Source: Vibrio sp. CB1-14
GTDB taxonomy: Bacteria; Pseudomonadota; Gammaproteobacteria; Enterobacterales; Vibrionaceae
Assembly (NCBI RefSeq): GCF_040412085.2
Contig: NZ_CP115920.1
Coordinates: 1,612,001-1,676,000, forward strand
Length of the DNA stretch: 64,000 nt
Reading direction: 5' to 3'
Notes under the pieces: generated by a model
The model's input: only the letters and a program-made list of their open reading frames with translations
Database searches by the model: none
What the model was told of the DNA's origin: nothing
Made by a program: the position numbers and the translations under genes
Shown: positions 1 to 64,000 of the stretch, piece by piece
Position numbering within the stretch: the stretch's first letter is position 1
Layout of the letters: each line of letters starts with the position of its first letter

Positions 1-1337
1 GAATAAAAAACCGAATGTGAACAGAAATCCCAGCGCTTTAGGATGAAGCGGCATAAAAGACAGGACAGCCATAAATATGGTGGAGAAAATCACAAAGCTG
101 TAACCACCAGGTGGGTTAAACATAATCCATAAACCACCTGCGACCCAGTAAGTGACGAAGACTTTAATCGATGTTTTAAAGTTTTCTGCATCCCACCACA
201 AAAAGGCACTAGGCATTGGAGGAAGCGTTTCTTTAAACGACACCACTTTAGTGATAGAGTCAATACAGCTAACCGCTTCAGCAAGCTTACCTGCGTTACC
301 ATAAAGCCGATTCAATAGATAGCCCAAGGTCAACACCGACGCCCTGGAAAGGTGACCGCTTGCTGCCAATTTTGCTTCATCAACTTGCAGCTTCTTCTCT
401 TCAAAGCGAAATGACTCTCCACCCTCAGGAGAATCTAAAAACTGCTGACTTTGCGAGAGCAGCGTTTCAATTTGCGCGACAAACGCAGGGAACTCGGCCA
501 AGTAATCATTGGTGTCTTCATGGTTGAAGCGCGCGCTTGACGCAGTCGCAAGGAGTTGGGTAATTTTCTGACTGTGGTGGATGACCAATTTCCACTCATG
601 CATGTACGCGGCGACTTCACTACTCTCCTTTCTTATGACGTTGAAGCGCTGCTCAAGCGTGGTTTGTGCGGCGAAGAGTTTTTCGACTAGATCGTCGATG
701 GATGGAGTCGTGTTTTCGGCATAATCACGTTCACCAGTTTCGTCTTTTATCTCATTTGGTTGAACATCATTCGAAGCGGAAGTCGCCATACCTGGTAAAG
801 ATGAGGAAATTGCGGCGAAGGTTTTTTGTTGGATGTCTAAGGTTTCTTGAAGCAGCGCAGTGAGGTTTTGCTCTGCTTTACTGGGGAATAAATAGACGCC
901 AACCAAGGTGTATATCGTCACTCCAAATACCGTCATATAAGCACGGTCGACACCATACAGAAATGCACCTTCGGCATCGCCACCGTTTGACATCATTAGC
1001 GTCATGACAGCCGTCAGCATGAGTAGAGTAGGGTCGCTTTGATAGGCGTTGCGAAAGTAAAAGATAAACGACACCACAATAGACACGCTTAACATATACA
1101 AAAATCGGTCTTGAGCAAAAGCACCCACTAAAATAAGACCGATGACTGCACCGGCAATAGTGCCAAGTACTCTGAGGCTGCCTTTTTCAAAGACTCACGC
1201 TGACTCCCCGTCGATGCAATGAGCATAACGGTAGTCGCAGCCGTGGAAGCTTGAGGCCATCCCATAGCAAAAGGTATGAGATAAGCGAGAGTCAAACTTA
1301 GCGCCACCTTAGTGGCAAATCGCGCTTTGCTGTTCAT
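1..1337 (-). pseudogene. FUSC-family inner-membrane protein, frameshifted and cut by window edge
   Basis: The protein starts at ATG 1337 (MNSKARFATKVALSLTLAY) with the hydrophobic N-terminus typical of the fusaric-acid-resistance/aromatic-acid-exporter (FUSC) superfamily. After about 50 residues the frame ends early. The next frame, entered at the T5 tract at 1183-1187 (A5 on the coding strand), is open without a stop to base 1. It continues the family pattern: membrane helices, a long soluble segment at about 870-240, then a second membrane block (WVAGGLWIMFNPPGGYSF). One extra A in that tract would restore about 445 residues in frame, so this is a one-base deletion, either real or a sequencing error. 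The C-terminus lies outside the window. FUSC proteins are thought to export aromatic acids or similar small molecules; the substrate here is unknown. Confidence 0.75.
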
Positions 1338-1561
1338 TATCCTTGAATTGAAGAGGGGCTTAACAGAAATATAGACGTTAAATAATGATTTGGGTGGCTA
1401 ACATCAAGAAATCTAAAAACTTTAGTGTGTTTGGTGAACTGCCACGACCCTTTTAAAATAGAGCGCTAAGCTTGTGGACTTTCGTTTTTTCGTGAAGTTG
1501 TACTGCATATCTGTACAAAATCTCCTAGATTCATAGAAGTGACCAGTAAAAGGGACTTAAC

Positions 1562-3990
1562 GTGCTGAAACTAAAAGGGCTAAGTGGGAGAACGTTAGTA
1601 TTGATATACACGACTTTCGTCATGTGTGTATTCGCTATTGCTTCTGTCGTTATTTTAGGTCGAGAATCTAAGCACGCGATAGACTATCTGCAAACAACTG
1701 GATCGAATTTAGAGCTGCAAGCCGCGAAGTTGTTTGTTGAAGAATACTTAGACAATGCAAAGGCGCGCGTGAAACTGGCGTCGAGCAATAAAGACATTAT
1801 CGGGTTTCTTGAAGGTAAACAGAGCGTCAACCTTGATTCGACTTTACACCGTTATGAGGGAGACACTCGTTCCGTTTTGTTTGCGGTGTTTAACGCGGAT
1901 AGGGAAGTCCTTTTTGAAGACAAGTTTAGGCACCCATCTCGAACCAATGAAATCCGTATTTTTAATGAAATGAAGCAAATGGCGTCGAACCTTATTACGC
2001 CAGCGCCAGTTTACCTTCTCCATAATGATACCGATCATATTTGCATCAAGATCTTCATGCCAATAATTAGCAACGGCAACTTCGTCGGAATGGTATTTGG
2101 TGAGACGCCAGTAGATTATGACGAACTGTTTGGGGAATTGATCGACCCCAAAGAGCGCTGGTACGCGTTAACACAAGGGGATGTCTCTGATTACGTCACT
2201 CAAAACGAACTTGGTGCCTGGCTTGTGAACTCTACACCTGTCGCTAGGGCGGGTTTGACGCTAATGCAAGGTGTTAACCCCAAATCTTTAGAGCTGCAAT
2301 TAGATAGTTTCATGGGGCATATTTACAATGCGATTGCGGTTGTTATGGGCGTCAGTTTTCTACTTGTCTTGTTTGCTGGAAACAAAGTACTGGTTAACCC
2401 TCATAAAGAACTCGAAATATCCCAAAAAGAGTTAGCGGAGAAAAACAGCGAACTCATTCTTCAAGAGCGTGAGAGTAAGCTACTAGCAACGGTAGTTAAA
2501 GCCGCTAGAGATGCTGTGGTGATTACAGATAAACACGGCGCTATTGAATGGGTCAACCGAGCGTTTGAAGAGATGACTGGCTATGCGTTGGTGAGTGTGA
2601 AAGGCAAAATACCTGGTCACTTCTTACAAGGTGACAATACTGACCCGCAAGCGAAACAACGCATTGCGGAATCCCTATCTAAAGGGCTGCCAATCAAAAC
2701 GGAAATCTTGAATTATGACTCTCAGGGGAAAGAATACTGGGTGGATATCGATATCACACCGATTAGCGATGAGAATGGTGTCATTGACCGATATATTGCC
2801 ATAGAAAGGGACGTTACTGAGTACAAAAAATTAGAGAGTAAACTAACCACCACAGCCAAAGAAGCGAATGCTGCAAATGAGGCGAAATCCGCATTTTTGG
2901 CGACGATGAGTCATGAAATTCGAACACCAATGAATGGAGTGCTCGGCCTAACCCAAATCCTAGAAAAAGAAATTACCGACCCTAAACATCGAGAAGCACT
3001 TCAACTCATACTAGGCTCTGGCAACCATCTTATTTCTATTCTCAATGACATCTTGGATATCTCAAAGATCGAAAACCAAGCGCTAGTGCTAGAACATACC
3101 CAGTTCAAGATGCAAGAAATACTCGCCCCAGTGAACAATACCTATCAAAGTCTCTGTTCTGAAAAAGGTCTGCTGTTTGAAATTCATGATAAAACCGATC
3201 CGGATACGCTGTTTGTTGGCGACCAGGTAAGGCTGAGACAGATTTTACTTAACTTGGTTGGCAATGCGCTCAAGTTTACTCAAAAAGGATCGATTTCAGT
3301 CTCTGTGTCTAATCGAGGCGAAGGACAATGCGAGTTGGTTGTCAAAGACACGGGCATTGGGATCCCCCCAGAGAGAATAGACAGTGTGTTCGAGAAATTT
3401 GAGCAAGCGGAAACCTCTACAACACGCCAGTTTGGAGGTACTGGGCTAGGGCTCTCGATAGTAAAAAGCCTCACCTTACTGATGGGCGGACAAATAAAAG
3501 TGAACAGTGAAGTGGGGGTGGGTTCCGCTTTTTCGGTTCAGATCCCTCTGCCAGCGATTAAGAATAAGGTTGATGATGAATTGAGTATTGATCCTATTGA
3601 TGCAGATTTCTCTGTCTACAGGGTACTGCTCGTTGATGATAATGCGATCAATCGAATTGTTGCCGCCAAATTTTGTCAGTCTTTAAATATCGAAGTCGAA
3701 AGCTGCGCCAACGGCGCAGAGTGCTTGGGAAATGTTCGACCCTAATAAATACAACCTGATCATATTGGATAATCACATGCCAGTAATGAATGGCCCGAGT
3801 GCGGCATCAGAGATACGAGAAAAAATATGGCGATGGTGTATTAATATTCGGATGGACAGCGGATGTTATCAGTGAAAATCGACAAGAATTTCTAGATAGT
3901 GGCGTCAATACGGTGATTGCTAAGCCCCTTATTAAGAAAGACTTTGAGAAGGCATTGTTAACTCATTTAAAAGACATTCAAAGTCGCTGA
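1562..3990 (+). pseudogene. Hybrid sensor histidine kinase (sensor-PAS-HisKA-HATPase-REC), receiver domain frameshifted
   Basis: A GTG start at 1562 follows AAAGGGA. Order of domains: TM1 (about residues 10-32), a periplasmic sensor region to about 255, TM2 (257-278), a PAS domain (about 305-425), HisKA with the phosphoacceptor His451 in SHEIRTPMNG, an HATPase domain with DTGIGI and GGTGLGL boxes, and the start of a receiver domain (VLLVDDNAINR). The frame stops at 3743-3745. The rest of the receiver, including the phospho-Asp motif LIILDNHMP and the conserved Lys in VIAKPL, follows in other frames. It is restored by removing one G from GGG at 3727-3729 and one A from A6 at 3820-3825. The architecture resembles ArcB/LuxQ-type hybrid kinases but the sensor region does not match LuxQ. 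It is either a decaying gene or one with homopolymer errors. No partner phosphotransfer or regulator gene is adjacent. Confidence 0.8.
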
Positions 3991-4138
3991 TATGAGAGGA
4001 ATGTTGATTGTTGGCTGATATTTAATCAGTTGGGCTTGCGTATTTCCTCTCGAACCCTTTTTCTTTTCTAACTGCCCCACATTTTATTGCGCCAATGATA
4101 TAGTGCGAGCTCAGAAAACGAGTAAGGGATACTAAAAA

Positions 4139-4477
4139 ATGGAACAATTTCTAGCACTGCTGGCTACACAACCAAACGAAGTGATGTTTGAGCAAACGAT
4201 GCACGTGATTGACGAGCACTTTGATTTTACGCCAGTGAGCTTTGTAAACGGGGACACGGAGAATCAAGCCGGTCAAAACAATGGCTCGTGCAAAATCTTC
4301 GCTTTCGCTCAAATCAAAGAGCTGGATGAGCAATCAACGTTGGCGTGCTTTGGCCAATACTATCGCGAAGATGTTCTGAAAAATCCTGAAGGTACTGATC
4401 ATGCCAATATTCGTAACTTTATTAAGTATGGCTGGGAAGGCGTAAAATTTGATGGGGTAGCGTTGGCTGCTAAATAA
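4139..4477 (+). CDS. HopJ-family (type III effector HopJ-like) small protein
   Basis: This is a 112-residue soluble protein without a signal peptide or membrane segment. Its pattern (FVNGDTENQAGQNNGSCKIF near residues 35-55, then LACFGQYYREDV and NPEGTDHANIRNFI) matches the HopJ family. That family is named after a Pseudomonas syringae effector but is common in free-living Vibrio and relatives that lack a matching secretion system, where its function is unknown. It stands alone: the broken kinase gene lies upstream in the same direction and a convergent transporter operon downstream. The family assignment is fairly sure; an effector role should not be assumed. Confidence 0.8.
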   Translation: MEQFLALLATQPNEVMFEQTMHVIDEHFDFTPVSFVNGDTENQAGQNNGSCKIFAFAQIKELDEQSTLACFGQYYREDVLKNPEGTDHANIRNFIKYGWEGVKFDGVALAAK

Positions 4478-4569
4478 GATTTTTGGTGTAGCGATACATT
4501 GCATAAATTCCGCTATCACTCACAGCAGTAAAGATGTAGACATTGGTTTTTGTGTACCTCGCAATAATA

Positions 4570-4601
4570 AGCAGGGAAAGAGCACCGCCACTTTCCCTGC
4601 T
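4570..4601. terminator. Bidirectional terminator-like hairpin
   Basis: A perfect 11-bp stem (AGCAGGGAAAG / CTTTCCCTGCT) with a 10-base loop lies between the convergent HopJ gene and the ABC importer operon. The following T-tract is weak on both strands, so it may end transcription from either side only partly. Confidence 0.6.
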
Positions 4602-4609
4602 AGTGAATA

Positions 4610-5518
4610 CTAAGCTTTCGGATCAATCGCTTCCTGCAAACCATCCCCCAAGAAGTTAATCGTAATAACGGTGATGAGCACCATCACACCCGGGTATACT
4701 GCCGCCATTGGGTAATGCCACATGGCTTCACGAGCGTTTTGTAGCATGTTGCCCCAAGATGGTGTGGGTGGATTGATGCCAAAGCCAAGAAAACTCAAAG
4801 CACTCTCGGTCAGGATTGCTCCGCCAATGCCAAGTGTCGTGGCGGTAATCACTGGAGCGATGACATTAGGTAGGATGTGCTGCCTCATTACAAACCAGTG
4901 GCTTGCGCCGTAACCGATAGCCGCTTGCACATATTCTCGGTGTTTTACGGATAGGGTGTTTGAACGCACTAAACGTGCAGCAAATGGCCAGCCTAATAGT
5001 GAAATCACCACCACTAAACGGTAGACACTAAAGCTATCACTACGTACTAACTCTTCTGAAAAGCCAAGCTTGGTCATGTCGATACTCTGGATCAAAATCA
5101 GCAACATGATGCCAGGCAGGCTAATGATGAAGTCAGCACTGCGCATGATAATGGCATCTACGCGGCCGCCATGATAACCAGCAACAACGCCCAGCCCTGT
5201 GCCAATCACTGAGGTTGCAATGGCGGCAACAAAGGCAAACGTAAGGGATACCTGACCACCCAGAAGGAGGCGTATCAAAATATCACGGCCAAGTTCATCA
5301 GTGCCAAGTTTGTGCGTGTCGCTCGGGGCTTCGAAACGGCTAAAGAGATTGTCTTCGAAAGGATCGACACCCAGCCATTGACCAATACTCGTAGCGTTGA
5401 AGCACAGTATCGTCATTACAGTAAGGATTAGTAAAGAAGCCATTGCTAACTTATGACGAGATAAGCGATGAACGATTTGCAGCCAAGGGTTTTGGCTTCT
5501 TGCTGCGAGTGCGGTCAT
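4610..5518 (-). CDS. Peptide-type ABC importer permease (DppC/OppC family)
   Basis: A 302-residue inner-membrane permease. The N-terminal helix (LAMASLLILTVMTILCF) and the LGTDELGRDILIRLL motif are hallmarks of DppC/OppC proteins. The EAA loop, which contacts the ATPases, reads YVQAAIGYGASHWFVMRQHI, and the C-terminal region (LSFLGFGINPPTPSWGNML) is equally typical. It is the last gene of a leftward operon (binding protein, two ATPases, DppB-like, DppC-like) and its ATG overlaps the stop of the upstream permease gene by 4 bases. It pairs with the DppB-like protein to form the channel. The substrate is probably a di- or oligopeptide but cannot be fixed from sequence, since this family also carries nickel, opines and some sugars. 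Confidence 0.9.
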   Translation of the reverse strand: MTALAARSQNPWLQIVHRLSRHKLAMASLLILTVMTILCFNATSIGQWLGVDPFEDNLFSRFEAPSDTHKLGTDELGRDILIRLLLGGQVSLTFAFVAAIATSVIGTGLGVVAGYHGGRVDAIIMRSADFIISLPGIMLLILIQSIDMTKLGFSEELVRSDSFSVYRLVVVISLLGWPFAARLVRSNTLSVKHREYVQAAIGYGASHWFVMRQHILPNVIAPVITATTLGIGGAILTESALSFLGFGINPPTPSWGNMLQNAREAMWHYPMAAVYPGVMVLITVITINFLGDGLQEAIDPKA

Positions 5519-6483
5519 GACGGGCTTCCTCTGGTCAGATCAATACGGGGATCCACTTTGGAGTAGAGAATGTCGGCGATAAAGTTCATCACTAGAATGG
5601 CGGTAGTGGCGACCATAAAACAGAGCATGGCGACGTTGTAGTCACTACCGTTAATCGCATCGACAGTGAGTTTACCTATACCAGGCCAACTAAAGATGGT
5701 TTCGGTCAGTACCGCGCCGCTCATTAATGCCGCAATATCCATTGCGAGCACGGTGATCATCGGTAACATGCCGTTTTTAATGCAATGCCTGAAGAGTACT
5801 CGTGTTGAAGAAGCGCCTTTTGCTTTTGCGGTTCGCACAAAATCTTGGCGAAACACTTCCAGCATACTTGAGCGCATAAAACGTGAAATAGAGGCAATGC
5901 TGAGTAAGGTTAGGCTAAGGATAGGTAGGATCATATAACGCAGCCTATCAAAACCTTCAGCGCCATCGGCTTCTCCCGTTCCTCCTGCGGGGAAGATGGG
6001 GTACACCACCGAGAACAGCATGATCAGCATTAGCGCGAGCCAAGCCGCAGGTGTAGATAGAAATAGATAGGTGATGCCACTAATCAGGTAATCGGTGAAG
6101 CGATTTTGCTTTACGGCACACAGCACACCAACGGGTAGCGCAATCAGTATAGAGAGAAGCGTGCCGCACCCAACCAAAATGAGGGTGTTTTTCATCGCTT
6201 CCCAAAGCACGGATATAGCGGGCTGAGAGAACATGCGGGAATAACCTAGTTCACCTTGCAGGGCATCACCAAGCCAATGGAAGTAGCGAACATAGACCGG
6301 TTTATCCAGTCCTTGCTCTGCTTTAAGTCTTGCGACGTCTTCAGCGGTAATATGGGGGTTATTTTGTACCATGAGATCGATAGGATCGCCTGGCATTAAT
6401 CCCATTAAGTTGTATGCAGCAAACGAGGCCAGCAGAAGAACCAGCAGCATTTGCAGCAATCTTGAAAATATAAATCGTTTCAT
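5515..6483 (-). CDS. Peptide-type ABC importer permease (DppB/OppB family)
   Basis: A 322-residue permease of the DppB/OppB family: N-terminal RLLQMLLVLLLASFAAY followed by MGLMPGDPIDLM, an EAA loop DFVRTAKAKGASSTRVLFRH, and a C-terminal ETIFSWPGIGKLTVDAI motif. About six membrane helices are visible. It forms the second half of the channel with the DppC-like protein and overlaps that gene by four bases, which suggests translational coupling. The gap to the upstream ATPase gene (6484-6549) is small and shows no terminator. The Shine-Dalgarno sequence in front of its ATG is weak. Confidence 0.9.
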   Translation of the reverse strand: MKRFIFSRLLQMLLVLLLASFAAYNLMGLMPGDPIDLMVQNNPHITAEDVARLKAEQGLDKPVYVRYFHWLGDALQGELGYSRMFSQPAISVLWEAMKNTLILVGCGTLLSILIALPVGVLCAVKQNRFTDYLISGITYLFLSTPAAWLALMLIMLFSVVYPIFPAGGTGEADGAEGFDRLRYMILPILSLTLLSIASISRFMRSSMLEVFRQDFVRTAKAKGASSTRVLFRHCIKNGMLPMITVLAMDIAALMSGAVLTETIFSWPGIGKLTVDAINGSDYNVAMLCFMVATTAILVMNFIADILYSKVDPRIDLTRGSPS

Positions 6484-6549
6484 AAAATGCGTGTATCCAT
6501 ACGGGCATAAAGCCCTTACATCTAATGGCTTAAACCAGTGGCCAACTGT

Positions 6550-7380
6550 TTAAGCGGTTACGGTTTGCTGAGAGCGATTTCGCCTGCGCGTGTTGCCAAT
6601 GTCCGGAACAGCGCTCAGTAGCTCACGGCTGTAAGCGTGTTTGGGGTTCGCAAAAAAATCAGCTTTGGAAGCGTGCTCGACAATGGTTCCGCTTTTCATT
6701 ACCACCACTTCGTGTGCGAGGTGGTAAACCACCGCCATATCGTGGCTAATGAACAAGAACGCAATACCGTGCTCCTGCTGCAAATCTTTAAATAGATTGA
6801 GAATTTGCGACTGCACGGACACATCTAGTGCCGAGAGTGGTTCATCGGCGATGATAAGTTCAGGCCTTAGCATCAATGCTCTGGCAATGGCGAACCGCTG
6901 CCTTTGTCCGCCGGAGAACTCATGAGGATAGCGGGTAAGAACGTCTTCTCGCATGCCCACCCAACTTAAGACTTCGATAGCGCGGGCACGCTGTGATTGC
7001 TTGTTCCCTATGCCGTTGACTTTCATCGGTTCAATCAGTGAAGAGAGAATCGGCATACGCGGGTTCAACGCGGAGTAGGGGTCTTGGAACACAAGGCCAA
7101 TGCGTTGTCGTAATCGACGCTGCATATGACTAGGCAATCTAGACACCTCTTGTCCTGCGAGAAATATATCGCCGGAATCGGGACGCTCTAACATGCTGAG
7201 CATGCGGCCTAACGTCGATTTTCCAGAGCCTGATTCACCGACAATCGCGGTGGTTTTTCCTGACTCAACCTTGAGGGAAACATTGTTGGTGACATGAAGG
7301 GTTTTCGGTTTTCTTCCAAACATCGAGCCTGCCTCAAGGAGATAGTGCTTGTGCAGGTTACTGGCTTCGAGCAAAGTCAT
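6550..7380 (-). CDS. Peptide-type ABC importer ATPase (DppF/OppF family)
   Basis: A 276-residue ATPase. Walker A is GESGSGKST, the signature is FSGGQRQRFAIARAL and Walker B is LIIADEPLSALD; the FVSQSQILNL-type region after Walker B (VSVQSQILNLFKDL) is normal for OppF. The C-terminal extension is shorter than in most OppF proteins and lacks a clear oligopeptide C-terminal motif with cysteines. Its ATG overlaps the stop of the DppD-like gene by one base (TAATG), so the two ATPases are probably coupled and act as a heterodimer. Confidence 0.9.
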   Translation of the reverse strand: MTLLEASNLHKHYLLEAGSMFGRKPKTLHVTNNVSLKVESGKTTAIVGESGSGKSTLGRMLSMLERPDSGDIFLAGQEVSRLPSHMQRRLRQRIGLVFQDPYSALNPRMPILSSLIEPMKVNGIGNKQSQRARAIEVLSWVGMREDVLTRYPHEFSGGQRQRFAIARALMLRPELIIADEPLSALDVSVQSQILNLFKDLQQEHGIAFLFISHDMAVVYHLAHEVVVMKSGTIVEHASKADFFANPKHAYSRELLSAVPDIGNTRRRNRSQQTVTA

Positions 7381-8369
7381 TAGGTCGCGCCTCCTTGTTG
7401 ACGAAACATGGGCTGTTGTAGCGCCGAATCTGATTGAGCCGCTTTCGTGGCTTGTCTTTGATGATTGCGCTTCTCTGCTTTCTGCAAGTAGCTATCGTAG
7501 AGCTCTGGGCAGCGGTCACGAAAGCTGTAGTCTTCACTTCGTTGATCGAGTGGTGGTACGCTGCCGGGAATAGCAGGTAGCCTGTCCACATCGACGCCGA
7601 CTCGTGGGATCGTATCGAGTAGTGCTTGCGTGTAGGGGTGCTGAGGGTTATCGAAAATCTCATTTACATCGGCGATTTCAACGACACGTCCCGCGTACAT
7701 CACCATGACACGATCCGAAATTTGCGACACTACACCAAGAGAGTGACTGATAAATTGGATCGCCGTTCCCGTGGTTTCTCTCAGTTCTTCTAGTAGGTCG
7801 AGCACTTGCGCCTGAACCGTCACATCAAGCGCTGTTGTCGGTTCATCGGCAATCAATACTTTCGGCTTACAAGCGAGCGCCATGGCGATCATCACTCTCT
7901 GCCTCATTCCCCCTGATAGCTCATGCGGATAGGCATTAGCACGCTTTTCAGGGTACGGAATGTGAACTTGTTTGAGCATTTCGATGGCACGATCACGTGC
8001 TTCTTTGGGTGAGCTGTTTTCGTGAATAATGAACATTTCGGCGATCTGATCCCCGACTTTCATTACTGGGTTTAAGGCGGTCATTGGCTCTTGGAAGATC
8101 ATGCCAATGCCTTCGCCACGGATATGCTGATACTGCTTTTCACCCAGGCCGACAAGATTTCTTCCGCCAAAACGAATATCACCAGACAAGGTAAGCGATT
8201 TATCGAGTAGCCCCATAATGGCAAGAGAGGTGAGTGACTTTCCGCAGCCAGACTCACCGACGACGCCAAGGATCTCTCCTGGCTTGATTTGATAGCTGAC
8301 ATCCTTAACAGCAAAATGCGGCCCTAGGGCCACACTCATATTGCGGACGTCTAAGATAACTTCATTCAT
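7380..8369 (-). CDS. Peptide-type ABC importer ATPase (DppD/OppD family)
   Basis: About 329 residues from ATG 8369 ([16 protein letters not shown]). A GTG at 8396 would add nine residues, but it has no ribosome-binding site and those residues do not resemble the family. Walker A GESGCGKS, signature [15 protein letters not shown] and Walker [13 protein letters not shown] are intact. The C-terminal region ([14 protein letters not shown], then [10 protein letters not shown]) is the conserved oligopeptide-transporter C-terminal domain, although that domain keeps only one of the usual cysteines. It sits between the binding protein gene and the DppF-like gene. Confidence 0.9.
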
Positions 8370-8445
8370 AGACACTTCATTCTTAAAAATGGACACCGCT
8401 TAGCGGTTTCGATGCTTATTCATTTCGAACTTTAGAATTCGAAAT

Positions 8446-10122
8446 CTAGTTTGCTCGACTCCAGTTTTCAGACCAGTAGCTTGAGTAATGTTGGTGTCCG
8501 GTTGGCTCAACATTAACCAGCCATTTTGGAAGAATGTAACTGTCTGAACGATAGTAGAGAGGCAGTGCTGGCAGCTCTGTCGCATACAGATTTTGGAATT
8601 GCTTCCAAAGCTCAGTGCGCTTCTCTTTGTTAAGCTCGCCATCGATGGCTTCTAGAATGCGATCCATTTCTGGATTGCTGTAGCCAGCGTAGTTTTGTCC
8701 TGCCCATTGATTGTCTTTAGTTGGGATGTAATCAGAGTGCAGAATGGTTAACGGGGGGTTTTCTGGTGACGAGCTCCACGCAAACATAGCTAGACCTTTG
8801 TGTTTGCGCTCAGTCAGGGTAGTACCAAAGTACACGCGTGCAGTTTGGTTATTAATGTTTGCTTTGATGCCGATTTTCTTCCACTGACCTTGAGCGAATT
8901 GCTGTACCAACTCACGTGTTTTGTTGCCCGCAGTCGTCATAAACTCAATTTCCAGCGGCTCACCATCTTTCATTTGCACGCCATTGACTAGCTCATAGCC
9001 TGCTTCTTTCAGTAGTTGATTCGCTTTTTCTGGATTGTAGTCGTAGGTCGGTGTTTCAGAGGTATAGATGCTATCCAGTGGACTTGTATCTGAGTTAGCA
9101 ACTTGCTGTTTTCCATCGAATAGTTTGTCGGTAATTAGCTTGCGATCTAGCCCAAATAATAACGCTTGGCGAACTTTTACTTCCGACAAGTGAGGATTGT
9201 TGAGCTGAACGTCCAAATGCTCGTAGAGAGATGCAGGACGAATATCGACGTTAAACCTGTCGCCAAATTTTTTCTCAAATTGTAGTGCTTGGTCGAGAGT
9301 CAGACCCAATTCGCCAGGGATGTAGTCGACGTCACCGGAAAGCAGATTGGCTTGCAAGGCTTGAGTGTCAGAGACGGTTTTGAGTGTCACTGTATCAAAA
9401 TGCGGTTGTTTGCCTTTCCAATGTTTGTTTCGGGTCATTTTAACGAACTGACCTTGTTTGAGCTGCTCGATGATATATGGGCCGCTGTATAGGCCAGCCA
9501 AGGTTGGCTCTGTCACGAACTTGGTGTTGAGGTGATAGTTTTTAGAATTGCTTTCAAATACCGCTTGGTCGATGTGAGCGGGCAGAATGTTTGGGATATA
9601 GTCAGCGTTATATTTGAATGAAACGCGGTCGACATAGACATTCACTGTATGCTCATCGACAACTTCAAGCTGTTCGATCTGCTGCATAGTCGTCAACTCA
9701 GGGTTGCCTTGCACGTCAGGAGAGGTGACTACTTTATGCCAAAACACCATGTCTTTCGTGGTGATCGGAGTGCCGTCGCCCCAATAGAGATCAGATTTGA
9801 GTGTTACACGCATCTTAACACCTTGTTTGCTCTCACCTTCTTTGGCATGCGGCCTATCTACGATTTGCGCTAAACCATTTTCGAAGCTAGGGACTTCTTC
9901 ACAATAAAAGCAAACGAGCTCCCAGTTTTGGTCGTACCCAATGGTTTCGCGATTAACAAAACCTTTGGTGTAGGCTTTTGCCACCATGCTGTCGATGTCA
10001 GGGTGCAGAGTGGCAGGGTATTGCGTAATACCGATGGTGAGCTTGTCGTTTGCCGCGAATGCTGAAGTTGAAAGCAATGCAGAAGCACAGGCGAGTGCAA
10101 ATGCGGTTTTTTTAAATGGCAT
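8446..10122 (-). CDS. Peptide-type ABC substrate-binding protein (SBP family 5)
   Basis: A 558-residue periplasmic protein with a clear signal peptide (MPFKKTAFALACASALLSTSAFA, cleavage near residue 23) and a good AAGGAA ribosome-binding site. Family-5 traits include MRVTLKSDLYWGDGTPITT near residue 110, and VRQALLFGLDRKLI in the middle. It also has the two-lobe length. Two cysteines (CFYC near residue 71) could form a disulfide. It is the first gene of the leftward importer operon and would capture the substrate. Peptides are most likely; the protein is not close enough to DppA or OppA by eye to name one. Confidence 0.88.
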   Translation of the reverse strand: MPFKKTAFALACASALLSTSAFAANDKLTIGITQYPATLHPDIDSMVAKAYTKGFVNRETIGYDQNWELVCFYCEEVPSFENGLAQIVDRPHAKEGESKQGVKMRVTLKSDLYWGDGTPITTKDMVFWHKVVTSPDVQGNPELTTMQQIEQLEVVDEHTVNVYVDRVSFKYNADYIPNILPAHIDQAVFESNSKNYHLNTKFVTEPTLAGLYSGPYIIEQLKQGQFVKMTRNKHWKGKQPHFDTVTLKTVSDTQALQANLLSGDVDYIPGELGLTLDQALQFEKKFGDRFNVDIRPASLYEHLDVQLNNPHLSEVKVRQALLFGLDRKLITDKLFDGKQQVANSDTSPLDSIYTSETPTYDYNPEKANQLLKEAGYELVNGVQMKDGEPLEIEFMTTAGNKTRELVQQFAQGQWKKIGIKANINNQTARVYFGTTLTERKHKGLAMFAWSSSPENPPLTILHSDYIPTKDNQWAGQNYAGYSNPEMDRILEAIDGELNKEKRTELWKQFQNLYATELPALPLYYRSDSYILPKWLVNVEPTGHQHYSSYWSENWSRAN

Positions 10123-10492
10123 CTGATTTCCTTATCTTATTTTATTGACTTCAAGTCTGACGCCTGAAGTTAGTTACATCCGTGTCACCCTAAATTCACA
10201 TTTACCGGTTTAAATACGGCGGTGTGTGTAGGTGCATATCTTGTCCACCATAGTGGGATGTCCATTGCCAAGCAACTCAATGGGTTAGTTGTTCGGCCGA
10301 ATTGCATTTCATGTCACATTTCCCATTTATTTAGTGAACTAAAATCAAAAAGTGTGTGCTTTCTTGTCTTATCTAGTTGTGTTAATTACATTTTATTAAC
10401 TGAATTATCACCTGGAGGGTTGGTGTGAAGCCAGATTGAATGCGTATCAGCATTGTGTTCTCAGCGTTAGTAACAAATCCTAAGGAGCCTCT
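10123..10492. promoter_or_regulatory. Divergent intergenic region between peptide importer and Att-like operon
   Basis: 370 bases separate two divergent operons, so promoters for both must lie here. The stretch around 10330-10400 is AT-rich (TTTATTTAGTGAACTAAAATC and following). I could not assign -35/-10 boxes or a named operator with confidence. A 68-codon reading frame at 10222-10428 has no ribosome-binding site and looks non-coding. Confidence 0.4.
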
Positions 10493-11170
10493 ATGCCCAA
10501 CAGTGCGTTGGTTTCTCTAAACAGTGTTAACAAGCAATTTGTTGATGGCAATGAAGTGCACGCGGTGCTTAGCGACTGCGAATTGGTGATGGCTACCGGC
10601 TCGAGCATTGCTCTAATGGGAGCGAGCGGGAGTGGCAAAAGTACGTTGATGAACATCATTGCGGGCTTTGAGCCTTTAAATTCAGGAAAGCTAGTTCTTG
10701 ATGGCCAAGATACGAGTCAATGGCGAGATAGTGACTGGAGCGATTTTCGCATCCACAAGTTAGGTGTTGTGTTCCAGCAGTTCAACTTATTGACGCCACT
10801 CAATGTGCGTCAAAACATTGCGTTTCCGCTGTCTCTTGCTCAAATGCAATGGAATGATTGGTGTGATTACTTAGTAGAGACATTAGGGCTAAGTGGACTA
10901 CTGGATAGACATGTCGCGGCGTTATCCGGTGGGCAGCAGCAAAGAGTTGCCATCGCTCGAGCGCTTGCTAGTCAGCCTAAGTTGCTTTTAGCAGATGAAC
11001 CAACGGGTAATTTGGATGAGCAATCGGGCAGAGAAGTCATGCAGCTTTTGGCCGACATTACCCAGCAAGGGAATACGGCGGTGCTTTTGGTCACGCACAG
11101 CGAGGAGTGTGCAGCTTTTATGCAGTCGAGATTACGTTTAGTGAACGGACAGCTTTATGACGCGAGTTAA
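10493..11170 (+). CDS. ABC transporter ATPase, LolD/MacB type (AttE-like)
   Basis: A 225-residue ATPase with Walker A GASGSGKST, Q-loop FQQFNLL, signature LSGGQQQRVAIARAL and Walker B LLLADEPTGNLD. The LADEPTGNLD form marks the LolD/MacB/FtsE group, which works with FtsX-type permeases in lipoprotein or envelope-stress transport rather than uptake. AAGGAGCC precedes the ATG. The gene overlaps the permease gene by 14 bases, and a lipoprotein with a CrtC/AttH domain follows, the arrangement annotated as AttEFGH in other proteobacteria. The cargo is unknown. Confidence 0.87.
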   Translation: MPNSALVSLNSVNKQFVDGNEVHAVLSDCELVMATGSSIALMGASGSGKSTLMNIIAGFEPLNSGKLVLDGQDTSQWRDSDWSDFRIHKLGVVFQQFNLLTPLNVRQNIAFPLSLAQMQWNDWCDYLVETLGLSGLLDRHVAALSGGQQQRVAIARALASQPKLLLADEPTGNLDEQSGREVMQLLADITQQGNTAVLLVTHSEECAAFMQSRLRLVNGQLYDAS

Positions 11171-13652
11171 GCTTTGGCATCTTGTGCTCGCACTGCGTGT
11201 TTATGCCCGTCATTATCTACAAGCTCCATTGCAAGCCGCCTCTATACTGATTGGTATCGTGCTTGCGGTGATGCTGTTTGTTGCGGTGCAAGCGATAAAC
11301 CTAAATGCAAAGCGCAGCTACGCTGATGCCGCAGAGCAACTGAGTCTGCCTGCCTCGCAATTTATCATCCCTCCTACTGGACAAAAGTACTTCTCAAACG
11401 ATCTCTATTTTCAGCTCAGGCAGGCTGGGTTGAGCCAATCACTGGCGGTACTTGAAGGACGCGTTCGCTCATCCGAAGGTCGGCGATATTCAGTGCAGGG
11501 CAGTGACGTCGTTGCGGCTGTCACCGCGACGATGAACCGTGGGAGAGAAGACGGTAAACAACCGATTTTTCTGTTCGACCAGCAATTGCCATTGACTGAC
11601 ATGCTTCAAGGTGAACCCATCGCTTTGGTGAGTGAACAACAGTTTGAGCAAATGGGGCGCCCTAGCCAGTTGATACTCGATGACACCAAGACACAAATTT
11701 ATGCCGTGCCAGATCAATGGCAACTGGGTAATCGAATGCTGGTGGACATTAGCTTCGCGGAGCGTTTACTCAATCGCTCTGGGCAGCTTAGCTACATAGC
11801 GGTGTTTGGAAGTCGCAGCGCGCAGGAGAAGCAATGGAAGAGCCTCGTCGCAGCGCAAGGCCAGTGGATTGAAAATACTCAAAGCAGCGATCTCGATTCA
11901 CTGACCGATAGTTTCCACCTAAATCTAACCGCAATGAGCATGCTGGCTTTTTTGGTAGGGCTGTTTATTGCCTACAATGGCGTGAAGTACAGTTTGTTAA
12001 AGCGCAGGCGATTGCTGGTTCAGCTGCAGCAAGCGGGACTTCAATCCACAATCGTCTTTACTGCTTTGTTGGTTGAGCTGACCATCATGGTTCTGCTTGG
12101 ATCCTTGCTTGGTTTTATATTCGGAATGCAGTTGAGTCATTGGCTGCATCCAACGGTAGCATTGACGTTGGAGCAGCTTTACGGCGCCACGCTCTTGCCA
12201 GGTTCTTGGCAATGGAGCTGGTTGTTTCAAGCCCTCTCTATCACGTTGACCGCTGCACTGGTGGCATGTTGGCAACATTTTCGGGGTAGCGTTCAGCAAC
12301 CTTTATCAATACACAGTGGCTATTACGCGCTTCCAGAACCACAAAAGACCACCCAGCTATTGGTTATGGCCATTGGTTTAACGATGTTGGCTGTAGTTGG
12401 ACTCGTGCTCAGTCATCATTTTCGGGTCACTATGCTTTGGCTTGGCGTGTTGGTGGTTGCTACGCCACTATATCTGCCTAAAGGCTTATTGTTGCTGAGC
12501 GCTTGGGCTGAAAAGCTGTTTACCAGTGGGTTGAAGCATTATCTCGTCGCTGAGCTTAAAGAGTTGGTTGCGCCGTTATCTCTCGCGATGATGGCACTGC
12601 TGCTGGCCATGACAGCGAACCTGGCGATGAATACCCTAGTGGTGAGTTTTGAGCATACATTGAAACAGTGGCTAGAGCAGCGCCTTCATGCGGACATTTA
12701 TATCAGTCCCGCTCAAAGTGAGATGAGCAGTATTCAAAGTACGTTGCAGTCTATGCCAGGAGTAAGTGCCATCTTCACTCAAAGCTATTTAGATACGACG
12801 GTTTCTAACCTTCCAACCAAGCTCGGCACCAAAAACACGTTAACACTTGAACAAACGATGGTCGTTAAAGAAATGGTGGACGACTTCTGGCCACGTTTTT
12901 ATCAAATGGAGCTAGCGGCTATCAGTGAACCAATGGCAGTGAAACTTGGATTAGCCCTTGGTGATGAGCTAGAAGTGGCGGAGCTAAACACTGCGCTTGA
13001 AAAACCACTAAAAGTCGGTGCAATATTTTATGATTACGGTTCACCAACAGGGGAGCTATTGATCGCTCCCGAACTTTGGCAGCGCGCTGAATTTTCGCCT
13101 GTACCCACTAGCTTGGGTATTGAATCAGAACTTGATAGCGATGATATGCGCAGGCGATTGATGGACGAGTTTGGGTTTAGTGACAACCAGCTCTACGATC
13201 AACAACAAATCAAAACCATAGCACTCGAGATTTTCTCACAGACATTTGCAGTCACTAAAGCATTGAACGGCGTCACGTTGATGGTGGCCGTCATCGGGTT
13301 GTTTAGTGCTTGTTTTATGCTCATAGAAGCGCGCAAAGCTGCAATAGCTAGGTTGTATGCGCTTGGAGTACGCAGTCGCGTGCTGCTGGGTATGGTTGTG
13401 ATGCAAATGGTGGTTTTGGTCTGCTTTACCTTATGTCTTGCACTGCCACTTGGTGCTTTGGTGGGTTACGTGTTAACTGACATGGTAACGCTGCGCGCGT
13501 TTGGTTGGAGCCTGCAATTTGTTTGGAGTTGGAGCGATATTGCGATGCTATCACTTGTGAGTATCGTAACGGCATCAGCGGCGACGGCATTGCCGTTGTG
13601 GCGTTTGGTGAAACGTCCAGCAATGTCGAGTCTTCAGAGCGAGGTGCTGTAA
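11157..13652 (+). CDS. Large FtsX-type ABC permease (AttFG-like)
   Basis: An 831-residue permease with an N-terminal membrane helix, a large periplasmic region (about residues 45-260), a block of about four helices (about 262-450), a second periplasmic region and a final three-helix FtsX domain (FAVTKALNGVTLMVAVIGLF to the end). Two FtsX units in one chain fit the AttF+AttG pair of the Att system or the YbbP/LolCE-like duplicated permeases. Start codon overlaps the ATPase gene, and the TAA overlaps the next ATG by one base (TAATG), so all three proteins are probably made together. Confidence 0.85.
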   Translation: MTRVKLWHLVLALRVYARHYLQAPLQAASILIGIVLAVMLFVAVQAINLNAKRSYADAAEQLSLPASQFIIPPTGQKYFSNDLYFQLRQAGLSQSLAVLEGRVRSSEGRRYSVQGSDVVAAVTATMNRGREDGKQPIFLFDQQLPLTDMLQGEPIALVSEQQFEQMGRPSQLILDDTKTQIYAVPDQWQLGNRMLVDISFAERLLNRSGQLSYIAVFGSRSAQEKQWKSLVAAQGQWIENTQSSDLDSLTDSFHLNLTAMSMLAFLVGLFIAYNGVKYSLLKRRRLLVQLQQAGLQSTIVFTALLVELTIMVLLGSLLGFIFGMQLSHWLHPTVALTLEQLYGATLLPGSWQWSWLFQALSITLTAALVACWQHFRGSVQQPLSIHSGYYALPEPQKTTQLLVMAIGLTMLAVVGLVLSHHFRVTMLWLGVLVVATPLYLPKGLLLLSAWAEKLFTSGLKHYLVAELKELVAPLSLAMMALLLAMTANLAMNTLVVSFEHTLKQWLEQRLHADIYISPAQSEMSSIQSTLQSMPGVSAIFTQSYLDTTVSNLPTKLGTKNTLTLEQTMVVKEMVDDFWPRFYQMELAAISEPMAVKLGLALGDELEVAELNTALEKPLKVGAIFYDYGSPTGELLIAPELWQRAEFSPVPTSLGIESELDSDDMRRRLMDEFGFSDNQLYDQQQIKTIALEIFSQTFAVTKALNGVTLMVAVIGLFSACFMLIEARKAAIARLYALGVRSRVLLGMVVMQMVVLVCFTLCLALPLGALVGYVLTDMVTLRAFGWSLQFVWSWSDIAMLSLVSIVTASAATALPLWRLVKRPAMSSLQSEVL

Positions 13653-14755
13653 TGAAAAATAGAGCCTCGTGTATTTTGGTGGCACTATTGCCACTCTTAC
13701 TTCTATTGAGCGGTTGCGAGGAGCCAAAGCCTCAAGGGTTTGGTGCTTTACTAGGTCAAGATGAACAAGGCTTTACTAAGGTCACAGCCAATCGAAATAT
13801 CGAGTTTCCTAGAGATCATCAAGCACATAAAGATTTTCGCTACGAGTGGTGGTATGTCACTGCAAATTTAGAAAACAGTGCAGGCGATACTTTTGGCGTT
13901 CAATGGACACAGTTTCGAATTGCTTTAGCGCCAGAAGAGCCGCAAAACATAGAAAAACAAGAGGCAAATTGGAACAGTACACAGATATACATGGCGCACA
14001 TTGCAATCACCATGCCAACACTTCATCTTACAGAAGAGAAATGGTCTCGCGCCCATCCAAAAATGGCAGGTGTGACTGAGCGGCCATTTCGTGTGTACTT
14101 GGATGATTGGCAATGGAATAGTGAGTCCGACGGCATGTTCCCCGCCACACTTTCCGTTGCTGCAGATACATTTAGCTATGAGCTTTCACTCTCTAGCGAG
14201 TCAGCCTTTCAGCTTCAGGGTGATAATGGATACAGTGTAAAAAGCGCCGATGGTAGAGTTGCTTCACATTATTACAGCCAGCCGTTTATTGACGTCACGG
14301 GCTCAATTCAAGTGGAAGGGCAAACACATCAAGTGACAGGGCAAGCTTGGATAGATCGAGAATGGAGTTCACGTTTTTTGCTCGGTTCTCAGCAAGGTTG
14401 GGACTGGTTCGCACTGAGGCTAGACACAGACACTAGCCTGGTGGTTTTTCAGCTCAGAGATAACCAAACAGGGGAAGCTAACTATGCTTATGGCCGATTG
14501 ATGTATCGTGACCGAGAAGGAATCACCATTAGCGCAGATGAACTCTCTCTAAAGGTAAAAACATACACAGACCTCAATGGCCACCCGCACCCGACATCGT
14601 GGCAACTCGACATACCAACGCACGAACTATTTTTGACGATAGATGCCATTAATCCCAACGCTAAAATGCCCTTGACCGTACCTTACTGGGAAGGACCTGT
14701 GCACATAAAAGGTTCTCATGAAGGTCTAGGGTATATGGAGCTAACGGGTTACTAA
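13652..14755 (+). CDS. CrtC/AttH-domain lipoprotein
   Basis: A 367-residue protein starting at ATG 13652 inside the permease stop. The longer upstream reading frame runs within the permease gene and is unlikely. A lipobox (LLLLLSGC, Cys near residue 23) marks it as a lipoprotein. The domain that follows (FRYEWWYVTANL, FGVQWTQFR, then GQAWIDREWSS and WDWFALRL) is the lipocalin-like CrtC/AttH fold, first known from carotenoid 1,2-hydratase and from AttH. In this setting it is the envelope partner of the ABC transporter. No carotenoid gene is nearby, so a hydratase role is not implied. Function: probably binds or hands over a lipid-like molecule (inference). Confidence 0.85.
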   Translation: MKNRASCILVALLPLLLLLSGCEEPKPQGFGALLGQDEQGFTKVTANRNIEFPRDHQAHKDFRYEWWYVTANLENSAGDTFGVQWTQFRIALAPEEPQNIEKQEANWNSTQIYMAHIAITMPTLHLTEEKWSRAHPKMAGVTERPFRVYLDDWQWNSESDGMFPATLSVAADTFSYELSLSSESAFQLQGDNGYSVKSADGRVASHYYSQPFIDVTGSIQVEGQTHQVTGQAWIDREWSSRFLLGSQQGWDWFALRLDTDTSLVVFQLRDNQTGEANYAYGRLMYRDREGITISADELSLKVKTYTDLNGHPHPTSWQLDIPTHELFLTIDAINPNAKMPLTVPYWEGPVHIKGSHEGLGYMELTGY

Positions 14756-14887
14756 GCCTTGTAATGTCGTTCGAGACGCAAACTTTAATGTAACGCACGT
14801 AATTGGCGTGCTTCGACTTGGTTTGCAATCTCCAACATAGTACACCTCTCTGTAGATGACTTAGGTATTTAAAATTGGAGAGGGTTC

Positions 14888-15318
14888 ATGCAGTCGCTCG
14901 TAGCTTTATCGATGTTTTCGATTCTATCGATCATCGCGTTGATTCACGTGTATTGGGCGTTTGGGCGTAAAAAGGGCGTTCAATTGGCGATCCCCAAATT
15001 AGAAGGGAGTAATGCGTTTACGCTGGGTGCTGGGGTGATATTTTTAGTGGCGATTTGCCTTTCGCTGTTTGCCTCACTGTCTTTAGGGTTAATAGAGTTA
15101 GTATTCATCGAACCTGAGCTGCTCGAGTATGTTCAGTGGGCAGGTATTGTTGTCGGAACGATTTTTATTTTAAGAGCGATAGGCGACTTTAACTTGGTTG
15201 GCTTTACCAAAAAAACAAACAGGGTGATTTTGCCGTGCTTGAGAATGTGCTCTATTCACCGCTGTGTTTATTGCTTGGCTCGGGCTACTTCTATCTGGTC
15301 TGGTGTGGAGAGACGTAA
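14888..15318 (+). pseudogene. DUF3995-family membrane protein, frameshifted
   Basis: After a good GGAGAGGG site, the ATG at 14888 opens a small membrane protein with about four helices (ALIHVYWAFGRKKG near the start, then GAGVIFLVAICLSLFASL). This is the DUF3995 pattern. In-frame reading past the A7 tract near 15210 gives a nonsense tail. Adding one A restores GDFAVLENVLYSPLCLLLGS and the natural end YLVWCGET at 15318. This is the same kind of homopolymer change as in the two broken genes at the left end. Function of the family is unknown. Confidence 0.75.
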
Positions 15319-15386
15319 TAGTGAACAAACGAAAAGAGCGCACCGAGGTAGTTACACTTCGAATGCGCTCCAATGACTAATCGTGA

Positions 15387-16904
15387 CTATTTTTCAGCTT
15401 GAGTAAACTCAGACCAGCTCAATACACCTTGTACTGCGCGTTTCCAACCGCTATAACGAGTTTCACGCTTTTCTGCATCACCAGATGGAATAAAGGTACG
15501 GTCGATTTCTGCTTTACCGGATACTTCCTCCAATCCCTCCCAGAAACCGACAGCAATACCAGCGAGGTAAGCTGCACCGAGTGCAGTGACTTCAACCACT
15601 TTTGGTCTGTGTACTTCTGTGTTCAATAGATCCGCTTGGAACTGCATCAAGAAGTTGTTCGCAACTGCACCGCCGTCTACACGTAAAGAGGCGAGCTCAA
15701 TGCCGGAGTCAGCTTGCATGGCATCAATCACGTCACGGCTTTGATAAGCAATACTTTCCAATGTCGCTCGGATGATATGATTCGCTCCTGTCCCGCGCGT
15801 CATACCAATAATGGTACCGCGTGCGTAAGCATCCCAGTACGGTGCGCCAAGGCCAGTGAAGGCTGGAACCACATACACGCCATTACTCGACTCTACTTTG
15901 TTCGCAAAGTACTCAGAGTCTTTCGCATCACTCAATAGCTTCATTTCATCGCGTAGCCACTGAATAGATGCTCCTCCCATAAATACAGAGCCTTCAAGCG
16001 CATAAGCAAGATCGCCTTTCGGGCCGCATGCGATGGTCGTTAGCAAAGAGTTTTTAGAATTAATTTTCTCTTTACCGGTATTCATCAGCATAAAGCATCC
16101 TGTGCCGTAGGTGTTTTTCGCTTGTCCTGGTTCTACACACATTTGGCCGAATAGCGCCGCTTGTTGATCACCTGCAATACCGGCAATAGGGATACGTGTA
16201 CCGCCTTTACCACCAATGTTGGTTTGGCCGTAAACTTCTGAAGATGGTTTCACTTCTGGCATCATAGAAAGTGGAATATCAAATTCTTTGAGAATGCGTT
16301 CGTCCCACTCAAGCGTATTGATATTGAAAAGCATGGTACGTGATGCGTTGGTGAAGTCAGTCACGTGGACGCGGCCTTGAGTCATCTTCCAGACTAGCCA
16401 TGTGTCTACAGTACCAAACATCAGTTTGCCTTCTTCAGCAAGGTCGCGTGCATCTTCGACGTTATCGAGGATCCATTTAACTTTCGTGCCTGAGAAGTAT
16501 GGGTCGAGTACCAGACCTGTGTTCTTACGAACATATTCTTCAAGGCCGTCGCGTTGTTTAAGTTCTTGACAGATTTCTGCTGTGCGGCGACATTGCCAGA
16601 CAATGGCGTTGTAGACTGGCACACCCGTTTCTTTGTTCCAAACGATGGTCGTTTCACGTTGGTTGGTAATGCCGATAGCGGCGACTTCATCTGAAGTGAT
16701 GCCCTTTTGGCCAAGTGCTTCAATCAGAGTGGAGCTCTGCGTGGCATAGATCTCTAGCGGATCATGCTCAACCCATCCAGCTTCTGGATAGATTTGAGTA
16801 AATTCTCTTTGGGCGACACTGACAATATTAGCGTCATGGTCAAGTACGACCGTTCGTGAGCTGGTGGTGCCTTGATCAAGAGCGACGATGTATTTCTTAG
16901 TCAT
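15387..16904 (-). CDS. glpK: Glycerol kinase
   Basis: 505 residues, the usual length. It phosphorylates glycerol with ATP to sn-glycerol 3-phosphate. Diagnostic segments: [17 protein letters not shown] at the N-terminus, [29 protein letters not shown], and GALEGS-type region with [18 protein letters not shown]; the C-terminal [20 protein letters not shown] is the FGGY-family signature. AAAGGACACT precedes the ATG. It lies 54 bases downstream of glpF in the same direction, and the two are probably one unit. Control by the GlpR encoded divergently is likely, given ATGTTCG half-sites upstream of glpF. Confidence 0.97.
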
Positions 16905-16958
16905 AGTAGTGTCCTTTTGATTTCGTTGTAATTATCTGTAGGGGATAGAGTTAACTTA

Positions 16959-17819
16959 TTAAACGTGTGCTTCCGTGTCGTTGACTTCAGCTTCTTCCTC
17001 GCACTGCGCAGGGCTAGTGCAACCGCCAGCAGCAGGAAGGTAAGCGCCAATCACTTTTGGATATAGCCAGCCGCCAAATAGGCCGCCTGCGATAGTGGCA
17101 AAAATAGGAACAATGAAATATGGGATATCTTTCGCTCCCGTCAGTGCATAATCCCAACCAGCAAAGTAGGCAAATAGCTTAGGACCGAAGTCACGTGCAG
17201 GGTTCATCGCAAAGCCGGTCAGTGCACCGAGCGAACCACCAATTGTCGCAACAAGTAAACCAATCAACAGTGGTACCATCGCACCGCGAGATTCGCCGCC
17301 GTTATTGCTATCACCAAACGCTAAAATGCCGAACATGAGAACTGCTGTGATGGTAAATTCCACCGCTGCTGCGCCTAAGAAGGACAGAGAAGCGTGAGGG
17401 TAGGTAGAGAAAATACCTGCTGTTGCGAGTGCTTCAGGTGTATCTCGTGCAACGCCGTTGGCAAGTTCCCAGTCGACAAACAAGTTGCTGAACAGTCCAT
17501 ATACCAACGCCGCAGCGCAGAATGCACCTGCAACTTGCGATGCGATATAAGGTAGTACCTTATGCTTTTCAAACCCGTGGAACGCAGCAAGAGCAATGGT
17601 CACCGCTGGATTGATGTGAGCACCAGAAACACCTGCGGTGCAGTACACAGCAAGCGCTACGGCTAAGCCCCATACGATACTCACTTCCCATTGGCCGAAC
17701 TCAGCACCGGTTAACACTAACGCCGCAACGCAGCCGACACCCCAAAATATAAGCAAGCCAGTACCAATAAACTCTGCGATACACTGGCCGAGTAGCGCAG
17801 GATCTTTTTTTATACTCAT
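16959..17819 (-). CDS. glpF: Glycerol uptake facilitator (aquaglyceroporin)
   Basis: 286 residues with six membrane helices and the two half-helix NPA loops, SGAHINPAVTIALA and GFAMNPARDFGPKL; the Asp after the second NPAR is typical of glycerol-conducting GlpF rather than water-only channels. It lets glycerol diffuse through the inner membrane, where GlpK traps it. AAGGAAAGAACT precedes the ATG. The C-terminal tail is acidic with two cysteines (GGCTSPAQCEEEAEV), which E. coli GlpF lacks. First gene of glpFK. Confidence 0.97.
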   Translation of the reverse strand: MSIKKDPALLGQCIAEFIGTGLLIFWGVGCVAALVLTGAEFGQWEVSIVWGLAVALAVYCTAGVSGAHINPAVTIALAAFHGFEKHKVLPYIASQVAGAFCAAALVYGLFSNLFVDWELANGVARDTPEALATAGIFSTYPHASLSFLGAAAVEFTITAVLMFGILAFGDSNNGGESRGAMVPLLIGLLVATIGGSLGALTGFAMNPARDFGPKLFAYFAGWDYALTGAKDIPYFIVPIFATIAGGLFGGWLYPKVIGAYLPAAGGCTSPAQCEEEAEVNDTEAHV

Positions 17820-18135
17820 AGTTCTTTCCTTGGTCTTGTTTCATATGCATATCAAATGTGCGCTGGGATTGTAGCTGATTAGACCAGTTAGAAATCCGGC
17901 TTAGATCTCATATGTGCGTACGAAAGTTAAAAATGTTCGTATTATGTTCACAATTGTTATCCAAAGCACATTTTATGTTCGTTTAGGTTATTTTTCGCGA
18001 AATAGAGCAGAGCTTCGTTTGCTTTAGCTGTAATCGAAGACAGTAATGGACAGATTTGGTGTAGCGACTATTTAAAACCTTACCAATACCAAGTAAACTC
18101 GAGGTTCACCATGGTTTTAACGCGAGGGAGTGTGG
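17820..18135. promoter_or_regulatory. glpF/glpR divergent control region with GlpR-like half-sites
   Basis: The core of the known GlpR operator is ATGTTCG. Copies occur here at 17933-17939 and 17975-17981, and ATGTTC at 17944-17949. Partner half-sites in the opposite direction are degenerate, so these are weaker than the palindrome in front of glpA. Their position in front of glpF suggests glycerol-dependent repression of glpFK and perhaps of glpR itself (inference). Confidence 0.55.
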
Positions 18136-18897
18136 TTGAAAGCGATAAAAAGACATCAGGAAATCATTGAATTGGTGACCACGCATGGCTACGTCAGCAC
18201 GGAAGATTTGGTTGAAAAGTTTCATGTGAGTCCACAGACGATTCGTCGAGACTTAAACGAATTGGCGGATGCGAACAAAATCAAACGTAATCACGGTGGG
18301 GCAACCATTGTGACCAGCTCTGAAAATTCGTCCTACCAAAGCCGCAAAGTCTCCAGTCAGGCAGAGAAAGAGCGGATTGCTGCGCAGCTCGTCAAACACA
18401 TACCGAATGGTGCCACACTGTTTATCGATATCGGTACCACGCCAGAGGCCATTGCTAAAGCGCTATTGGTTGAACACAGTGACTTGCGTATTGTGACCAA
18501 CAATATCAACGTTGCATCGATGTTGATGCACAAAGAAAGCTTCCGTGTCATCTTAGCAGGAGGTGAAGTTCGTGGTCGCGATGGCGGCGTCACAGGAGAG
18601 TCGACCATTGATTTCGTGGCTCAGTTTAGACTCGATTTTGGTATTTTAGGTATTAGTGGCATTGATTATGATGGCTCACTATTGGATTTCGATTACCATG
18701 AAGTTCGAGTAAAACGCGCGATCATTGAAAACAGTCGGAGCGTTTTGTTGGGAGTCGACCACAGTAAGTTTGGTCGCAATGCGATGGTGAAACTGGGTGG
18801 TATCGAAGAAGTCGACTTGGTCATCTCTGATATGAAACCACCAAAAGAGATCTGCAATGTTCTGAAAGATAATGAGATTAACGTCGAAATTGCTTAG
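18136..18897 (+). CDS. glpR: Glycerol-3-phosphate regulon repressor (DeoR family)
   Basis: About 253 residues. The DeoR-type N-terminal helix-turn-helix is clear (GYVSTEDLVEKFHVSPQTIR, residues about 18-38, then RDLNELADANKIKRNHGGA), followed by the sugar-phosphate-binding DeoRC domain (FIDIGTTPEAIAKAL, GITGLS-type region, VLLGVDHSKFGRNAMV). I chose TTG 18136 because GAGGGA (18124-18129) lies six bases upstream; a GTG at 18130 would overlap that site and adds only two residues. GlpR represses glp genes in the absence of glycerol 3-phosphate. Divergent from glpFK and upstream of glpABC. Confidence 0.92.
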   Translation: MKAIKRHQEIIELVTTHGYVSTEDLVEKFHVSPQTIRRDLNELADANKIKRNHGGATIVTSSENSSYQSRKVSSQAEKERIAAQLVKHIPNGATLFIDIGTTPEAIAKALLVEHSDLRIVTNNINVASMLMHKESFRVILAGGEVRGRDGGVTGESTIDFVAQFRLDFGILGISGIDYDGSLLDFDYHEVRVKRAIIENSRSVLLGVDHSKFGRNAMVKLGGIEEVDLVISDMKPPKEICNVLKDNEINVEIA

Positions 18898-18925
18898 CGT
18901 CTGATAACGAGTCGTGACTTGAGAG

Positions 18926-18950
18926 ACCAGCCTTTATGGCTGGTTTTTTT
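18926..18950 (+). terminator. Rho-independent terminator after glpR
   Basis: Stem ACCAGCC / GGCTGGT, loop TTTAT, then T7. It separates glpR from glpABC, which therefore needs its own promoter. Confidence 0.85.
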
Positions 18951-19019
18951 GTATCTGTGTTTTGTAGTCATGGCATTTATCAAAATTAAAGGTTTTTACC
19001 GAAACCAAATTGCGCGATT

Positions 19020-19039
19020 AAATGTTCGAACGAACATTT
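19020..19039. promoter_or_regulatory. GlpR-like operator upstream of glpA
   Basis: AAATGTTCG and CGAACATTT are exact inverted repeats separated by AA. The half-site matches the established E. coli GlpR consensus, but the spacer is two bases rather than the four usual in E. coli. It lies about 75 bases upstream of the glpA start and is the best operator in the window. Confidence 0.75.
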
Positions 19040-19112
19040 GTGAGCAAAATCCCGAAATTTATTGAGTTTTAATGCCACACTAATTGTGCGTTAATTCAAT
19101 GGGTGGGATGCA

Positions 19113-20795
19113 ATGAAAGCAATAGCTCGATATCAAACAGAGGTGATTGTCATAGGAGGCGGTGCAACAGGATCTGGCATTATGCGGGACTGCGCATTGC
19201 GGGGCATTGATTGTATTTTGCTCGAGCGAGATGACTTGGCCTCTGGTACAACTGGCAGAAATCATGGTTTATTGCATTCTGGTGCTCGTTACGCTGTCAC
19301 TGATCCTGATTCTGCAATGGAGTGTATTGCTGAAAATCGCATCTTAAAGTCCATTGCCTCACACTGTATTGAAGACACTGGTGGTATGTTCATCACGCTT
19401 CCAGAAGATGAGCTCTCCTTTCAAGACGAGTTCGTTGCAGCGTGCGATGTTGCCGGAATCGAAACCGAGCGAATGACAACCAAAGAAGCGTTACTGTTTG
19501 AGCCTAACGCCAATCCAGCAATGCTCGGCGCGATTAAAGTACCAGACGGCACCATTGACCCATTTAGATTGTGTGCTTCAAACGTACTCGATGCCAAAGA
19601 GAGAGGCGCTAGGCTATTTAGCCATTGTGCTGTGACATCTCTCATCCGAGAAGGGGATCGAGTCATTGGTGTTAATGCTTTCAATACACGCACTCAGTTA
19701 CCGTTTGAGGTGTTTGGGCAAGAGGTCATCAATGCTGCTGGTATTTGGGGACAGACAATATGTGAGTATGCGGATCTCAGCGTAAAAATGTTCCCAGCTA
19801 AAGGATCTCTTCTGATACTCGACTACCGCATCAATAACCGAGTCATCAATCGTTGCCGCAAACCGGCGGATGCCGATATTTTGGTACCTGGCGACACCAT
19901 TTCTCTCATCGGAACCACATCCGAACATATCGATTACGACCAAATAGACGATCTTCGCGTGAGTGCCGATGAAGTCGATATTCTACTGGAGGAAGGTGCA
20001 AAGCTTGCGCCAATTATGAGCCAAAGCCGGGTGCTACGTGCTTATGCGGGTGTCAGACCTTTAGTTTCACTCAGTGAAGACACTAGCGGGCGTAATATCA
20101 GCCGCGGCATCGTTCTTGTTGATCACGCGGAGTTTGACGGCCTGCATGGCTTTACCACTATTACTGGCGGCAAGCTAATGACATATAGGCTCATGGCGCA
20201 AATGGCGACCGACAGCGTCGCGAAAAAGCTTGGCAACACCATTCCTTGTATCACGCACACCACACCTTTGCCTGGCTCTTATAGTGCCCCAACTCCTGCT
20301 AAGAAAACCGCAAGTATCGCAAAGCCTGTTTATCACTCTGCGATTGATCGACATGGAGAGCGGGCACTGGCGTTTTTATCTGATGACCAAGCCAGCCAGT
20401 CTGTGATTTGTGAGTGTGAGATGGTCACTGCAGGTGAAATTGAATACGCGGTAAAAGCGTTGGATGTGCATAACCTCGTCGATTTACGTCGAAGAACAAG
20501 GTTGGGAATGGGGCCATGTCAGGGCGAAATGTGCAGCTATCGAGCAGCCAGTCTATTGGCCGACTACGGTAACTTTTCGGGGTACGAAGTTGGAGAGATG
20601 CTGCATGACTTTCTTGAAGAGCGCTGGAAGGGCACCAAACCTGTACTTTGGGGCGATGCTCTGCGGGAGGCGGAATTTAGCTACTGGATATATCAAGGCT
20701 TATTTGGGGCCGGGGATTTTGAGCTCAAACAAGATGATGTGAATCACTACGAAACGAAACAAGAGACAGATAAGGAAGTGGAGGCTGAGCAATGA
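19113..20795 (+). CDS. glpA: Anaerobic glycerol-3-phosphate dehydrogenase, catalytic subunit A
   Basis: 560 residues. It oxidises glycerol 3-phosphate to dihydroxyacetone phosphate with FAD. The N-terminal dinucleotide fold reads VIVIGGGATGSGIMRDCALRG, followed by TTGRNHGLLHSGARY, both typical of GlpA/GlpD. A C-terminal BFD-like [2Fe-2S] region is marked by ICECEMVT and LGMGPCQGEMC. This sets GlpA apart from aerobic GlpD. GlpA works with GlpB and the membrane-linked GlpC, passing electrons to quinone. The stop overlaps the glpB start by four bases. Confidence 0.96.
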   Translation: MKAIARYQTEVIVIGGGATGSGIMRDCALRGIDCILLERDDLASGTTGRNHGLLHSGARYAVTDPDSAMECIAENRILKSIASHCIEDTGGMFITLPEDELSFQDEFVAACDVAGIETERMTTKEALLFEPNANPAMLGAIKVPDGTIDPFRLCASNVLDAKERGARLFSHCAVTSLIREGDRVIGVNAFNTRTQLPFEVFGQEVINAAGIWGQTICEYADLSVKMFPAKGSLLILDYRINNRVINRCRKPADADILVPGDTISLIGTTSEHIDYDQIDDLRVSADEVDILLEEGAKLAPIMSQSRVLRAYAGVRPLVSLSEDTSGRNISRGIVLVDHAEFDGLHGFTTITGGKLMTYRLMAQMATDSVAKKLGNTIPCITHTTPLPGSYSAPTPAKKTASIAKPVYHSAIDRHGERALAFLSDDQASQSVICECEMVTAGEIEYAVKALDVHNLVDLRRRTRLGMGPCQGEMCSYRAASLLADYGNFSGYEVGEMLHDFLEERWKGTKPVLWGDALREAEFSYWIYQGLFGAGDFELKQDDVNHYETKQETDKEVEAEQ

Positions 20796-22174
20796 TTGAT
20801 TATGATGTGGTTGTCATTGGTGGCGGCCTTGCAGGGTTTAGCAGCGCTTTAAGATGCATTGAGCGTGGACTCAAAACCGCCGTGGTTTCTCATGGTCAAA
20901 GTGCAATGCATTTTTCATCTGGCTCTATCGATGTGCTGAGTCATTCGCCAATAACTGGCGAAGCAGTGAGCAATCCTTTTAATGAAATTGCTGAGCTTGC
21001 TAAGACTTCGTCTTTACATCCTTACGCAAAGTTAGGTGAGAAACGGGTCTTCGAGTCACTCAGCTGGTTTCAACAGTTGATGAGCAAGCATGGGCTGCCT
21101 TTGATACATCAAGATTCATTGGATAATCACTATCGAATCAGCAGCCTAGGCACACTAAAGTCCACATGGTTATCTCAACCTTACGTATGGCAACTTGATC
21201 AGAAATTTGCGGCTCTCAATCAGATTGAACGAGTAATCTTAGTCTCGATTGAAGGTTTCCGAGATTTCCAGCCGGAGATTGCCAAAGCCAAGTTGGCGAG
21301 TTTACCAATGTTCGCTGACAAAGAGCTGCTCACAGTAAAAATCACGCTTGATACATCAGGTATAGCTCAAAGAAATTGCCACGAATTTCGTTCTATTGAT
21401 GTGTCTCGGCTGCTGCGTCAAGAGGCTGACTTTAAGAACTTTTGTTCCCAGCTTAGGCAAGTTGCCACGCCGAACGATTTGGTACTAATGCCTTCAATCC
21501 TTGGCAATGGAGATGGCTTAGTACTGATGGAAAAACTGGCCTCTGAAACACATCTGAAGTTTCATGAAGTGCCCACTATGCCGCCGTCCCTTTTGGGTAT
21601 ACGAATCGAAGACACGTTAAGACGAGCATTTATTGAAGCGGGTGGTGCACTTCATGTTGGCGACGAGGTGACGCACGGTGTGTTTAAGCAAAACGGTGAC
21701 CAGCTTTCGCTTGCGTGTTTGTATACTCGAAAAATGCGAACTGTACCTATCAATACGAAGCATGTGGTGCTGGCATCAGGGAGCTTCTTTAGCAAAGGCC
21801 TGAAAGCGGAGCATCATAAGGTGAGCGAGCCTATCTTTGATTTAGATATTGAAGACATCGGTGGGCGGGAATCATGGTATTCAAAGCACTTTTTCTCACA
21901 CAAATCCCATCCATTTATGAACTTTGGTGTGTCAACTAATCGGGAACTCAAGCCCCTTAAAGCGCATCAGTGCATAGACAATGTCTATTGTGCAGGCTCT
22001 ATTCTTGCTCATTATGATCCTATTGCTCATGGCTGTGGCGGGGGCGTAGCAATAAGCACTGGTTTCCATGTTGCCGATGCAATCGCTGAAAGCCAGGTGT
22101 TAGCGTGTTATTTACAAAAATTAAGCCATTCACAGCAGCCCAATCAATCACCAAAGAAAGGAGCGCTAGTATGA
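20792..22174 (+). CDS. glpB: Anaerobic glycerol-3-phosphate dehydrogenase, subunit B
   Basis: 460 residues, longer than the E. coli protein of about 419. An N-terminal flavin-binding fold (DVVVIGGGLAGFSSALRCIE) and the C-terminal CAGSILAHYDPIAHGCGGGV region match GlpB. It links GlpA to GlpC electron transfer. The start overlaps the glpA stop, and the stop overlaps the glpC ATG (ATGA), so the three are coupled. A C-terminal extension after the flavin domain (KLSHSQQPNQSPKKG) accounts for part of the extra length. Confidence 0.94.
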   Translation: MIDYDVVVIGGGLAGFSSALRCIERGLKTAVVSHGQSAMHFSSGSIDVLSHSPITGEAVSNPFNEIAELAKTSSLHPYAKLGEKRVFESLSWFQQLMSKHGLPLIHQDSLDNHYRISSLGTLKSTWLSQPYVWQLDQKFAALNQIERVILVSIEGFRDFQPEIAKAKLASLPMFADKELLTVKITLDTSGIAQRNCHEFRSIDVSRLLRQEADFKNFCSQLRQVATPNDLVLMPSILGNGDGLVLMEKLASETHLKFHEVPTMPPSLLGIRIEDTLRRAFIEAGGALHVGDEVTHGVFKQNGDQLSLACLYTRKMRTVPINTKHVVLASGSFFSKGLKAEHHKVSEPIFDLDIEDIGGRESWYSKHFFSHKSHPFMNFGVSTNRELKPLKAHQCIDNVYCAGSILAHYDPIAHGCGGGVAISTGFHVADAIAESQVLACYLQKLSHSQQPNQSPKKGALV

Positions 22175-23424
22175 CTGCCGTACGCCCAGCTGAACTAATC
22201 GCCGTCGCTAGCCTTAATGGTGATGAGCAAACGAAAACCTTTGAGAACTGCATTAAGTGCACGGTGTGTACCGTCTATTGTCCAGTCGCAAAAGCCAACC
22301 CTGAATACCCTGGATCCAAACAATGTGGCCCTGATGGAGAGCGTTTGAGACTGAAAAGCCCAGAGTTTTTTGATGATGTACTTAAGCTCTGTACTAACTG
22401 CAAGCGCTGTGAAACTGCTTGTCCCTCTGGGGTGCGTATTGGCGACATTATTGCTTCCGCGCGAGGAAAGCATGGACGCAAACCGCTGAGTCTGACAACG
22501 GCAAGAGATTTCGTCCTGAGCCATACTGATCTGTTTGGTAGCTTAGCCACTCCGTTTGCCCCTATTGTAAATAAGCTAACCGAGCAAAGCCTCGTGAAAA
22601 AGGCCATGCACCATACGATTCAAGTGCATGATCATAAGTCTTTACCTAAGTATTCACATGGTACTTTCCGTCGTTGGTACAAAAAACACGTCGCCGATCA
22701 AAGCCAATATCGCCGGCAAATCAGCTATTTTCATGGTTGCTACGTTAACTATAACGATCATAGTGTTGGCCAAAACTTCATCCGTGTTATGAACGCGATG
22801 AACATTGGTGTCCAACTATTAGAGCGAGAGAAGTGTTGTGGAGTGCCCTTGATTGCCAACGGTTTTCACGCCAAAGCAAAGAAAAACGCAGAGCTTAATG
22901 TAAGTCAGTTGGAGAAAGCGTTAGAGAGCCGCTCTGAGTCGGTGATCTCAACGTCGTCGACCTGTGCGTTTACCTTACAAGAAGAGTATCCCCATGTACT
23001 CGATGTCGATAACCAGAAGGTTGCTGACAAAGTACATCTATTTAGCCGCTTTATGTTCGGTGAGTGGCGTGAGGGCAACATACCAAAAATGAAGCCACTG
23101 AATAAGCGTATTGTGTATCACACACCTTGCCACTTGGAGCGTAGCGGTGACCATATCTTTACTATTGAGCTTCTAAAAATGATCCCAGGTCTGGAAGTGC
23201 AAGTGCTAGATAGTGAGTGCTGCGGCTTGGCCGGAACTTATGGTTACAAGCGCGAAAACTACGATGTATCAATGAAGATAGGTCACGGCTTATTTGAGAA
23301 AATTGATCACTCACAGGCCGATTTGGCGGTTTCTGATTGCGAAACTTGTCGTTGGCAAATCGAAGAGAATACTGGGTTATCTTGTGTACATCCTTTGAGT
23401 CTCATTGTGGAAGCACTTGAATGA
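22171..23424 (+). CDS. glpC: Anaerobic glycerol-3-phosphate dehydrogenase, iron-sulfur subunit C
   Basis: 417 residues from ATG 22171, which follows AAAGGAG; a longer upstream frame overlaps glpB and is not needed. Two ferredoxin-type [4Fe-4S] motifs are visible, CIKCTVCTVYCPV and CTNCKRCETACPSG, and two CCG domains (CCGVPL and CCGLAGTYG), the standard GlpC set. GlpC anchors the GlpAB dimer at the inner membrane and passes electrons on to the quinone pool. It ends the glpABC operon. Confidence 0.96.
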   Translation: MTAVRPAELIAVASLNGDEQTKTFENCIKCTVCTVYCPVAKANPEYPGSKQCGPDGERLRLKSPEFFDDVLKLCTNCKRCETACPSGVRIGDIIASARGKHGRKPLSLTTARDFVLSHTDLFGSLATPFAPIVNKLTEQSLVKKAMHHTIQVHDHKSLPKYSHGTFRRWYKKHVADQSQYRRQISYFHGCYVNYNDHSVGQNFIRVMNAMNIGVQLLEREKCCGVPLIANGFHAKAKKNAELNVSQLEKALESRSESVISTSSTCAFTLQEEYPHVLDVDNQKVADKVHLFSRFMFGEWREGNIPKMKPLNKRIVYHTPCHLERSGDHIFTIELLKMIPGLEVQVLDSECCGLAGTYGYKRENYDVSMKIGHGLFEKIDHSQADLAVSDCETCRWQIEENTGLSCVHPLSLIVEALE

Positions 23425-23797
23425 TGAAAATATGCTTAGTGTTGAGTGTATCTATCCGTGAGCTTTGGCGAAACGGATAGGATAAAGGTTAGTGTTCTAA
23501 TTATTATTATGTGCTTGGTGAAGTGGCTAGCACATAGAAAGCGGTTTGCCAATTGTTGTTTTTATTATCAAAAACTTAAAATTATTTGCAAAGGTAACAT
23601 TTAATCTCGCACTAGTTGTATGGTTTTGTAATTAATTCAGTGGTTTAACTAACTTTGTGTGAAGTGGATCGTATATCTAAATCACTAATTTATTGATGTT
23701 TTTTAGTTGTTAACAGAATGCTATACCTTGAAATTAACGTCGGCTTTACTTAGAGTGCTAAACGTTACATTACAAAGTACTTTAAGGACAACTCAAC
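23425..23797. promoter_or_regulatory. Intergenic region upstream of proVWX
   Basis: 373 bases, AT-rich. A hairpin without a T-tract (CTATCCGT / ACGGATAG at 23452-23480) may protect the glpC transcript end. The proV promoter must lie here. Osmotic control, for example by the MarR-type CosR known in Vibrio, is plausible from the family's biology, but I could not identify a binding site. Confidence 0.4.
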
Positions 23798-24985
23798 ATG
23801 GATCCCATTCTGGAAGTTAAGGGACTGTATAAAGTGTTTGGGGAGAACCCGGAAAGGGCATTCTCACTCATAGACAAAGAAGTTGATAAAGAAAGCATCT
23901 TTGAGCAGACAGGTCTAACCGTTGGCGTAAATGATGTGTCTCTTTCGATTAATGAAGGTGAGATCTTCGTCATCATGGGGCTTTCTGGCTCAGGCAAGTC
24001 TACCCTTGTTCGACTTCTTAACCGTTTGATCGAACCCACCAAAGGCAGTGTCTACCTAAAAGGTAAAGACATAGCGCATATCTCTGAAGAAGAGCTACGA
24101 GAAGTTCGCCGCAATAACATCTCGATGGTTTTTCAAAACTTTGCTCTTATGCCTCACATGACCGTCATTGAAAATGCGGCGTTTGGTCTGGAACTTGCTG
24201 GCGTCGAGTCTGATAAACGAAATCGTTCTGCATTGTCAGCGCTTGAACGCGTAGGTCTTGATACTTATGCTGAATCTTACCCTGACGAACTGTCTGGAGG
24301 TATGAAGCAGCGTGTCGGATTGGCTCGTGCACTGGCGTGTGACCCAGATATTCTACTAATGGACGAGGCATTTTCCGCTCTCGACCCTCTTATTCGTACT
24401 GAAATGCAAGACGAACTTATCCGTCTGCAGAACGATGACAAACGCACCATTGTATTTATTTCACATGACTTAGATGAAGCTATGCGCATTGGGGATCGTA
24501 TTGCCATCATGCAAAATGGTGATGTGGTACAAGTGGGCACCCCGGATGAAATCCTTCATAATCCAGCCAATGATTACGTGGAAGCCTTCTTTAGAGGTGT
24601 GAACGTAGCCAGCGTCCTGACCGCCAAAGACATTGCCCGTAAGAAACCTGCTGCTATGTTCAGAAAATCTGAACACGATGAGCCTGGTTCTGCAATGCAA
24701 CTTCTAATGGATCATGATCGTGATTTCGGCATTGTTGTCGATAAAGCGTCGAACTATTCAGGCATAGTGTCACTCGACTCATTGCGCTTAGCCTACAAAG
24801 AGCAGCGCTCTTTGGCGAGTGCGCAGCTTGAGGAATCGGTAACTCTTCAGCCGAATCAACCAGTGAATGATGTATTAGGCGTTGTGGCAAGCGTTCCATA
24901 CCCAGTTCCAGTGGTAGATGATATGGGCAATTATTTTGGTGTTATAACCAAGTCACGTCTATTACAAACACTGGATAAGGATTAG
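23798..24985 (+). CDS. proV: Glycine betaine/proline ABC importer ATPase
   Basis: 395 residues. The long N-terminal lead ([20 protein letters not shown]) before Walker A is typical of ProV/OpuAA. Walker A is GLSGSGKST, the signature [15 protein letters not shown], Walker [13 protein letters not shown]. The C-terminus (about 275-395) has paired CBS-like modules ([20 protein letters not shown], then [15 protein letters not shown]), which in this family sense ionic strength. It powers uptake of betaine and related compatible solutes under osmotic stress. First gene of proVWX, four bases from proW. Confidence 0.95.
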
Positions 24986-24989
24986 TCAT

Positions 24990-26108
24990 ATGTCATCTGA
25001 ACAAAACAATAACGATCCTTGGGTGCAGACAGCACAGCCAGCAAGTGATCCGTGGGCCGATACTTCACAATCTCAAAGCGACCCATGGGCGCAAGGCGGC
25101 GAAGTAGCCCCTGCGACCGAATGGCTTACATCAGAAGCTGTTGAAGAAAAGCAATTTGATGTGCTTAATCCTTTCCAGGATGCGGTATTGCCTCTAGATA
25201 ATTGGGTGGAATCTGGTTTGAACTGGCTGGTCGAGCATGGTAGGCCTGTATTTCAAGCCATTCGAGTTCCTATCGACTTTATCTTGATGTCATTTGAGAC
25301 TGCGCTGGTATCAACACCCGCGCCATTCATGCTGCTCATTTTATTCTTGTTAGCGTGGCAGTTCTCAAATCTGAAGCTCGGTGTATCAACTTTGGTATCA
25401 CTGATCTTTATCGGCTTAATTGGTGCTTGGTCTGAAGCTATGACCACGTTATCTCTAGTGCTTACTTCCGTATTCTTCTGTTTGCTTATAGGACTCCCGG
25501 TCGGGATATGGTTAGCGCGCAGTGAAACGGCTGCAAAGTTTATTCGACCGATTCTCGATGCTATGCAAACCACGCCAGCATTCGTGTATTTGGTACCTAT
25601 CGTTATGCTGTTTGGTATTGGTAACGTCCCAGGGGTAGTGGTGACGATAATCTTCGCTTTACCACCTGTTATACGATTAACCATTCTAGGTATCCAACAA
25701 GTGCCAGAAGACCTGATAGAAGCAGGTCACTCGTTTGGAGCGAGTAAAAAGCAAATGTTATATCGCATTCAATTACCTTTAGCATTGCCAACTATCATGG
25801 CCGGTGTAAACCAAACTCTGATGTTATCATTATCCATGGTAGTCATTGCCTCGATGATTGCAGTAGGCGGTTTGGGGCAAATGGTACTGCGTGGAATCGG
25901 CCGTCTTGATATGGGCTTAGCTGCTGTGGGCGGCTTAGGCATCGTTATTCTAGCCATTTTGCTTGACCGTATCACTCAGGTTCTTGGCGTCAATGCGGGT
26001 AACACTAAATCACGATGGTACCAGAGCGGACCAATCTCATACTTTTACAAACTTAAAACCAAAAACGTTATATCGAATCAATCTATTAGGAGAACGACCA
26101 ATGAGTAA
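24990..26108 (+). CDS. proW: Glycine betaine/proline ABC importer permease
   Basis: 372 residues. The N-terminus is a hydrophilic tail with three DPW repeats ([21 protein letters not shown]), comparable to the extra N-terminal tail of E. coli ProW. Then come the conserved [20 protein letters not shown] segment and the membrane domain, with the EAA loop [20 protein letters not shown]. It forms the channel with ProV as motor. A strong AGGAG site for proX lies inside its 3' end, and the gene overlaps proX by eight bases. Confidence 0.95.
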
Positions 26109-27108
26109 TTCATGGAAGAGTGTGCTGACTGCGAGTACATTGGCGACTATTACTATTGCAGGTCAAGCTGTTGCTGCAGCGTTACCAGGTGAAGGTGTGT
26201 CTATTCAGCCTGTACAATCGACAGTGGCAGAAGAAACGTTCCAAACTTCTATCGTAAACCGGGCTCTTGAAGAGCTTGGCTACGATGTTCAGCTAACTAA
26301 AGAAGTGGACTACAACGTTGCTTATACTTCTGTTGCTAAAGGTGATGCGACGTTTCTTGCTGTTGGCTGGTTCCCACTTCACGTTGATAAGTACAACATG
26401 TCCGGTGGTGATGATAAGTTTTACCGTGAAGGAGTGTACGTGAGCGGTGCGGCTCAAGGCTACCTAATCGATAAGAAGACCGCAGATAAATACAACATTA
26501 CCAATATTGCTCAGCTATCTGATCCAAAAATTGCTGCACTATTTGATGCGAACGGTGATGGTAAGGCCGATTTGACAGGCTGTAATCCTGGCTGGGGCTG
26601 TGAGTTAGTTATTGAAGAACAGTTAAGTGCGTATAAACTTAGCGATACCGTGACACATAATCAGGGCAACTATGCCGCTATTATCGCTGATACTATTTCA
26701 CGTTACAAAAAGGGTGACCCAGTGTTGTACTACACTTGGACTCCATATTGGGTGAGTGGTGTGCTAGTTCCAGGTAGAGACGTAGTATGGCTTGAAGTGC
26801 CATTCTCCGCACTTCCTGGTGACCGTAAAAGCGTTGATACCGCACTATCAAATGGCAAGAACTATGGGTTTGAAATGAATTCAATGCGCATAGTAGCCAA
26901 CAAAGAGTTCGCACAGAGCAACCCGGCGGCAGCTAAGCTATTTGAAATCATCAAGCTCAACATCAACGATGTGAGTGCTCAAAACATGATGATGAGTCAA
27001 GGTAAGGGCAGCCCTGCTGATATCGAAGCGCACGTAAACGGTTGGATCAAAGCGAATCAAAAACAGTTTGATGCTTGGGTAGCAGAAGCGAAAAAAGCAG
27101 CAATGTAA
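26101..27108 (+). CDS. proX: Glycine betaine/proline-binding periplasmic protein
   Basis: 335 residues from ATG 26101, chosen because TTAGGAGAACG precedes it and a normal signal peptide follows ([19 protein letters not shown]). The OpuAC-type binding protein shows the aromatic residues used to hold the quaternary ammonium group in this family: Trp in VGWFPLHVD, in NPGWGCE and in YYTWTPYW. It captures betaine or proline betaine for ProVW. Its segment [13 protein letters not shown] and SAYKLSD is echoed in the C-terminal domain of the 941-residue protein at 30282-33107. Confidence 0.95.
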
Positions 27109-27145
27109 TTGATTTAGTCTAACTAAGCTCCCCCAAATTGTCATG

Positions 27146-27178
27146 AAGGCCTCCCAAGATACTAGGAGGCCTTTTTTT
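27146..27178 (+). terminator. Rho-independent terminator of proVWX
   Basis: Stem AAGGCCTCC / GGAGGCCTT with a 10-base loop and a T7 tract. Confidence 0.9.
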
Positions 27179-27498
27179 GAATAGCTATTCCACAACGGCC
27201 ATTGGTGTTCTTTGCATTCACCAAAGACCGCTTTGATTGAGTTTTCCTTAGTTAAAAAGTGAAGGTGAAGAAAGCTGGCTGGTTCACTTTATACATGTAC
27301 GTTATACGTTTATGATTGAAATTTAAAAGAATTAGTATAGATTGGTGAGCAAATTTCTGACAAGGCTGTGACTAATTGGCAGTGCGCGAATGGATCAACG
27401 TTCACTCTCCAATATAGCTTAAATGACGCTATTTGGTACCATGAAAAGTTCAAACTGACGGCTAAATATACAACGTAGTAAGTAAGCTAGGATGGCCT
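27179..27498. promoter_or_regulatory. Upstream region of the unknown operon, with a shared 13-base motif
   Basis: 320 bases without a gene. ATTAGTATAGATT at 27331-27343 is repeated exactly, in the same orientation relative to the downstream gene, in front of the membrane-SBP fusion gene (33182-33194 on the other strand). A weak hairpin (TTGGTG / CACCAA near 27201-27223) is also present. Promoter boxes were not assigned. Confidence 0.4.
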
Positions 27499-28818
27499 AT
27501 GAATCGTTACGGCACCATACGATTATCAACATTTTCCCCCATTAGAACTCCGCTCAACTCTAACAGTGAGCTTCGCTCTTCATTAAGTAGTAAAGAGCAT
27601 CTACGTCTCAAACACAGACTAGAAAGAGTGTTTCATACACACTTTGAGCCCGTACAGCAGGTCAGGAATGACGGCTACAACAACATTGATTGTGACAATC
27701 ATCCTTACTTCTTTCAAGCGATGTACTCAGGTAGTGTTGACCTCATTCGAACCGATGAATACATATCATCAAGAAAATTATTCCCTTGGTGGAAAAAAGC
27801 ACGGCTGATTCGTAGTGATGTTCATTTTTTTGACGATACTGTAGGCGTATTGCATTTGGAAATCGATCTAAACATCGAAACCGATGAAGATGCTGAGTAT
27901 TTATCCCGTGGAGAGATAGATAGCGATCTGTCAGAATTGGCAAACATTGCCTATCAATACTCTCTTAGGCCAGCGTTCAACAAGATTGCAAAAACATTGA
28001 ACCTGACTAGCTACGACCATCTTATACAACCGGACAAGTTTAGGATATTCAACGACATCAGTTTTGAGCCCAACAAAAATGAGCACCAAGGAGTAATGTG
28101 GACGGGTCGCATGATATTTAGCCCTTTGGAACATTCGGATTCTTTGCTAAATATACTTCGCTCTTGGGTTGGGCTTGAGGAATCAGATGAGTTGGATGGG
28201 TATTATCTCGGATCCGGAAACATTCTTGTGCTCGATTATAAATCGGTCGAAGACTGGTACCGAGTTCAGCTCGTTTGCCAATGCTATAACGCCATACTCT
28301 ATCTTCTAAACACCAAGCTAAAACGGACCTATGCAGAGATAACTGAGCGTGATGAACTTCGTTCAGGAAGCCGCAGAGAGTTAAGTTCAACCCTAAGTAG
28401 AACTCAGCGTTCATTGGAGCATATTGAATTTTGTAGCCTTGAGTTCAAAGATGCTCGAATTGGCACTCAGTCCAGTCGTCGCAAACTAATGAACCATTTT
28501 TGTGAAGCCTGGAGCTTAGAAGAACTTCAGGAGCTCACAATTCAGAGAGCAAACCTTATTAGTATACGGATAGACGCTATACTTGGTGAGCAGCAAGCAA
28601 AAATCAATAGAACTGTTGAATACCTATTATCGGGTATTGGCTGTTTAGCTATTGTCGACCTCACCATTAGTCTGATTTCAGCCTCTGACAACTTAGAACA
28701 AGATGACATTCCTGGTGTGTTTGACGTATTTAGCTCTATTCCTCATGATGGCTCTGCGTGGATGTCGATTGCAATCGTCAGTTTTATCTTTCTCTACTTG
28801 TACAAACAAAGGAACTGA
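27499..28818 (+). CDS. Hypothetical protein with C-terminal membrane hairpin
   Basis: 439 residues; not recognised. The ATG follows TAGGAT. Residues 1-370 look soluble and mixed alpha/beta, with a charged helical stretch at about 290-375 (AEITERDELRSGSRRELSST and following). Two hydrophobic helices close the protein: YLLSGIGCLAIVDLTISLIS (about 377-396) and AWMSIAIVSFIFLYLY (about 419-434). A large cytoplasmic domain plus a helix and two C-terminal membrane segments is reminiscent of CorA/RMD1-like topology, but I see no GMN motif, so this is only a shape comparison. It is followed four bases later by a small gene, with which it forms an operon. It sits between proVWX and the betaine-binding-domain fusion gene. 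Confidence 0.7.
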   Translation: MNRYGTIRLSTFSPIRTPLNSNSELRSSLSSKEHLRLKHRLERVFHTHFEPVQQVRNDGYNNIDCDNHPYFFQAMYSGSVDLIRTDEYISSRKLFPWWKKARLIRSDVHFFDDTVGVLHLEIDLNIETDEDAEYLSRGEIDSDLSELANIAYQYSLRPAFNKIAKTLNLTSYDHLIQPDKFRIFNDISFEPNKNEHQGVMWTGRMIFSPLEHSDSLLNILRSWVGLEESDELDGYYLGSGNILVLDYKSVEDWYRVQLVCQCYNAILYLLNTKLKRTYAEITERDELRSGSRRELSSTLSRTQRSLEHIEFCSLEFKDARIGTQSSRRKLMNHFCEAWSLEELQELTIQRANLISIRIDAILGEQQAKINRTVEYLLSGIGCLAIVDLTISLISASDNLEQDDIPGVFDVFSSIPHDGSAWMSIAIVSFIFLYLYKQRN

Positions 28819-28822
28819 GCCA

Positions 28823-29197
28823 ATGGTCGCCAATACCAGAGTTCGATTTGATGTTTGCTTTACTGTAAACTCGCGCCAACAAGTTACACCCGTTTGTCAG
28901 CAATTAGGCTCCAGTTTAAGTAGACTGTTCGGAGGAGTTACTTTTTATAATAACGCTGAGGGAGCGATAGGATATTGGACTGCAGATAGTCATCTGTTCC
29001 TCGAAGAATATCCTACCGACGCAATGAGTGAGCCTTTGGTGGTGTTCTCTGTATCTGTGCTACCAGATCAACAAACATTTGCATTTGAACATATTAAGAG
29101 TGAGCTACAACAGATCAAAAATACCTTCCTTACTAATTCGAGTTACGTCCATATTGAAAGTCAGGTTGTAGAATCCCATCATTTCAAACTCGACTAA
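28823..29197 (+). CDS. Small hypothetical protein, partner of the upstream membrane protein
   Basis: 124 residues from ATG 28823, four bases after the previous stop; no signal peptide and no membrane helix. It looks like a compact alpha/beta domain (RFDVCFTVNSRQQVTPVCQQ, then PLVVFSVSVLPDQQTFAFEH and HIESQVVESHHFKLD). Alternating strand-helix-strand segments would suit a ferredoxin-like or ACT-like fold, but this is a guess from pattern. I do not recognise the family. Tight linkage suggests it acts with the membrane protein upstream. No terminator with a T-tract was found after it. Confidence 0.65.
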   Translation: MVANTRVRFDVCFTVNSRQQVTPVCQQLGSSLSRLFGGVTFYNNAEGAIGYWTADSHLFLEEYPTDAMSEPLVVFSVSVLPDQQTFAFEHIKSELQQIKNTFLTNSSYVHIESQVVESHHFKLD

Positions 29198-29599
29198 CCC
29201 TTTTACACTCTCTGAGCGTCCGTTCGAATCGGTAAAAAACGTTCACGGCGCTCATTTGACTCCTAATCACCTCTCCGAAGTATGCAATCTTTGAATAGCT
29301 ACCTACATGAAAGTAGCGGCTGTAAGTTTACTTTTGTTTGGTGACTATAAAAAACCATCACTGCCACTTTTCTTTTCGGCTCATGCTAATTAGCGATGAA
29401 CCTTTTTTCGTTGAGCATGACTTTAGGGCAAAATGAGGTGTGTAAAAACACATTTTTGTAAAATTGACAGTGTAAAAATTTTGTTGTGAAATTGTGTGTA
29501 AAAAAGCGCTATTCTAAAAATCAAGCGGTAACCAAACGGTCATAAAGAAGTAATAGAGCTTGGTTAATGCAGTACTCAAAGCAGCTGAAGGAATAGACT
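29198..29599. promoter_or_regulatory. Intergenic region with repeated TGTGTAAAAA elements
   Basis: 402 bases. Three copies of a GTGTAAAAA element (29440-29448, 29470-29478, 29496-29504) lie on one strand at roughly 26-30 base spacing, just upstream of the gene at 29600. TATTCT at 29510-29515 could be a -10 box, but no good -35 box fits at 16-18 bases. The spacing of about three helical turns suggests an array of binding sites (inference). Confidence 0.4.
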
Positions 29600-30160
29600 A
29601 TGAACATGCAAACATTCGATAAGACAGAGCAACAAAACCCACAAAACTTTATCGCACAAGCCGTGTTTGCCGTTGAAATGGTCGACGCAGGTGAGCCTAC
29701 GCAAAAGCAGAAAATGGCCAAGCAGCTCCTTGATACGCTGTTCCCGCTAGAGATCGGTTCACACGAAGACGTAGTGAGTTACGAAATCAACTACCGCCAC
29801 GTACAAGCCTTCTTCAAAAACGGCCAGCACAGCGGTTTACGCCACAACAAACACTTTGTTGCTTACACTGGTGATGAGTGCAACCCTGACAACATCTTGT
29901 TCCGCGACGAAAGTGGCACGCATGTAGAAATGACCATCGCCCGCAGCAAAGGTACAGGTTGTCTTGAACTGGTTGAAATTGATGATATCCAAATCGAAAC
30001 ATGCACGACATTTGGTGCATACAAAGAGATCGGATTACGTCACTGGGTTAGCTTGGTAAAAGGGGACGAAAAACGTCACCCATCGGCGAGTAATGAAGAT
30101 AAAGAATATGTGGCTAAAGGTGGTGATGATTACTGTTTGACCTTTAGTTACGCTTGTTGA
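29600..30160 (+). CDS. Conserved-looking hypothetical protein
   Basis: 186 residues, preceded by AAGGAATAG; soluble, no signal peptide. The C-terminal half is rich in short strands (KHFVAYTGDE, DNILFRDESGTHVEMTIARS, GCLELVEIDDIQIETCTTFG) and ends in DDYCLTFSYAC. I cannot assign it to a family. It is followed by a strong terminator, and the repeats upstream suggest that it is a regulated single-gene unit. Codon usage and the clean ribosome-binding site support a real gene. Confidence 0.65.
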   Translation: MNMQTFDKTEQQNPQNFIAQAVFAVEMVDAGEPTQKQKMAKQLLDTLFPLEIGSHEDVVSYEINYRHVQAFFKNGQHSGLRHNKHFVAYTGDECNPDNILFRDESGTHVEMTIARSKGTGCLELVEIDDIQIETCTTFGAYKEIGLRHWVSLVKGDEKRHPSASNEDKEYVAKGGDDYCLTFSYAC

Positions 30161-30174
30161 TTAAGCCAACAGAC

Positions 30175-30206
30175 AAAAGAGCCCCAAGCAAAGTGGGCTC
30201 TTTTTT
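30175..30206 (+). terminator. Rho-independent terminator
   Basis: Stem AAAAGAGCCC / GGGCTCTTTT with a run of six T, directly after the gene ending at 30160. The A-tract upstream could let it also work for the convergent fusion gene. Confidence 0.85.
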
Positions 30207-30281
30207 GTGTGCTGTCTGAAACTTCATTGAAGGATCTATGTCATTACAATATCGACTACGGATTCAACTGGTACGTGCCTT

Positions 30282-33107
30282 TTAGTTGCTGTCTGACAAA
30301 AGCTTGAACCCTGTCAACCACTCTAGAACGGTGTCTTGGTTTTTTTCTATCCACTTTTCCGCAACTGTATCGACCCTTCCACCTTCTTGAACCTCTGCAA
30401 GCATTTTAACTAAAGACTTATTACTGATGACGAAGTTGTTCATCAGCACTTCAAGAGCGGCTTGCTCTTTAACCAAATCACTACGATAAGCGATTTGAAT
30501 AGTACTCCTTGGCCAAGAGGTTCCTCTGTTTGGTTCGATTTGTTCGCGTTGAACAACTATATCTTGCCAAAGCGCGCTATTGTGGGGTTTTGACTCAATA
30601 AAGTGGACGTGCTGGTCCACAAATACGGCATCTGGATAGTAGCAAAAGAAAAGGCTTGGAACTTCATTTTGATTGTTCCTTGAATGCAACATTTGGAACA
30701 CTTCGCTATCAAAAATATGGTAATTGTAAGAGGTATCTAGGCCATAAGCACTTAAGCGCCTCTGTTCTATCTCTGTCGACGACCAGCTGTCTGCACCTAC
30801 CCAGATATCACCTTTACCATCACCGGTTAGATCGAAGCGAGCAATCATCTCTGGAGCGTTCAAATTATCCATAGTCAGTCGCGGGCTAGATTGGTGCCCA
30901 TAATCCGTATAACACAATCCTTGAGAACCATTGGTTGACTCACCTCCTAAAGATACAGAACCGAATGCTTTAACATAACGACGAACAAGGTTTGGATTAT
31001 TCTCAACCCAAAACTCTGGATGGATATCGACTAAACCTTTGTCCAAGTCCATTTCTTGGAATGCTTGTTGATTGGACACCGAACGAAGTGAGGCATCTAG
31101 CTCTGTATGCTGGTTTATGATTTTAGTGAGGATATGCCCCTTTATTTGCGCGCTTGGCCAGTCTAGTAGAGCTATGTTCACTTTTGTTTTAGAAGCAGGG
31201 TTGTTGGCCAACACCAACGGAGATGCTTCTATAGAACGCGTTTGTTCAAGAGAAGTGTAAAGAAATGCATAACCAAATCCACCAATTAAGAAAGTGAAGA
31301 TACTAAATATCCAGTAGCCCCCCTGTTTGTTTGCCCCAGCAATGGACTTTTCTTTTATCAACGAAGATATTATGGATTCTAGTTCAGAACTCCTTTTGTC
31401 ATCGACACCAAAACTAAGTTTCCCTTGAACATACCGTACTAAGTTAGTACACATGATGGCATGGTCAGGTCGGAGGGTAGTAAATTTATCACGTTCGAAA
31501 ATGATGAGTAGCAGATAAATCATCGATGTACCGACAATCAAGGCAAATAGACTTGAAGAAAGTGTTTCAGGTCGGAACAACAGTGAGAAGATAACATTGG
31601 TGCCTCCCAACAAAAACAGGATGACAAACTCTTCAGTCGGTAAGCGATCACTTTCCATTGTTTGTAGCTTATCCCCGACTTTAAATAAGCCGAGTAAATC
31701 ATCACGTGTTTCCGAGTTTTCCTGAGTATAGGAGAGCAGTTTGTATTTGAGGGTTTGGGTTCTCTTTTGCATTAACCGGAGTTCTTTTGACGACTTAAAG
31801 GCACGCAGGAAGCTAAAAAGATTTGTGTATGTATATTGTTTAAGTTCAGAAGGAAAGGGTTGAGTCGTTGTCACATTTTTATCGTTGTTTAGGCGCTCTA
31901 CAATACGCATGGCATATTCGCTAAACTCACCTAGTAAATTCTCTCGCTCCCTGTTTAATGCAGTCGTTCGCTCAAGTGCAAAAGTTGCAAGTAGCACAAA
32001 GAATACCGTAGAAACAGCTAGCAGGTCGTAGTAGTTGTCGATAGAGGCGGCTGGCGCGAAAAGAATCCAAACTCCGATAAAACAGACCGAAGCGAACAGA
32101 ATAAGTAGCGATGACTTAAGCGGATATTTCAAGACCAAGAATACGTTCGAGGCCACTATCAAAACAGACGCTACAGCTTCGTATTGATTAAGCAAACGGC
32201 CTTGCATGATCGCGAGGATAATTACAGCACCAACCGGCATCAAATACCATAATGCACTTATCGAAGCGTTATCCGCTTTGTATACAGATAAATCGTAAAT
32301 AAGGCTCCCAACCGCCAAAATAACCACACCAACAAACGAAAGAAGTAATAAGTTTATTGGGTCAGGATCAGGCACTTCTTCTCCTGAGAACATCAGTGCG
32401 ATGATAAGAAGAGGTGCCGCAATACTTCTTACTCCAGCTTCTGTCAGCAAGCCTCGCTTAAAACTACTTAAACGGAGCTTTTGGCAACTTGAGATTTCAC
32501 TCCACGCATCCATGCACTTCATCCGAAAATAACAGTTAACCGCCATCGCAATGCCACCAGCTAGTGCAAAACCAATCGTCTGTAACATCGGGCTATCAAG
32601 CAAAATCCAGTCGGCTAAGTCCATATTCGGCGCTGTCAGGACTATAAAACCACCAAAGGCAGTAGCAGGAAAAATGTAGTCGCTTATAGTGACTTTCCGC
32701 TTATCTCGCCTTAACGCTGTATCAATTAGGAAAAATAAAATCGGCCACGTCTCGAATATCAAAATAGCAATCACATCGAACTCTTTCGATGTACTTAAAG
32801 CTGCGTACAGTAACAGGTGGTTAGTACAAATCAGAAAACCAGAACAAAGTGTTGGAACCAGTAGTTTTGAGATATTTGAACGGTTATATATGTCACTTAA
32901 ACCCACTCTACTTTTGCCGAAAAACAGAAAGACAGTAAAAAGAATAATGCAGATCGCAGCAAATGAGTGAGCCACAGCAGCGACATAAAAAACATTACTT
33001 AGGTCGATTAGGTGGTTCACGACAGGTGGGTATAGCATCCACAAAAAAACTGCTGCTAACATGAGCATCACAGGGTGACGCAAAAATAAAATCAGTTTAG
33101 AACTCAC
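30282..33107 (-). CDS. DMT/EamA-like membrane module fused to a ProX/OpuAC-like binding domain
   Basis: 941 residues in one unbroken frame. Residues 13-326 hold about ten membrane helices with the drug/metabolite transporter look (AILIFETWPILFFLIDT, then ALWYLMPVGAVIILAI in the second half); two more helices follow (332-350, 360-378). Next is a charged, probably cytoplasmic helical region (380-490), a membrane hairpin (494-511, 517-537), a second cytoplasmic stretch and a last helix (597-617). Residues 640-941 are an OpuAC-type domain: KVNIALLDWPSA, then DLTGDGKGDIWVG and RLSAYGLD, matching [13 protein letters not shown] and LSAYKLSD of the ProX encoded at 26101-27108. By my count 15 helices would put this domain in the periplasm. 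Two of the three ligand-cage Trp positions have a Trp; the third seems replaced by Tyr. Role unknown: a compatible-solute transporter or a sensor are both possible. Confidence 0.8.
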   Translation of the reverse strand: MSSKLILFLRHPVMLMLAAVFLWMLYPPVVNHLIDLSNVFYVAAVAHSFAAICIILFTVFLFFGKSRVGLSDIYNRSNISKLLVPTLCSGFLICTNHLLLYAALSTSKEFDVIAILIFETWPILFFLIDTALRRDKRKVTISDYIFPATAFGGFIVLTAPNMDLADWILLDSPMLQTIGFALAGGIAMAVNCYFRMKCMDAWSEISSCQKLRLSSFKRGLLTEAGVRSIAAPLLIIALMFSGEEVPDPDPINLLLLSFVGVVILAVGSLIYDLSVYKADNASISALWYLMPVGAVIILAIMQGRLLNQYEAVASVLIVASNVFLVLKYPLKSSLLILFASVCFIGVWILFAPAASIDNYYDLLAVSTVFFVLLATFALERTTALNRERENLLGEFSEYAMRIVERLNNDKNVTTTQPFPSELKQYTYTNLFSFLRAFKSSKELRLMQKRTQTLKYKLLSYTQENSETRDDLLGLFKVGDKLQTMESDRLPTEEFVILFLLGGTNVIFSLLFRPETLSSSLFALIVGTSMIYLLLIIFERDKFTTLRPDHAIMCTNLVRYVQGKLSFGVDDKRSSELESIISSLIKEKSIAGANKQGGYWIFSIFTFLIGGFGYAFLYTSLEQTRSIEASPLVLANNPASKTKVNIALLDWPSAQIKGHILTKIINQHTELDASLRSVSNQQAFQEMDLDKGLVDIHPEFWVENNPNLVRRYVKAFGSVSLGGESTNGSQGLCYTDYGHQSSPRLTMDNLNAPEMIARFDLTGDGKGDIWVGADSWSSTEIEQRRLSAYGLDTSYNYHIFDSEVFQMLHSRNNQNEVPSLFFCYYPDAVFVDQHVHFIESKPHNSALWQDIVVQREQIEPNRGTSWPRSTIQIAYRSDLVKEQAALEVLMNNFVISNKSLVKMLAEVQEGGRVDTVAEKWIEKNQDTVLEWLTGFKLLSDSN

Positions 33108-33178
33108 TTATATGTGCCTTATTCGAATAATCCATTACTGAATGCCCTGTAAATATGTCGAGCCACTATTGTCAACTA

Positions 33179-33216
33179 GTTAATCTATACTAATTGTGCA
33201 TTAGTTCAATAGTAAC
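33179..33216 (-). promoter_or_regulatory. Imperfect palindrome upstream of the fusion gene
   Basis: ACTAAT and ATTAGT are exact inverted repeats around TGTGC (33189-33205), and the symmetry extends outward to GTTA and TAAC with mismatches. It lies about 70-110 bases upstream of the start at 33107, where an operator would act. One arm (ATTAGTATAGATT, 33182-33194) is the 13-base motif shared with the region upstream of 27499. Confidence 0.5.
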
Positions 33217-33427
33217 ATAGGTACACAACAACCAGTGTAAAGCGTTAGACACTTCAAGAAACAGGCTCCAGCGAGAGTTAACTAGCTATGGGGCGGAGTT
33301 CATTTTTGATGTTACCCGGTGACATGAATAGTTGCTACGTTAGTGACAACAATAAATTTGCAGGGATCTCGCATTGGCAGAAGTAGGCAATTAGCTTCCT
33401 TACAGTCAGTAAAAGAAATGAGAACAA

Positions 33428-33460
33428 ACAACCCAACCATAGTATCTGTGGTTGGGTTGT
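33428..33460. terminator. Terminator-like hairpin
   Basis: Perfect 12-bp stem ACAACCCAACCA / TGGTTGGGTTGT with a 9-base loop, flanked by T-rich sequence on both strands (CTTATTT, and TTGTTCT on the minus strand). It lies downstream of the leftward sugar importer operon and the permease stump, and probably ends that transcript. The rest of 33108-33538 shows no gene. Confidence 0.6.
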
Positions 33461-33538
33461 CTTATTTAGGTAGATAATGCAGTAAATAGAAGCATTAAGG
33501 CAGGGGGCGCCTGATATCATATGTAAACTTAGCTCTTT

Positions 33539-33772
33539 CTATTCTTCACTACGATTGCTACTAATCAAGTGATTCGATGCTGCCTCAGCCAATAACGCAC
33601 CACCAATCACCAAAGTTTGGTAATAAGCAGGCACGAGAATAAGCATCCCAACAGTCAGCGTCATGATAATCAGCGCACCTACAAATGAACGCAGTACTTG
33701 GCCTTCACCGCCACCAATCGCAGTACCACCAATTAACACCACAAGAATAGCCGTTAATGAAGCTAAAGCCTA
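33539..33772 (-). pseudogene. C-terminal stump of an RbsC-type sugar ABC permease
   Basis: The frame is open from 33772, right after a stop codon at 33773-33775, and starts inside the end of the ATPase gene. It encodes AILVVLIGGTAIGGGEGQ, then RSFVGALIIMTLTVGMLIL and a final helix. That is the conserved C-terminus of ribose/autoinducer-2-type permeases (BPD_transp_2), about the last quarter of such a protein. No start codon with a ribosome-binding site and no other part of the gene is present. It belongs to a different ABC class from the MalFG-type genes next to it, so it is a remnant left by a deletion or insertion. Confidence 0.7.
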
Positions 33773-34848
33773 AGCGTAGTCTGTGAATCGAAAATTGAGC
33801 AGTTGTTTGCATCAACATTGACCGTAACTTGATCGCCAGCAGCAATGCTCTCTTCCGAGGTGATTCGATGAGACAACGTATGCTGGTCGCTAAATTTCGT
33901 CCAGACTAAGGTATCGGATCCCATTGGTTCAACGAGTTCAACTTGACCGACTAGAGCGTTATTGGCGGCATTTTCTTTCACCATTAAGTGCTCTGGTCTA
34001 ATACCAAGTGTGACATTCATTTTATCCTCAGGAGGCTGCGAAAATGGATAGTCAGTGACATCGACGAGTAAACCGTGAGAGTTGAACGTGATTGCCTGTT
34101 GAGTCACTTCCAACTGCCCTTCGATGCAGTTCATCGCAGGCGAACCCAGGAACGTAGCAACAAACAGGTTTTGTGGCTTGTTGTAGACATTGTGCGGGGT
34201 ATCCAGCTGTTGGATGATACCGTCTTTCATTACCGCGATACGATCCGCCAGCGTCAGTGCTTCAATTTGGTCATGAGTGACATAGATCATGGTGGCATGG
34301 AGCGTTTTGTGAAGCTTTTTGATTTCCAGTCTTAGCTCAGCTCGAAGCTTTGCATCTAGATTCGACAGAGGTTCATCAAATAGATAGATATCGGCATCAC
34401 GAACCAAGGCACGACCAATTGCCACACGTTGGCGTTGTCCACCTGAAAGGGCGGAAGGCTTACGCTTTAATAGTGGTTCGAGCTGGAGCAATTTAGCGGC
34501 CCACGCCACTTTCTTATTGATCGTCTCTTTGTCGACACCCGCAATACGAAGGCCAAATGACATGTTCTTTTCAACACTCATGGTTGGGTATAGCGCGTAG
34601 GACTGAAACACCATGCCAATCCCGCGATCTTTAGGATCCGCCCACGTCACATCTTTGCCATCAAAGTGTATCGAACCACCAGAGGTATCAATCAGCCCAC
34701 CAATGGCATTCAATAGAGTGGATTTGCCACAACCGGAAGGACCAAGGAGTACTAAAAACTCTCCGTCATTGATGGCAAGGTCTAGTTGGTTGACGATCTT
34801 GATTGAGTCGTAGCTGATATCAAGTTTGCTAATATTTACGATTCCCAT
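33763..34848 (-). CDS. Sugar ABC importer ATPase (MalK/UgpC/MsmX type)
   Basis: 361 residues from ATG 34848, which follows AAGGATAACGCT; 14 extra residues would be added by an in-frame upstream start within the permease gene, which is unlikely. Walker A GPSGCGKST, signature LSGGQRQRVAIGRAL, Walker B IYLFDEPLSNLD. The C-terminal TOBE-type domain (LGIRPEHLMV, then GSDTLVWTKF) is that of MalK/UgpC proteins, which may serve more than one permease. It ends the leftward operon with the two permeases and binding protein. The last codons overlap the start of the RbsC-like stump, so the 3' end may have been altered by the rearrangement there. Confidence 0.9.
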   Translation of the reverse strand: MGIVNISKLDISYDSIKIVNQLDLAINDGEFLVLLGPSGCGKSTLLNAIGGLIDTSGGSIHFDGKDVTWADPKDRGIGMVFQSYALYPTMSVEKNMSFGLRIAGVDKETINKKVAWAAKLLQLEPLLKRKPSALSGGQRQRVAIGRALVRDADIYLFDEPLSNLDAKLRAELRLEIKKLHKTLHATMIYVTHDQIEALTLADRIAVMKDGIIQQLDTPHNVYNKPQNLFVATFLGSPAMNCIEGQLEVTQQAITFNSHGLLVDVTDYPFSQPPEDKMNVTLGIRPEHLMVKENAANNALVGQVELVEPMGSDTLVWTKFSDQHTLSHRITSEESIAAGDQVTVNVDANNCSIFDSQTTLRL

Positions 34849-34852
34849 AGCG

Positions 34853-35761
34853 TTATCCTTTAACTGCGCCAGAGGCGATACCACGCACAAACCAGCGTCC
34901 TGATGCGACGTAAATGATCAGTGGTACGAGTGATGTAAGAATAGTGGCGGCCATGTTCACGTTATAGGCGCGCTCACCAGTGGTGGTGTTGACGATGTTG
35001 TTCAGTTGAACCGTCATTGGAAGGTTGTCGTTGCCCGCAAAAACCAAACCAATTAAGAAATCGTTCCAGATATTAGTCACCTGCATGATCACCGCAACGA
35101 TGATGATGGGCACTGACATAGGTAGCATGATGGTGAAGAACACTTTGAAAAATCCGGCGCCGTCGATACGAGCGGCATTAAACAGCTCCATTGGCAACGT
35201 ACTGTAGTAGTTTCTAAATAGTAGCGTCATGATCGGCATGCCGAAGATAACGTGTGAAACCACAACACCCGTAAGCGTTCCATAGATCCCGATATCGGCG
35301 TAAACGCGAATCAGCGGGTAAATAAACACCTGATAAGGGATAAATGCCCCAAGCAAAAGACACGCAAACAGTAAGTTAGCGCCTTTTATTTTCCAAAACG
35401 AAAGGGTATAGCCATTGATGGCGCCAAACAGCACCGAGATGACCACGCTAGGGATTAAGATACGGACGGAGTTCCAAAACCCCACTTGCAGACCACTACA
35501 ATCAAGGCCAGTACATGCGCTGCTCCAAGCTACTTTCCAAGCGTCCAACGTGAAGTTTTGTGGTAGGGCAAAGATTGAAGACAGACGAATCTCTTCGAGT
35601 TCTTTAAAAGAAGTGACTAGCATGACGTAGAGCGGCAGCAAGAAAAACAGGGCGGTAATGGTCAGAAAACCATAGACACCAATGCGTCCCCAACGGGCTT
35701 TAACAGACATGACGCGTTTGCTGGGTGTCGCACCCATTGTAGGTGAAAGAGTCGCAGACAT
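34853..35761 (-). CDS. Sugar ABC importer permease (MalG type)
   Basis: 302 residues with six membrane helices. N-terminal YGFLTITALFFLLPLYVMLV and SFK segment, and the EAA loop ELFNAARIDGAGFFKVFFTI, identify the MalG/LacG-like carbohydrate permease subfamily. It pairs with the MalF-like protein encoded just upstream (three-base gap). The stop is five bases from the ATPase start, so the genes are probably translated together. Confidence 0.92.
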   Translation of the reverse strand: MSATLSPTMGATPSKRVMSVKARWGRIGVYGFLTITALFFLLPLYVMLVTSFKELEEIRLSSIFALPQNFTLDAWKVAWSSACTGLDCSGLQVGFWNSVRILIPSVVISVLFGAINGYTLSFWKIKGANLLFACLLLGAFIPYQVFIYPLIRVYADIGIYGTLTGVVVSHVIFGMPIMTLLFRNYYSTLPMELFNAARIDGAGFFKVFFTIMLPMSVPIIIVAVIMQVTNIWNDFLIGLVFAGNDNLPMTVQLNNIVNTTTGERAYNVNMAATILTSLVPLIIYVASGRWFVRGIASGAVKG

Positions 35762-35764
35762 AAG

Positions 35765-36658
35765 TTACCTACCTTGTTTCTTGATATAGTTCGAGTAAAT
35801 AAATGGCGTAATCAAGCACAAGACCGTGGTCAACATAACCGTTGAAGCTGCGGTGGCAAGGCCGATATTGGCGCGCTCGAATAGGTTATCCATAATGAAC
35901 TTTGCTGGAACTTCACTGGCCACGCCAGGGCCGCCACCTGTCATCGCGACTACAACGTCATACATTTTGATGATGCTAATCGACAGCAATACAACGGTTG
36001 TAATAATCATTGGGCGCAACATAGGTAAAATAATGCTGATGTAGACACGCCAAGTGGGAATACCGTCTATTTTTGTCGCTTTCCAGAGATCGTCATCAAT
36101 GCCACGAAGACCTGCGAGGAGCAGCGCCATGACCAGTCCGGCACCTTGCCACACTGCGGCAATGACAACGGTGTACAGCACCATATTCGGATCGACAATC
36201 CAGTCAAATGTGAACGATTCCCAACCAAGAGATTGCATGGTGTTTTGAATGCCTAACTGAGGGTTAAATATCCACTGCCAAACCAAACCCGTCACGATAA
36301 ACGACATTGCATAAGGGAATAAAAAAACGGTTCTGAAGAAGCTTTCGGCTTTAATTTTCTGGTCAATAAACACAGAAAGTAGAAATCCGAGTACAAAGCA
36401 AATCGCTAAGAAGAGAAAGGCGATGATCAGTAGGTTTTCTAGCGAGACGATCCAACGGGATGTGCTAAAGAGTCGCTCATATTGAGCAAAGCCAACGAAA
36501 TCGTTTCTTGGCAACATTCTTGAGCTAGAAAACGAAAGACGTACTGACCAAACCATCGTACCCATATAGGCAATCATGACCGTTAATGCCATGGGTAGAG
36601 CAGCCACATAGGCTAGGGCGTTACGTTTTAGGTGTCTTTGCACCGCAGCAACATTCAT
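35765..36658 (-). CDS. Sugar ABC importer permease (MalF type)
   Basis: 297 residues with six membrane helices; the N-terminal LAYVAALPMALTVMIAYMGT, the middle RTVFLFPYAMSFIVTGLVWQ and the EAA loop LWKATKIDGIPTWRVYISII are those of the MalF/UgpA group of carbohydrate permeases. It lacks the extra MalF periplasmic loop, like most family members. It lies between the binding protein gene (80-base gap) and the MalG-type gene. Confidence 0.92.
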   Translation of the reverse strand: MNVAAVQRHLKRNALAYVAALPMALTVMIAYMGTMVWSVRLSFSSSRMLPRNDFVGFAQYERLFSTSRWIVSLENLLIIAFLFLAICFVLGFLLSVFIDQKIKAESFFRTVFLFPYAMSFIVTGLVWQWIFNPQLGIQNTMQSLGWESFTFDWIVDPNMVLYTVVIAAVWQGAGLVMALLLAGLRGIDDDLWKATKIDGIPTWRVYISIILPMLRPMIITTVVLLSISIIKMYDVVVAMTGGGPGVASEVPAKFIMDNLFERANIGLATAASTVMLTTVLCLITPFIYSNYIKKQGR

Positions 36659-36738
36659 GGATGCACTCCAAAGTAAGTCTTAATGAGGAAGCATTTCATT
36701 GAATGGCGCACCGAGGTGCGCCGTTAACAACAGTGAGA

Positions 36739-37965
36739 TTAATCGCGAAGTGCTTGAGTGAAGATGGCGACTGCCTTATCCGTCGTCATGTTCTGTGTGT
36801 TCCACACCTCAGTGACGGCGTCTTTTAAAGAGCCATACAGGTACTCTTCCATTAGCATTGAGCCATCTGGGACTTGACGCTCAGCCACTTTGAGGATGGC
36901 TGCGCCTTTTTGAGCACAGATATCCATGTTAGACACATCAATATCGGTACGAACTGGCACTGAGCCTTTCAGGTTATTGAATTTTACCTGTGTTTCTGGG
37001 CTCAGCATCGATTCCACCAGTTTTTTCTGAGCTGCGACTTGTGCGCCATCGTCCGTTTTAGGGAAGACAAAGACATCCCCGCCGACAATATAGAGTGAGT
37101 CGTCACCGAGACCTGGGAAACAGCCGTAGTCTTGACCAGGGATCTTGTTAGCTTGAGTGAACTCACCTTTTGCCCAGTCACCCATAATCTGCATACCCGC
37201 TTTGTCGTTGATGACAAGGCTCGTTGTGTCATTCCAGTTACGACCTGGTGAACCTGCATCGACGTAAGGCTTAAGTTTCAGGAAGGTATCGACCACCTGT
37301 TTGAATTCGTCGGAATTTAGTGTTTTTGCGTCGCGCTTACCTAGTGCATCTAGGTAAAGTTGCTTGCCGCCGACATTACTTAGAACCGTTGCGAATAGCA
37401 GGTTCTCTTGCCAATTCTGACCACCAAGCGCAAGTGGGATGTAGCCTGCAGATTTGAGTTTATCTAGGCTCGAGAACAGTTCGTCCACCGTTTGTGGTTC
37501 TTTATCAATGCCCGCTTTTTCAAATGCATCTTTCGAGTACCAGAACCAACCAGGCATATGAATGTTGACCGGAGCGGCATAGAAGTGTCCGTCCACTTTA
37601 ATGGCGTTTAGAGTTGGTTCAGGCAGGATCTGTTCCCAATTGTTGGCCGTCGCTACGTCATCGATGTTGTTCAGCATCCCTTCAGCAATCATTTCATGGT
37701 ATTGCTGAGAGGTATTGAATAGCGCCGCTGTGGTCGGAGAGCCACCTAGCATACGGTTCATCGCTGCACTTCGGGCATTAGAACCTCCAGCAACCGCACT
37801 GTCTTTCCAAGTGCCGCCTTGCGCCTCAAATGATTCTGCTAACACTTTGATAGCTGCTGATTCGCCGCCGGAAGTCCACCAGTGCATAACTTCGGCTTCT
37901 TCCTTGGCAATAACCGGAGATGCGATAAGTCCAATGATCGTAGCGAGCGTAAGTTTCTTCATCAT
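36739..37965 (-). CDS. Sugar ABC importer substrate-binding protein (family 1)
   Basis: 408 residues from ATG 37965, preceded by AAAGGTATCCCC; the frame continues upstream but without a signal peptide or site. The signal peptide is MMKKLTLATIIGLIASPVIA. The mature start EEAEVMHWWTSGGESAAI is typical of family-1 sugar-binding proteins. The protein is the first gene of the importer operon. Because the divergent side encodes a LacI regulator and a GH94 phosphorylase, the likely ligand is the disaccharide that the phosphorylase splits, perhaps cellobionate (inference). Confidence 0.9.
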   Translation of the reverse strand: MMKKLTLATIIGLIASPVIAKEEAEVMHWWTSGGESAAIKVLAESFEAQGGTWKDSAVAGGSNARSAAMNRMLGGSPTTAALFNTSQQYHEMIAEGMLNNIDDVATANNWEQILPEPTLNAIKVDGHFYAAPVNIHMPGWFWYSKDAFEKAGIDKEPQTVDELFSSLDKLKSAGYIPLALGGQNWQENLLFATVLSNVGGKQLYLDALGKRDAKTLNSDEFKQVVDTFLKLKPYVDAGSPGRNWNDTTSLVINDKAGMQIMGDWAKGEFTQANKIPGQDYGCFPGLGDDSLYIVGGDVFVFPKTDDGAQVAAQKKLVESMLSPETQVKFNNLKGSVPVRTDIDVSNMDICAQKGAAILKVAERQVPDGSMLMEEYLYGSLKDAVTEVWNTQNMTTDKAVAIFTQALRD

Positions 37966-38021
37966 GGGGATACCTTTTGTTTTCGTTATTGTGCCTGTTT
38001 TTGTAATTGGATTGGTCGTCA

Positions 38022-38035
38022 TGGAATGGATTCCA
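38022..38035. promoter_or_regulatory. LacI-family operator candidate
   Basis: TGGAATGGATTCCA fits the general LacI-family pattern TGNAANCGNTTNCA except for one central base. It lies about 57 bases upstream of the binding protein start (37965), a place where repression of the importer operon would be expected. Confidence 0.6.
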
Positions 38036-38101
38036 ATTATTTATTTTATAACGCTCATTTCCGTATTGTTCTAGAGGTTTTTTGATTGATTTATAAACAT
38101 G

Positions 38102-38115
38102 TGTTACCGGTCACA
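38102..38115. promoter_or_regulatory. Second LacI-family operator candidate
   Basis: TGTTACCGGTCACA is a near-perfect palindrome with the CG centre usual for LacI-family sites. It lies midway between the importer operon and the lacI-type gene, so it could serve both or loop with the first site. Confidence 0.45.
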
Positions 38116-38221
38116 TTCCATGTAAAAAGCGCAATTTTTAGCAAAATTGGCTGTATAAGTGCCCGATATCGCTTTAGTATTAACGATAAGTCATCAATTT
38201 AACCAACGTGAGTAAAACCTA

Positions 38222-39226
38222 ATGGCAACAATAAAAGACGTGGCAAAACTCGCAGGTGTGGGTGTTGGAACTGTTTCCAGATACTTGTCTGGGAGCGCGT
38301 CAGTCTCATCCGCTTCTGGGGAAAAAGTAGCGTCGGCGATGGCGGAGTTAAATTATCGGCCAAACAGTATGGCGCGCTCACTATCGTCGAAGCGCTCAAA
38401 CATTATTGGTCTGTGGGTGCCTTCTTTTTCGGGCTCCTTTCATCGAAAGATGCTGCAAACCATCGAGCGAGAGCTACGAAAACGCGATAAGCATATTATT
38501 CTCGCCAATGCCGAGGATGCGAAAACGGATAAAGAGCGCATCGGCTGCCTAGATTACTTAATTGAACGTGACTGTGATGGAATTCTGATGTCGTGTCCGG
38601 AGCTTTCTGTTGTCGAGCTGGCACGGATTGAGGCGCGTTATCCAAAAGTGGTGTTTATAAACAGAGACATTGAAGAGCTGATTGATAAGACCTTTTGTGT
38701 AAATCACTACCAAGGAGGCCGATTAGCAGCAGAACACCTTATAGAGTTAGGGCACAAAGAGATTGCCATCGTGACAGGTCGAATGAATGCCCAAGATGCA
38801 CTCAGCCGACACCAAGGGTTTATTGATCGATTAGCGGAAGAGGGTATCGAGGTTGATGCCGACCTCATTGAGCATGGTGGTTACAGCTTTGAGCTTGGTA
38901 AAGAAGCCACGCAGCGCTTAATAGACAAAAAGCGCCCATTTACTGCGCTTTTCTGTGGAAATGACAACAGCGCAATGGCTGCGATTGCCACTTTCAACAA
39001 ACAGGGTATTGCGGTTGGCAAACAGATGTCGGTTGTCGGTTATGATGACATTGATATCTCTCAATATACGTCGCCAGCCATGACGAGTGTGCGCATTCCT
39101 TTAGAAGATATCTCTATCAATGCCTGTCACCAGCTCCTTAACTTATGCTACGGGGAATCTCTCCCTATCCAAACACGTTTTGAGCCGACACTGTCGGTTC
39201 GAGAATCAACTCACTCAGTAAAATAA
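38222..39226 (+). CDS. LacI-family transcriptional regulator
   Basis: 334 residues. The N-terminal DNA-binding domain reads ATIKDVAKLAGVGVGTVSRY (residues 2-21), with the hinge region NYRPNSMARSLSSKRSN; the periplasmic-binding-like effector domain follows (IIGLWVPSFSGSFHRKML onward, with AFLCGND-type and SVVGYDDIDIS segments). Divergent from the sugar importer operon and 34 bases upstream of the GH94 gene, so it is probably their local repressor, responding to the imported sugar. Candidate operators lie in the 256-base divergent region. Confidence 0.92.
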   Translation: MATIKDVAKLAGVGVGTVSRYLSGSASVSSASGEKVASAMAELNYRPNSMARSLSSKRSNIIGLWVPSFSGSFHRKMLQTIERELRKRDKHIILANAEDAKTDKERIGCLDYLIERDCDGILMSCPELSVVELARIEARYPKVVFINRDIEELIDKTFCVNHYQGGRLAAEHLIELGHKEIAIVTGRMNAQDALSRHQGFIDRLAEEGIEVDADLIEHGGYSFELGKEATQRLIDKKRPFTALFCGNDNSAMAAIATFNKQGIAVGKQMSVVGYDDIDISQYTSPAMTSVRIPLEDISINACHQLLNLCYGESLPIQTRFEPTLSVRESTHSVK

Positions 39227-39260
39227 TCGCAAATAAAGTTGTACTTCAGAGGGAGATAGA

Positions 39261-41627
39261 ATGACAAACTACATTGAAGCTGGCGCACGATTTTCGCTAG
39301 ACAGCCCAACGTTGGTGCCAAATTCAGCGGGATACTTGTGGAACAAACATATGATGATTCACATGAATTGTCAGGGCTACGCTGTCGCTCAATATATGAA
39401 TCCAGAGCCGAAAAAATACGCCCATAATCCGAACATGGCGGCGACGAGTTTCATGCAGCCGGAGCAACCTTATTTTGCACACCATCCGGGACGTTTTTTC
39501 TATCTTCGTGATGACGAAAGTGGGGAGCTATTCTCTGCGCCATTTGCGCCTATCAAAGCCGAACTAGACAGCTTTGAGTTTCAACCTGGCCTCAGTGATA
39601 TTAAGTGGAAGATCAAGCACTCGGATCTTGAACTGGATATGACACTGACACTCAGCCCGGACTTGGCTGCAGAGCTATGGCATGTCAAGGTGCGTAATAG
39701 TGACAGCCAATCAAGAAAGGTGTCACTGGTTCCTTATTTCCCAGTAGGATACATGTCCTGGATGAACATGGGAGCACACTTTGATGATGAGCTTAACGCC
39801 GTGGTGTGTACGTCTATTACTCCCTACCAAAAACTTGAAGATTACGCGAAGAACAAGCATCTAAAAGACATCACGTACTTGGCATCCGATGTTAAGCCAA
39901 CGTATTTTGAGACCAGTTTGCCTCGATTTGAGGGGCAGGGTGGCCTTCACAACCCAACAGGACTGAGTGATAAACGCAGTCTAAGTGACCAACCAAGTCA
40001 CTACGAAATGCCAGCCTGTATTATGCAGTTTGAACTAGACCTACAGCCGGGAGATGAGAGCGAGTACAACTTTGTTTTTGGCCCTGCGCTGGATAAGCAG
40101 GAGATTGCCGAAACGCTTGACCTCACCTTAAGCGACAATAAAGCGCATGCAGCAGCGGATTACGCTAGCTACATTGAGTCGGGCAAAGGGGTTTTAAACA
40201 TATCAACGCCGGATAAGATCTTTGATCAGTTCGTCAACAACTGGCTACCCAGACAGGTGTTCTACCATGGCGATACTCATCGTCTAACTACCGATCCGCA
40301 AACGCGTAACTACCTGCAAGATGGGATGGGAATGGCCTATGTTAATCATGAAGCGACAAAACAGGTCATCCTTACGTCACTGAGCCAGCAAAAGCGCGAT
40401 GGTGAAATGCCTGATGGCATTTTGTTAACTCCGGAAGCAACGCTGAAATACATCAATCAAATACCGCACACGGATCATTCTGTCTGGCTTACCTTGATCC
40501 TTGAGTCTTACATTAACGAGAGTAATGACTGGGCGATTCTCGATGAACGACTGACGTGGCATGATTCTGATGACAAGAGCACCGTCTTAGAACACATGAA
40601 CATGGCAATGCGCCATATGTGCGGCGCACGTGACGAACGTGGTTTGCCTTATATTGCTCAAGGTGACTGGTGTGACCCTATGAATATGGTAGGGCCAAAG
40701 GGTAAAGGCGTTTCCGGCTGGCTCACTCAAGCACTCAGTTTTGCACTGCAGTCTTGGATACGTTTATCTCGAGATGTGAATGACGCTAACGAGTTGGATA
40801 GGTTCCAACACACCGTTGATGAGCTCGTTGTGATTGCTGATGAGTATCTATGGAAGGGAGATTGGTACGCGCGAGGAATTACCGATGATGGGGTAACATT
40901 CGGAGTGCCAGAGGATAAAGAAGGGCGTATTTTCTTAAATACCCAAAGCTGGGCATTCCTTGCCAATATGCCCAATGCACTGCAAACCGAGAGAATGTTA
41001 AAGGCGGTGGATGAGCAACTGGATACCCCATACGGCGTGATGCTGTGTGCACCAGCATTTACTGCAATGCGTGAAGATGTGGGTCGCGTAACACAAAAAT
41101 GGCCAGGCTCAGGAGAGAATGGCTCCGTCTACAACCATGCCGCTGCGTTTTATGCAGCAAGTATGTACCATATTAATCAGTCAGATAGAGCCTTTAGCAC
41201 CTTGCGTAAAATGCTGGCCGATCCAGAGTGTGAGTCTTTTGTTCAAAGAGGACAGCTGCCACTTTACATTCCAAACTACTATCGCGGTGCGTACTATCAA
41301 TATCCTGACACTGCGGGCCGTTCGAGTAACCTCTTCAATACCGGTACAGGGGCTTGGTTCTATCGTCTAGTTATCGAAAATCTATTCGGCCTTAAGGGCT
41401 GTCGGGAAGGGCTGGTGATTTCCCCTCAACTGCCTACTGAGTGGCAAAAGGCGAGAGTTAAGCGTGAATTTAGAGGCGCGATACTTGACGTTGAATATCA
41501 ATTGGTGAGTGATAAAACCCAGGCTTGTATTGAAGTTGATGGAGTGGTGCTATCGAGTAACTTGATCGAGGATATTGCTGCCGGTAAGCATTATTCAGTG
41601 GTGGTTAACTATCACAATGGTGGGTGA
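39261..41627 (+). CDS. GH94 glycoside phosphorylase, probably cellobionic acid type
   Basis: 788 residues; AGAGGGAGATAG precedes the ATG. The N-terminal beta-sandwich domain (about 1-280) and helical barrel match GH94 phosphorylases, which split a beta-linked disaccharide with phosphate to alpha-glucose 1-phosphate and a second sugar. The catalytic acid should be Asp472 in QGDWCDPMNMVG. That motif has Cys-Asp-Pro where cellobiose and chitobiose phosphorylases have Asn-Asp, and with the length and GKGVSGWLT segment this recalls cellobionic acid phosphorylases of Xanthomonas and Saccharophagus. No signal peptide, so it is cytoplasmic and acts after the importer. The exact substrate is an inference from motif memory. 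Confidence 0.78.
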   Translation: MTNYIEAGARFSLDSPTLVPNSAGYLWNKHMMIHMNCQGYAVAQYMNPEPKKYAHNPNMAATSFMQPEQPYFAHHPGRFFYLRDDESGELFSAPFAPIKAELDSFEFQPGLSDIKWKIKHSDLELDMTLTLSPDLAAELWHVKVRNSDSQSRKVSLVPYFPVGYMSWMNMGAHFDDELNAVVCTSITPYQKLEDYAKNKHLKDITYLASDVKPTYFETSLPRFEGQGGLHNPTGLSDKRSLSDQPSHYEMPACIMQFELDLQPGDESEYNFVFGPALDKQEIAETLDLTLSDNKAHAAADYASYIESGKGVLNISTPDKIFDQFVNNWLPRQVFYHGDTHRLTTDPQTRNYLQDGMGMAYVNHEATKQVILTSLSQQKRDGEMPDGILLTPEATLKYINQIPHTDHSVWLTLILESYINESNDWAILDERLTWHDSDDKSTVLEHMNMAMRHMCGARDERGLPYIAQGDWCDPMNMVGPKGKGVSGWLTQALSFALQSWIRLSRDVNDANELDRFQHTVDELVVIADEYLWKGDWYARGITDDGVTFGVPEDKEGRIFLNTQSWAFLANMPNALQTERMLKAVDEQLDTPYGVMLCAPAFTAMREDVGRVTQKWPGSGENGSVYNHAAAFYAASMYHINQSDRAFSTLRKMLADPECESFVQRGQLPLYIPNYYRGAYYQYPDTAGRSSNLFNTGTGAWFYRLVIENLFGLKGCREGLVISPQLPTEWQKARVKREFRGAILDVEYQLVSDKTQACIEVDGVVLSSNLIEDIAAGKHYSVVVNYHNGG

Positions 41628-41675
41628 ATAGTGGGTAGTGCACATTAATGACATCTAATAGCTACTAGGTACAGG

Positions 41676-41710
41676 AAAACCTCCAAAGTCAGACTTTGGA
41701 GGTTTTTTTT
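41676..41710. terminator. Rho-independent terminator, GH94 gene
   Basis: Stem AAAACCTCCAAAGTC / GACTTTGGAGGTTTT followed by T-run; the matching A-run on the other side lets it also act on the convergent aroQ transcript. Confidence 0.9.
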
Positions 41711-41778
41711 AAGTTATTAGTTACTGCATTTTTGTCTTTTTGAAGACTAAGTAAGATGCGATTTTCGTTAATAAATGT

Positions 41779-42222
41779 CTATCGATCCAATAAGAAGTTG
41801 ATTGCCAATTTATAGCCTTTCGTTCCCATGCCAATGATAGTGCCCGCAGCAACGGGAGAGATATAGGAGTGATGACGGAAGGTCTCACGGGCGTGTACGT
41901 TAGAAATGTGTACTTCGATTACAGGAACATCGACGCCTTTGATTGCATCGTGTAGAGCGATTGACGTATGAGTATAAGCGCCAGGGTTGAACACCACGCC
42001 ATCACAATGCCCTTGCTTGAACTCAGCGCCAGCTTTATGAATAGCATCAATCAAATGGCCTTCGGTGTTGCTCTGTAAGCACTCTGTCTCATAGCCATAC
42101 TCTGAAGCCACTTTACGGCAGTTTTCCTCAACATCGGCAAGTGTTTCGTAGCCATATTGCTGTGGTTCACGGGAGCCAAGTAAGTTTAAGTTGGGGCCGT
42201 TAACTATCAGTAGTTTTTTCAT
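41779..42222 (-). CDS. aroQ: Type II 3-dehydroquinate dehydratase
   Basis: 147 residues, family-typical. It interconverts 3-dehydroquinate and 3-dehydroshikimate. The catalytic Tyr lies in the flexible loop near SREPQQYG; other active-site motifs are SNTEGHLIDAIH, NPGAYTHTSIALHDAI and EVHISNVHARETFRHHSYIS. In most Vibrio one aroQ serves aromatic amino acid synthesis; this copy sits in a quinate/shikimate degradation island next to a dehydrogenase gene, so a catabolic role is likely. It lies 14 bases after that gene, with its own AAGGAC site. Confidence 0.95.
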   Translation of the reverse strand: MKKLLIVNGPNLNLLGSREPQQYGYETLADVEENCRKVASEYGYETECLQSNTEGHLIDAIHKAGAEFKQGHCDGVVFNPGAYTHTSIALHDAIKGVDVPVIEVHISNVHARETFRHHSYISPVAAGTIIGMGTKGYKLAINFLLDR

Positions 42223-42236
42223 GGGGTAGTTCGTCC

Positions 42237-43076
42237 TTAATCTAGTTTCGAAAGCTGCGAGTGTTTAATGGAATCGAGTTGTTCTTTAGTGGGGGTTTCA
42301 CCAGTAAAAAGCATGAAGGCATCATTGGCTTGGTGGAAAAAGAGCTCGAAGCCACTTAATACGTCAATAGACGCGCGCGATGCGGCGATTGTAAATTTTG
42401 TAATGTGAGGCGTGTAGACGGCATCAAACACCCAAGACTGTTCTTCAAGCCACGACGAGTCGATAGGGCACCCAGGCGTAGAATAATGCCCAACAGGAGT
42501 GCAGTTTAGAACCCCGTCGGCGCGTCTTATGTAGTGTTCGAGGTTCGACTCATCTAAGTGAATGGTATCGATGCTCTCGTTAGAGAGCGCCTGTTCAAGC
42601 TCAGCGACTTTGCTCGGTTCTTTATCGTAAAGGGCAATTTGAGTAGCCCCTAAATCGACAAGTGAAAAGCAGATAGCTTTGCCGACACCACCACACCCGA
42701 GTAAAACCACATTACCTGGCTGTTTGGAACGAAATTGCTTAAATGCGGTGATAAACCCACTGTAATCGGTGTTAAAGGCGACAATTTTGTCATTTCTTTT
42801 AACTAGGGTGTTGGCTGCATTTACCCTTTGCGCACATGGGGCGATGCTATCGGCTGCAATGAGTACTTGTTCTTTGTATGGGTAAGTGACATTGGCAGAA
42901 TCAACATTGCCGTTAAACAGTTCGAGAGTATGTTGTTGTAGCTCATGAGCGCAGTTTGTTGTGAGTTCGTCCAGCTCATAGTTCAAATCTATATTAAGTG
43001 AGCGTGCCAGCTGATTGTGAAAAGCAGGGGATTGAGAGCGTTGGATGTTCTGTCCAATAAGTCGGCATTGAATCAT
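42237..43076 (-). CDS. Shikimate/quinate dehydrogenase (AroE/YdiB family)
   Basis: 279 residues. The substrate site shows SQSPAFHN, TYPYKEQ with the catalytic Lys, NAANTL and NTDYSGF with the catalytic Asp; the cofactor site has GCGGVGKA. At the end of the second cofactor strand it reads LYDKEPSK. An acidic residue there fits NAD rather than the NADP of biosynthetic AroE, as in YdiB/QuiB-type enzymes. It probably oxidises shikimate to 3-dehydroshikimate and perhaps quinate to 3-dehydroquinate. It forms an operon with aroQ, opposite to the ligK-ligB operon. The substrate choice is inferred. Confidence 0.9.
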   Translation of the reverse strand: MIQCRLIGQNIQRSQSPAFHNQLARSLNIDLNYELDELTTNCAHELQQHTLELFNGNVDSANVTYPYKEQVLIAADSIAPCAQRVNAANTLVKRNDKIVAFNTDYSGFITAFKQFRSKQPGNVVLLGCGGVGKAICFSLVDLGATQIALYDKEPSKVAELEQALSNESIDTIHLDESNLEHYIRRADGVLNCTPVGHYSTPGCPIDSSWLEEQSWVFDAVYTPHITKFTIAASRASIDVLSGFELFFHQANDAFMLFTGETPTKEQLDSIKHSQLSKLD

Positions 43077-43423
43077 AGTTCATTCCTTGTTGTGTTTTCA
43101 TCACGCTATCAAATGTTGTCCGTTTGCGATAATTGCTTTTAATTAACACCTATTCATTTTTGTAGAACCACTTGCAGCGGGGTTTTAATCCCTCGCGCTG
43201 TCCGAAGTAAATGTCACTTCTATCTCAAAATCTTATACCTTGAGAAATAATTGAAATATCGCATTACCAACCTGGCCGCTATAGTGGCTTTAGTCATTCA
43301 GCGCGCCATTTACGGATGCTTTTGGCCTCATTTTACTCAGTTTTTCAGCCTTTGGGCTTTACGGCTTGAAGAGCAAGAACAAACCGTATGTTCAGATATT
43401 TACAAGGATAATAAGGTATTAAC
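43077..43423. promoter_or_regulatory. Divergent control region between shikimate and protocatechuate operons
   Basis: 347 bases with no convincing gene (a 63-codon frame here lacks a ribosome-binding site). It must contain promoters for both operons and a likely LysR-type regulator site. I could not single out a T-N11-A motif with confidence. Confidence 0.4.
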
Positions 43424-44101
43424 ATGCAGAACAATCTTGTAGTCCAACACATTCAAAGACCAGATAAAAATGTGGTTGAGAGTTTACGTAAATGTGGTGT
43501 CGCCACGATTCATGAATCGCAGGGCCGCAAGGGGTTACTTGCTCATTACATGCGCCCGATTTTCCAAGGCGATGCCGTAGCAGGCTCTGCGTTGACCATA
43601 TCGGGTGCGGCTGGTGATAACTGGATGATGCATGTGGCGATAGAACAAGCGCAAGAGGGTGACTTCTTAATCTTTGCGCCAACATCACCGTCGAATCACG
43701 GCTACTTTGGTGATCTTCTGGCTACATCAGCGCAAGCTCGTGGCGTGGTGGGATTAGTGATTGAAGGCGGCGTGCGCGATACTCGTGATTTACGAGAAAT
43801 GAACTTTCCAGTTTGGTCTAAAGCCGTATTTAGCGAGGGTACAATCAAAGAAACTCTTGGTTCCGTAAATGTTCCGCTGACGTGTGCCGGTGAGCTTGTT
43901 TATCCTGGCGATATTGTAGTGGCTGATGATGATGGTGTAGTGGTCGTTCGACGCGAAGAAGCTGAAGAAGTACTGCATGAATCATTAGCTCGCATGGAGC
44001 GTGAAGAAGACAAACGGGTTCGTTTGGCCAATGGTGAGCTAGGTCTGGATATTTACCAAATGCGTGACCGTCTGGCTGCGAAAGGGCTGAAATATGTCTA
44101 G
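43424..44101 (+). CDS. ligK: 4-carboxy-4-hydroxy-2-oxoadipate aldolase (RraA-like fold)
   Basis: 225 residues (also named galC). It splits 4-carboxy-4-hydroxy-2-oxoadipate into pyruvate and oxaloacetate, the last step of the protocatechuate 4,5-cleavage path. The RraA/aldolase fold shows [34 protein letters not shown], the metal-binding [11 protein letters not shown] region and the C-terminal [21 protein letters not shown] metal-dependent class II-like aldolase of this type is well known in Sphingomonas and Pseudomonas. Overlaps the next gene by eight bases and starts the operon ligK-galD-ligI-ligA-ligB. Confidence 0.9.
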
Positions 44102-45167
44102 TCCTGTATTGAGTGCCCCTTGTATGTGGATGCGTTCGGGTACGTCAAAGGGTGCTTACTTTCTCCGTCAAGATTTACCCAGCAATGACAAGCAACGAGA
44201 TGATTTTTTGCTATCAATCATGGGTTCGCCAGATGTAAGGCAGATTGATGGTATTGGAGGCGCTGATCCTCTTACTTCAAAAGTGGCGGTCGTAGAGCCT
44301 TCAACACGTGAAGGCGTCGATATTGATTACCTATTTTTGCAAGTCTTTGTGGATAAAAAGTTGATCAGTGAGAAGCAAAATTGCGGCAACATTTTAGCAG
44401 GTGTCGCGCCTTTTGTCATTGAACGAGGATTGGTGGAAGCGCAAGAGGGAGAAACCTCTGTTCGGATCTTTATGAAGAACACGATGCAGATTGCTACGGT
44501 GACGGTTCAAACTCCGAATAAGCGAGTCAGCTATGTTGGTGACTGCGCCATAGACGGCGTACCTAATACGTCTGCACCTATTGCGGTCTGTTTTGAAGAT
44601 ACTGCTGGCTCGAGCTGTGGCGCACTACTTCCAAGTGGCAATCACGTTGATGTGATTGAAGGGGTTGAAGTTACGTTGATTGATAGTGGCATGCCAGTGG
44701 TGGTGCTAGACGCGAAAGACTTTGGGCTGACTGGAGATGAATCACGTGAAGCACTCGATGACAATGTGGAGTTAAAGCGGCGATTGGAGTCGATTCGCCT
44801 AAAAGCGGGGCCGTTGATGAACTTGGGAGATGTGCGAGCGTTATCAGTGCCGAAGATGGCGCTGGTTAGTGCTCCACAGTATGGCGGAGCGGTATCTACC
44901 CGCACGTTCATACCACATCGCTGTCATGCTTCCATTGGCGTTTTAGGTGCCGTCAGTGTAGCAACGGCATGCATGTTGCCAGAAACCCCAGCAAGTCGAA
45001 TTGCCAAAGTCACTACAGAAGATCCAATTAAGATGGATGTTGAACACCCAATAGGAAAGATGAGTGTGGTGTTGGACGTTGAAAACAATCAGGTAAAGTC
45101 CGCGGCCATTCTTCGAACAGCGCGTAAGTTGTTTGATGGAACCGTATTTGGACAGCAGACCTACTGA
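44094..45167 (+). CDS. galD: 4-oxalomesaconate tautomerase
   Basis: 357 residues of the PrpF family: [20 protein letters not shown] near the N-terminus, [34 protein letters not shown] and the C-terminal [12 protein letters not shown]. PrpF-type proteins isomerise unsaturated acids without cofactors, with Cys or Lys as acid-base groups. GalD converts the keto form of 4-oxalomesaconate to the enol form, which the hydratase GalB needs. Its position between the aldolase and lactonase genes supports this specific function over the related 2-methylaconitate isomerase of propionate metabolism. Confidence 0.88.
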
Positions 45168-45185
45168 ATATAACAAGGAAGAAAA

Positions 45186-46064
45186 ATGGACGCTGATTAC
45201 TTACCATTCCACCCTAATCCAAGCCAGCCTAAATTTGTCGTACCTGAAGGCGCGGTGGACGTTCACTGTCATGTGTTTGGTCCAGCTTCAAAGTTTCCCT
45301 ACTCACCTGCACGCAAGTACACGCCTTGTGATGCATCAAAAGAGCAGCTGTTTGCGCTACGTGATTTTCTTGGTTTCAGCCGTAACGTTATTGTACAAGC
45401 TTCTTGTCACAGCACGGATAATCGAGCTTTGGTTGATGCGCTTGAAACCGCTGGTGATCTCGCGCGTGGCATCGCCTTTGTTGATGAGACGATTACCGAA
45501 CAAGAGCTCTCTGAAATGGACAAAGCAGGTGTTCGCGGAGTGCGTTTTAACTTTGTGAAGCGCTTGGTGGATACCGTGCCAGTCGAAAAACTAAGAGCTA
45601 TTGCCGATAAAATTCGCCCGTTAGGTTGGCACGTGGTTGTCTACTTTGAGTCGCAAGACATTGACGATGTCATTCCATTCCTTGAAGAACTCAACATGAC
45701 CGTAGTGATCGACCACATGGGGCGCCCTAATGTCGAAAAAGGTATCGATAGCCCTGAGTTTGGAAAGTTTATCTCTTTGATGGAGCGCAATCCAAACATC
45801 TGGTGCAAAGTAAGTTGTCCTGAGCGACTTACACATACTCCACCAGATTATTCGGATGTTGTGCCATTTGCTAAGACCCTGGTTGACTTATTTCCAAGCC
45901 GAGTGCTTTGGGGGACGGATTGGCCGCACCCTAATATGAAGTCACATACGCCAGATGATGGTCACTTAGTGGATGTGATCCCTCAAATTGCAACGACTGC
46001 ACAACAGCAACAGATGCTGTTAGTAACCAATCCAATGAAACTCTACTGGCCGGAGAGTGTGTAA
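45186..46064 (+). CDS. ligI: 2-pyrone-4,6-dicarboxylate lactonase
   Basis: 292 residues, amidohydrolase superfamily. VDVHCHVFGP near residue 22 holds the HxH metal pair; later VIDHMGRP and LWGTDWPHPN carry the catalytic His and Asp. LigI opens the lactone ring of 2-pyrone-4,6-dicarboxylate to 4-oxalomesaconate. LigI is known to work without a bound metal, unlike most of the superfamily. AAGGAAGAAAA precedes the ATG. It lies between galD and ligA. Confidence 0.92.
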   Translation: MDADYLPFHPNPSQPKFVVPEGAVDVHCHVFGPASKFPYSPARKYTPCDASKEQLFALRDFLGFSRNVIVQASCHSTDNRALVDALETAGDLARGIAFVDETITEQELSEMDKAGVRGVRFNFVKRLVDTVPVEKLRAIADKIRPLGWHVVVYFESQDIDDVIPFLEELNMTVVIDHMGRPNVEKGIDSPEFGKFISLMERNPNIWCKVSCPERLTHTPPDYSDVVPFAKTLVDLFPSRVLWGTDWPHPNMKSHTPDDGHLVDVIPQIATTAQQQQMLLVTNPMKLYWPESV

Positions 46065-46065
46065 C

Positions 46066-46416
46066 ATGACTTACTTAAATAATAAACCTATCCCTGGTAC
46101 TACGATGTTTGACGGCAAGATGGCTTGTAAAGGCTACGGCCTAAATAAGATGTGTCATTCGCTCAACGAGCAGTGTGGTCGTGACGAATTCACTGCTAAT
46201 GAGATGGACTACTGCGACAAATATGGCTTAACAGAAGCTCAGAAAACAGCGATTCAGCAACGTGATGTCTTAGGGCTTATCCGCGAAGGTGGCAGTATTT
46301 ACTATCTGGCAAAATTCGTCGGAATGTTGGGTCTAAATATGCAAGACATTGGTGCATTACAGACGGGTATGACAGTAGAAGAATTCAAACAAATGTTAGT
46401 AGAGGCGGGGAAATAA
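46066..46416 (+). CDS. ligA: Protocatechuate 4,5-dioxygenase alpha subunit
   Basis: 116 residues from ATG 46066; a start nine bases upstream would overlap ligI and lacks a site. This small helical subunit (MFDGKMACKGYGLNKMCHSL, then CGRDEFTANEMDYCDKYGL and IQQRDVLGLIREGGSIYYLA) is the LigA family. It closes the active site of LigB. Next to ligB with a two-base gap. Confidence 0.95.
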   Translation: MTYLNNKPIPGTTMFDGKMACKGYGLNKMCHSLNEQCGRDEFTANEMDYCDKYGLTEAQKTAIQQRDVLGLIREGGSIYYLAKFVGMLGLNMQDIGALQTGMTVEEFKQMLVEAGK

Positions 46417-46418
46417 TT

Positions 46419-47258
46419 ATGGCAAAAGTTGTTGGTGGTATTACTACCTCTCACATTCCTTCAATTGGTAAGGCTATTGAGAACAATCTACAGCAGACAG
46501 ACTATTGGAAGCCACTGTTTGATGCCTACCCACCTATCCATCATTGGCTTGATGAGGTTAAGCCGGATGTAGCCGTTGTTTTCTACAATGATCATGGCTT
46601 GGAATTTTTCTTGGATAAAAAGCCGACATTTGCGATCGGTGCTGCACCTTCTTATAAAAATGCCGATGAAGGTTGGGGGATTCCGACTATTCCTGAAATT
46701 AAAGGCGACCCAGAGCTTTCCTGGCATATCTGTAACCAGTTGGTGGAAGATGAATTCGACATTACGATTTGCCAAGAAATGAAAGTAGACCATGGGTTAA
46801 CGGTTCCGATGCAGCTTATGTGGCCGAACTTTAGCTATGGTCATATGAAGGTGATCCCTGTTTGCATCAACGTTGAGCAACACCCAATGCCATCGCCGAA
46901 ACGTTGTTTTGACTTCGGTAAGGCGATAGGTAAAGCGATCGAAAGTTACGACCAAAACCTTAAAGTGGTTGTGCTTGGTACAGGAGGGTTGTCGCATCAA
47001 CTTGATGGCGAACGCGCTGGCTTTATTAACAAAGAGTTTGATCTTTATTGTATGGAAAAACTCATTGATGATCCCGAAACACTAACCAAACTGTCGATTT
47101 ACGATCTGGTCGAGCAAGGCGGTGCACAGGGCGCGGAATTGATTATGTGGTTAGGCATGAGAGGCGCACTAACGGGTGAGTTAAATGTTCTTAAAAGTAG
47201 CTATCATGCGCCTATTTCAAATACAGGTGCAGGTACCATGCTGATTGAGAACAATTAG
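46419..47258 (+). CDS. ligB: Protocatechuate 4,5-dioxygenase beta (catalytic) subunit
   Basis: 279 residues, extradiol class III dioxygenase. Fe(II) ligands are expected at His in ITTSHIPSIG, His in YNDHGLEFF and a Glu near the C-terminus; the catalytic base His lies in GTGGLSHQLDGERAG. LigAB cleaves protocatechuate between C4 and C5 to 4-carboxy-2-hydroxymuconate semialdehyde. It is the last gene of the operon and is followed by a strong terminator. Confidence 0.95.
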   Translation: MAKVVGGITTSHIPSIGKAIENNLQQTDYWKPLFDAYPPIHHWLDEVKPDVAVVFYNDHGLEFFLDKKPTFAIGAAPSYKNADEGWGIPTIPEIKGDPELSWHICNQLVEDEFDITICQEMKVDHGLTVPMQLMWPNFSYGHMKVIPVCINVEQHPMPSPKRCFDFGKAIGKAIESYDQNLKVVVLGTGGLSHQLDGERAGFINKEFDLYCMEKLIDDPETLTKLSIYDLVEQGGAQGAELIMWLGMRGALTGELNVLKSSYHAPISNTGAGTMLIENN

Positions 47259-47287
47259 GCATAAACGTCTAACCGTTCTCTTTTTTG

Positions 47288-47318
47288 AAACCTCAAGCAG
47301 TGATGCTTGAGGTTTTTT
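47288..47318 (+). terminator. Rho-independent terminator after ligB
   Basis: Stem AAACCTCAAGCA / TGCTTGAGGTTT with a 4-base loop and T6. Confidence 0.9.
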
Positions 47319-47544
47319 AGTATCTAGGGAAAGCGACGACTCCGGACACGCTCTGATACTGCATCAATCGAATAAGAGGCTTTAGCGCAGCGTAAGCTAT
47401 CGGCAGAGTCTTTTGCGAACAACCCAGTTACTAAGGAGGCCGCGAAATACAAGAGTGTTGAATGGGCGTCAGAGCTAGAACCGGAGCCAAAGCCATGAAG
47501 AGAAGAGGCTTGGTTAGCCATGGTGCTGGCGCACTTAACGACAC

Positions 47545-47574
47545 AAAAAAGGCCAGTCGATTCAACGACTGGCC
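47545..47574 (-). terminator. Rho-independent terminator of the TAXI-TRAP operon
   Basis: On the minus strand GGCCAGTCG / CGACTGGCC closes a stem followed by T6. It lies after the leftward TRAP permease gene. The 226 bases between this hairpin and the ligB terminator hold no convincing gene. Confidence 0.85.
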
Positions 47575-47583
47575 TAACATGTT

Positions 47584-47632
47584 TTCTAGGTTCTAGGTTC
47601 TAGGTTCTAGGTTCTAGGTTCTAGGTTCGAGC
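47584..47632. repeat. Tandem heptamer array (TTCTAGG)
   Basis: Six perfect head-to-tail copies of TTCTAGG (47584-47625) and one decayed copy (TTCGAGC), between the TRAP terminator and the end of the TRAP permease gene. Similar short tandem repeats occur between genes in Vibrio. Slipped-strand changes in copy number are likely; no function is known. Confidence 0.9.
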
Positions 47633-47670
47633 TCAGGAAAAGGGCTTTCCATTGTCCTCGATGTTAGTGT

Positions 47671-49605
47671 CTAAACAATGTGAGCCATTTGCTGCTTGGT
47701 TTTAGCGCGTACAAGGAAGCATAGCGCGACAAACAAAATGAAGCCCAACGCTCTAGTTAACACTATCGGCGTACTAAAGTTAGTTGCAGCCTCTGGCCAA
47801 GCGATAAAAATCGCAGCAGCGATAAAGCCGCTTCGTTTCATCCATGTCAATGGAACACCTAACCAGCCAGAGAAACCAATACTCATGGATATTGTTGCCA
47901 TAGTCGCTAGGGAGATAGCCACTACTATACTTAAACCATCACCGATCAGTAACACGCCTGGCATAGTGACAAATAAGAATGGGATGAGTAATTTAACAAA
48001 CCCTAAACGCATTGATTCGATGGCCGTCTCATTGGCGTCTGCTCCTGAAATTGTGGCTGCGGCATACGCTGCGAGTGCGACTGGTGGCGTAATTGCTGAC
48101 ACCAAACCAAAATAGAAAATGAACATGTGGGCGGAAATCGTTTCCATGCCCAGTTGTGTCATTGCAGGCGCAACGAGAACTGCCAAGAGAAGGTAGGCCG
48201 CTGAGGTTGGCAGTCCCATTCCAAGAACAAAAGAAGCGAGTGCCGTTAACAGCAAAACCGTCCAGAGACTGCCGTCACCAACGTCAATGATAAGGCCAGA
48301 AATCATCAGACCCATGCCCGTTAAGTTCAAAATACCAATCACAATACCCGCAGAGGCCACAGCCGCTACGATGGGCAGTGTATTGACCAAGGTGTCCTTG
48401 CAGGAATCAATCAGATCGACCCAGTTAACACGAGTCTCTGGCTTCCATGGACTAATAACCAGGCCGGCAATAATACCCATGACCGCCGCTTGGGTTGGTG
48501 ACTGTCCGGAGATCATCAGACCCACTAGGACGGCCAGAGGCAATAGCAGGTAAATCTTAGTCTGCAGGGTCGCTTTAAGTAGCGCCCAACCCGCCTCAGA
48601 GTCGGGTTTAAGACCTAATCGGCCTGCTTCTAAGCGCACTGAAATCATTAGTGCGAGTAGATATAGCAGTGCAGGAACTAAGGCAGCCAGTGCGATTTCT
48701 GCGTAAGGAACACCGATCATTTCTGCCATTAAGAAGGCAGCAGCCCCCATGACAGGTGGCATGATCTGTCCTGCTGACGAGGCGGCGGCTTCTATTGCGC
48801 CTGCTAATTTCGGGCTGTAGCCAACACGCTTCATTAGGGGGATAGTGAATGTACCCGTGGTGACCACATTTGCTACCGCACTGCCATTGAGAGAGCCGAG
48901 CAAAGCGCTCGACAGTGCAGCGGATAATCCAGGACCACCCTGAACGCGTCCTGTTAGTCCTCTAGCGATATCAACAAATACGGCTCCGGTTCCTATCTTG
49001 GTTAGTATGGTTCCAAATAAACCGAACAAGAAAATGTACTCTACGGCGACCCCCATAGGCACACCATAAACACCTTCTGTTGAAAGAAGCAGTGTTGATG
49101 TTAATCGGTGCAGATCATAGCCACCGTGTCCGTACTCACCTGGAATTAAGTCACCAAAATAGACATAAGTAAAAGCAGTAGCCATTAAAATGATCAGAGC
49201 TCGGCCAACGGCCTGCCTTACAAATACAAAAATGACTAAGATGAGGGCGAGGAATACCCAAATGTCTTCAGAAACGGACATCGCACCACGCATGATGATG
49301 TCAATATAAGAGTTCCATAAGTAGGGGCCGGGAATTAACGCGATGAGGGACAGCAAGTAGAGACCAGTCCGTAGAAACACTGACTGTGTTTGGGAGGCGT
49401 AGAAAACCATGGCCGCACAAGCGACTAAAGAGAAAAATGATGAACGTAAAAGTAGGGCAGTGATGCCCCCGTAATAGGCGCCGTAAAGAACAAGACCAGC
49501 CGTCGCAACGGCTAATACACTGAACAAAATAGATACGACAAGTTGCTCCTTCCAACCTAAGGACTCAGATGGAAGAAGCAGACTTGAGAAAGAGGTCTGC
49601 TTCAT
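47671..49605 (-). CDS. TRAP transporter fused 4TM/12TM permease (TAXI type)
   Basis: 644 residues with about 18 membrane helices; the small and large TRAP membrane subunits are in one chain, as is usual with TAXI binding proteins. Typical segments are SAALSSALLGSLNGSAVANV and GQIMPPVMGAAAFLMAEMIG in the first half and LGMGLPTSAAYLLLAVLVAP in the second. It follows the binding protein gene by eleven bases, with AAAGGAACTCT before the ATG. It uses an ion gradient for uptake. Location between ligB and galB suggests protocatechuate, shikimate or a similar acid as substrate (inference). Confidence 0.92.
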   Translation of the reverse strand: MKQTSFSSLLLPSESLGWKEQLVVSILFSVLAVATAGLVLYGAYYGGITALLLRSSFFSLVACAAMVFYASQTQSVFLRTGLYLLSLIALIPGPYLWNSYIDIIMRGAMSVSEDIWVFLALILVIFVFVRQAVGRALIILMATAFTYVYFGDLIPGEYGHGGYDLHRLTSTLLLSTEGVYGVPMGVAVEYIFLFGLFGTILTKIGTGAVFVDIARGLTGRVQGGPGLSAALSSALLGSLNGSAVANVVTTGTFTIPLMKRVGYSPKLAGAIEAAASSAGQIMPPVMGAAAFLMAEMIGVPYAEIALAALVPALLYLLALMISVRLEAGRLGLKPDSEAGWALLKATLQTKIYLLLPLAVLVGLMISGQSPTQAAVMGIIAGLVISPWKPETRVNWVDLIDSCKDTLVNTLPIVAAVASAGIVIGILNLTGMGLMISGLIIDVGDGSLWTVLLLTALASFVLGMGLPTSAAYLLLAVLVAPAMTQLGMETISAHMFIFYFGLVSAITPPVALAAYAAATISGADANETAIESMRLGFVKLLIPFLFVTMPGVLLIGDGLSIVVAISLATMATISMSIGFSGWLGVPLTWMKRSGFIAAAIFIAWPEAATNFSTPIVLTRALGFILFVALCFLVRAKTKQQMAHIV

Positions 49606-49616
49606 AGAGAGTTCCT

Positions 49617-50555
49617 TTAGTTAGTTTTAGACTCGTCGAAGTATTGTTTCGCACCCGGGTGCAAATCGATAGGGGTCGTTGGAGCGGTTTCTAATTGGAT
49701 ATTTTTAGCTTGGGGATGCACTTGTACCAGCTCATCCAAATTAGAGAAAATTGCATTGGTAATGCTGTAGATTTGGTTTTTGTCTACTTTACTACTGGTG
49801 AACAAAATCGCCGGGTCATTAATAACCGTAACTGGCTCTGCAATATCAGAGTAAACCCCTGGCTGCAATTGAGCGACTTGATAGAAAGGATACTTTTCGA
49901 CCATGCTTTGAAGCTTCTCTTTATCGGCGGAAAGTAGCTTCATATCTACTTGAGAGTTTAAATCGATGAGAGAAGAGGTTGGCGCACCGGCTAAAACAAC
50001 TGTGGCATCAACCTGACCACTAACAAGCGCTTTCACGCCCTCAGTGTATGATAAAAAGCGTGGGGTTATCTGTTTGAAAACGCCATACTCTTCAAGCAAA
50101 CGCTGCGTGATAACGGCAGCATTACTACCCGGAGGACCTACACTCACACGCTTTCCCTTCAAGTCGTCAAATGAGTTAATCCCTTTACCTTTGACCGTTG
50201 CCACTTGCAAAACCGCCGGATAAAGATACGCGACACTTGCTACATCTAACGCCCCGGTTCTTTCAAATGGTCCTTGTCCATTTTTAGCTTCAAACAGTGT
50301 GGAGGAAGAAGAGAAGCCGATCGTCATTTGGCCAGCAGCGACTCTGTGGTTGTTTTCGACAGATGCGCCAGTCACTTCTGCGCGAGCGGTTGTATCGTCA
50401 ACATGTTTGTTTACGGTTTCTGCGATACCCGCACCGATAACGTAAAATAGACCGCCAGTGCCGCCCGTACCGATTGAAATGCGCTCAGTAGCAAGTGAAG
50501 CGCTAGAAGTCATTACAGCAGTGAGCAGCGCTGCAATTAGGATGTTCTTTTTCAT
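49617..50555 (-). CDS. TRAP transporter TAXI-family binding protein
   Basis: 312 residues with a signal peptide (MKKNILIAALLTAVMTSSASLA). The mature start RISIGTGGTGGLFYVIGAGI and the segment LKGKRVSVGPPGSNAAVITQ are characteristic of TAXI (TRAP-associated extracytoplasmic immunogenic) proteins. It delivers its ligand to the fused permease encoded next. Together they form a two-gene leftward operon. Ligand unknown. Confidence 0.93.
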   Translation of the reverse strand: MKKNILIAALLTAVMTSSASLATERISIGTGGTGGLFYVIGAGIAETVNKHVDDTTARAEVTGASVENNHRVAAGQMTIGFSSSSTLFEAKNGQGPFERTGALDVASVAYLYPAVLQVATVKGKGINSFDDLKGKRVSVGPPGSNAAVITQRLLEEYGVFKQITPRFLSYTEGVKALVSGQVDATVVLAGAPTSSLIDLNSQVDMKLLSADKEKLQSMVEKYPFYQVAQLQPGVYSDIAEPVTVINDPAILFTSSKVDKNQIYSITNAIFSNLDELVQVHPQAKNIQLETAPTTPIDLHPGAKQYFDESKTN

Positions 50556-50800
50556 GTTTGTCTCGTCCCTGGAGTAGTAATTTTATAGTCGTGGCGAGTG
50601 TAAGCTGACCTGCCCAATAATATATTGAAGGTGGGACTTACAGATGTCTTAAACTTGTTATTTGTAATTTAATCCCCACATAAGTGGTCGATTTTGTGAT
50701 CGTTGCACTATTGCCTCAATCGTGAGGCAATAGAGATATGCGTACAGTTTTATTGCTATTGTTTTGAGTGTTTTAATGCACTCATACACAATTATTCGTG

Positions 50801-51532
50801 CTACAGCGAGTCGACACATTGCGGGAAGATAGCCTGAAAACCTTCGGCATGTTGACAGCTTCGGCCACCTGCTTGTCCACCAGAGTTTCTTCTAAAGTGA
50901 TTGCCGCGATTTTCAGCAAGATTTTCATAAAAAGTCCATAGATGTTCCTGACCTTGCATGCATTCGATGGCCGCTTTTTTGCTTTCCCACACTTCAGAGA
51001 TGTCTAAGAAGGTATTAGGTTTCCATTCCATTTGCTCACTTTGATGTGGTTCGAATAGGTAAACCTGTGGTGCACCAAGTACTTTTTCACCAGGGTTATG
51101 ACCCCATGCTTGAGCGATCATTCGACATTGAAGAGCGATCTCAGTGGCGTACATGTGATCGGTGTTGTAAGGATCCCATTTAGAGTGCGTCATGATGAAC
51201 TCAGGTTGAACTTCACGAATTAGGTCGACGATTTGGTATTTGCCTTCTTTGTCGATTTCAAGAGGGTAGTCCCCGAAGTCGAAAAAACGAATGTCGCTAA
51301 CGCCCAGGGCAGCAGCGGCAGCGGTCGCCTCTTGATGACGGATGCGTTTAACATCTTCAATTGTCATTCCTTCTTGCTTCCATAGCTTTGCTGACTCGCC
51401 ACGCTCGCCATAAGAAAGACAAGCGATGGTCACTTCATAGCCGAGTTTTTGATGTAAGGCGATGGCTCCGCCACAACGCCATACGAAATCGGCAGAATGG
51501 GCACTGATTACTAAAGCTGTTTTCTTTGTCAT
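50801..51532 (-). CDS. galB: 4-oxalomesaconate hydratase (PIG-L/LmbE family)
   Basis: 243 residues of the LmbE/PIG-L fold: ALVISAHSADFVWRCGGAIA (a variant of the usual metal-binding HPDD) near residues 6-25, IRHQEATAAAAALGV, and the later MTHSKWDPYNTDHMYATEIA. In Pseudomonas putida GalB belongs to this family and is a zinc-dependent hydratase turning 4-oxalomesaconate (enol) to 4-carboxy-4-hydroxy-2-oxoadipate. A generic deacetylase is the alternative, but no other hydratase (LigJ type) is in the island and the genes around it belong to the same pathway. It is followed at the operon's end by unrelated sequence. Confidence 0.82.
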   Translation of the reverse strand: MTKKTALVISAHSADFVWRCGGAIALHQKLGYEVTIACLSYGERGESAKLWKQEGMTIEDVKRIRHQEATAAAAALGVSDIRFFDFGDYPLEIDKEGKYQIVDLIREVQPEFIMTHSKWDPYNTDHMYATEIALQCRMIAQAWGHNPGEKVLGAPQVYLFEPHQSEQMEWKPNTFLDISEVWESKKAAIECMQGQEHLWTFYENLAENRGNHFRRNSGGQAGGRSCQHAEGFQAIFPQCVDSL

Positions 51533-51596
51533 GTTATTAATCCTTCACTTTCTTTATCGCTCTTTTTTGAGCTTGTTTTCATTGTTTGGTTTGAGG

Positions 51597-52601
51597 CTAA
51601 TACTCTTCGGTATCAATCTCTGCTTGTGTCTGTGTGTTGTACCTGCTGCCGATAAACGCTGTTTGCGGCACAGTACGTTCAATTTGATCCAATAGAGCGC
51701 TTGAGATTGAATATTGCTGAGCATTCCAGTTGTCTTCTAAGTGCTTGATGCTGGTGGTGCCGGGCAATGCAATCGAGTTGGGTGCTTTTGCTAGTGTCCA
51801 AGCTAATGCAAATTGCGCCAATGTTGGGGATGGCAAAGAAGTATTTTCTTCTGCAAACATTGGAAGCAGGCAAGCAAACTTATCGACTGTCGCTAAGTTA
51901 GTGCTGAAGTGATCGTCATTGAAGCGCGGCATAGCATTACGAATATCTCCTGCGACAAATTGATTGCTTTGCAATTCACCACTGAGAATTCCACGTCCGA
52001 CAGGGCTGAATGAAACAAACGCACTGCCAAGCCCACGACACTTATCAATCACAGCGATTTCAGCATTTCTAGACCATAGGGAATACTCCGATTGCACTGC
52101 TGCAATAGGGTGGATGCAATGCGCTTTTTCAAGTGTGGTTGCCGACACTTCAGATAAGCCAATGTGTTTAATCTTGCCCTCGTCGACGAGTCTTGATAGC
52201 TCGCCCACACTCTCTTCTATCGGAACTGATTTGTCCCAACGATGCAGGTAATAAAGGTCGATCACATCGGTATTTAATCGACGGAGTGCTTGCTCACAAG
52301 TCTGGCGAAGGGTTTCAGGGCGACCATCTATGGTGCGTTTACCATTCGCTCCTTTGAACATGCCGCACTTACTTGCAAGCAAATATTCATTGCGGCGATG
52401 TCCCACCGCTTTAGCTAGCAGTTGCTCGTTGTCTCCGAACCCATACAGCGCAGCGGTATCTAGCATGTTGCAACCGAGATCTAGTGCTTGGTTGAGAAGT
52501 TCAATACCGTGTTTCTCAGTCGGTGGTGTCCCATAGGCGTGGGACAGGTTCATACAGCCTAATGCCACTGGAGCTAACGTAGTTCCGCCAATCTTTCGCA
52601 T
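51597..52601 (-). CDS. Aldo/keto reductase
   Basis: 334 residues. The AKR barrel shows LGCMNLSHAYGT at the start, LDTAALYGFGDNEQLLAKAV with the catalytic Asp and Tyr, LLASKCGMF with the catalytic Lys, and DLYYLHRWD with the His. A C-terminal NADPH-binding segment IALPGTTSIKHLEDN is present. It lies between galB and ligC in the same direction with short gaps. No known step of the 4,5-cleavage pathway needs an AKR, so it may reduce a side product or a related aromatic aldehyde (speculative). Confidence 0.9.
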   Translation of the reverse strand: MRKIGGTTLAPVALGCMNLSHAYGTPPTEKHGIELLNQALDLGCNMLDTAALYGFGDNEQLLAKAVGHRRNEYLLASKCGMFKGANGKRTIDGRPETLRQTCEQALRRLNTDVIDLYYLHRWDKSVPIEESVGELSRLVDEGKIKHIGLSEVSATTLEKAHCIHPIAAVQSEYSLWSRNAEIAVIDKCRGLGSAFVSFSPVGRGILSGELQSNQFVAGDIRNAMPRFNDDHFSTNLATVDKFACLLPMFAEENTSLPSPTLAQFALAWTLAKAPNSIALPGTTSIKHLEDNWNAQQYSISSALLDQIERTVPQTAFIGSRYNTQTQAEIDTEEY

Positions 52602-52610
52602 TCGTCGTCC

Positions 52611-53564
52611 CTACTGTTCTTGTAGTTGTTGTTCAAGTTCATGTAGGGTTTCCATCGCGGGTAAGCAGCTTGCAACGCTGGAATTAGGTTCGCGACCTGT
52701 GCGGATAGCGTCGATAAACTCTCTATCGATCAGTTCGATACCATTATTCGAAACAGCAACACCTTCAAGCGAGATAGGGTTCTCATTGCCATCAAATAAG
52801 TCGTCATAACGTGCAATGTAGGTTCCCTCATCGCAGATATAACGGAAGAAGGTGCCAAACGGTCCATCATTGTTGAATGACAAAGACAGTGTACACAGCG
52901 CGCCTGATGGGGTTTTCATTCCAATGCTCATGTCCATGGCAATGTTAAGTTCAGGATGAATCGGTCCTTGCATTGCTTGAATTTTGGAGGCTTTTTGACC
53001 CGTTTGATATTGGAAAAGATCGACGGTATGGCAAGCGTGGTGCCAAAGTAGGTGATCAGTCCACGTTCGCGGCTCTCCCTTAGCGTTGGTATTGGTGCGG
53101 CGGAAGAAATAGGTTTGAACGTCCATTTGCTGAATAGTCAGTTCACCTGCGGCGATTTTGTTGTGTATCCACTGATGGCTAGGGTTGAAGCGACGTGTGT
53201 GTCCAGCCATAGCAACGACACCGGTTTTCTTCTGTGTTTCAACGACTTTATAGCTGTCCTCGATATTGTCAGCCATTGGTATTTCAACCAAAACGTGTTT
53301 GCCGGCCTCCATACACTGTATTGCTTGTTCAGCGTGCATTTGGGTTGGCGTCGCAAGGATCACTGCTTGGAAGTCGTCGGACTTCAGCGCTTGTTCGAGA
53401 GAACTGAAGCCTTGTGCTGCTTGATATTTCTCGGTAATTAGCTGGTCAAGCTTGTCCTGCTCTGGTGCCACCAAGGCAGTTACATTGACGTCTTCGATAT
53501 TACGTAAAGCTTCGAGGTGTTTTTGACCAAAAGCGCCGGTTGCGCCTACGACACACACGTTCAT
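52611..53564 (-). CDS. ligC: 4-carboxy-2-hydroxymuconate-6-semialdehyde dehydrogenase
   Basis: 317 residues from ATG 53564, six bases after AAAGGA; the frame extends 19 codons further but without such a site. Gfo/Idh/MocA fold with a dinucleotide motif VVGATGAFGQKHLEAL, the EKP-like LVEIPMADNIED (Lys replaced by Ile in this subfamily position), and HHACHTVDLFQYQTG, which is typical of LigC. It oxidises the hemiacetal of the ring-cleavage product to 2-pyrone-4,6-dicarboxylate using NADP. It is in the galB-AKR-ligC unit, not with ligAB as in Sphingobium. Confidence 0.85.
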   Translation of the reverse strand: MNVCVVGATGAFGQKHLEALRNIEDVNVTALVAPEQDKLDQLITEKYQAAQGFSSLEQALKSDDFQAVILATPTQMHAEQAIQCMEAGKHVLVEIPMADNIEDSYKVVETQKKTGVVAMAGHTRRFNPSHQWIHNKIAAGELTIQQMDVQTYFFRRTNTNAKGEPRTWTDHLLWHHACHTVDLFQYQTGQKASKIQAMQGPIHPELNIAMDMSIGMKTPSGALCTLSLSFNNDGPFGTFFRYICDEGTYIARYDDLFDGNENPISLEGVAVSNNGIELIDREFIDAIRTGREPNSSVASCLPAMETLHELEQQLQEQ

Positions 53565-53628
53565 AATCATTCCTTTTATATTCAAGCGATGTAGGGTTTG
53601 GATTGGTAATATATTTTGCATTCGCGAG

Positions 53629-54513
53629 TTAATTTGGCGCGTGCAAGTGTTTGATTATTTCATCTGACAGTTCTTCCAAGGGCAGTTGCTGCTCTTCTAT
53701 AGGCATAGCGCCCAACATCTGATGCCAGTTCATGGCACCCGTCACCATAGAGTGGTTTATCTTGAGATCCTTCAGCAATGCCTCGACTTCTTTCAGCTCT
53801 GAATGTCTTCGCTCTCCGTGATTTAGCATTCTTTCCATGTGGTAGCGACTCAGTTTAGCCAGTGCCAGCTCAGGGTAGGTGTCGCTCAAGGACTTAAGCA
53901 CTTGTTTTTCCACTCCCGACTTACGTGCAGCAACAAGACATTCGGTAGTGAGTGCTTCAAAGCCTTTGACGAGTATGGAGCGCAGTATTTTAATGCTTGA
54001 TGCATCTCCAACCCTCTCTGAGATGACTTGCGTCTTAAACCCCAAACTGGTGAGGTAACTGGCGGCTTGTTTTGCTTTAGGACCTGAAAGGTTAACTGGA
54101 ATCGCTGGAGCGCTGTGAAGTACAGGCGCCATGATAGCAACATCAACATAGTTTGAGCCTTGTTGTTCAGTTAGCCTTGCAAGCTCTTTTTTTGTTTGTG
54201 GAGAGCAGGAGTTACAATCCAAAACCAGCTGCTTGTGACCCAGTGACGGGATGATATCTTTTATTGCTGTTTCAGCCTGGTCTGCTGTTACAAGAGAAAA
54301 CACGACTTGCGCGCCATGAATAGCCTCTTGCGCTCTAAATGTACCTTGGACGCCATAATCGATATATTCGAGAAGTTTTGTTTCCCTAGATATGGATCTA
54401 TTTGTTTTTATGTCAAACGCATTCATTATTTCTGGGGCTTTATTGCTCCAAGCGGAAATAAAAGATTTCGCTGCTTCACCAAAGCCAATAAATGCAATTC
54501 TTGTGACCCTCAC
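53629..54513 (-). CDS. 6-phosphogluconate-dehydrogenase-like oxidoreductase with DUF1932 domain
   Basis: About 294 residues from GTG 54513, which is eight bases after AAGG; another in-frame GTG at 54522 would overlap that site. The N-terminal NAD(P) fold reads TRIAFIGFGEAAKSFISAW, with LVLDCNSCSPQTKKELA, and the C-terminal helical domain holds VGDASSIKILRSILVKGFEA, where the Lys position matches beta-hydroxyacid dehydrogenases. DUF1932 proteins are found with gallate and protocatechuate clusters but their substrate is not established. First gene of the leftward unit with ligC, AKR and galB. Confidence 0.85.
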   Translation of the reverse strand: MRVTRIAFIGFGEAAKSFISAWSNKAPEIMNAFDIKTNRSISRETKLLEYIDYGVQGTFRAQEAIHGAQVVFSLVTADQAETAIKDIIPSLGHKQLVLDCNSCSPQTKKELARLTEQQGSNYVDVAIMAPVLHSAPAIPVNLSGPKAKQAASYLTSLGFKTQVISERVGDASSIKILRSILVKGFEALTTECLVAARKSGVEKQVLKSLSDTYPELALAKLSRYHMERMLNHGERRHSELKEVEALLKDLKINHSMVTGAMNWHQMLGAMPIEEQQLPLEELSDEIIKHLHAPN

Positions 54514-54631
54514 TATAACCACCTTGTCGTCTTTAATTATTTTGGTTACAGCAAAACAGTACCATTGGCCATTCGGTATGGATAATCAATTAAAGAGTAA
54601 GGGTATTCAATTTTGGGAAAAAGCGGTCGAA

Positions 54632-55849
54632 TTAGACCGCCATTTTGACGCCGTTTGTTCTTAATAATTGCAGGAAATGTTTTTGTACAGAGGTAGCAAA
54701 CCAGTTCTTGCGAACGGTTAAACCAATAGGTCGGGACTGATCGTCGCCTTCAAAAGGTAGGGCAGTTAGGTGTCCTTCTTTGAGTTCTCGTTGAATTTGA
54801 TGTTGGGAAAGTAACGTCAACCGATCACTGCCTAGTAGCAGCTCTTTTACCAGCATCTGTGAGCTGGCTTCTACCAGTCGATTTGGCACTTCGATATCAC
54901 CTTTAGTAAAAAGATCTTCGAACATTTTTCTCGTTGGCGTTGCTTTTGATGATACCACCCAACTGGATTGCTGTAGATCCTCTAAGCTGACATGGTCTTT
55001 TTGTGTTAGAGGGTGGTTTGCTCGGCAAAGTATGGTGTTTTTGGACTCGAATAATGTTTCTTGGCGGATGTCAGTGCTTGGTATAGGAAAGCGTAGTGCG
55101 CCAATTAAGATGTCGATCTCGCCATACTTTAAGTGGTTAAGAAGATCTTTATAGGGGCCATCAATAACCTGTATTTGGCAGTCTGGGTAAGCTAAGGAGA
55201 ATTCATTGATAGTGCTCGGTAGTAGGCCTGTTCGAGCAAGAGGTAGGCAGCCGACAGTGATGGTACTACTGTGACGATTACTTAACAGGTCAACTTCATC
55301 AAGGCCTTGTTTTATTTCAACAAAAGCAAGCTTACTTGCTTTGTTCAGAACCGAACCCGCTTTGGAGAGCGTAACACCTGTGCTGGTTTTTTCAAACAGC
55401 GTGAAACCGAGAATATGTTCAAGATCTTTCGATGCTCGGTATACAGATGATTGGGATACTTCCAGGATTCGACTGGCCTCAGTAAAGCTCTGTCCATTTG
55501 CTACGGCGATCAATGCTTTTAATTGGGTTGTCGTGATATTGAAGAGGTAGCGTTGCACACTGCTTTTACGTTGTTTGGTTGCAACTTTGAGTGCGTCAGC
55601 AATGCCTTGGCTTATGTTTTCTAGTGCTCGGTCAATTCGAAATGCGAACGTTTTTCCTTGTTCTGTGGGTTTCATGCCGTCGCTGGTGCGCTCGAACAAC
55701 TCGCTATTGATGTTTTTCTCAAGTTTGGAGATGGCTTGGGTTATCGCGGGCTGAGATAGAAATACAGAATCGGATGCTTTGCTAATACTTCCCGTATGCA
55801 CGACTTCAGAGATAGCTCGTAAGTGACGTAGATTAGGGATATTAAACAT
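54632..55849 (-). CDS. LysR-family regulator with two tandem HTH domains
   Basis: 405 residues, about 100 longer than a normal LysR protein. A first LysR HTH lies at residues about 7-65 (LSQPAITQAISKLEKNINSE), a second at about 108-167 (FTEASRILEVSQSSVYRASK, then LFEKTSTGVTLSKAG). The effector domain starts near 190 (ITVGCLPLARTGLLPSTINE). The N-terminal duplication is unusual. The gene follows AAGGAAACTGC and is divergent from dctP; it lies 118 bases upstream of the DUF1932 gene in the same direction. It is the only regulator in the island, and so the best candidate to control the shikimate/protocatechuate genes. Effector unknown, perhaps protocatechuate or a pathway intermediate. Confidence 0.9.
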   Translation of the reverse strand: MFNIPNLRHLRAISEVVHTGSISKASDSVFLSQPAITQAISKLEKNINSELFERTSDGMKPTEQGKTFAFRIDRALENISQGIADALKVATKQRKSSVQRYLFNITTTQLKALIAVANGQSFTEASRILEVSQSSVYRASKDLEHILGFTLFEKTSTGVTLSKAGSVLNKASKLAFVEIKQGLDEVDLLSNRHSSTITVGCLPLARTGLLPSTINEFSLAYPDCQIQVIDGPYKDLLNHLKYGEIDILIGALRFPIPSTDIRQETLFESKNTILCRANHPLTQKDHVSLEDLQQSSWVVSSKATPTRKMFEDLFTKGDIEVPNRLVEASSQMLVKELLLGSDRLTLLSQHQIQRELKEGHLTALPFEGDDQSRPIGLTVRKNWFATSVQKHFLQLLRTNGVKMAV

Positions 55850-56265
55850 GCAGTTTCCTTAAGTGATTAATTTAACTTAGATGTGTTGATAAGGATGTCG
55901 AGACCAGCGATAAAACTAAGAATGATATATAGATATCACTTACAAACACTGTGCCTTTACTGAATGACCTATTAGTAACGGAAAATAGGCGTTTGATGAA
56001 GGTGATAACGGTACAATGTTTCGAAAGTGTGACTTAATTCTCTATAATGAATGGCTATTCTCGTGATGTTTATGACTATTTATTGATGGTGTGTAGGTTA
56101 TTTGCTCCATCTTAAGTTGCTGTTTAAAAAGGATTGTTTTTGTTCTTTAAGTTCTTATAAACGGTATTGTTATCTAAATTTTGAATAATGCTTTCAGTAA
56201 GTGAATTTTAACTTGTTAAATCCAAGTGTTAGTTTTATCGGCAATGAAACAGGAGGTTCTACCCG
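55850..56265. promoter_or_regulatory. Divergent region between LysR gene and dctPQM operon
   Basis: 416 bases, AT-rich, no gene. It should hold the dctP promoter and autoregulatory sites of the LysR protein. The stretch 56100-56230 is especially AT-rich. No single operator is clear by eye. Confidence 0.4.
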
Positions 56266-57270
56266 ATGAAAACTATAAAAACTGTATCCCTTGCCGTATC
56301 CATGGCTTTCGCTGTAAACACTCACGCTGCTGACATCGATATTTCGATTGGGCATGTTGATTCTCAAGATTGGACTATCTCTAAGAAAGGTGCTGCGACA
56401 CAAGTATTCAAGAATATCGTTGAAGCGGAATCGGGTGGTCGAATCGCCGTTAACATCTATCCATCTGGTCAGCTCGGTGGTGAGACCGAGCTACTACAGT
56501 CAGCGCAAGAGGGAATGCTGACGATGGCGATGGTCTCTGGGGCATACTCTAAGCTCTGTAAAGAAGCTAACGTTTTAGAGATTCCTTATCTTTTCCCATC
56601 GGCACCGGTTGCCTGGGAAGTGCTAGATGGTGAATTTGGTCAGAAACTAAGCGAGCAATGTCTTAAAACAACCGGTTTACGTAACTTAGCGTACGGTGAA
56701 ACGGGCTTTCGTCACTTCACTAATTCAAAGCGTGAGATCAAATCCCCAGATGATCTACAAGGTCTAAAAATTCGCGTAATGACAACACCGTTGTACGTTG
56801 AGTTACTCAAGTCGCTAAAAGCGGAACCAACGCCAATTGCATTCCCAGAAGTGCCAGCGGCTTTGACTACGGGTGTCATAGACGGTCAAGAAAACCCAGT
56901 TAGTGTTATCAGTGCGAACAAGTTCTACGAGCTGCAAAAGTACATCACACTTGATGGTCACGTCTATGGTACCGATTTCTTGTTAATGAATGAGGACTTC
57001 TATCAGAGCCTATCTGATGCTGACCGAGCCATCATTGATCGCGCGTCTAATGTAGCAGGAACCGTCGGCCGTGCGATTCAGCAAGTCAACTCAGCAGAGG
57101 GGCTTGAAGTTCTCGCACAAAAAGGCATGAAGATTACGTCGCTGACACCAGAGCAACAGAAGCAGTTCCGCGATCAAACGCAACCAGCGGTTATCAAATG
57201 GCTAGAGGGTACGGTTGACTCTAAATGGATTGATGGGGCGCTTCAGGCTGTTGAGGCTGCAAGCAAGTAA
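56266..57270 (+). CDS. dctP: TRAP transporter binding protein (DctP family)
   Basis: 334 residues with a signal peptide (TVSLAVSMAFAVNTHAA). The DctP-family ligand Arg lies in LKIRVMTTPLY, followed by FPEVPAALTTGVIDGQENP. ACAGGAGG precedes the ATG. It would bind an organic acid and pass it to the DctQM membrane pair. Its operon also encodes an AEC carrier, a Gfo/Idh oxidoreductase and the dehydroshikimate dehydratase, so quinate or shikimate is the probable ligand (inference). Confidence 0.92.
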   Translation: MKTIKTVSLAVSMAFAVNTHAADIDISIGHVDSQDWTISKKGAATQVFKNIVEAESGGRIAVNIYPSGQLGGETELLQSAQEGMLTMAMVSGAYSKLCKEANVLEIPYLFPSAPVAWEVLDGEFGQKLSEQCLKTTGLRNLAYGETGFRHFTNSKREIKSPDDLQGLKIRVMTTPLYVELLKSLKAEPTPIAFPEVPAALTTGVIDGQENPVSVISANKFYELQKYITLDGHVYGTDFLLMNEDFYQSLSDADRAIIDRASNVAGTVGRAIQQVNSAEGLEVLAQKGMKITSLTPEQQKQFRDQTQPAVIKWLEGTVDSKWIDGALQAVEAASK

Positions 57271-57332
57271 ATCTATTTACTGCGGCACAACGCAATGTCG
57301 TGCCGCGGTTCTCTGCTAGGGGAAGGGTAATT

Positions 57333-57830
57333 ATGATGGAACAGTATAAAAAACTCTTAGCGTTTTGTGCGGGTTCATCACTATTTGTACTGTTTTCGGT
57401 GATGTTAATTACCACCATCAGTCGCTATTTTTTTAATACGTCGATCTTATGGGGTGAAGAACTGTGCAAATACTCGATGATTTACGGCGTTATGTTTGGT
57501 ACGTCGCTGTGTTATTTAGAAGGGCTACACATTAAGTTTGCAGTCCTCGACTCAATCAAATCAAGCTTGTTTCAAAAAGCTCTGGAAGTCATCGTTGATA
57601 TTTTAGTACTGGTGTGTGCGGGTGTCATGACGTATTCCGGCTACCTTTTTGTGATGAAACGCGGTGGCATCGAGTCCCCAGGAATTGGCGTGAACATGTA
57701 TTACTTTCAGGCCGCGTTAGTGGTAGGCGGCATTTGTTTGATTGTCTCAGCGTTACTGCGCTTGGCCGAACATGTGAAAGTACTGCGTAATCAACAGACT
57801 TCTTCTCGTTTAACTCAAGGCGACGTATAA
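57333..57830 (+). CDS. dctQ: TRAP transporter small permease (DctQ family)
   Basis: 165 residues from ATG 57333 (an in-frame start further upstream lacks a signal). Four membrane helices and the DctQ pattern ISRYFFNTSILWGEELCKYS, SLCYLEGLHIKFAVL. It joins DctP-bound substrate capture to the large permease. Gap of nine bases to dctM. Confidence 0.9.
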   Translation: MMEQYKKLLAFCAGSSLFVLFSVMLITTISRYFFNTSILWGEELCKYSMIYGVMFGTSLCYLEGLHIKFAVLDSIKSSLFQKALEVIVDILVLVCAGVMTYSGYLFVMKRGGIESPGIGVNMYYFQAALVVGGICLIVSALLRLAEHVKVLRNQQTSSRLTQGDV

Positions 57831-57839
57831 GGATTTACT

Positions 57840-59105
57840 ATGCCATCAATAGCTTTAATGGGCGGTATGCTCGTATTTGGTGTTCCTCTGGTATTTGCCA
57901 TTATGTTGGCAATGTCATTTTACGTAGCGAGCACTCCTATCTCAATCAGCTTGGTAGCCCAGCGCATATTTAGCGGCTTAGATTCATTCTCGATTCTTGC
58001 TGTGCCACTGTTTGTTTTGGCTGGTGAATTGATGAATAAAAGCGGCATCACAAATCGCATTATTGACTTCGCTAATGCGCTGTTTGGTCACCTTCGTGGC
58101 GGTCTCGCTCAAGTGAATATTTGGTCCTCTGTTATGTTCGCGGGTATTTCCGGTTCTGCCGTCGCTGATACATCTGCTCTAGGGCGTGTGTTTATTCCTC
58201 AAATGGAAAAAGAGGGCTACAGCAAAGCGTTTTCCTCTGCGCTGACCGCAGCCTCATCGGTTATCGGTCCTATGATCCCACCGAGTATTCCGGTAATAAT
58301 CTATGCATTGATCGCCAGTGGTGTTTCTGTCCCTGCATTATTCCTGGCGGGTATTGTACCGGGTATTTTGTCGGCCATCGCACTGTCTACTTTCGTGTTC
58401 TTCTACGCGACTAAGCACAACATTGTTGGTACGACCCAAAGAACGAGTCGCCGTAAAGCATTGGTCAAAGCATTTGTTCCCTTGAGTATGCCAATCTTTA
58501 TTCTCGGCTCTATTTTGTTGGGAGTGGTTACCCCAACGGAAGCTGCAGCTTTCGCCGCTTTCTATGCGCTATCTGTGGGTATGTTCTTATATAAATCGAT
58601 CACGATTAAAGACTTACCAGAAGTATTTATGCGATCGATGCGTGACTCATCCATTGTGCTGATTTTGATTGCTGTTGTGTCTGTCGCGAACTGGCTATTA
58701 ACATTCTCTAGAGTTCCTCAGTTTATTAGCCAACAGGTATTGAGTTCGATTTCTGACCCAATCATGTTCCTCATTATGGTTAATGTCATCCTCTTGGTTG
58801 TTGGGTTATTTTTGGAAGGCATTGCCGCAATGCTGATTCTCATTCCAATCTTCCATCCAATAGCAATGAGCTTCGGTATCGACCCAGTCCATTTTGGCAT
58901 TGTGGTGATTTTTAATCTGATGATTGGTTTGATAACGCCGCCAATGGGGATCTGTTTGTTCGTGTCGAATACGATTTCTAAGGTGGGAATAGCCGCTATA
59001 TCTAAGCAGGTAATGCCATTATTTTTGCTTGAGGTGTTGGTATTGTTCTTTATTACCTTCGTGCCCCAAAGCGTCCTCTTCTTACCACAATTGCTCGGGT
59101 ATTAG
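57840..59105 (+). CDS. dctM: TRAP transporter large permease (DctM family)
   Basis: 421 residues with about 12 membrane helices. The segments LDSFSILAVPLFVLAGELMN, MFAGISGSAVADTSALGRVF, SSVIGPMIPPSIPVIIY and NLMIGLITPPMGICLFVSNT are hallmarks of the DctM subunit, which carries the transport path and uses a sodium or proton gradient. It completes dctPQM. Confidence 0.94.
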   Translation: MPSIALMGGMLVFGVPLVFAIMLAMSFYVASTPISISLVAQRIFSGLDSFSILAVPLFVLAGELMNKSGITNRIIDFANALFGHLRGGLAQVNIWSSVMFAGISGSAVADTSALGRVFIPQMEKEGYSKAFSSALTAASSVIGPMIPPSIPVIIYALIASGVSVPALFLAGIVPGILSAIALSTFVFFYATKHNIVGTTQRTSRRKALVKAFVPLSMPIFILGSILLGVVTPTEAAAFAAFYALSVGMFLYKSITIKDLPEVFMRSMRDSSIVLILIAVVSVANWLLTFSRVPQFISQQVLSSISDPIMFLIMVNVILLVVGLFLEGIAAMLILIPIFHPIAMSFGIDPVHFGIVVIFNLMIGLITPPMGICLFVSNTISKVGIAAISKQVMPLFLLEVLVLFFITFVPQSVLFLPQLLGY

Positions 59106-59114
59106 ACGCTAATA

Positions 59115-60041
59115 ATGTTTGTTCTAGAAGTATTACTGCCACTCATATTGATTGTAGTGGCAGGGTTTCTCTCAATCAAAAAACGGCTTTTTAGCCAACA
59201 GTTTGTCGCGGAAACCAGCAAGTTCGTGCTGTATGTCTCACTGCCTGCGGTCATAGTCAGCAGTTTAACAAGCATAGAACTCACTCAAGTCATCGACCTC
59301 AACTTTATGTTGATTTATGCCATTGCTGGTTTGGTGTCGATGATAGCCTCGATAGTGATAAGCCGTTACATGTTCAAATTTAACTGGACTGAGAGTTACA
59401 TCAACGGGCTAGGTAGCGGAATGCCCAACAGTGCATTTGTGGGCTTGCCTATTGTTCTCTCGCTTTATAACGGTCAGTACGTTGAAGCGTTTTTAATGTG
59501 CGTGCTGGTGGAGAACTTAGTGTTTATTCCCATTAGCTTAGTGTTATTGGAGTTTGCTCAGGGCAAAAGCGCAGGTTGGAAAACTCAGATCATGGGCGTG
59601 CTGGAGCGCGTATCCAAAAACCCCATTATCTTGGCGATTCTGTTTGCACTTATGGTCAATATCACCGGTGTCACGTTGCCAAGTTTTGTTGCTGATAGCG
59701 TATCCATTTTCGCAACAACATCGGTGGCATTAGCGCTGTTTGCCATAGGTGGGGCATTGGGGCAGTCACTGCAGTTTGAGCAATATAAACGCATCGCATT
59801 TGTGTCGTCTATGAAGCTGGTTTTCTTTCCCTTGGTGGCGTTGATGCTGTTATCGCAACTGCCAGTTGAGGGGGACATGCAATACGTACTACTGATTTTT
59901 GCAGCGGCACCAATGCTATCTATCTATCCAATTCTTGGTGGCTGTTATCAGCAGCAGCGCTTTTGTTTAAATACGTTGATCGTCACCACAATAGCATCGG
60001 GTTTTTCGCTGTCAGTCGTTATCTCACTTACCACATCATAA
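59115..60041 (+). CDS. AEC-family (auxin efflux carrier type) transporter
   Basis: 308 residues with about ten membrane helices. The AEC pattern shows LPLILIVVAGFLSIKKRLFS, the SLPAVIVSSLTS segment and GLGSGMPNSAFVGLPIVLSL, with the unwound NxxFxG-type motif in the first half. Proteins of this family export auxins in plants; in bacteria many carry malate or other carboxylic acids. Nine bases after dctM, it may export or exchange an intermediate of the pathway, or take up an aromatic acid (inference). Confidence 0.88.
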   Translation: MFVLEVLLPLILIVVAGFLSIKKRLFSQQFVAETSKFVLYVSLPAVIVSSLTSIELTQVIDLNFMLIYAIAGLVSMIASIVISRYMFKFNWTESYINGLGSGMPNSAFVGLPIVLSLYNGQYVEAFLMCVLVENLVFIPISLVLLEFAQGKSAGWKTQIMGVLERVSKNPIILAILFALMVNITGVTLPSFVADSVSIFATTSVALALFAIGGALGQSLQFEQYKRIAFVSSMKLVFFPLVALMLLSQLPVEGDMQYVLLIFAAAPMLSIYPILGGCYQQQRFCLNTLIVTTIASGFSLSVVISLTTS

Positions 60042-60087
60042 CTATAAACACGCGCCAGAGCGCGTAACGTAAATAAAAGGTTAAAAC

Positions 60088-61161
60088 ATGAAACAAGTTA
60101 AAATAGCTGTTGCTGGAGCCGGTTTGATCGGAAAAACTCACATCAAACTTGTGTCGGAAAATAATCAATCGACGTTGTCGGCCATTGTTGACCCATTTCC
60201 GAGTGCCCAAGCGATCGCGAATGAATATGGCGTGAAAGTTTACTCGAGCTTGGAGGAACTGTTTGCGCAAGACAAACCCGATGGTGTCATTCTTGCCACT
60301 CCCAATAAACTACACGCGATCCAAGCCCATGAATGTATCCAAGCTGGGGTGCCTGCTATTGTCGAGAAGCCGGTGACAGATTCCATTGATGATGCGATTG
60401 AGCTGTTTAAACATGCCAAGCGTGAAGAAACCAAAATGCTAGTTGGCCATCACCGTGCATATAGCCCTTTACTTGAGAAGGCCAAATCGATTATTGACAG
60501 TGGTGAGCTGGGTAAAACCGTGTCGATTATGGGCTGTGCAATGTTTTACAAGCCTGATGATTACTACGATGAAGGCCCATGGCGCAAAGTAAAAGGCGGC
60601 GGCCCAATTCTTATTAATATGATCCATGAAATTGGTAATCTCCGTCACTTAGTGGGTGACATTGTTGGCGTTCAAGCGCTCAACTCTAATGCAACGCGTG
60701 AATTTGAAGTCGAAGATACCACGGTTATTTCGCTTCGATTTACGAACGGCACACTCGGCTCGTTTTTACTGTCAGACTCTTCAGCAAGTCCTCGCAGCTG
60801 GGAGCAAACATCACAAGAGAATAAGTCCTACGCGACGTACGAGACCGAAGATTGCTACCACGTAGCGGGCACCAAAGGTTCGTTGTCTATCCCAACCATG
60901 CAAATTAAGACATTCCAAAATGAAGTTACGCCGTCATGGTGGAATGCAATGGAGGAGCGTCAGGAAGAAGTAACAAGAGAAGACCCACTAAAACGTCAGT
61001 TGGAACACTTTTGTGCGTTGATCCGTGGCGATGAAAATACCCCACGCGTGAGTGTTTATGATGGCTTGCAAAACTTATTAGTTGTCGACGCCATTATTAA
61101 GGCGACCGAAACAGAAGCGTATGTGTCGGTTCAAGATGTATCTGTGTTAATCGATAAATAG
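60088..61161 (+). CDS. Gfo/Idh/MocA-family oxidoreductase
   Basis: 357 residues. The N-terminal fold has AVAGAGLIGKTHIKLVSENN and the family motif VEKPVTDSIDD with the catalytic-site Lys; GGPILINMIHEIGNLRHLVG holds the later His. It may be an NAD-dependent dehydrogenase for a polyol or cyclitol-like substrate. Next to the dehydroshikimate dehydratase gene (nine-base gap) and downstream of a TRAP importer, oxidation of quinate or shikimate is an attractive guess, but the family has many substrates. Ribosome-binding site AAAAGG is fair. Confidence 0.88.
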   Translation: MKQVKIAVAGAGLIGKTHIKLVSENNQSTLSAIVDPFPSAQAIANEYGVKVYSSLEELFAQDKPDGVILATPNKLHAIQAHECIQAGVPAIVEKPVTDSIDDAIELFKHAKREETKMLVGHHRAYSPLLEKAKSIIDSGELGKTVSIMGCAMFYKPDDYYDEGPWRKVKGGGPILINMIHEIGNLRHLVGDIVGVQALNSNATREFEVEDTTVISLRFTNGTLGSFLLSDSSASPRSWEQTSQENKSYATYETEDCYHVAGTKGSLSIPTMQIKTFQNEVTPSWWNAMEERQEEVTREDPLKRQLEHFCALIRGDENTPRVSVYDGLQNLLVVDAIIKATETEAYVSVQDVSVLIDK

Positions 61162-61170
61162 GAGCTCAGA

Positions 61171-62994
61171 ATGAAATACTCAATCGCAACGGTTTGTCTA
61201 TCCGGTACTCTTGAGCAGAAGATGCATGCAGCGGCAAAAGCAGGATTCCATGCTATCGAGATATTTGAAAATGATCTGACTCAATATCGTGGCTCTGCCT
61301 CCGATGTAAAGCGCATTGCTGACAGTATGGGCTTGGACATTTTAGTGCTTCAGCCTTTCCGTGATATGGAAGGGATGCCAGATGGTTTGCGCCAGAAGAA
61401 ATACAAAATGATGGAGCGCAAAATGGAGCTCGCACACCAGCTTGGCACCAAACGCCTAATGATGTGCAGTAACGTACACCCGCGTTCCACAAATAACTTA
61501 GACCGCTGCGCGGAAGATCTTTACGCGTTGGCCGAACTGGCTAAGCGTGAAGACTTGGAGCTTGGTTATGAGGCGCTTGCATGGGGACGTCATATTGCTG
61601 ACTACGATGACGCATGGAATTTGGTGAACATGGTGAACCACCCCAATCTTGGTGTCGTGCTTGATACCTTCCATATGTTCGCACGCGGCAACACGTTAGA
61701 CACATTACGTAATGATATTCCGGTAGAAAAGATTGCTCTGGTTCAAGTCGCCGATGCGCCAAAAATGCAAATGGACATCTTGCAATACAGCCGACATTAC
61801 CGATGCTTCCCAGGACAAGGAGACTTTCCGGTCATAGACTTTGTGAAGACGCTGAAGGACAAAGGGTATGACGACTATCTCTCACACGAAGTGTTTAATG
61901 ATGAGTTTCGAGCCTCTTCCCCTAAAGAGAAGGCCGTTGATGGCATTCGTTCTCTGAAATGGCTAGAAGACCAAACAGACAACTTATTTGAAATGCCGAG
62001 TGTGTCTGACCTGAGTTTCATTGAGTTTGCTGTCAAAGATCGAGAGGATAACGCGTTTACTGATGTAATTGAGTCGCTTGGTTTCCAAAAAACGCACAAC
62101 CATAAAAGCAAAAATGTTGACCTTTATCAGATAGGGGACATCAATCTGATCTTCAATTACGAGAAGAACAGTAATGCGCAAAGCTACCTTGAAGGACATG
62201 GTGAGTCGGTATGTGCCTTGGGCGTCTTGACCAAAGATTCAGACCGATTGGCGGAGTTGGCAAAACGCTATAATAGCCCAGCGATATTCCAGGCGCGCCA
62301 GGAAAATGAACTAGACATTCCAACGTTAAAAAGCTCAAGTCAGCTTATGATTCATTTACTGGATGAAAATCATGCCGAGAAATTCTACGACGTTGATTTT
62401 GTCGCTGTAGAGCCATCTCTGGCCGTCAATGACAACTTATTACGTATCGACCATATTGGTCAGGTCGTGTCGACGGATACGTTATTGTCGAACCTATTTT
62501 TCTACAAATCTATCTTTGGCTTTGTTCCTGAAGAGAGCTTTGATCTACCCGATATTAACGGATTGATTACTAGCCGAACCATCAAAAGTCCGAACGAGAA
62601 GATTAAGATTGCACTAAACACAACCAATGCTAAGCGCACGTCCGCGCAGAGGTTTCTTAATGAGTCTAATGGAGCGAGTATCAATCAAGTTGCTTTGGAG
62701 TGTAAAGATATATTCAAAGCAGCAGAGAACCTTTCGCCTATCTATCAGCTGAAGATCCCCACCAACTATTATCTCGACATACAAGCACAATACGATCTCG
62801 ATGATGGATTGATTGAGAAGCTGAAACACAACAACATTCTGTACACCGAAGATGAAACGGGCAGCTTTTTCCATTTCTATACAAAAGAAGTGAATGGTCT
62901 GTTCTTCGAAGTACTGCAGAGAGTTGATGAGTATAAAAAGTATGGTGAGACCAATGCGTTCATTCGTTTAGCGTCTCAGTCGTACAGCGATTAA
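61171..62994 (+). CDS. quiC: 3-dehydroshikimate dehydratase (QuiC/QsuB type)
   Basis: 607 residues with two domains. The N-terminal TIM barrel of the xylose-isomerase-like type (residues about 1-280; YSIATVCLSGTLEQKMHAAA, then LGVVLDTFHMFARGN, with the metal ligands) carries the dehydratase activity. The C-terminal half (about 290-600) is a 4-hydroxyphenylpyruvate-dioxygenase-like VOC unit (LLRIDHIGQVV and NGLFFEVLQR), as in QsuB of Corynebacterium and QuiC1 of Pseudomonas. The enzyme makes protocatechuate from 3-dehydroshikimate and so links the aroQ and dehydrogenase genes to LigAB. Last gene of the dctPQM operon; AGGAGCTCAG precedes the ATG. Confidence 0.92.
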   Translation: MKYSIATVCLSGTLEQKMHAAAKAGFHAIEIFENDLTQYRGSASDVKRIADSMGLDILVLQPFRDMEGMPDGLRQKKYKMMERKMELAHQLGTKRLMMCSNVHPRSTNNLDRCAEDLYALAELAKREDLELGYEALAWGRHIADYDDAWNLVNMVNHPNLGVVLDTFHMFARGNTLDTLRNDIPVEKIALVQVADAPKMQMDILQYSRHYRCFPGQGDFPVIDFVKTLKDKGYDDYLSHEVFNDEFRASSPKEKAVDGIRSLKWLEDQTDNLFEMPSVSDLSFIEFAVKDREDNAFTDVIESLGFQKTHNHKSKNVDLYQIGDINLIFNYEKNSNAQSYLEGHGESVCALGVLTKDSDRLAELAKRYNSPAIFQARQENELDIPTLKSSSQLMIHLLDENHAEKFYDVDFVAVEPSLAVNDNLLRIDHIGQVVSTDTLLSNLFFYKSIFGFVPEESFDLPDINGLITSRTIKSPNEKIKIALNTTNAKRTSAQRFLNESNGASINQVALECKDIFKAAENLSPIYQLKIPTNYYLDIQAQYDLDDGLIEKLKHNNILYTEDETGSFFHFYTKEVNGLFFEVLQRVDEYKKYGETNAFIRLASQSYSD

Positions 62995-63127
62995 TGCTCT
63001 TGTGACAGCGAATAAATAAGGGTTGATTAGTGACGTTTCTCGGTTGCTGGTCAATTGTTATAAATCTCTCGTCAGTCAACAATTGTTTCGTCAAATAATG
63101 TATGTAGATAGAACAAGGTCTGATTCT

Positions 63128-63157
63128 AAAGCCAACTCGGAAAGAGTTGGCTTTTTT
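63128..63157 (+). terminator. Rho-independent terminator after quiC
   Basis: Stem AAAGCCAACTC / GAGTTGGCTTT with a 5-base loop and T6, about 135 bases after the quiC stop. Confidence 0.9.
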
Positions 63158-63288
63158 ACATCCTCGAAGAAGTAGTTACTGTCGAGTTTGCGCTCTATTG
63201 GTGTCGTCAAATGGCCATTTCTGTGTTCGGTGTGCGTTTATGATGAGTGCATCAGCTAACAATGCTCAACAGAAACGAGGAACACGAC

Positions 63289-64000
63289 ATGAAAAAGCTA
63301 ATTACTAACGCGAACGTTTTTAATGGTACTGATGACAAGCTTATCGAGAACGTATCGGTTCTTATTGAAGACAACCTGATTACTCAAATTGGCGACGTCG
63401 ACCCATCGATCGCTGACGAAATTATTGATGCGAAGGGCGGGATCGTGATGCCTGGGCTAATCGATGCTCACGTTCACATCACGTTATCTGCGGGCTTTAC
63501 AACGCTTGATGCAATGACAAGAGAAGAGATTGCTATCCGTTCAGCGAAAATATCTCAAGAAATGCTGATGCGAGGGTTTACGACTTGTCGAGATGTTGGT
63601 GGCAATACGCTTGGTCTTAAAAACGCCATTGATAGCGGATACGCAACAGGCCCCCGAATTCTGCCATCTCAAGCGGCAATTTCTCAAACTTGTGGCCATT
63701 CAGACTATCGCCAAAATCAAGCGCAAGAGCGCCTAGCTAACGGACATGAAGACTCGCCTTTGATGAAAACAGGTACTTTCAAAGCAGCGGTAGAAGCGGC
63801 ATCTGACTATGGCACTTATGTAGCAGCGCACATCCACACCATTCCGGCAATGAAAAGAGCAGCCGAAGCTGGAGTTAAGTGCTTTGAGCACGCCACGATT
63901 ATGGATGACGAAGTTGCCCAGATCATCAAAGAGAAAGGGATTTGGGTTGTACCGTCTTACTTCACGTCATCTTTGATTGCTGAGCGCAAAATTCCGCTAC
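63289..64000 (+). CDS. Amidohydrolase (imidazolonepropionase-like), partial at window end, apparent internal deletion
   Basis: The ATG at 63289 follows ACGAGGAACACGAC. The visible part begins with a beta-sandwich segment (MKKLITNANVFNGTDDKL), then the metal-binding motif MPGLIDAHVHITLS and the RGFTTCRDVGGNTLGLKNAI region, typical of the Xaa-Arg/Xaa-Pro-type dipeptidase group of amidohydrolases. After ISQTCGHSDYRQ only about 20 residues follow before KAAVEAASDYGTYVAAHIH, whereas relatives have roughly 80 between these points, including the carboxylated Lys that bridges the two metals. I infer an in-frame deletion there, at about 63770-63785. The C-terminus is outside the window. Confidence 0.7.
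   Translation, partial: MKKLITNANVFNGTDDKLIENVSVLIEDNLITQIGDVDPSIADEIIDAKGGIVMPGLIDAHVHITLSAGFTTLDAMTREEIAIRSAKISQEMLMRGFTTCRDVGGNTLGLKNAIDSGYATGPRILPSQAAISQTCGHSDYRQNQAQERLANGHEDSPLMKTGTFKAAVEAASDYGTYVAAHIHTIPAMKRAAEAGVKCFEHATIMDDEVAQIIKEKGIWVVPSYFTSSLIAERKIPL

Follow-up and report, generated by a model that had tools for sequence, protein, structure and literature searches.

A protein of Vibrio sp. CB1-14 joining a predicted DMT-fold carrier module, a region suggestive of bestrophins and an OpuAC-type binding domain

Uptake that depends on a binding protein is known from ABC, TRAP and tripartite tricarboxylate transporter (TTT) systems; in the latter two, the binding protein is periplasmic and feeds a secondary carrier. 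DMT carriers are not known to use binding proteins. Many DMT proteins are exporters, and the choline importer LicB is one of the few bacterial DMT structures solved so far.

Among OpuAC-type proteins, PMC10030565 describes the pocket of DmpX as Trp35, Trp84, Trp152 and Trp202 together with Tyr200 and others, and reports that exchange of Tyr200 for Ala or Phe abolishes DMSP binding. For the lactococcal OpuAC, a Trp prism is described in PMC2861598, with W377 and W484 named. EamA and OpuAC occur together in one paper, PMC4570203, which places them in separate systems, and no description of the fusion reported here was found among the matches listed for an open-licence library. The gene was found in a window of 64,000 nucleotides of Vibrio sp. 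CB1-14 DNA (contig NZ_CP115920.1). The parts of its product are of known kinds; their combination appears to be new.

Gene and architecture of the fusion protein

The gene is located at positions 30282..33107 on the minus strand and is complete, with a GTG start at 33107-33105 and a stop codon at 30284-30282. The unbroken 941-codon frame of the original prediction was borne out and its strand could be given as minus, the plus strand across 30282-33107 carrying many stops. An AAGG read from the sequence 9 bases before the GTG (33117..33120, minus) is a candidate ribosome-binding site, and in the family comparison several members begin at the same place or within a few residues. The product has a DMT part and an OpuAC part, with a middle part suggestive of bestrophins between them.

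The carrier module (residues 1-328, 32124..33107, minus) was delimited on the structure model, in which ten helices at residues ~12-328 are predicted to adopt a DMT fold with LicB as the top structural match. As few bacterial DMT structures exist, LicB may owe part of this rank to being among the solved ones. EamA (PF00892) matched with E 5.3e-6 and 27.2 bits, just under the Pfam curated cut-off of 28.2, and for this reason a DMT fold is proposed from the model while EamA family membership is not claimed. At E values up to 10, EamA matches are present in 26 of the 29 family members, 5.3e-6 being the best, and database annotation gives PF00892 for an identical protein (P0003) and also for the homologues P0005 and P0008. 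Comparison of a sequence profile of the carrier part with the PDB sequences found no DMT structure and one chance-like match, and a single-sequence PDB search with the 941-aa protein returned nothing below E 0.049. Of the EamA/DMT look previously ascribed to the first ~380 residues, the DMT fold is retained in the model, but EamA stays slightly under its cut-off.

The carrier module is followed by TM11-14 with cytoplasmic helices (residues 329-597, 31317..32123, minus) and, according to hydropathy and charge counts, by TM15 with a periplasmic linker of ~20 residues (residues 598-639, 31191..31316, minus). Helix limits were placed by hand from the structure model and hydropathy. Over the family, the Lys+Arg counts alternate as expected if the N terminus is inside and 15 helices follow, with means of 0 to 1.0 in small outside loops and of 1.0 to 15.6 in inside loops, the exception being loop 274-280 with a mean of 0.2. 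Because the counts fit this topology, the OpuAC domain would be periplasmic, at ~20 residues from the membrane. This agrees, within the hand-set limits, with the 15 helices and periplasmic binding domain proposed before. The linker after TM15 has low confidence in the structure model, which has a pTM of 0.45 for the whole chain, and the way in which the carrier and OpuAC modules meet is not visible in it.

Conservation is greater in the membrane parts than in the binding domain or in the cytoplasmic parts. It is highest in TM11-12 (0.79), with values of 0.73 for TM13-14, 0.69 for TM15 and 0.64 for the carrier core, compared to 0.51 for OpuAC, 0.45 and 0.29 for the cytoplasmic parts and 0.35 for the linker. 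The cytoplasmic helical parts are ~110 and ~55 residues long and include several invariant residues.

The OpuAC-type domain and its predicted ligand

The solute-binding domain (residues 640-935, 30303..31190, minus) was identified by Pfam and by the structure model. The Pfam family OpuAC (PF04069) matched residues 642-922 with E 1.8e-24 and 87.2 bits, above the cut-off of 21.2, and an OpuAC fold is found at residues ~640-935 of the model; the earlier assignment of residues 640-941 to this fold therefore holds. OpuAC was matched in all 29 family members (E up to 10). The likeness to ProX (26101-27108, plus), previously recognized through GDGK-D, W and SAY-L, was supported by an alignment with the fusion protein that runs through these motifs over 78 residues (27% identity, E 2e-5). 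The ProX equivalog NF008334 scored 34.8 bits, below the NCBIfam cut-off of 215.

Alignment with characterized proteins predicts an aromatic cage for an onium group, formed by W650, W700, W775 and Y823. Invariance was counted over the rows having a residue at the given position. W650 (31158..31160, minus), aligned with DmpX Trp35, and W700 (31008..31010, minus), aligned with DmpX Trp84 and L. lactis OpuAC W377, are invariant in 29 of 29 members, and W775 (30783..30785, minus), aligned with position 140 (Trp) of the ProX chain 1r9l, in 28 of 28. In F821-C822-Y823 (30639..30647, minus), both F821 and Y823 are kept in 28/28, and in the alignment Y823 takes the place of the last cage Trp (L. lactis W484). 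As had been suspected, a Tyr stands in for the third cage Trp, but another Trp, W650, is conserved too.

F821 stands at the position of DmpX Tyr200, with the Tyr200/Trp202 register set by motif and not by a printed alignment. Because F821 takes this place by motif, the fused domain would not be expected to bind DMSP in the manner of DmpX. TmoX likewise has a Phe two positions ahead of its Trp. Based on the cage alignment and its invariance, on F821 and on the Phe of TmoX, a ligand of the quaternary-ammonium or amine-oxide type is predicted rather than DMSP. According to PMC10030565, the Ruegeria pomeroyi OpuAC protein SPOA0231 did not bind DMSP in calorimetry and a close relative of it sits in a dddD cluster, and in PMC9038784 SPOA0231 is tabulated under proline. 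The R. pomeroyi plasmid match H1, judged from gene position to be probably the gene for SPOA0231, has 28% identity to the OpuAC part of the fusion.

The reading we favour, with somewhat less than even confidence, is that of a self-contained binding-protein-dependent secondary carrier for an osmolyte of the quaternary-ammonium type, with the bestrophin-like part as a scaffold or coupled path. The periplasmic OpuAC domain would trap glycine betaine, choline, TMAO or a similar osmolyte and, held by the short linker and TM15, would pass it on within the same chain to the LicB-like DMT carrier, which would move it through the membrane without ATP. TM11-14 would either assemble several chains into one unit or provide a coupled (e.g. 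anion) path. The computed basis consists of the two folds (DMT and OpuAC), a cage that is conserved, the topology, the conservation of the fusion and the solitary gene; transport, its direction, the ligand, the energy source and the oligomer are what we infer.

Possible resemblance of the middle region to bestrophins

The helices previously described as extra are present, but residues ~354-566 appear to be more than that, since bestrophins (KpBest, VCCN1, BEST1) top their structural matches, although weakly. The region consists of four helices and a cytoplasmic bundle in the same order as in bestrophins, which is suggestive of a resemblance to these channels.

At the sequence level, no match to PF01062 was obtained in the tested family proteins by Pfam search. 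A genome search with PF01062 gave no match anywhere and was uninformative, as the controls were also silent. PF14023 was weakly matched in six of nine tested proteins (absent in P0030, P0028 and P0016), with a best score of 21.8 bits against a Pfam curated cut-off of 32. Weak matches to PF14023 at E up to 10 were found in 15 of the 29 family members (best E 3.9e-4). This count is more telling than the best E, because DOG1, a chance-looking family, reaches a comparable E of 3.4e-4 in 3 of the 29 members.

The hhalign comparison of the middle region with a PF14023 set (built from 19 of 25 places; PF14023 was found in 17 of 120 genomes) yielded a probability of 4.5 and a single-comparison E of 0.009, against E values of 0.081 for the reversed template, 0.16 for the reversed query and 0.037 for the DMT part. 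None of 100 block-permuted PF14023 controls reached the local score and five reached the global score, while for the 13 canonical bestrophins 9 permuted controls reached the local and 62 the global score. Canonical bestrophins showed no significant profile match to the middle region, which scored 18.8 against them, slightly below the OpuAC part with 19.6; as a yardstick, bestrophins against PF14023 score 41.7. At E 0.001, the middle-region profile (A5) found no genome other than its own among the 339 searched from the class, so its occurrence elsewhere as a module is unsupported.

As the middle third looks bestrophin-like, the range of possible mechanisms is widened. Positions V/I368, L372 and F376 show no variation, or only exchange of V and I, in 28 of 28 members, and their spacing is that of I62, I66 and F70, the pore neck residues of KpBest. 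Together with the structural matches, the bestrophin order of helices and bundle and the top conservation of TM11-12, these residues speak for a solute- or osmotically gated channel or release valve, in which TM11-14 would form an oligomeric pore set by OpuAC and the DMT part would be an accessory or a second route. We consider such a channel unlikely. An improbable further possibility is a three-in-one osmolyte machine, that is an oligomer, possibly pentameric, with a bestrophin-type core, a DMT carrier and a tethered betaine-type binding domain in each chain, and capture coupled to both transport and gating of the central pore. Were this correct, binding-protein-dependent transporters would gain a new class. 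A genuine kinship of the middle part with bestrophins would connect these channels to the handling of osmolytes in bacteria. The self-contained carrier, as a reading of the whole protein, is weakened by the four extra helices that separate its carrier and OpuAC modules.

Distribution, genome context and comparison with known systems

The protein search covered proteins of ~518-1647 aa, scored those 7996 candidates that had most words in common with the query, and returned 29 proteins including the query. Of the 28 others, 25 have the full length of 916-976 aa, and the remaining ones measure 840, 773 and 554 aa. This indicates that the fusion is conserved and that homologues without the C-terminal domain are not the rule. 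Named full-length homologues come from Shewanella, Alteromonas, Corallincola, Marinobacter and Thalassospira. In the databases, members are called hypothetical protein, glycine betaine ABC transporter substrate-binding protein or DMT-like permease.

The fusion gene is rare and patchy in distribution. It was found at full length in 1 of 37 genomes of its own genus (own genome included), 4 of 129 Shewanella genomes, 3 of 59 of another genus, probably Alteromonas, 6 of 394 genomes drawn from the order, 1 of 369 of the class (its own, with OpuAC-only matches in 8 others) and 2 of 398 of the phylum, all these samples overlapping. Fourteen plasmid records matched, all through the OpuAC part alone, and no phage match to the fusion protein was obtained. 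In the phylogenetic tree, the fused OpuAC domains cluster together (100/100) and are separated from 10 ABC binding proteins; the tree of the carrier part, compared by eye, gives the same main clades. This fits a single fusion, after which the two parts descended together, and, in view of the patchy distribution, gain by transfer or many losses. With 25 full-length homologues and part trees sharing their main clades, an annotation or assembly artefact is ruled out.

The carrier-only search with a 335-aa query gave 8 proteins including the query. Four relatives of 333-347 aa (P0036, P0037, P0039 and P0040, one of them from Vreelandella rituensis) have neither middle nor OpuAC parts and lie outside the fusion clade, whereas three further short proteins (P0032, P0034 and P0035), possibly fragments, fall within it. 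The four are outermost in the midpoint-rooted tree, but on long branches with weak forks, and the order of carrier first and fusion later, which rests on these, was not adopted. Since such relatives exist, the carrier may work without the binding domain. Their existence, like the export function of many DMT proteins, is also compatible with a DMT part that exports or flips another substrate while OpuAC only anchors or regulates. This is very unlikely in our opinion: the carrier-only relatives are few, and the OpuAC cage residues stay invariant, which means that the domain probably still binds a ligand.

As stated originally, the gene lies ~3 kb from proVWX, its 3' end and the end of proX, a gene of the opposite strand, being 3.2 kb apart. 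Neighbours in the window are proVWX with three further plus-strand frames, and a sugar-type ABC set on the minus strand. Both proVW (23798-26108, plus) and the sugar-type ABC set (33763-38022, minus; 0.66 kb upstream of the fusion gene) come with their own binding protein. A frame after proVWX (27499-28818, plus; 439 aa) has a hydrophobic C-terminal end and no Pfam family above cut-off, and a 186-aa frame at 29600-30160 (plus) matches NCBIfam PRK08951 (malate synthase) and, in Pfam, the malate synthase G insertion domain only. At 33763-41627, the minus-strand sugar ABC set faces a plus-strand LacI-type regulator and a GH94 phosphorylase, and the region has the appearance of a locus for the uptake and phosphorolysis of oligosaccharides. 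A 644-aa TRAP protein (47671-49605, minus) has a DctM match from residue 122, with ~120 residues before the domain.

Ten contexts were compared, that of the own genome and nine others, one of which (L082) has less than 1 kb on one side; among osmolyte genes, those for OpuAC were the kind sought by family. Recurrence was limited to ABC ATPases and SDR enzymes, two loose groups in 3 contexts each, and to six pairs in 2, sharing 23-41% identity, and a second OpuAC gene was found nearby in the own window alone. As no specific neighbour recurs, the closeness to proVWX is local and not a family trait. The proposed link to neighbouring osmolyte genes was not supported in these ten contexts, in which OpuAC genes were the ones looked for.

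A lone gene would also fit a sensor or a channel. No transport genes recur nearby, the long cytoplasmic helical parts contain invariant residues, and the periplasmic binding domain adjoins a transmembrane helix, as in many receptors; all this would suit a transceptor, sensing external compatible solutes and signalling through the cytoplasmic helices to an unnamed partner. However, no known output domain was found, no specific regulator recurs beside the gene in the ten contexts, and conservation is low in the cytoplasmic parts but highest in the carrier core and TM11-14. We consider a transceptor unlikely. The carrier is favoured over the sensor because of the missing signalling output domain and the strongly conserved membrane core, and the self-contained carrier explains most, given that neither an output domain nor a recurring partner gene is found. 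From the original choice between carrier and sensor, the joining of a DMT-fold carrier and OpuAC in one chain, the periplasmic placement and the altered cage remain, and the osmolyte-gene link does not. If true, a DMT carrier with a tethered binding domain would add another type of binding-protein-dependent uptake and offer a clean single-chain system for studying how a binding protein can drive a secondary carrier. It comes with concrete predictions on the cage residues, a ligand other than DMSP and the oligomeric state.

Compared to known systems, the pneumococcal LicB (PDB 7paf, 7b0k) has the DMT fold in common with the fusion protein at 15% identity but, unlike it, has no bestrophin-like or binding part in its chain (278 residues in 7paf). 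OpuA of Lactococcus lactis (PDB 7ahd) also has a fused OpuAC, but is an ATP-driven ABC importer. A Pfam search of the fusion chain detected neither an ABC permease nor an ATPase domain, and the protein does not qualify as an OpuA-type ABC importer. ProX, TmoX, DmpX, SPOA0231 and their relatives share the fold and most cage residues, and Tyr is also present at the last cage position in nine aligned separate OpuAC relatives. The ProX/TmoX/DmpX-type proteins are, however, separate, and in annotated examples (L087, L088) they are followed by ABC ATPase and permease genes. By eye, ABC-ATPase-like frames follow the separate OpuAC proteins nearest to the fused domain (L012, L015, L018, L019, L022, L088); a frame ~7 kb off in L022 resembles, again by eye, sulfoacetaldehyde acetyltransferase, and the OpuAC operon of L088 adjoins a trimethylamine methyltransferase family gene. 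Bestrophins (KpBest, VCCN1, BEST1) and PF14023 are alike in helix order and bundle, but have no above-threshold sequence match in the fusion. If the protein is a carrier, TRAP and tripartite tricarboxylate transporters would be its nearest functional parallel, with membrane and binding-protein families that are different ones.
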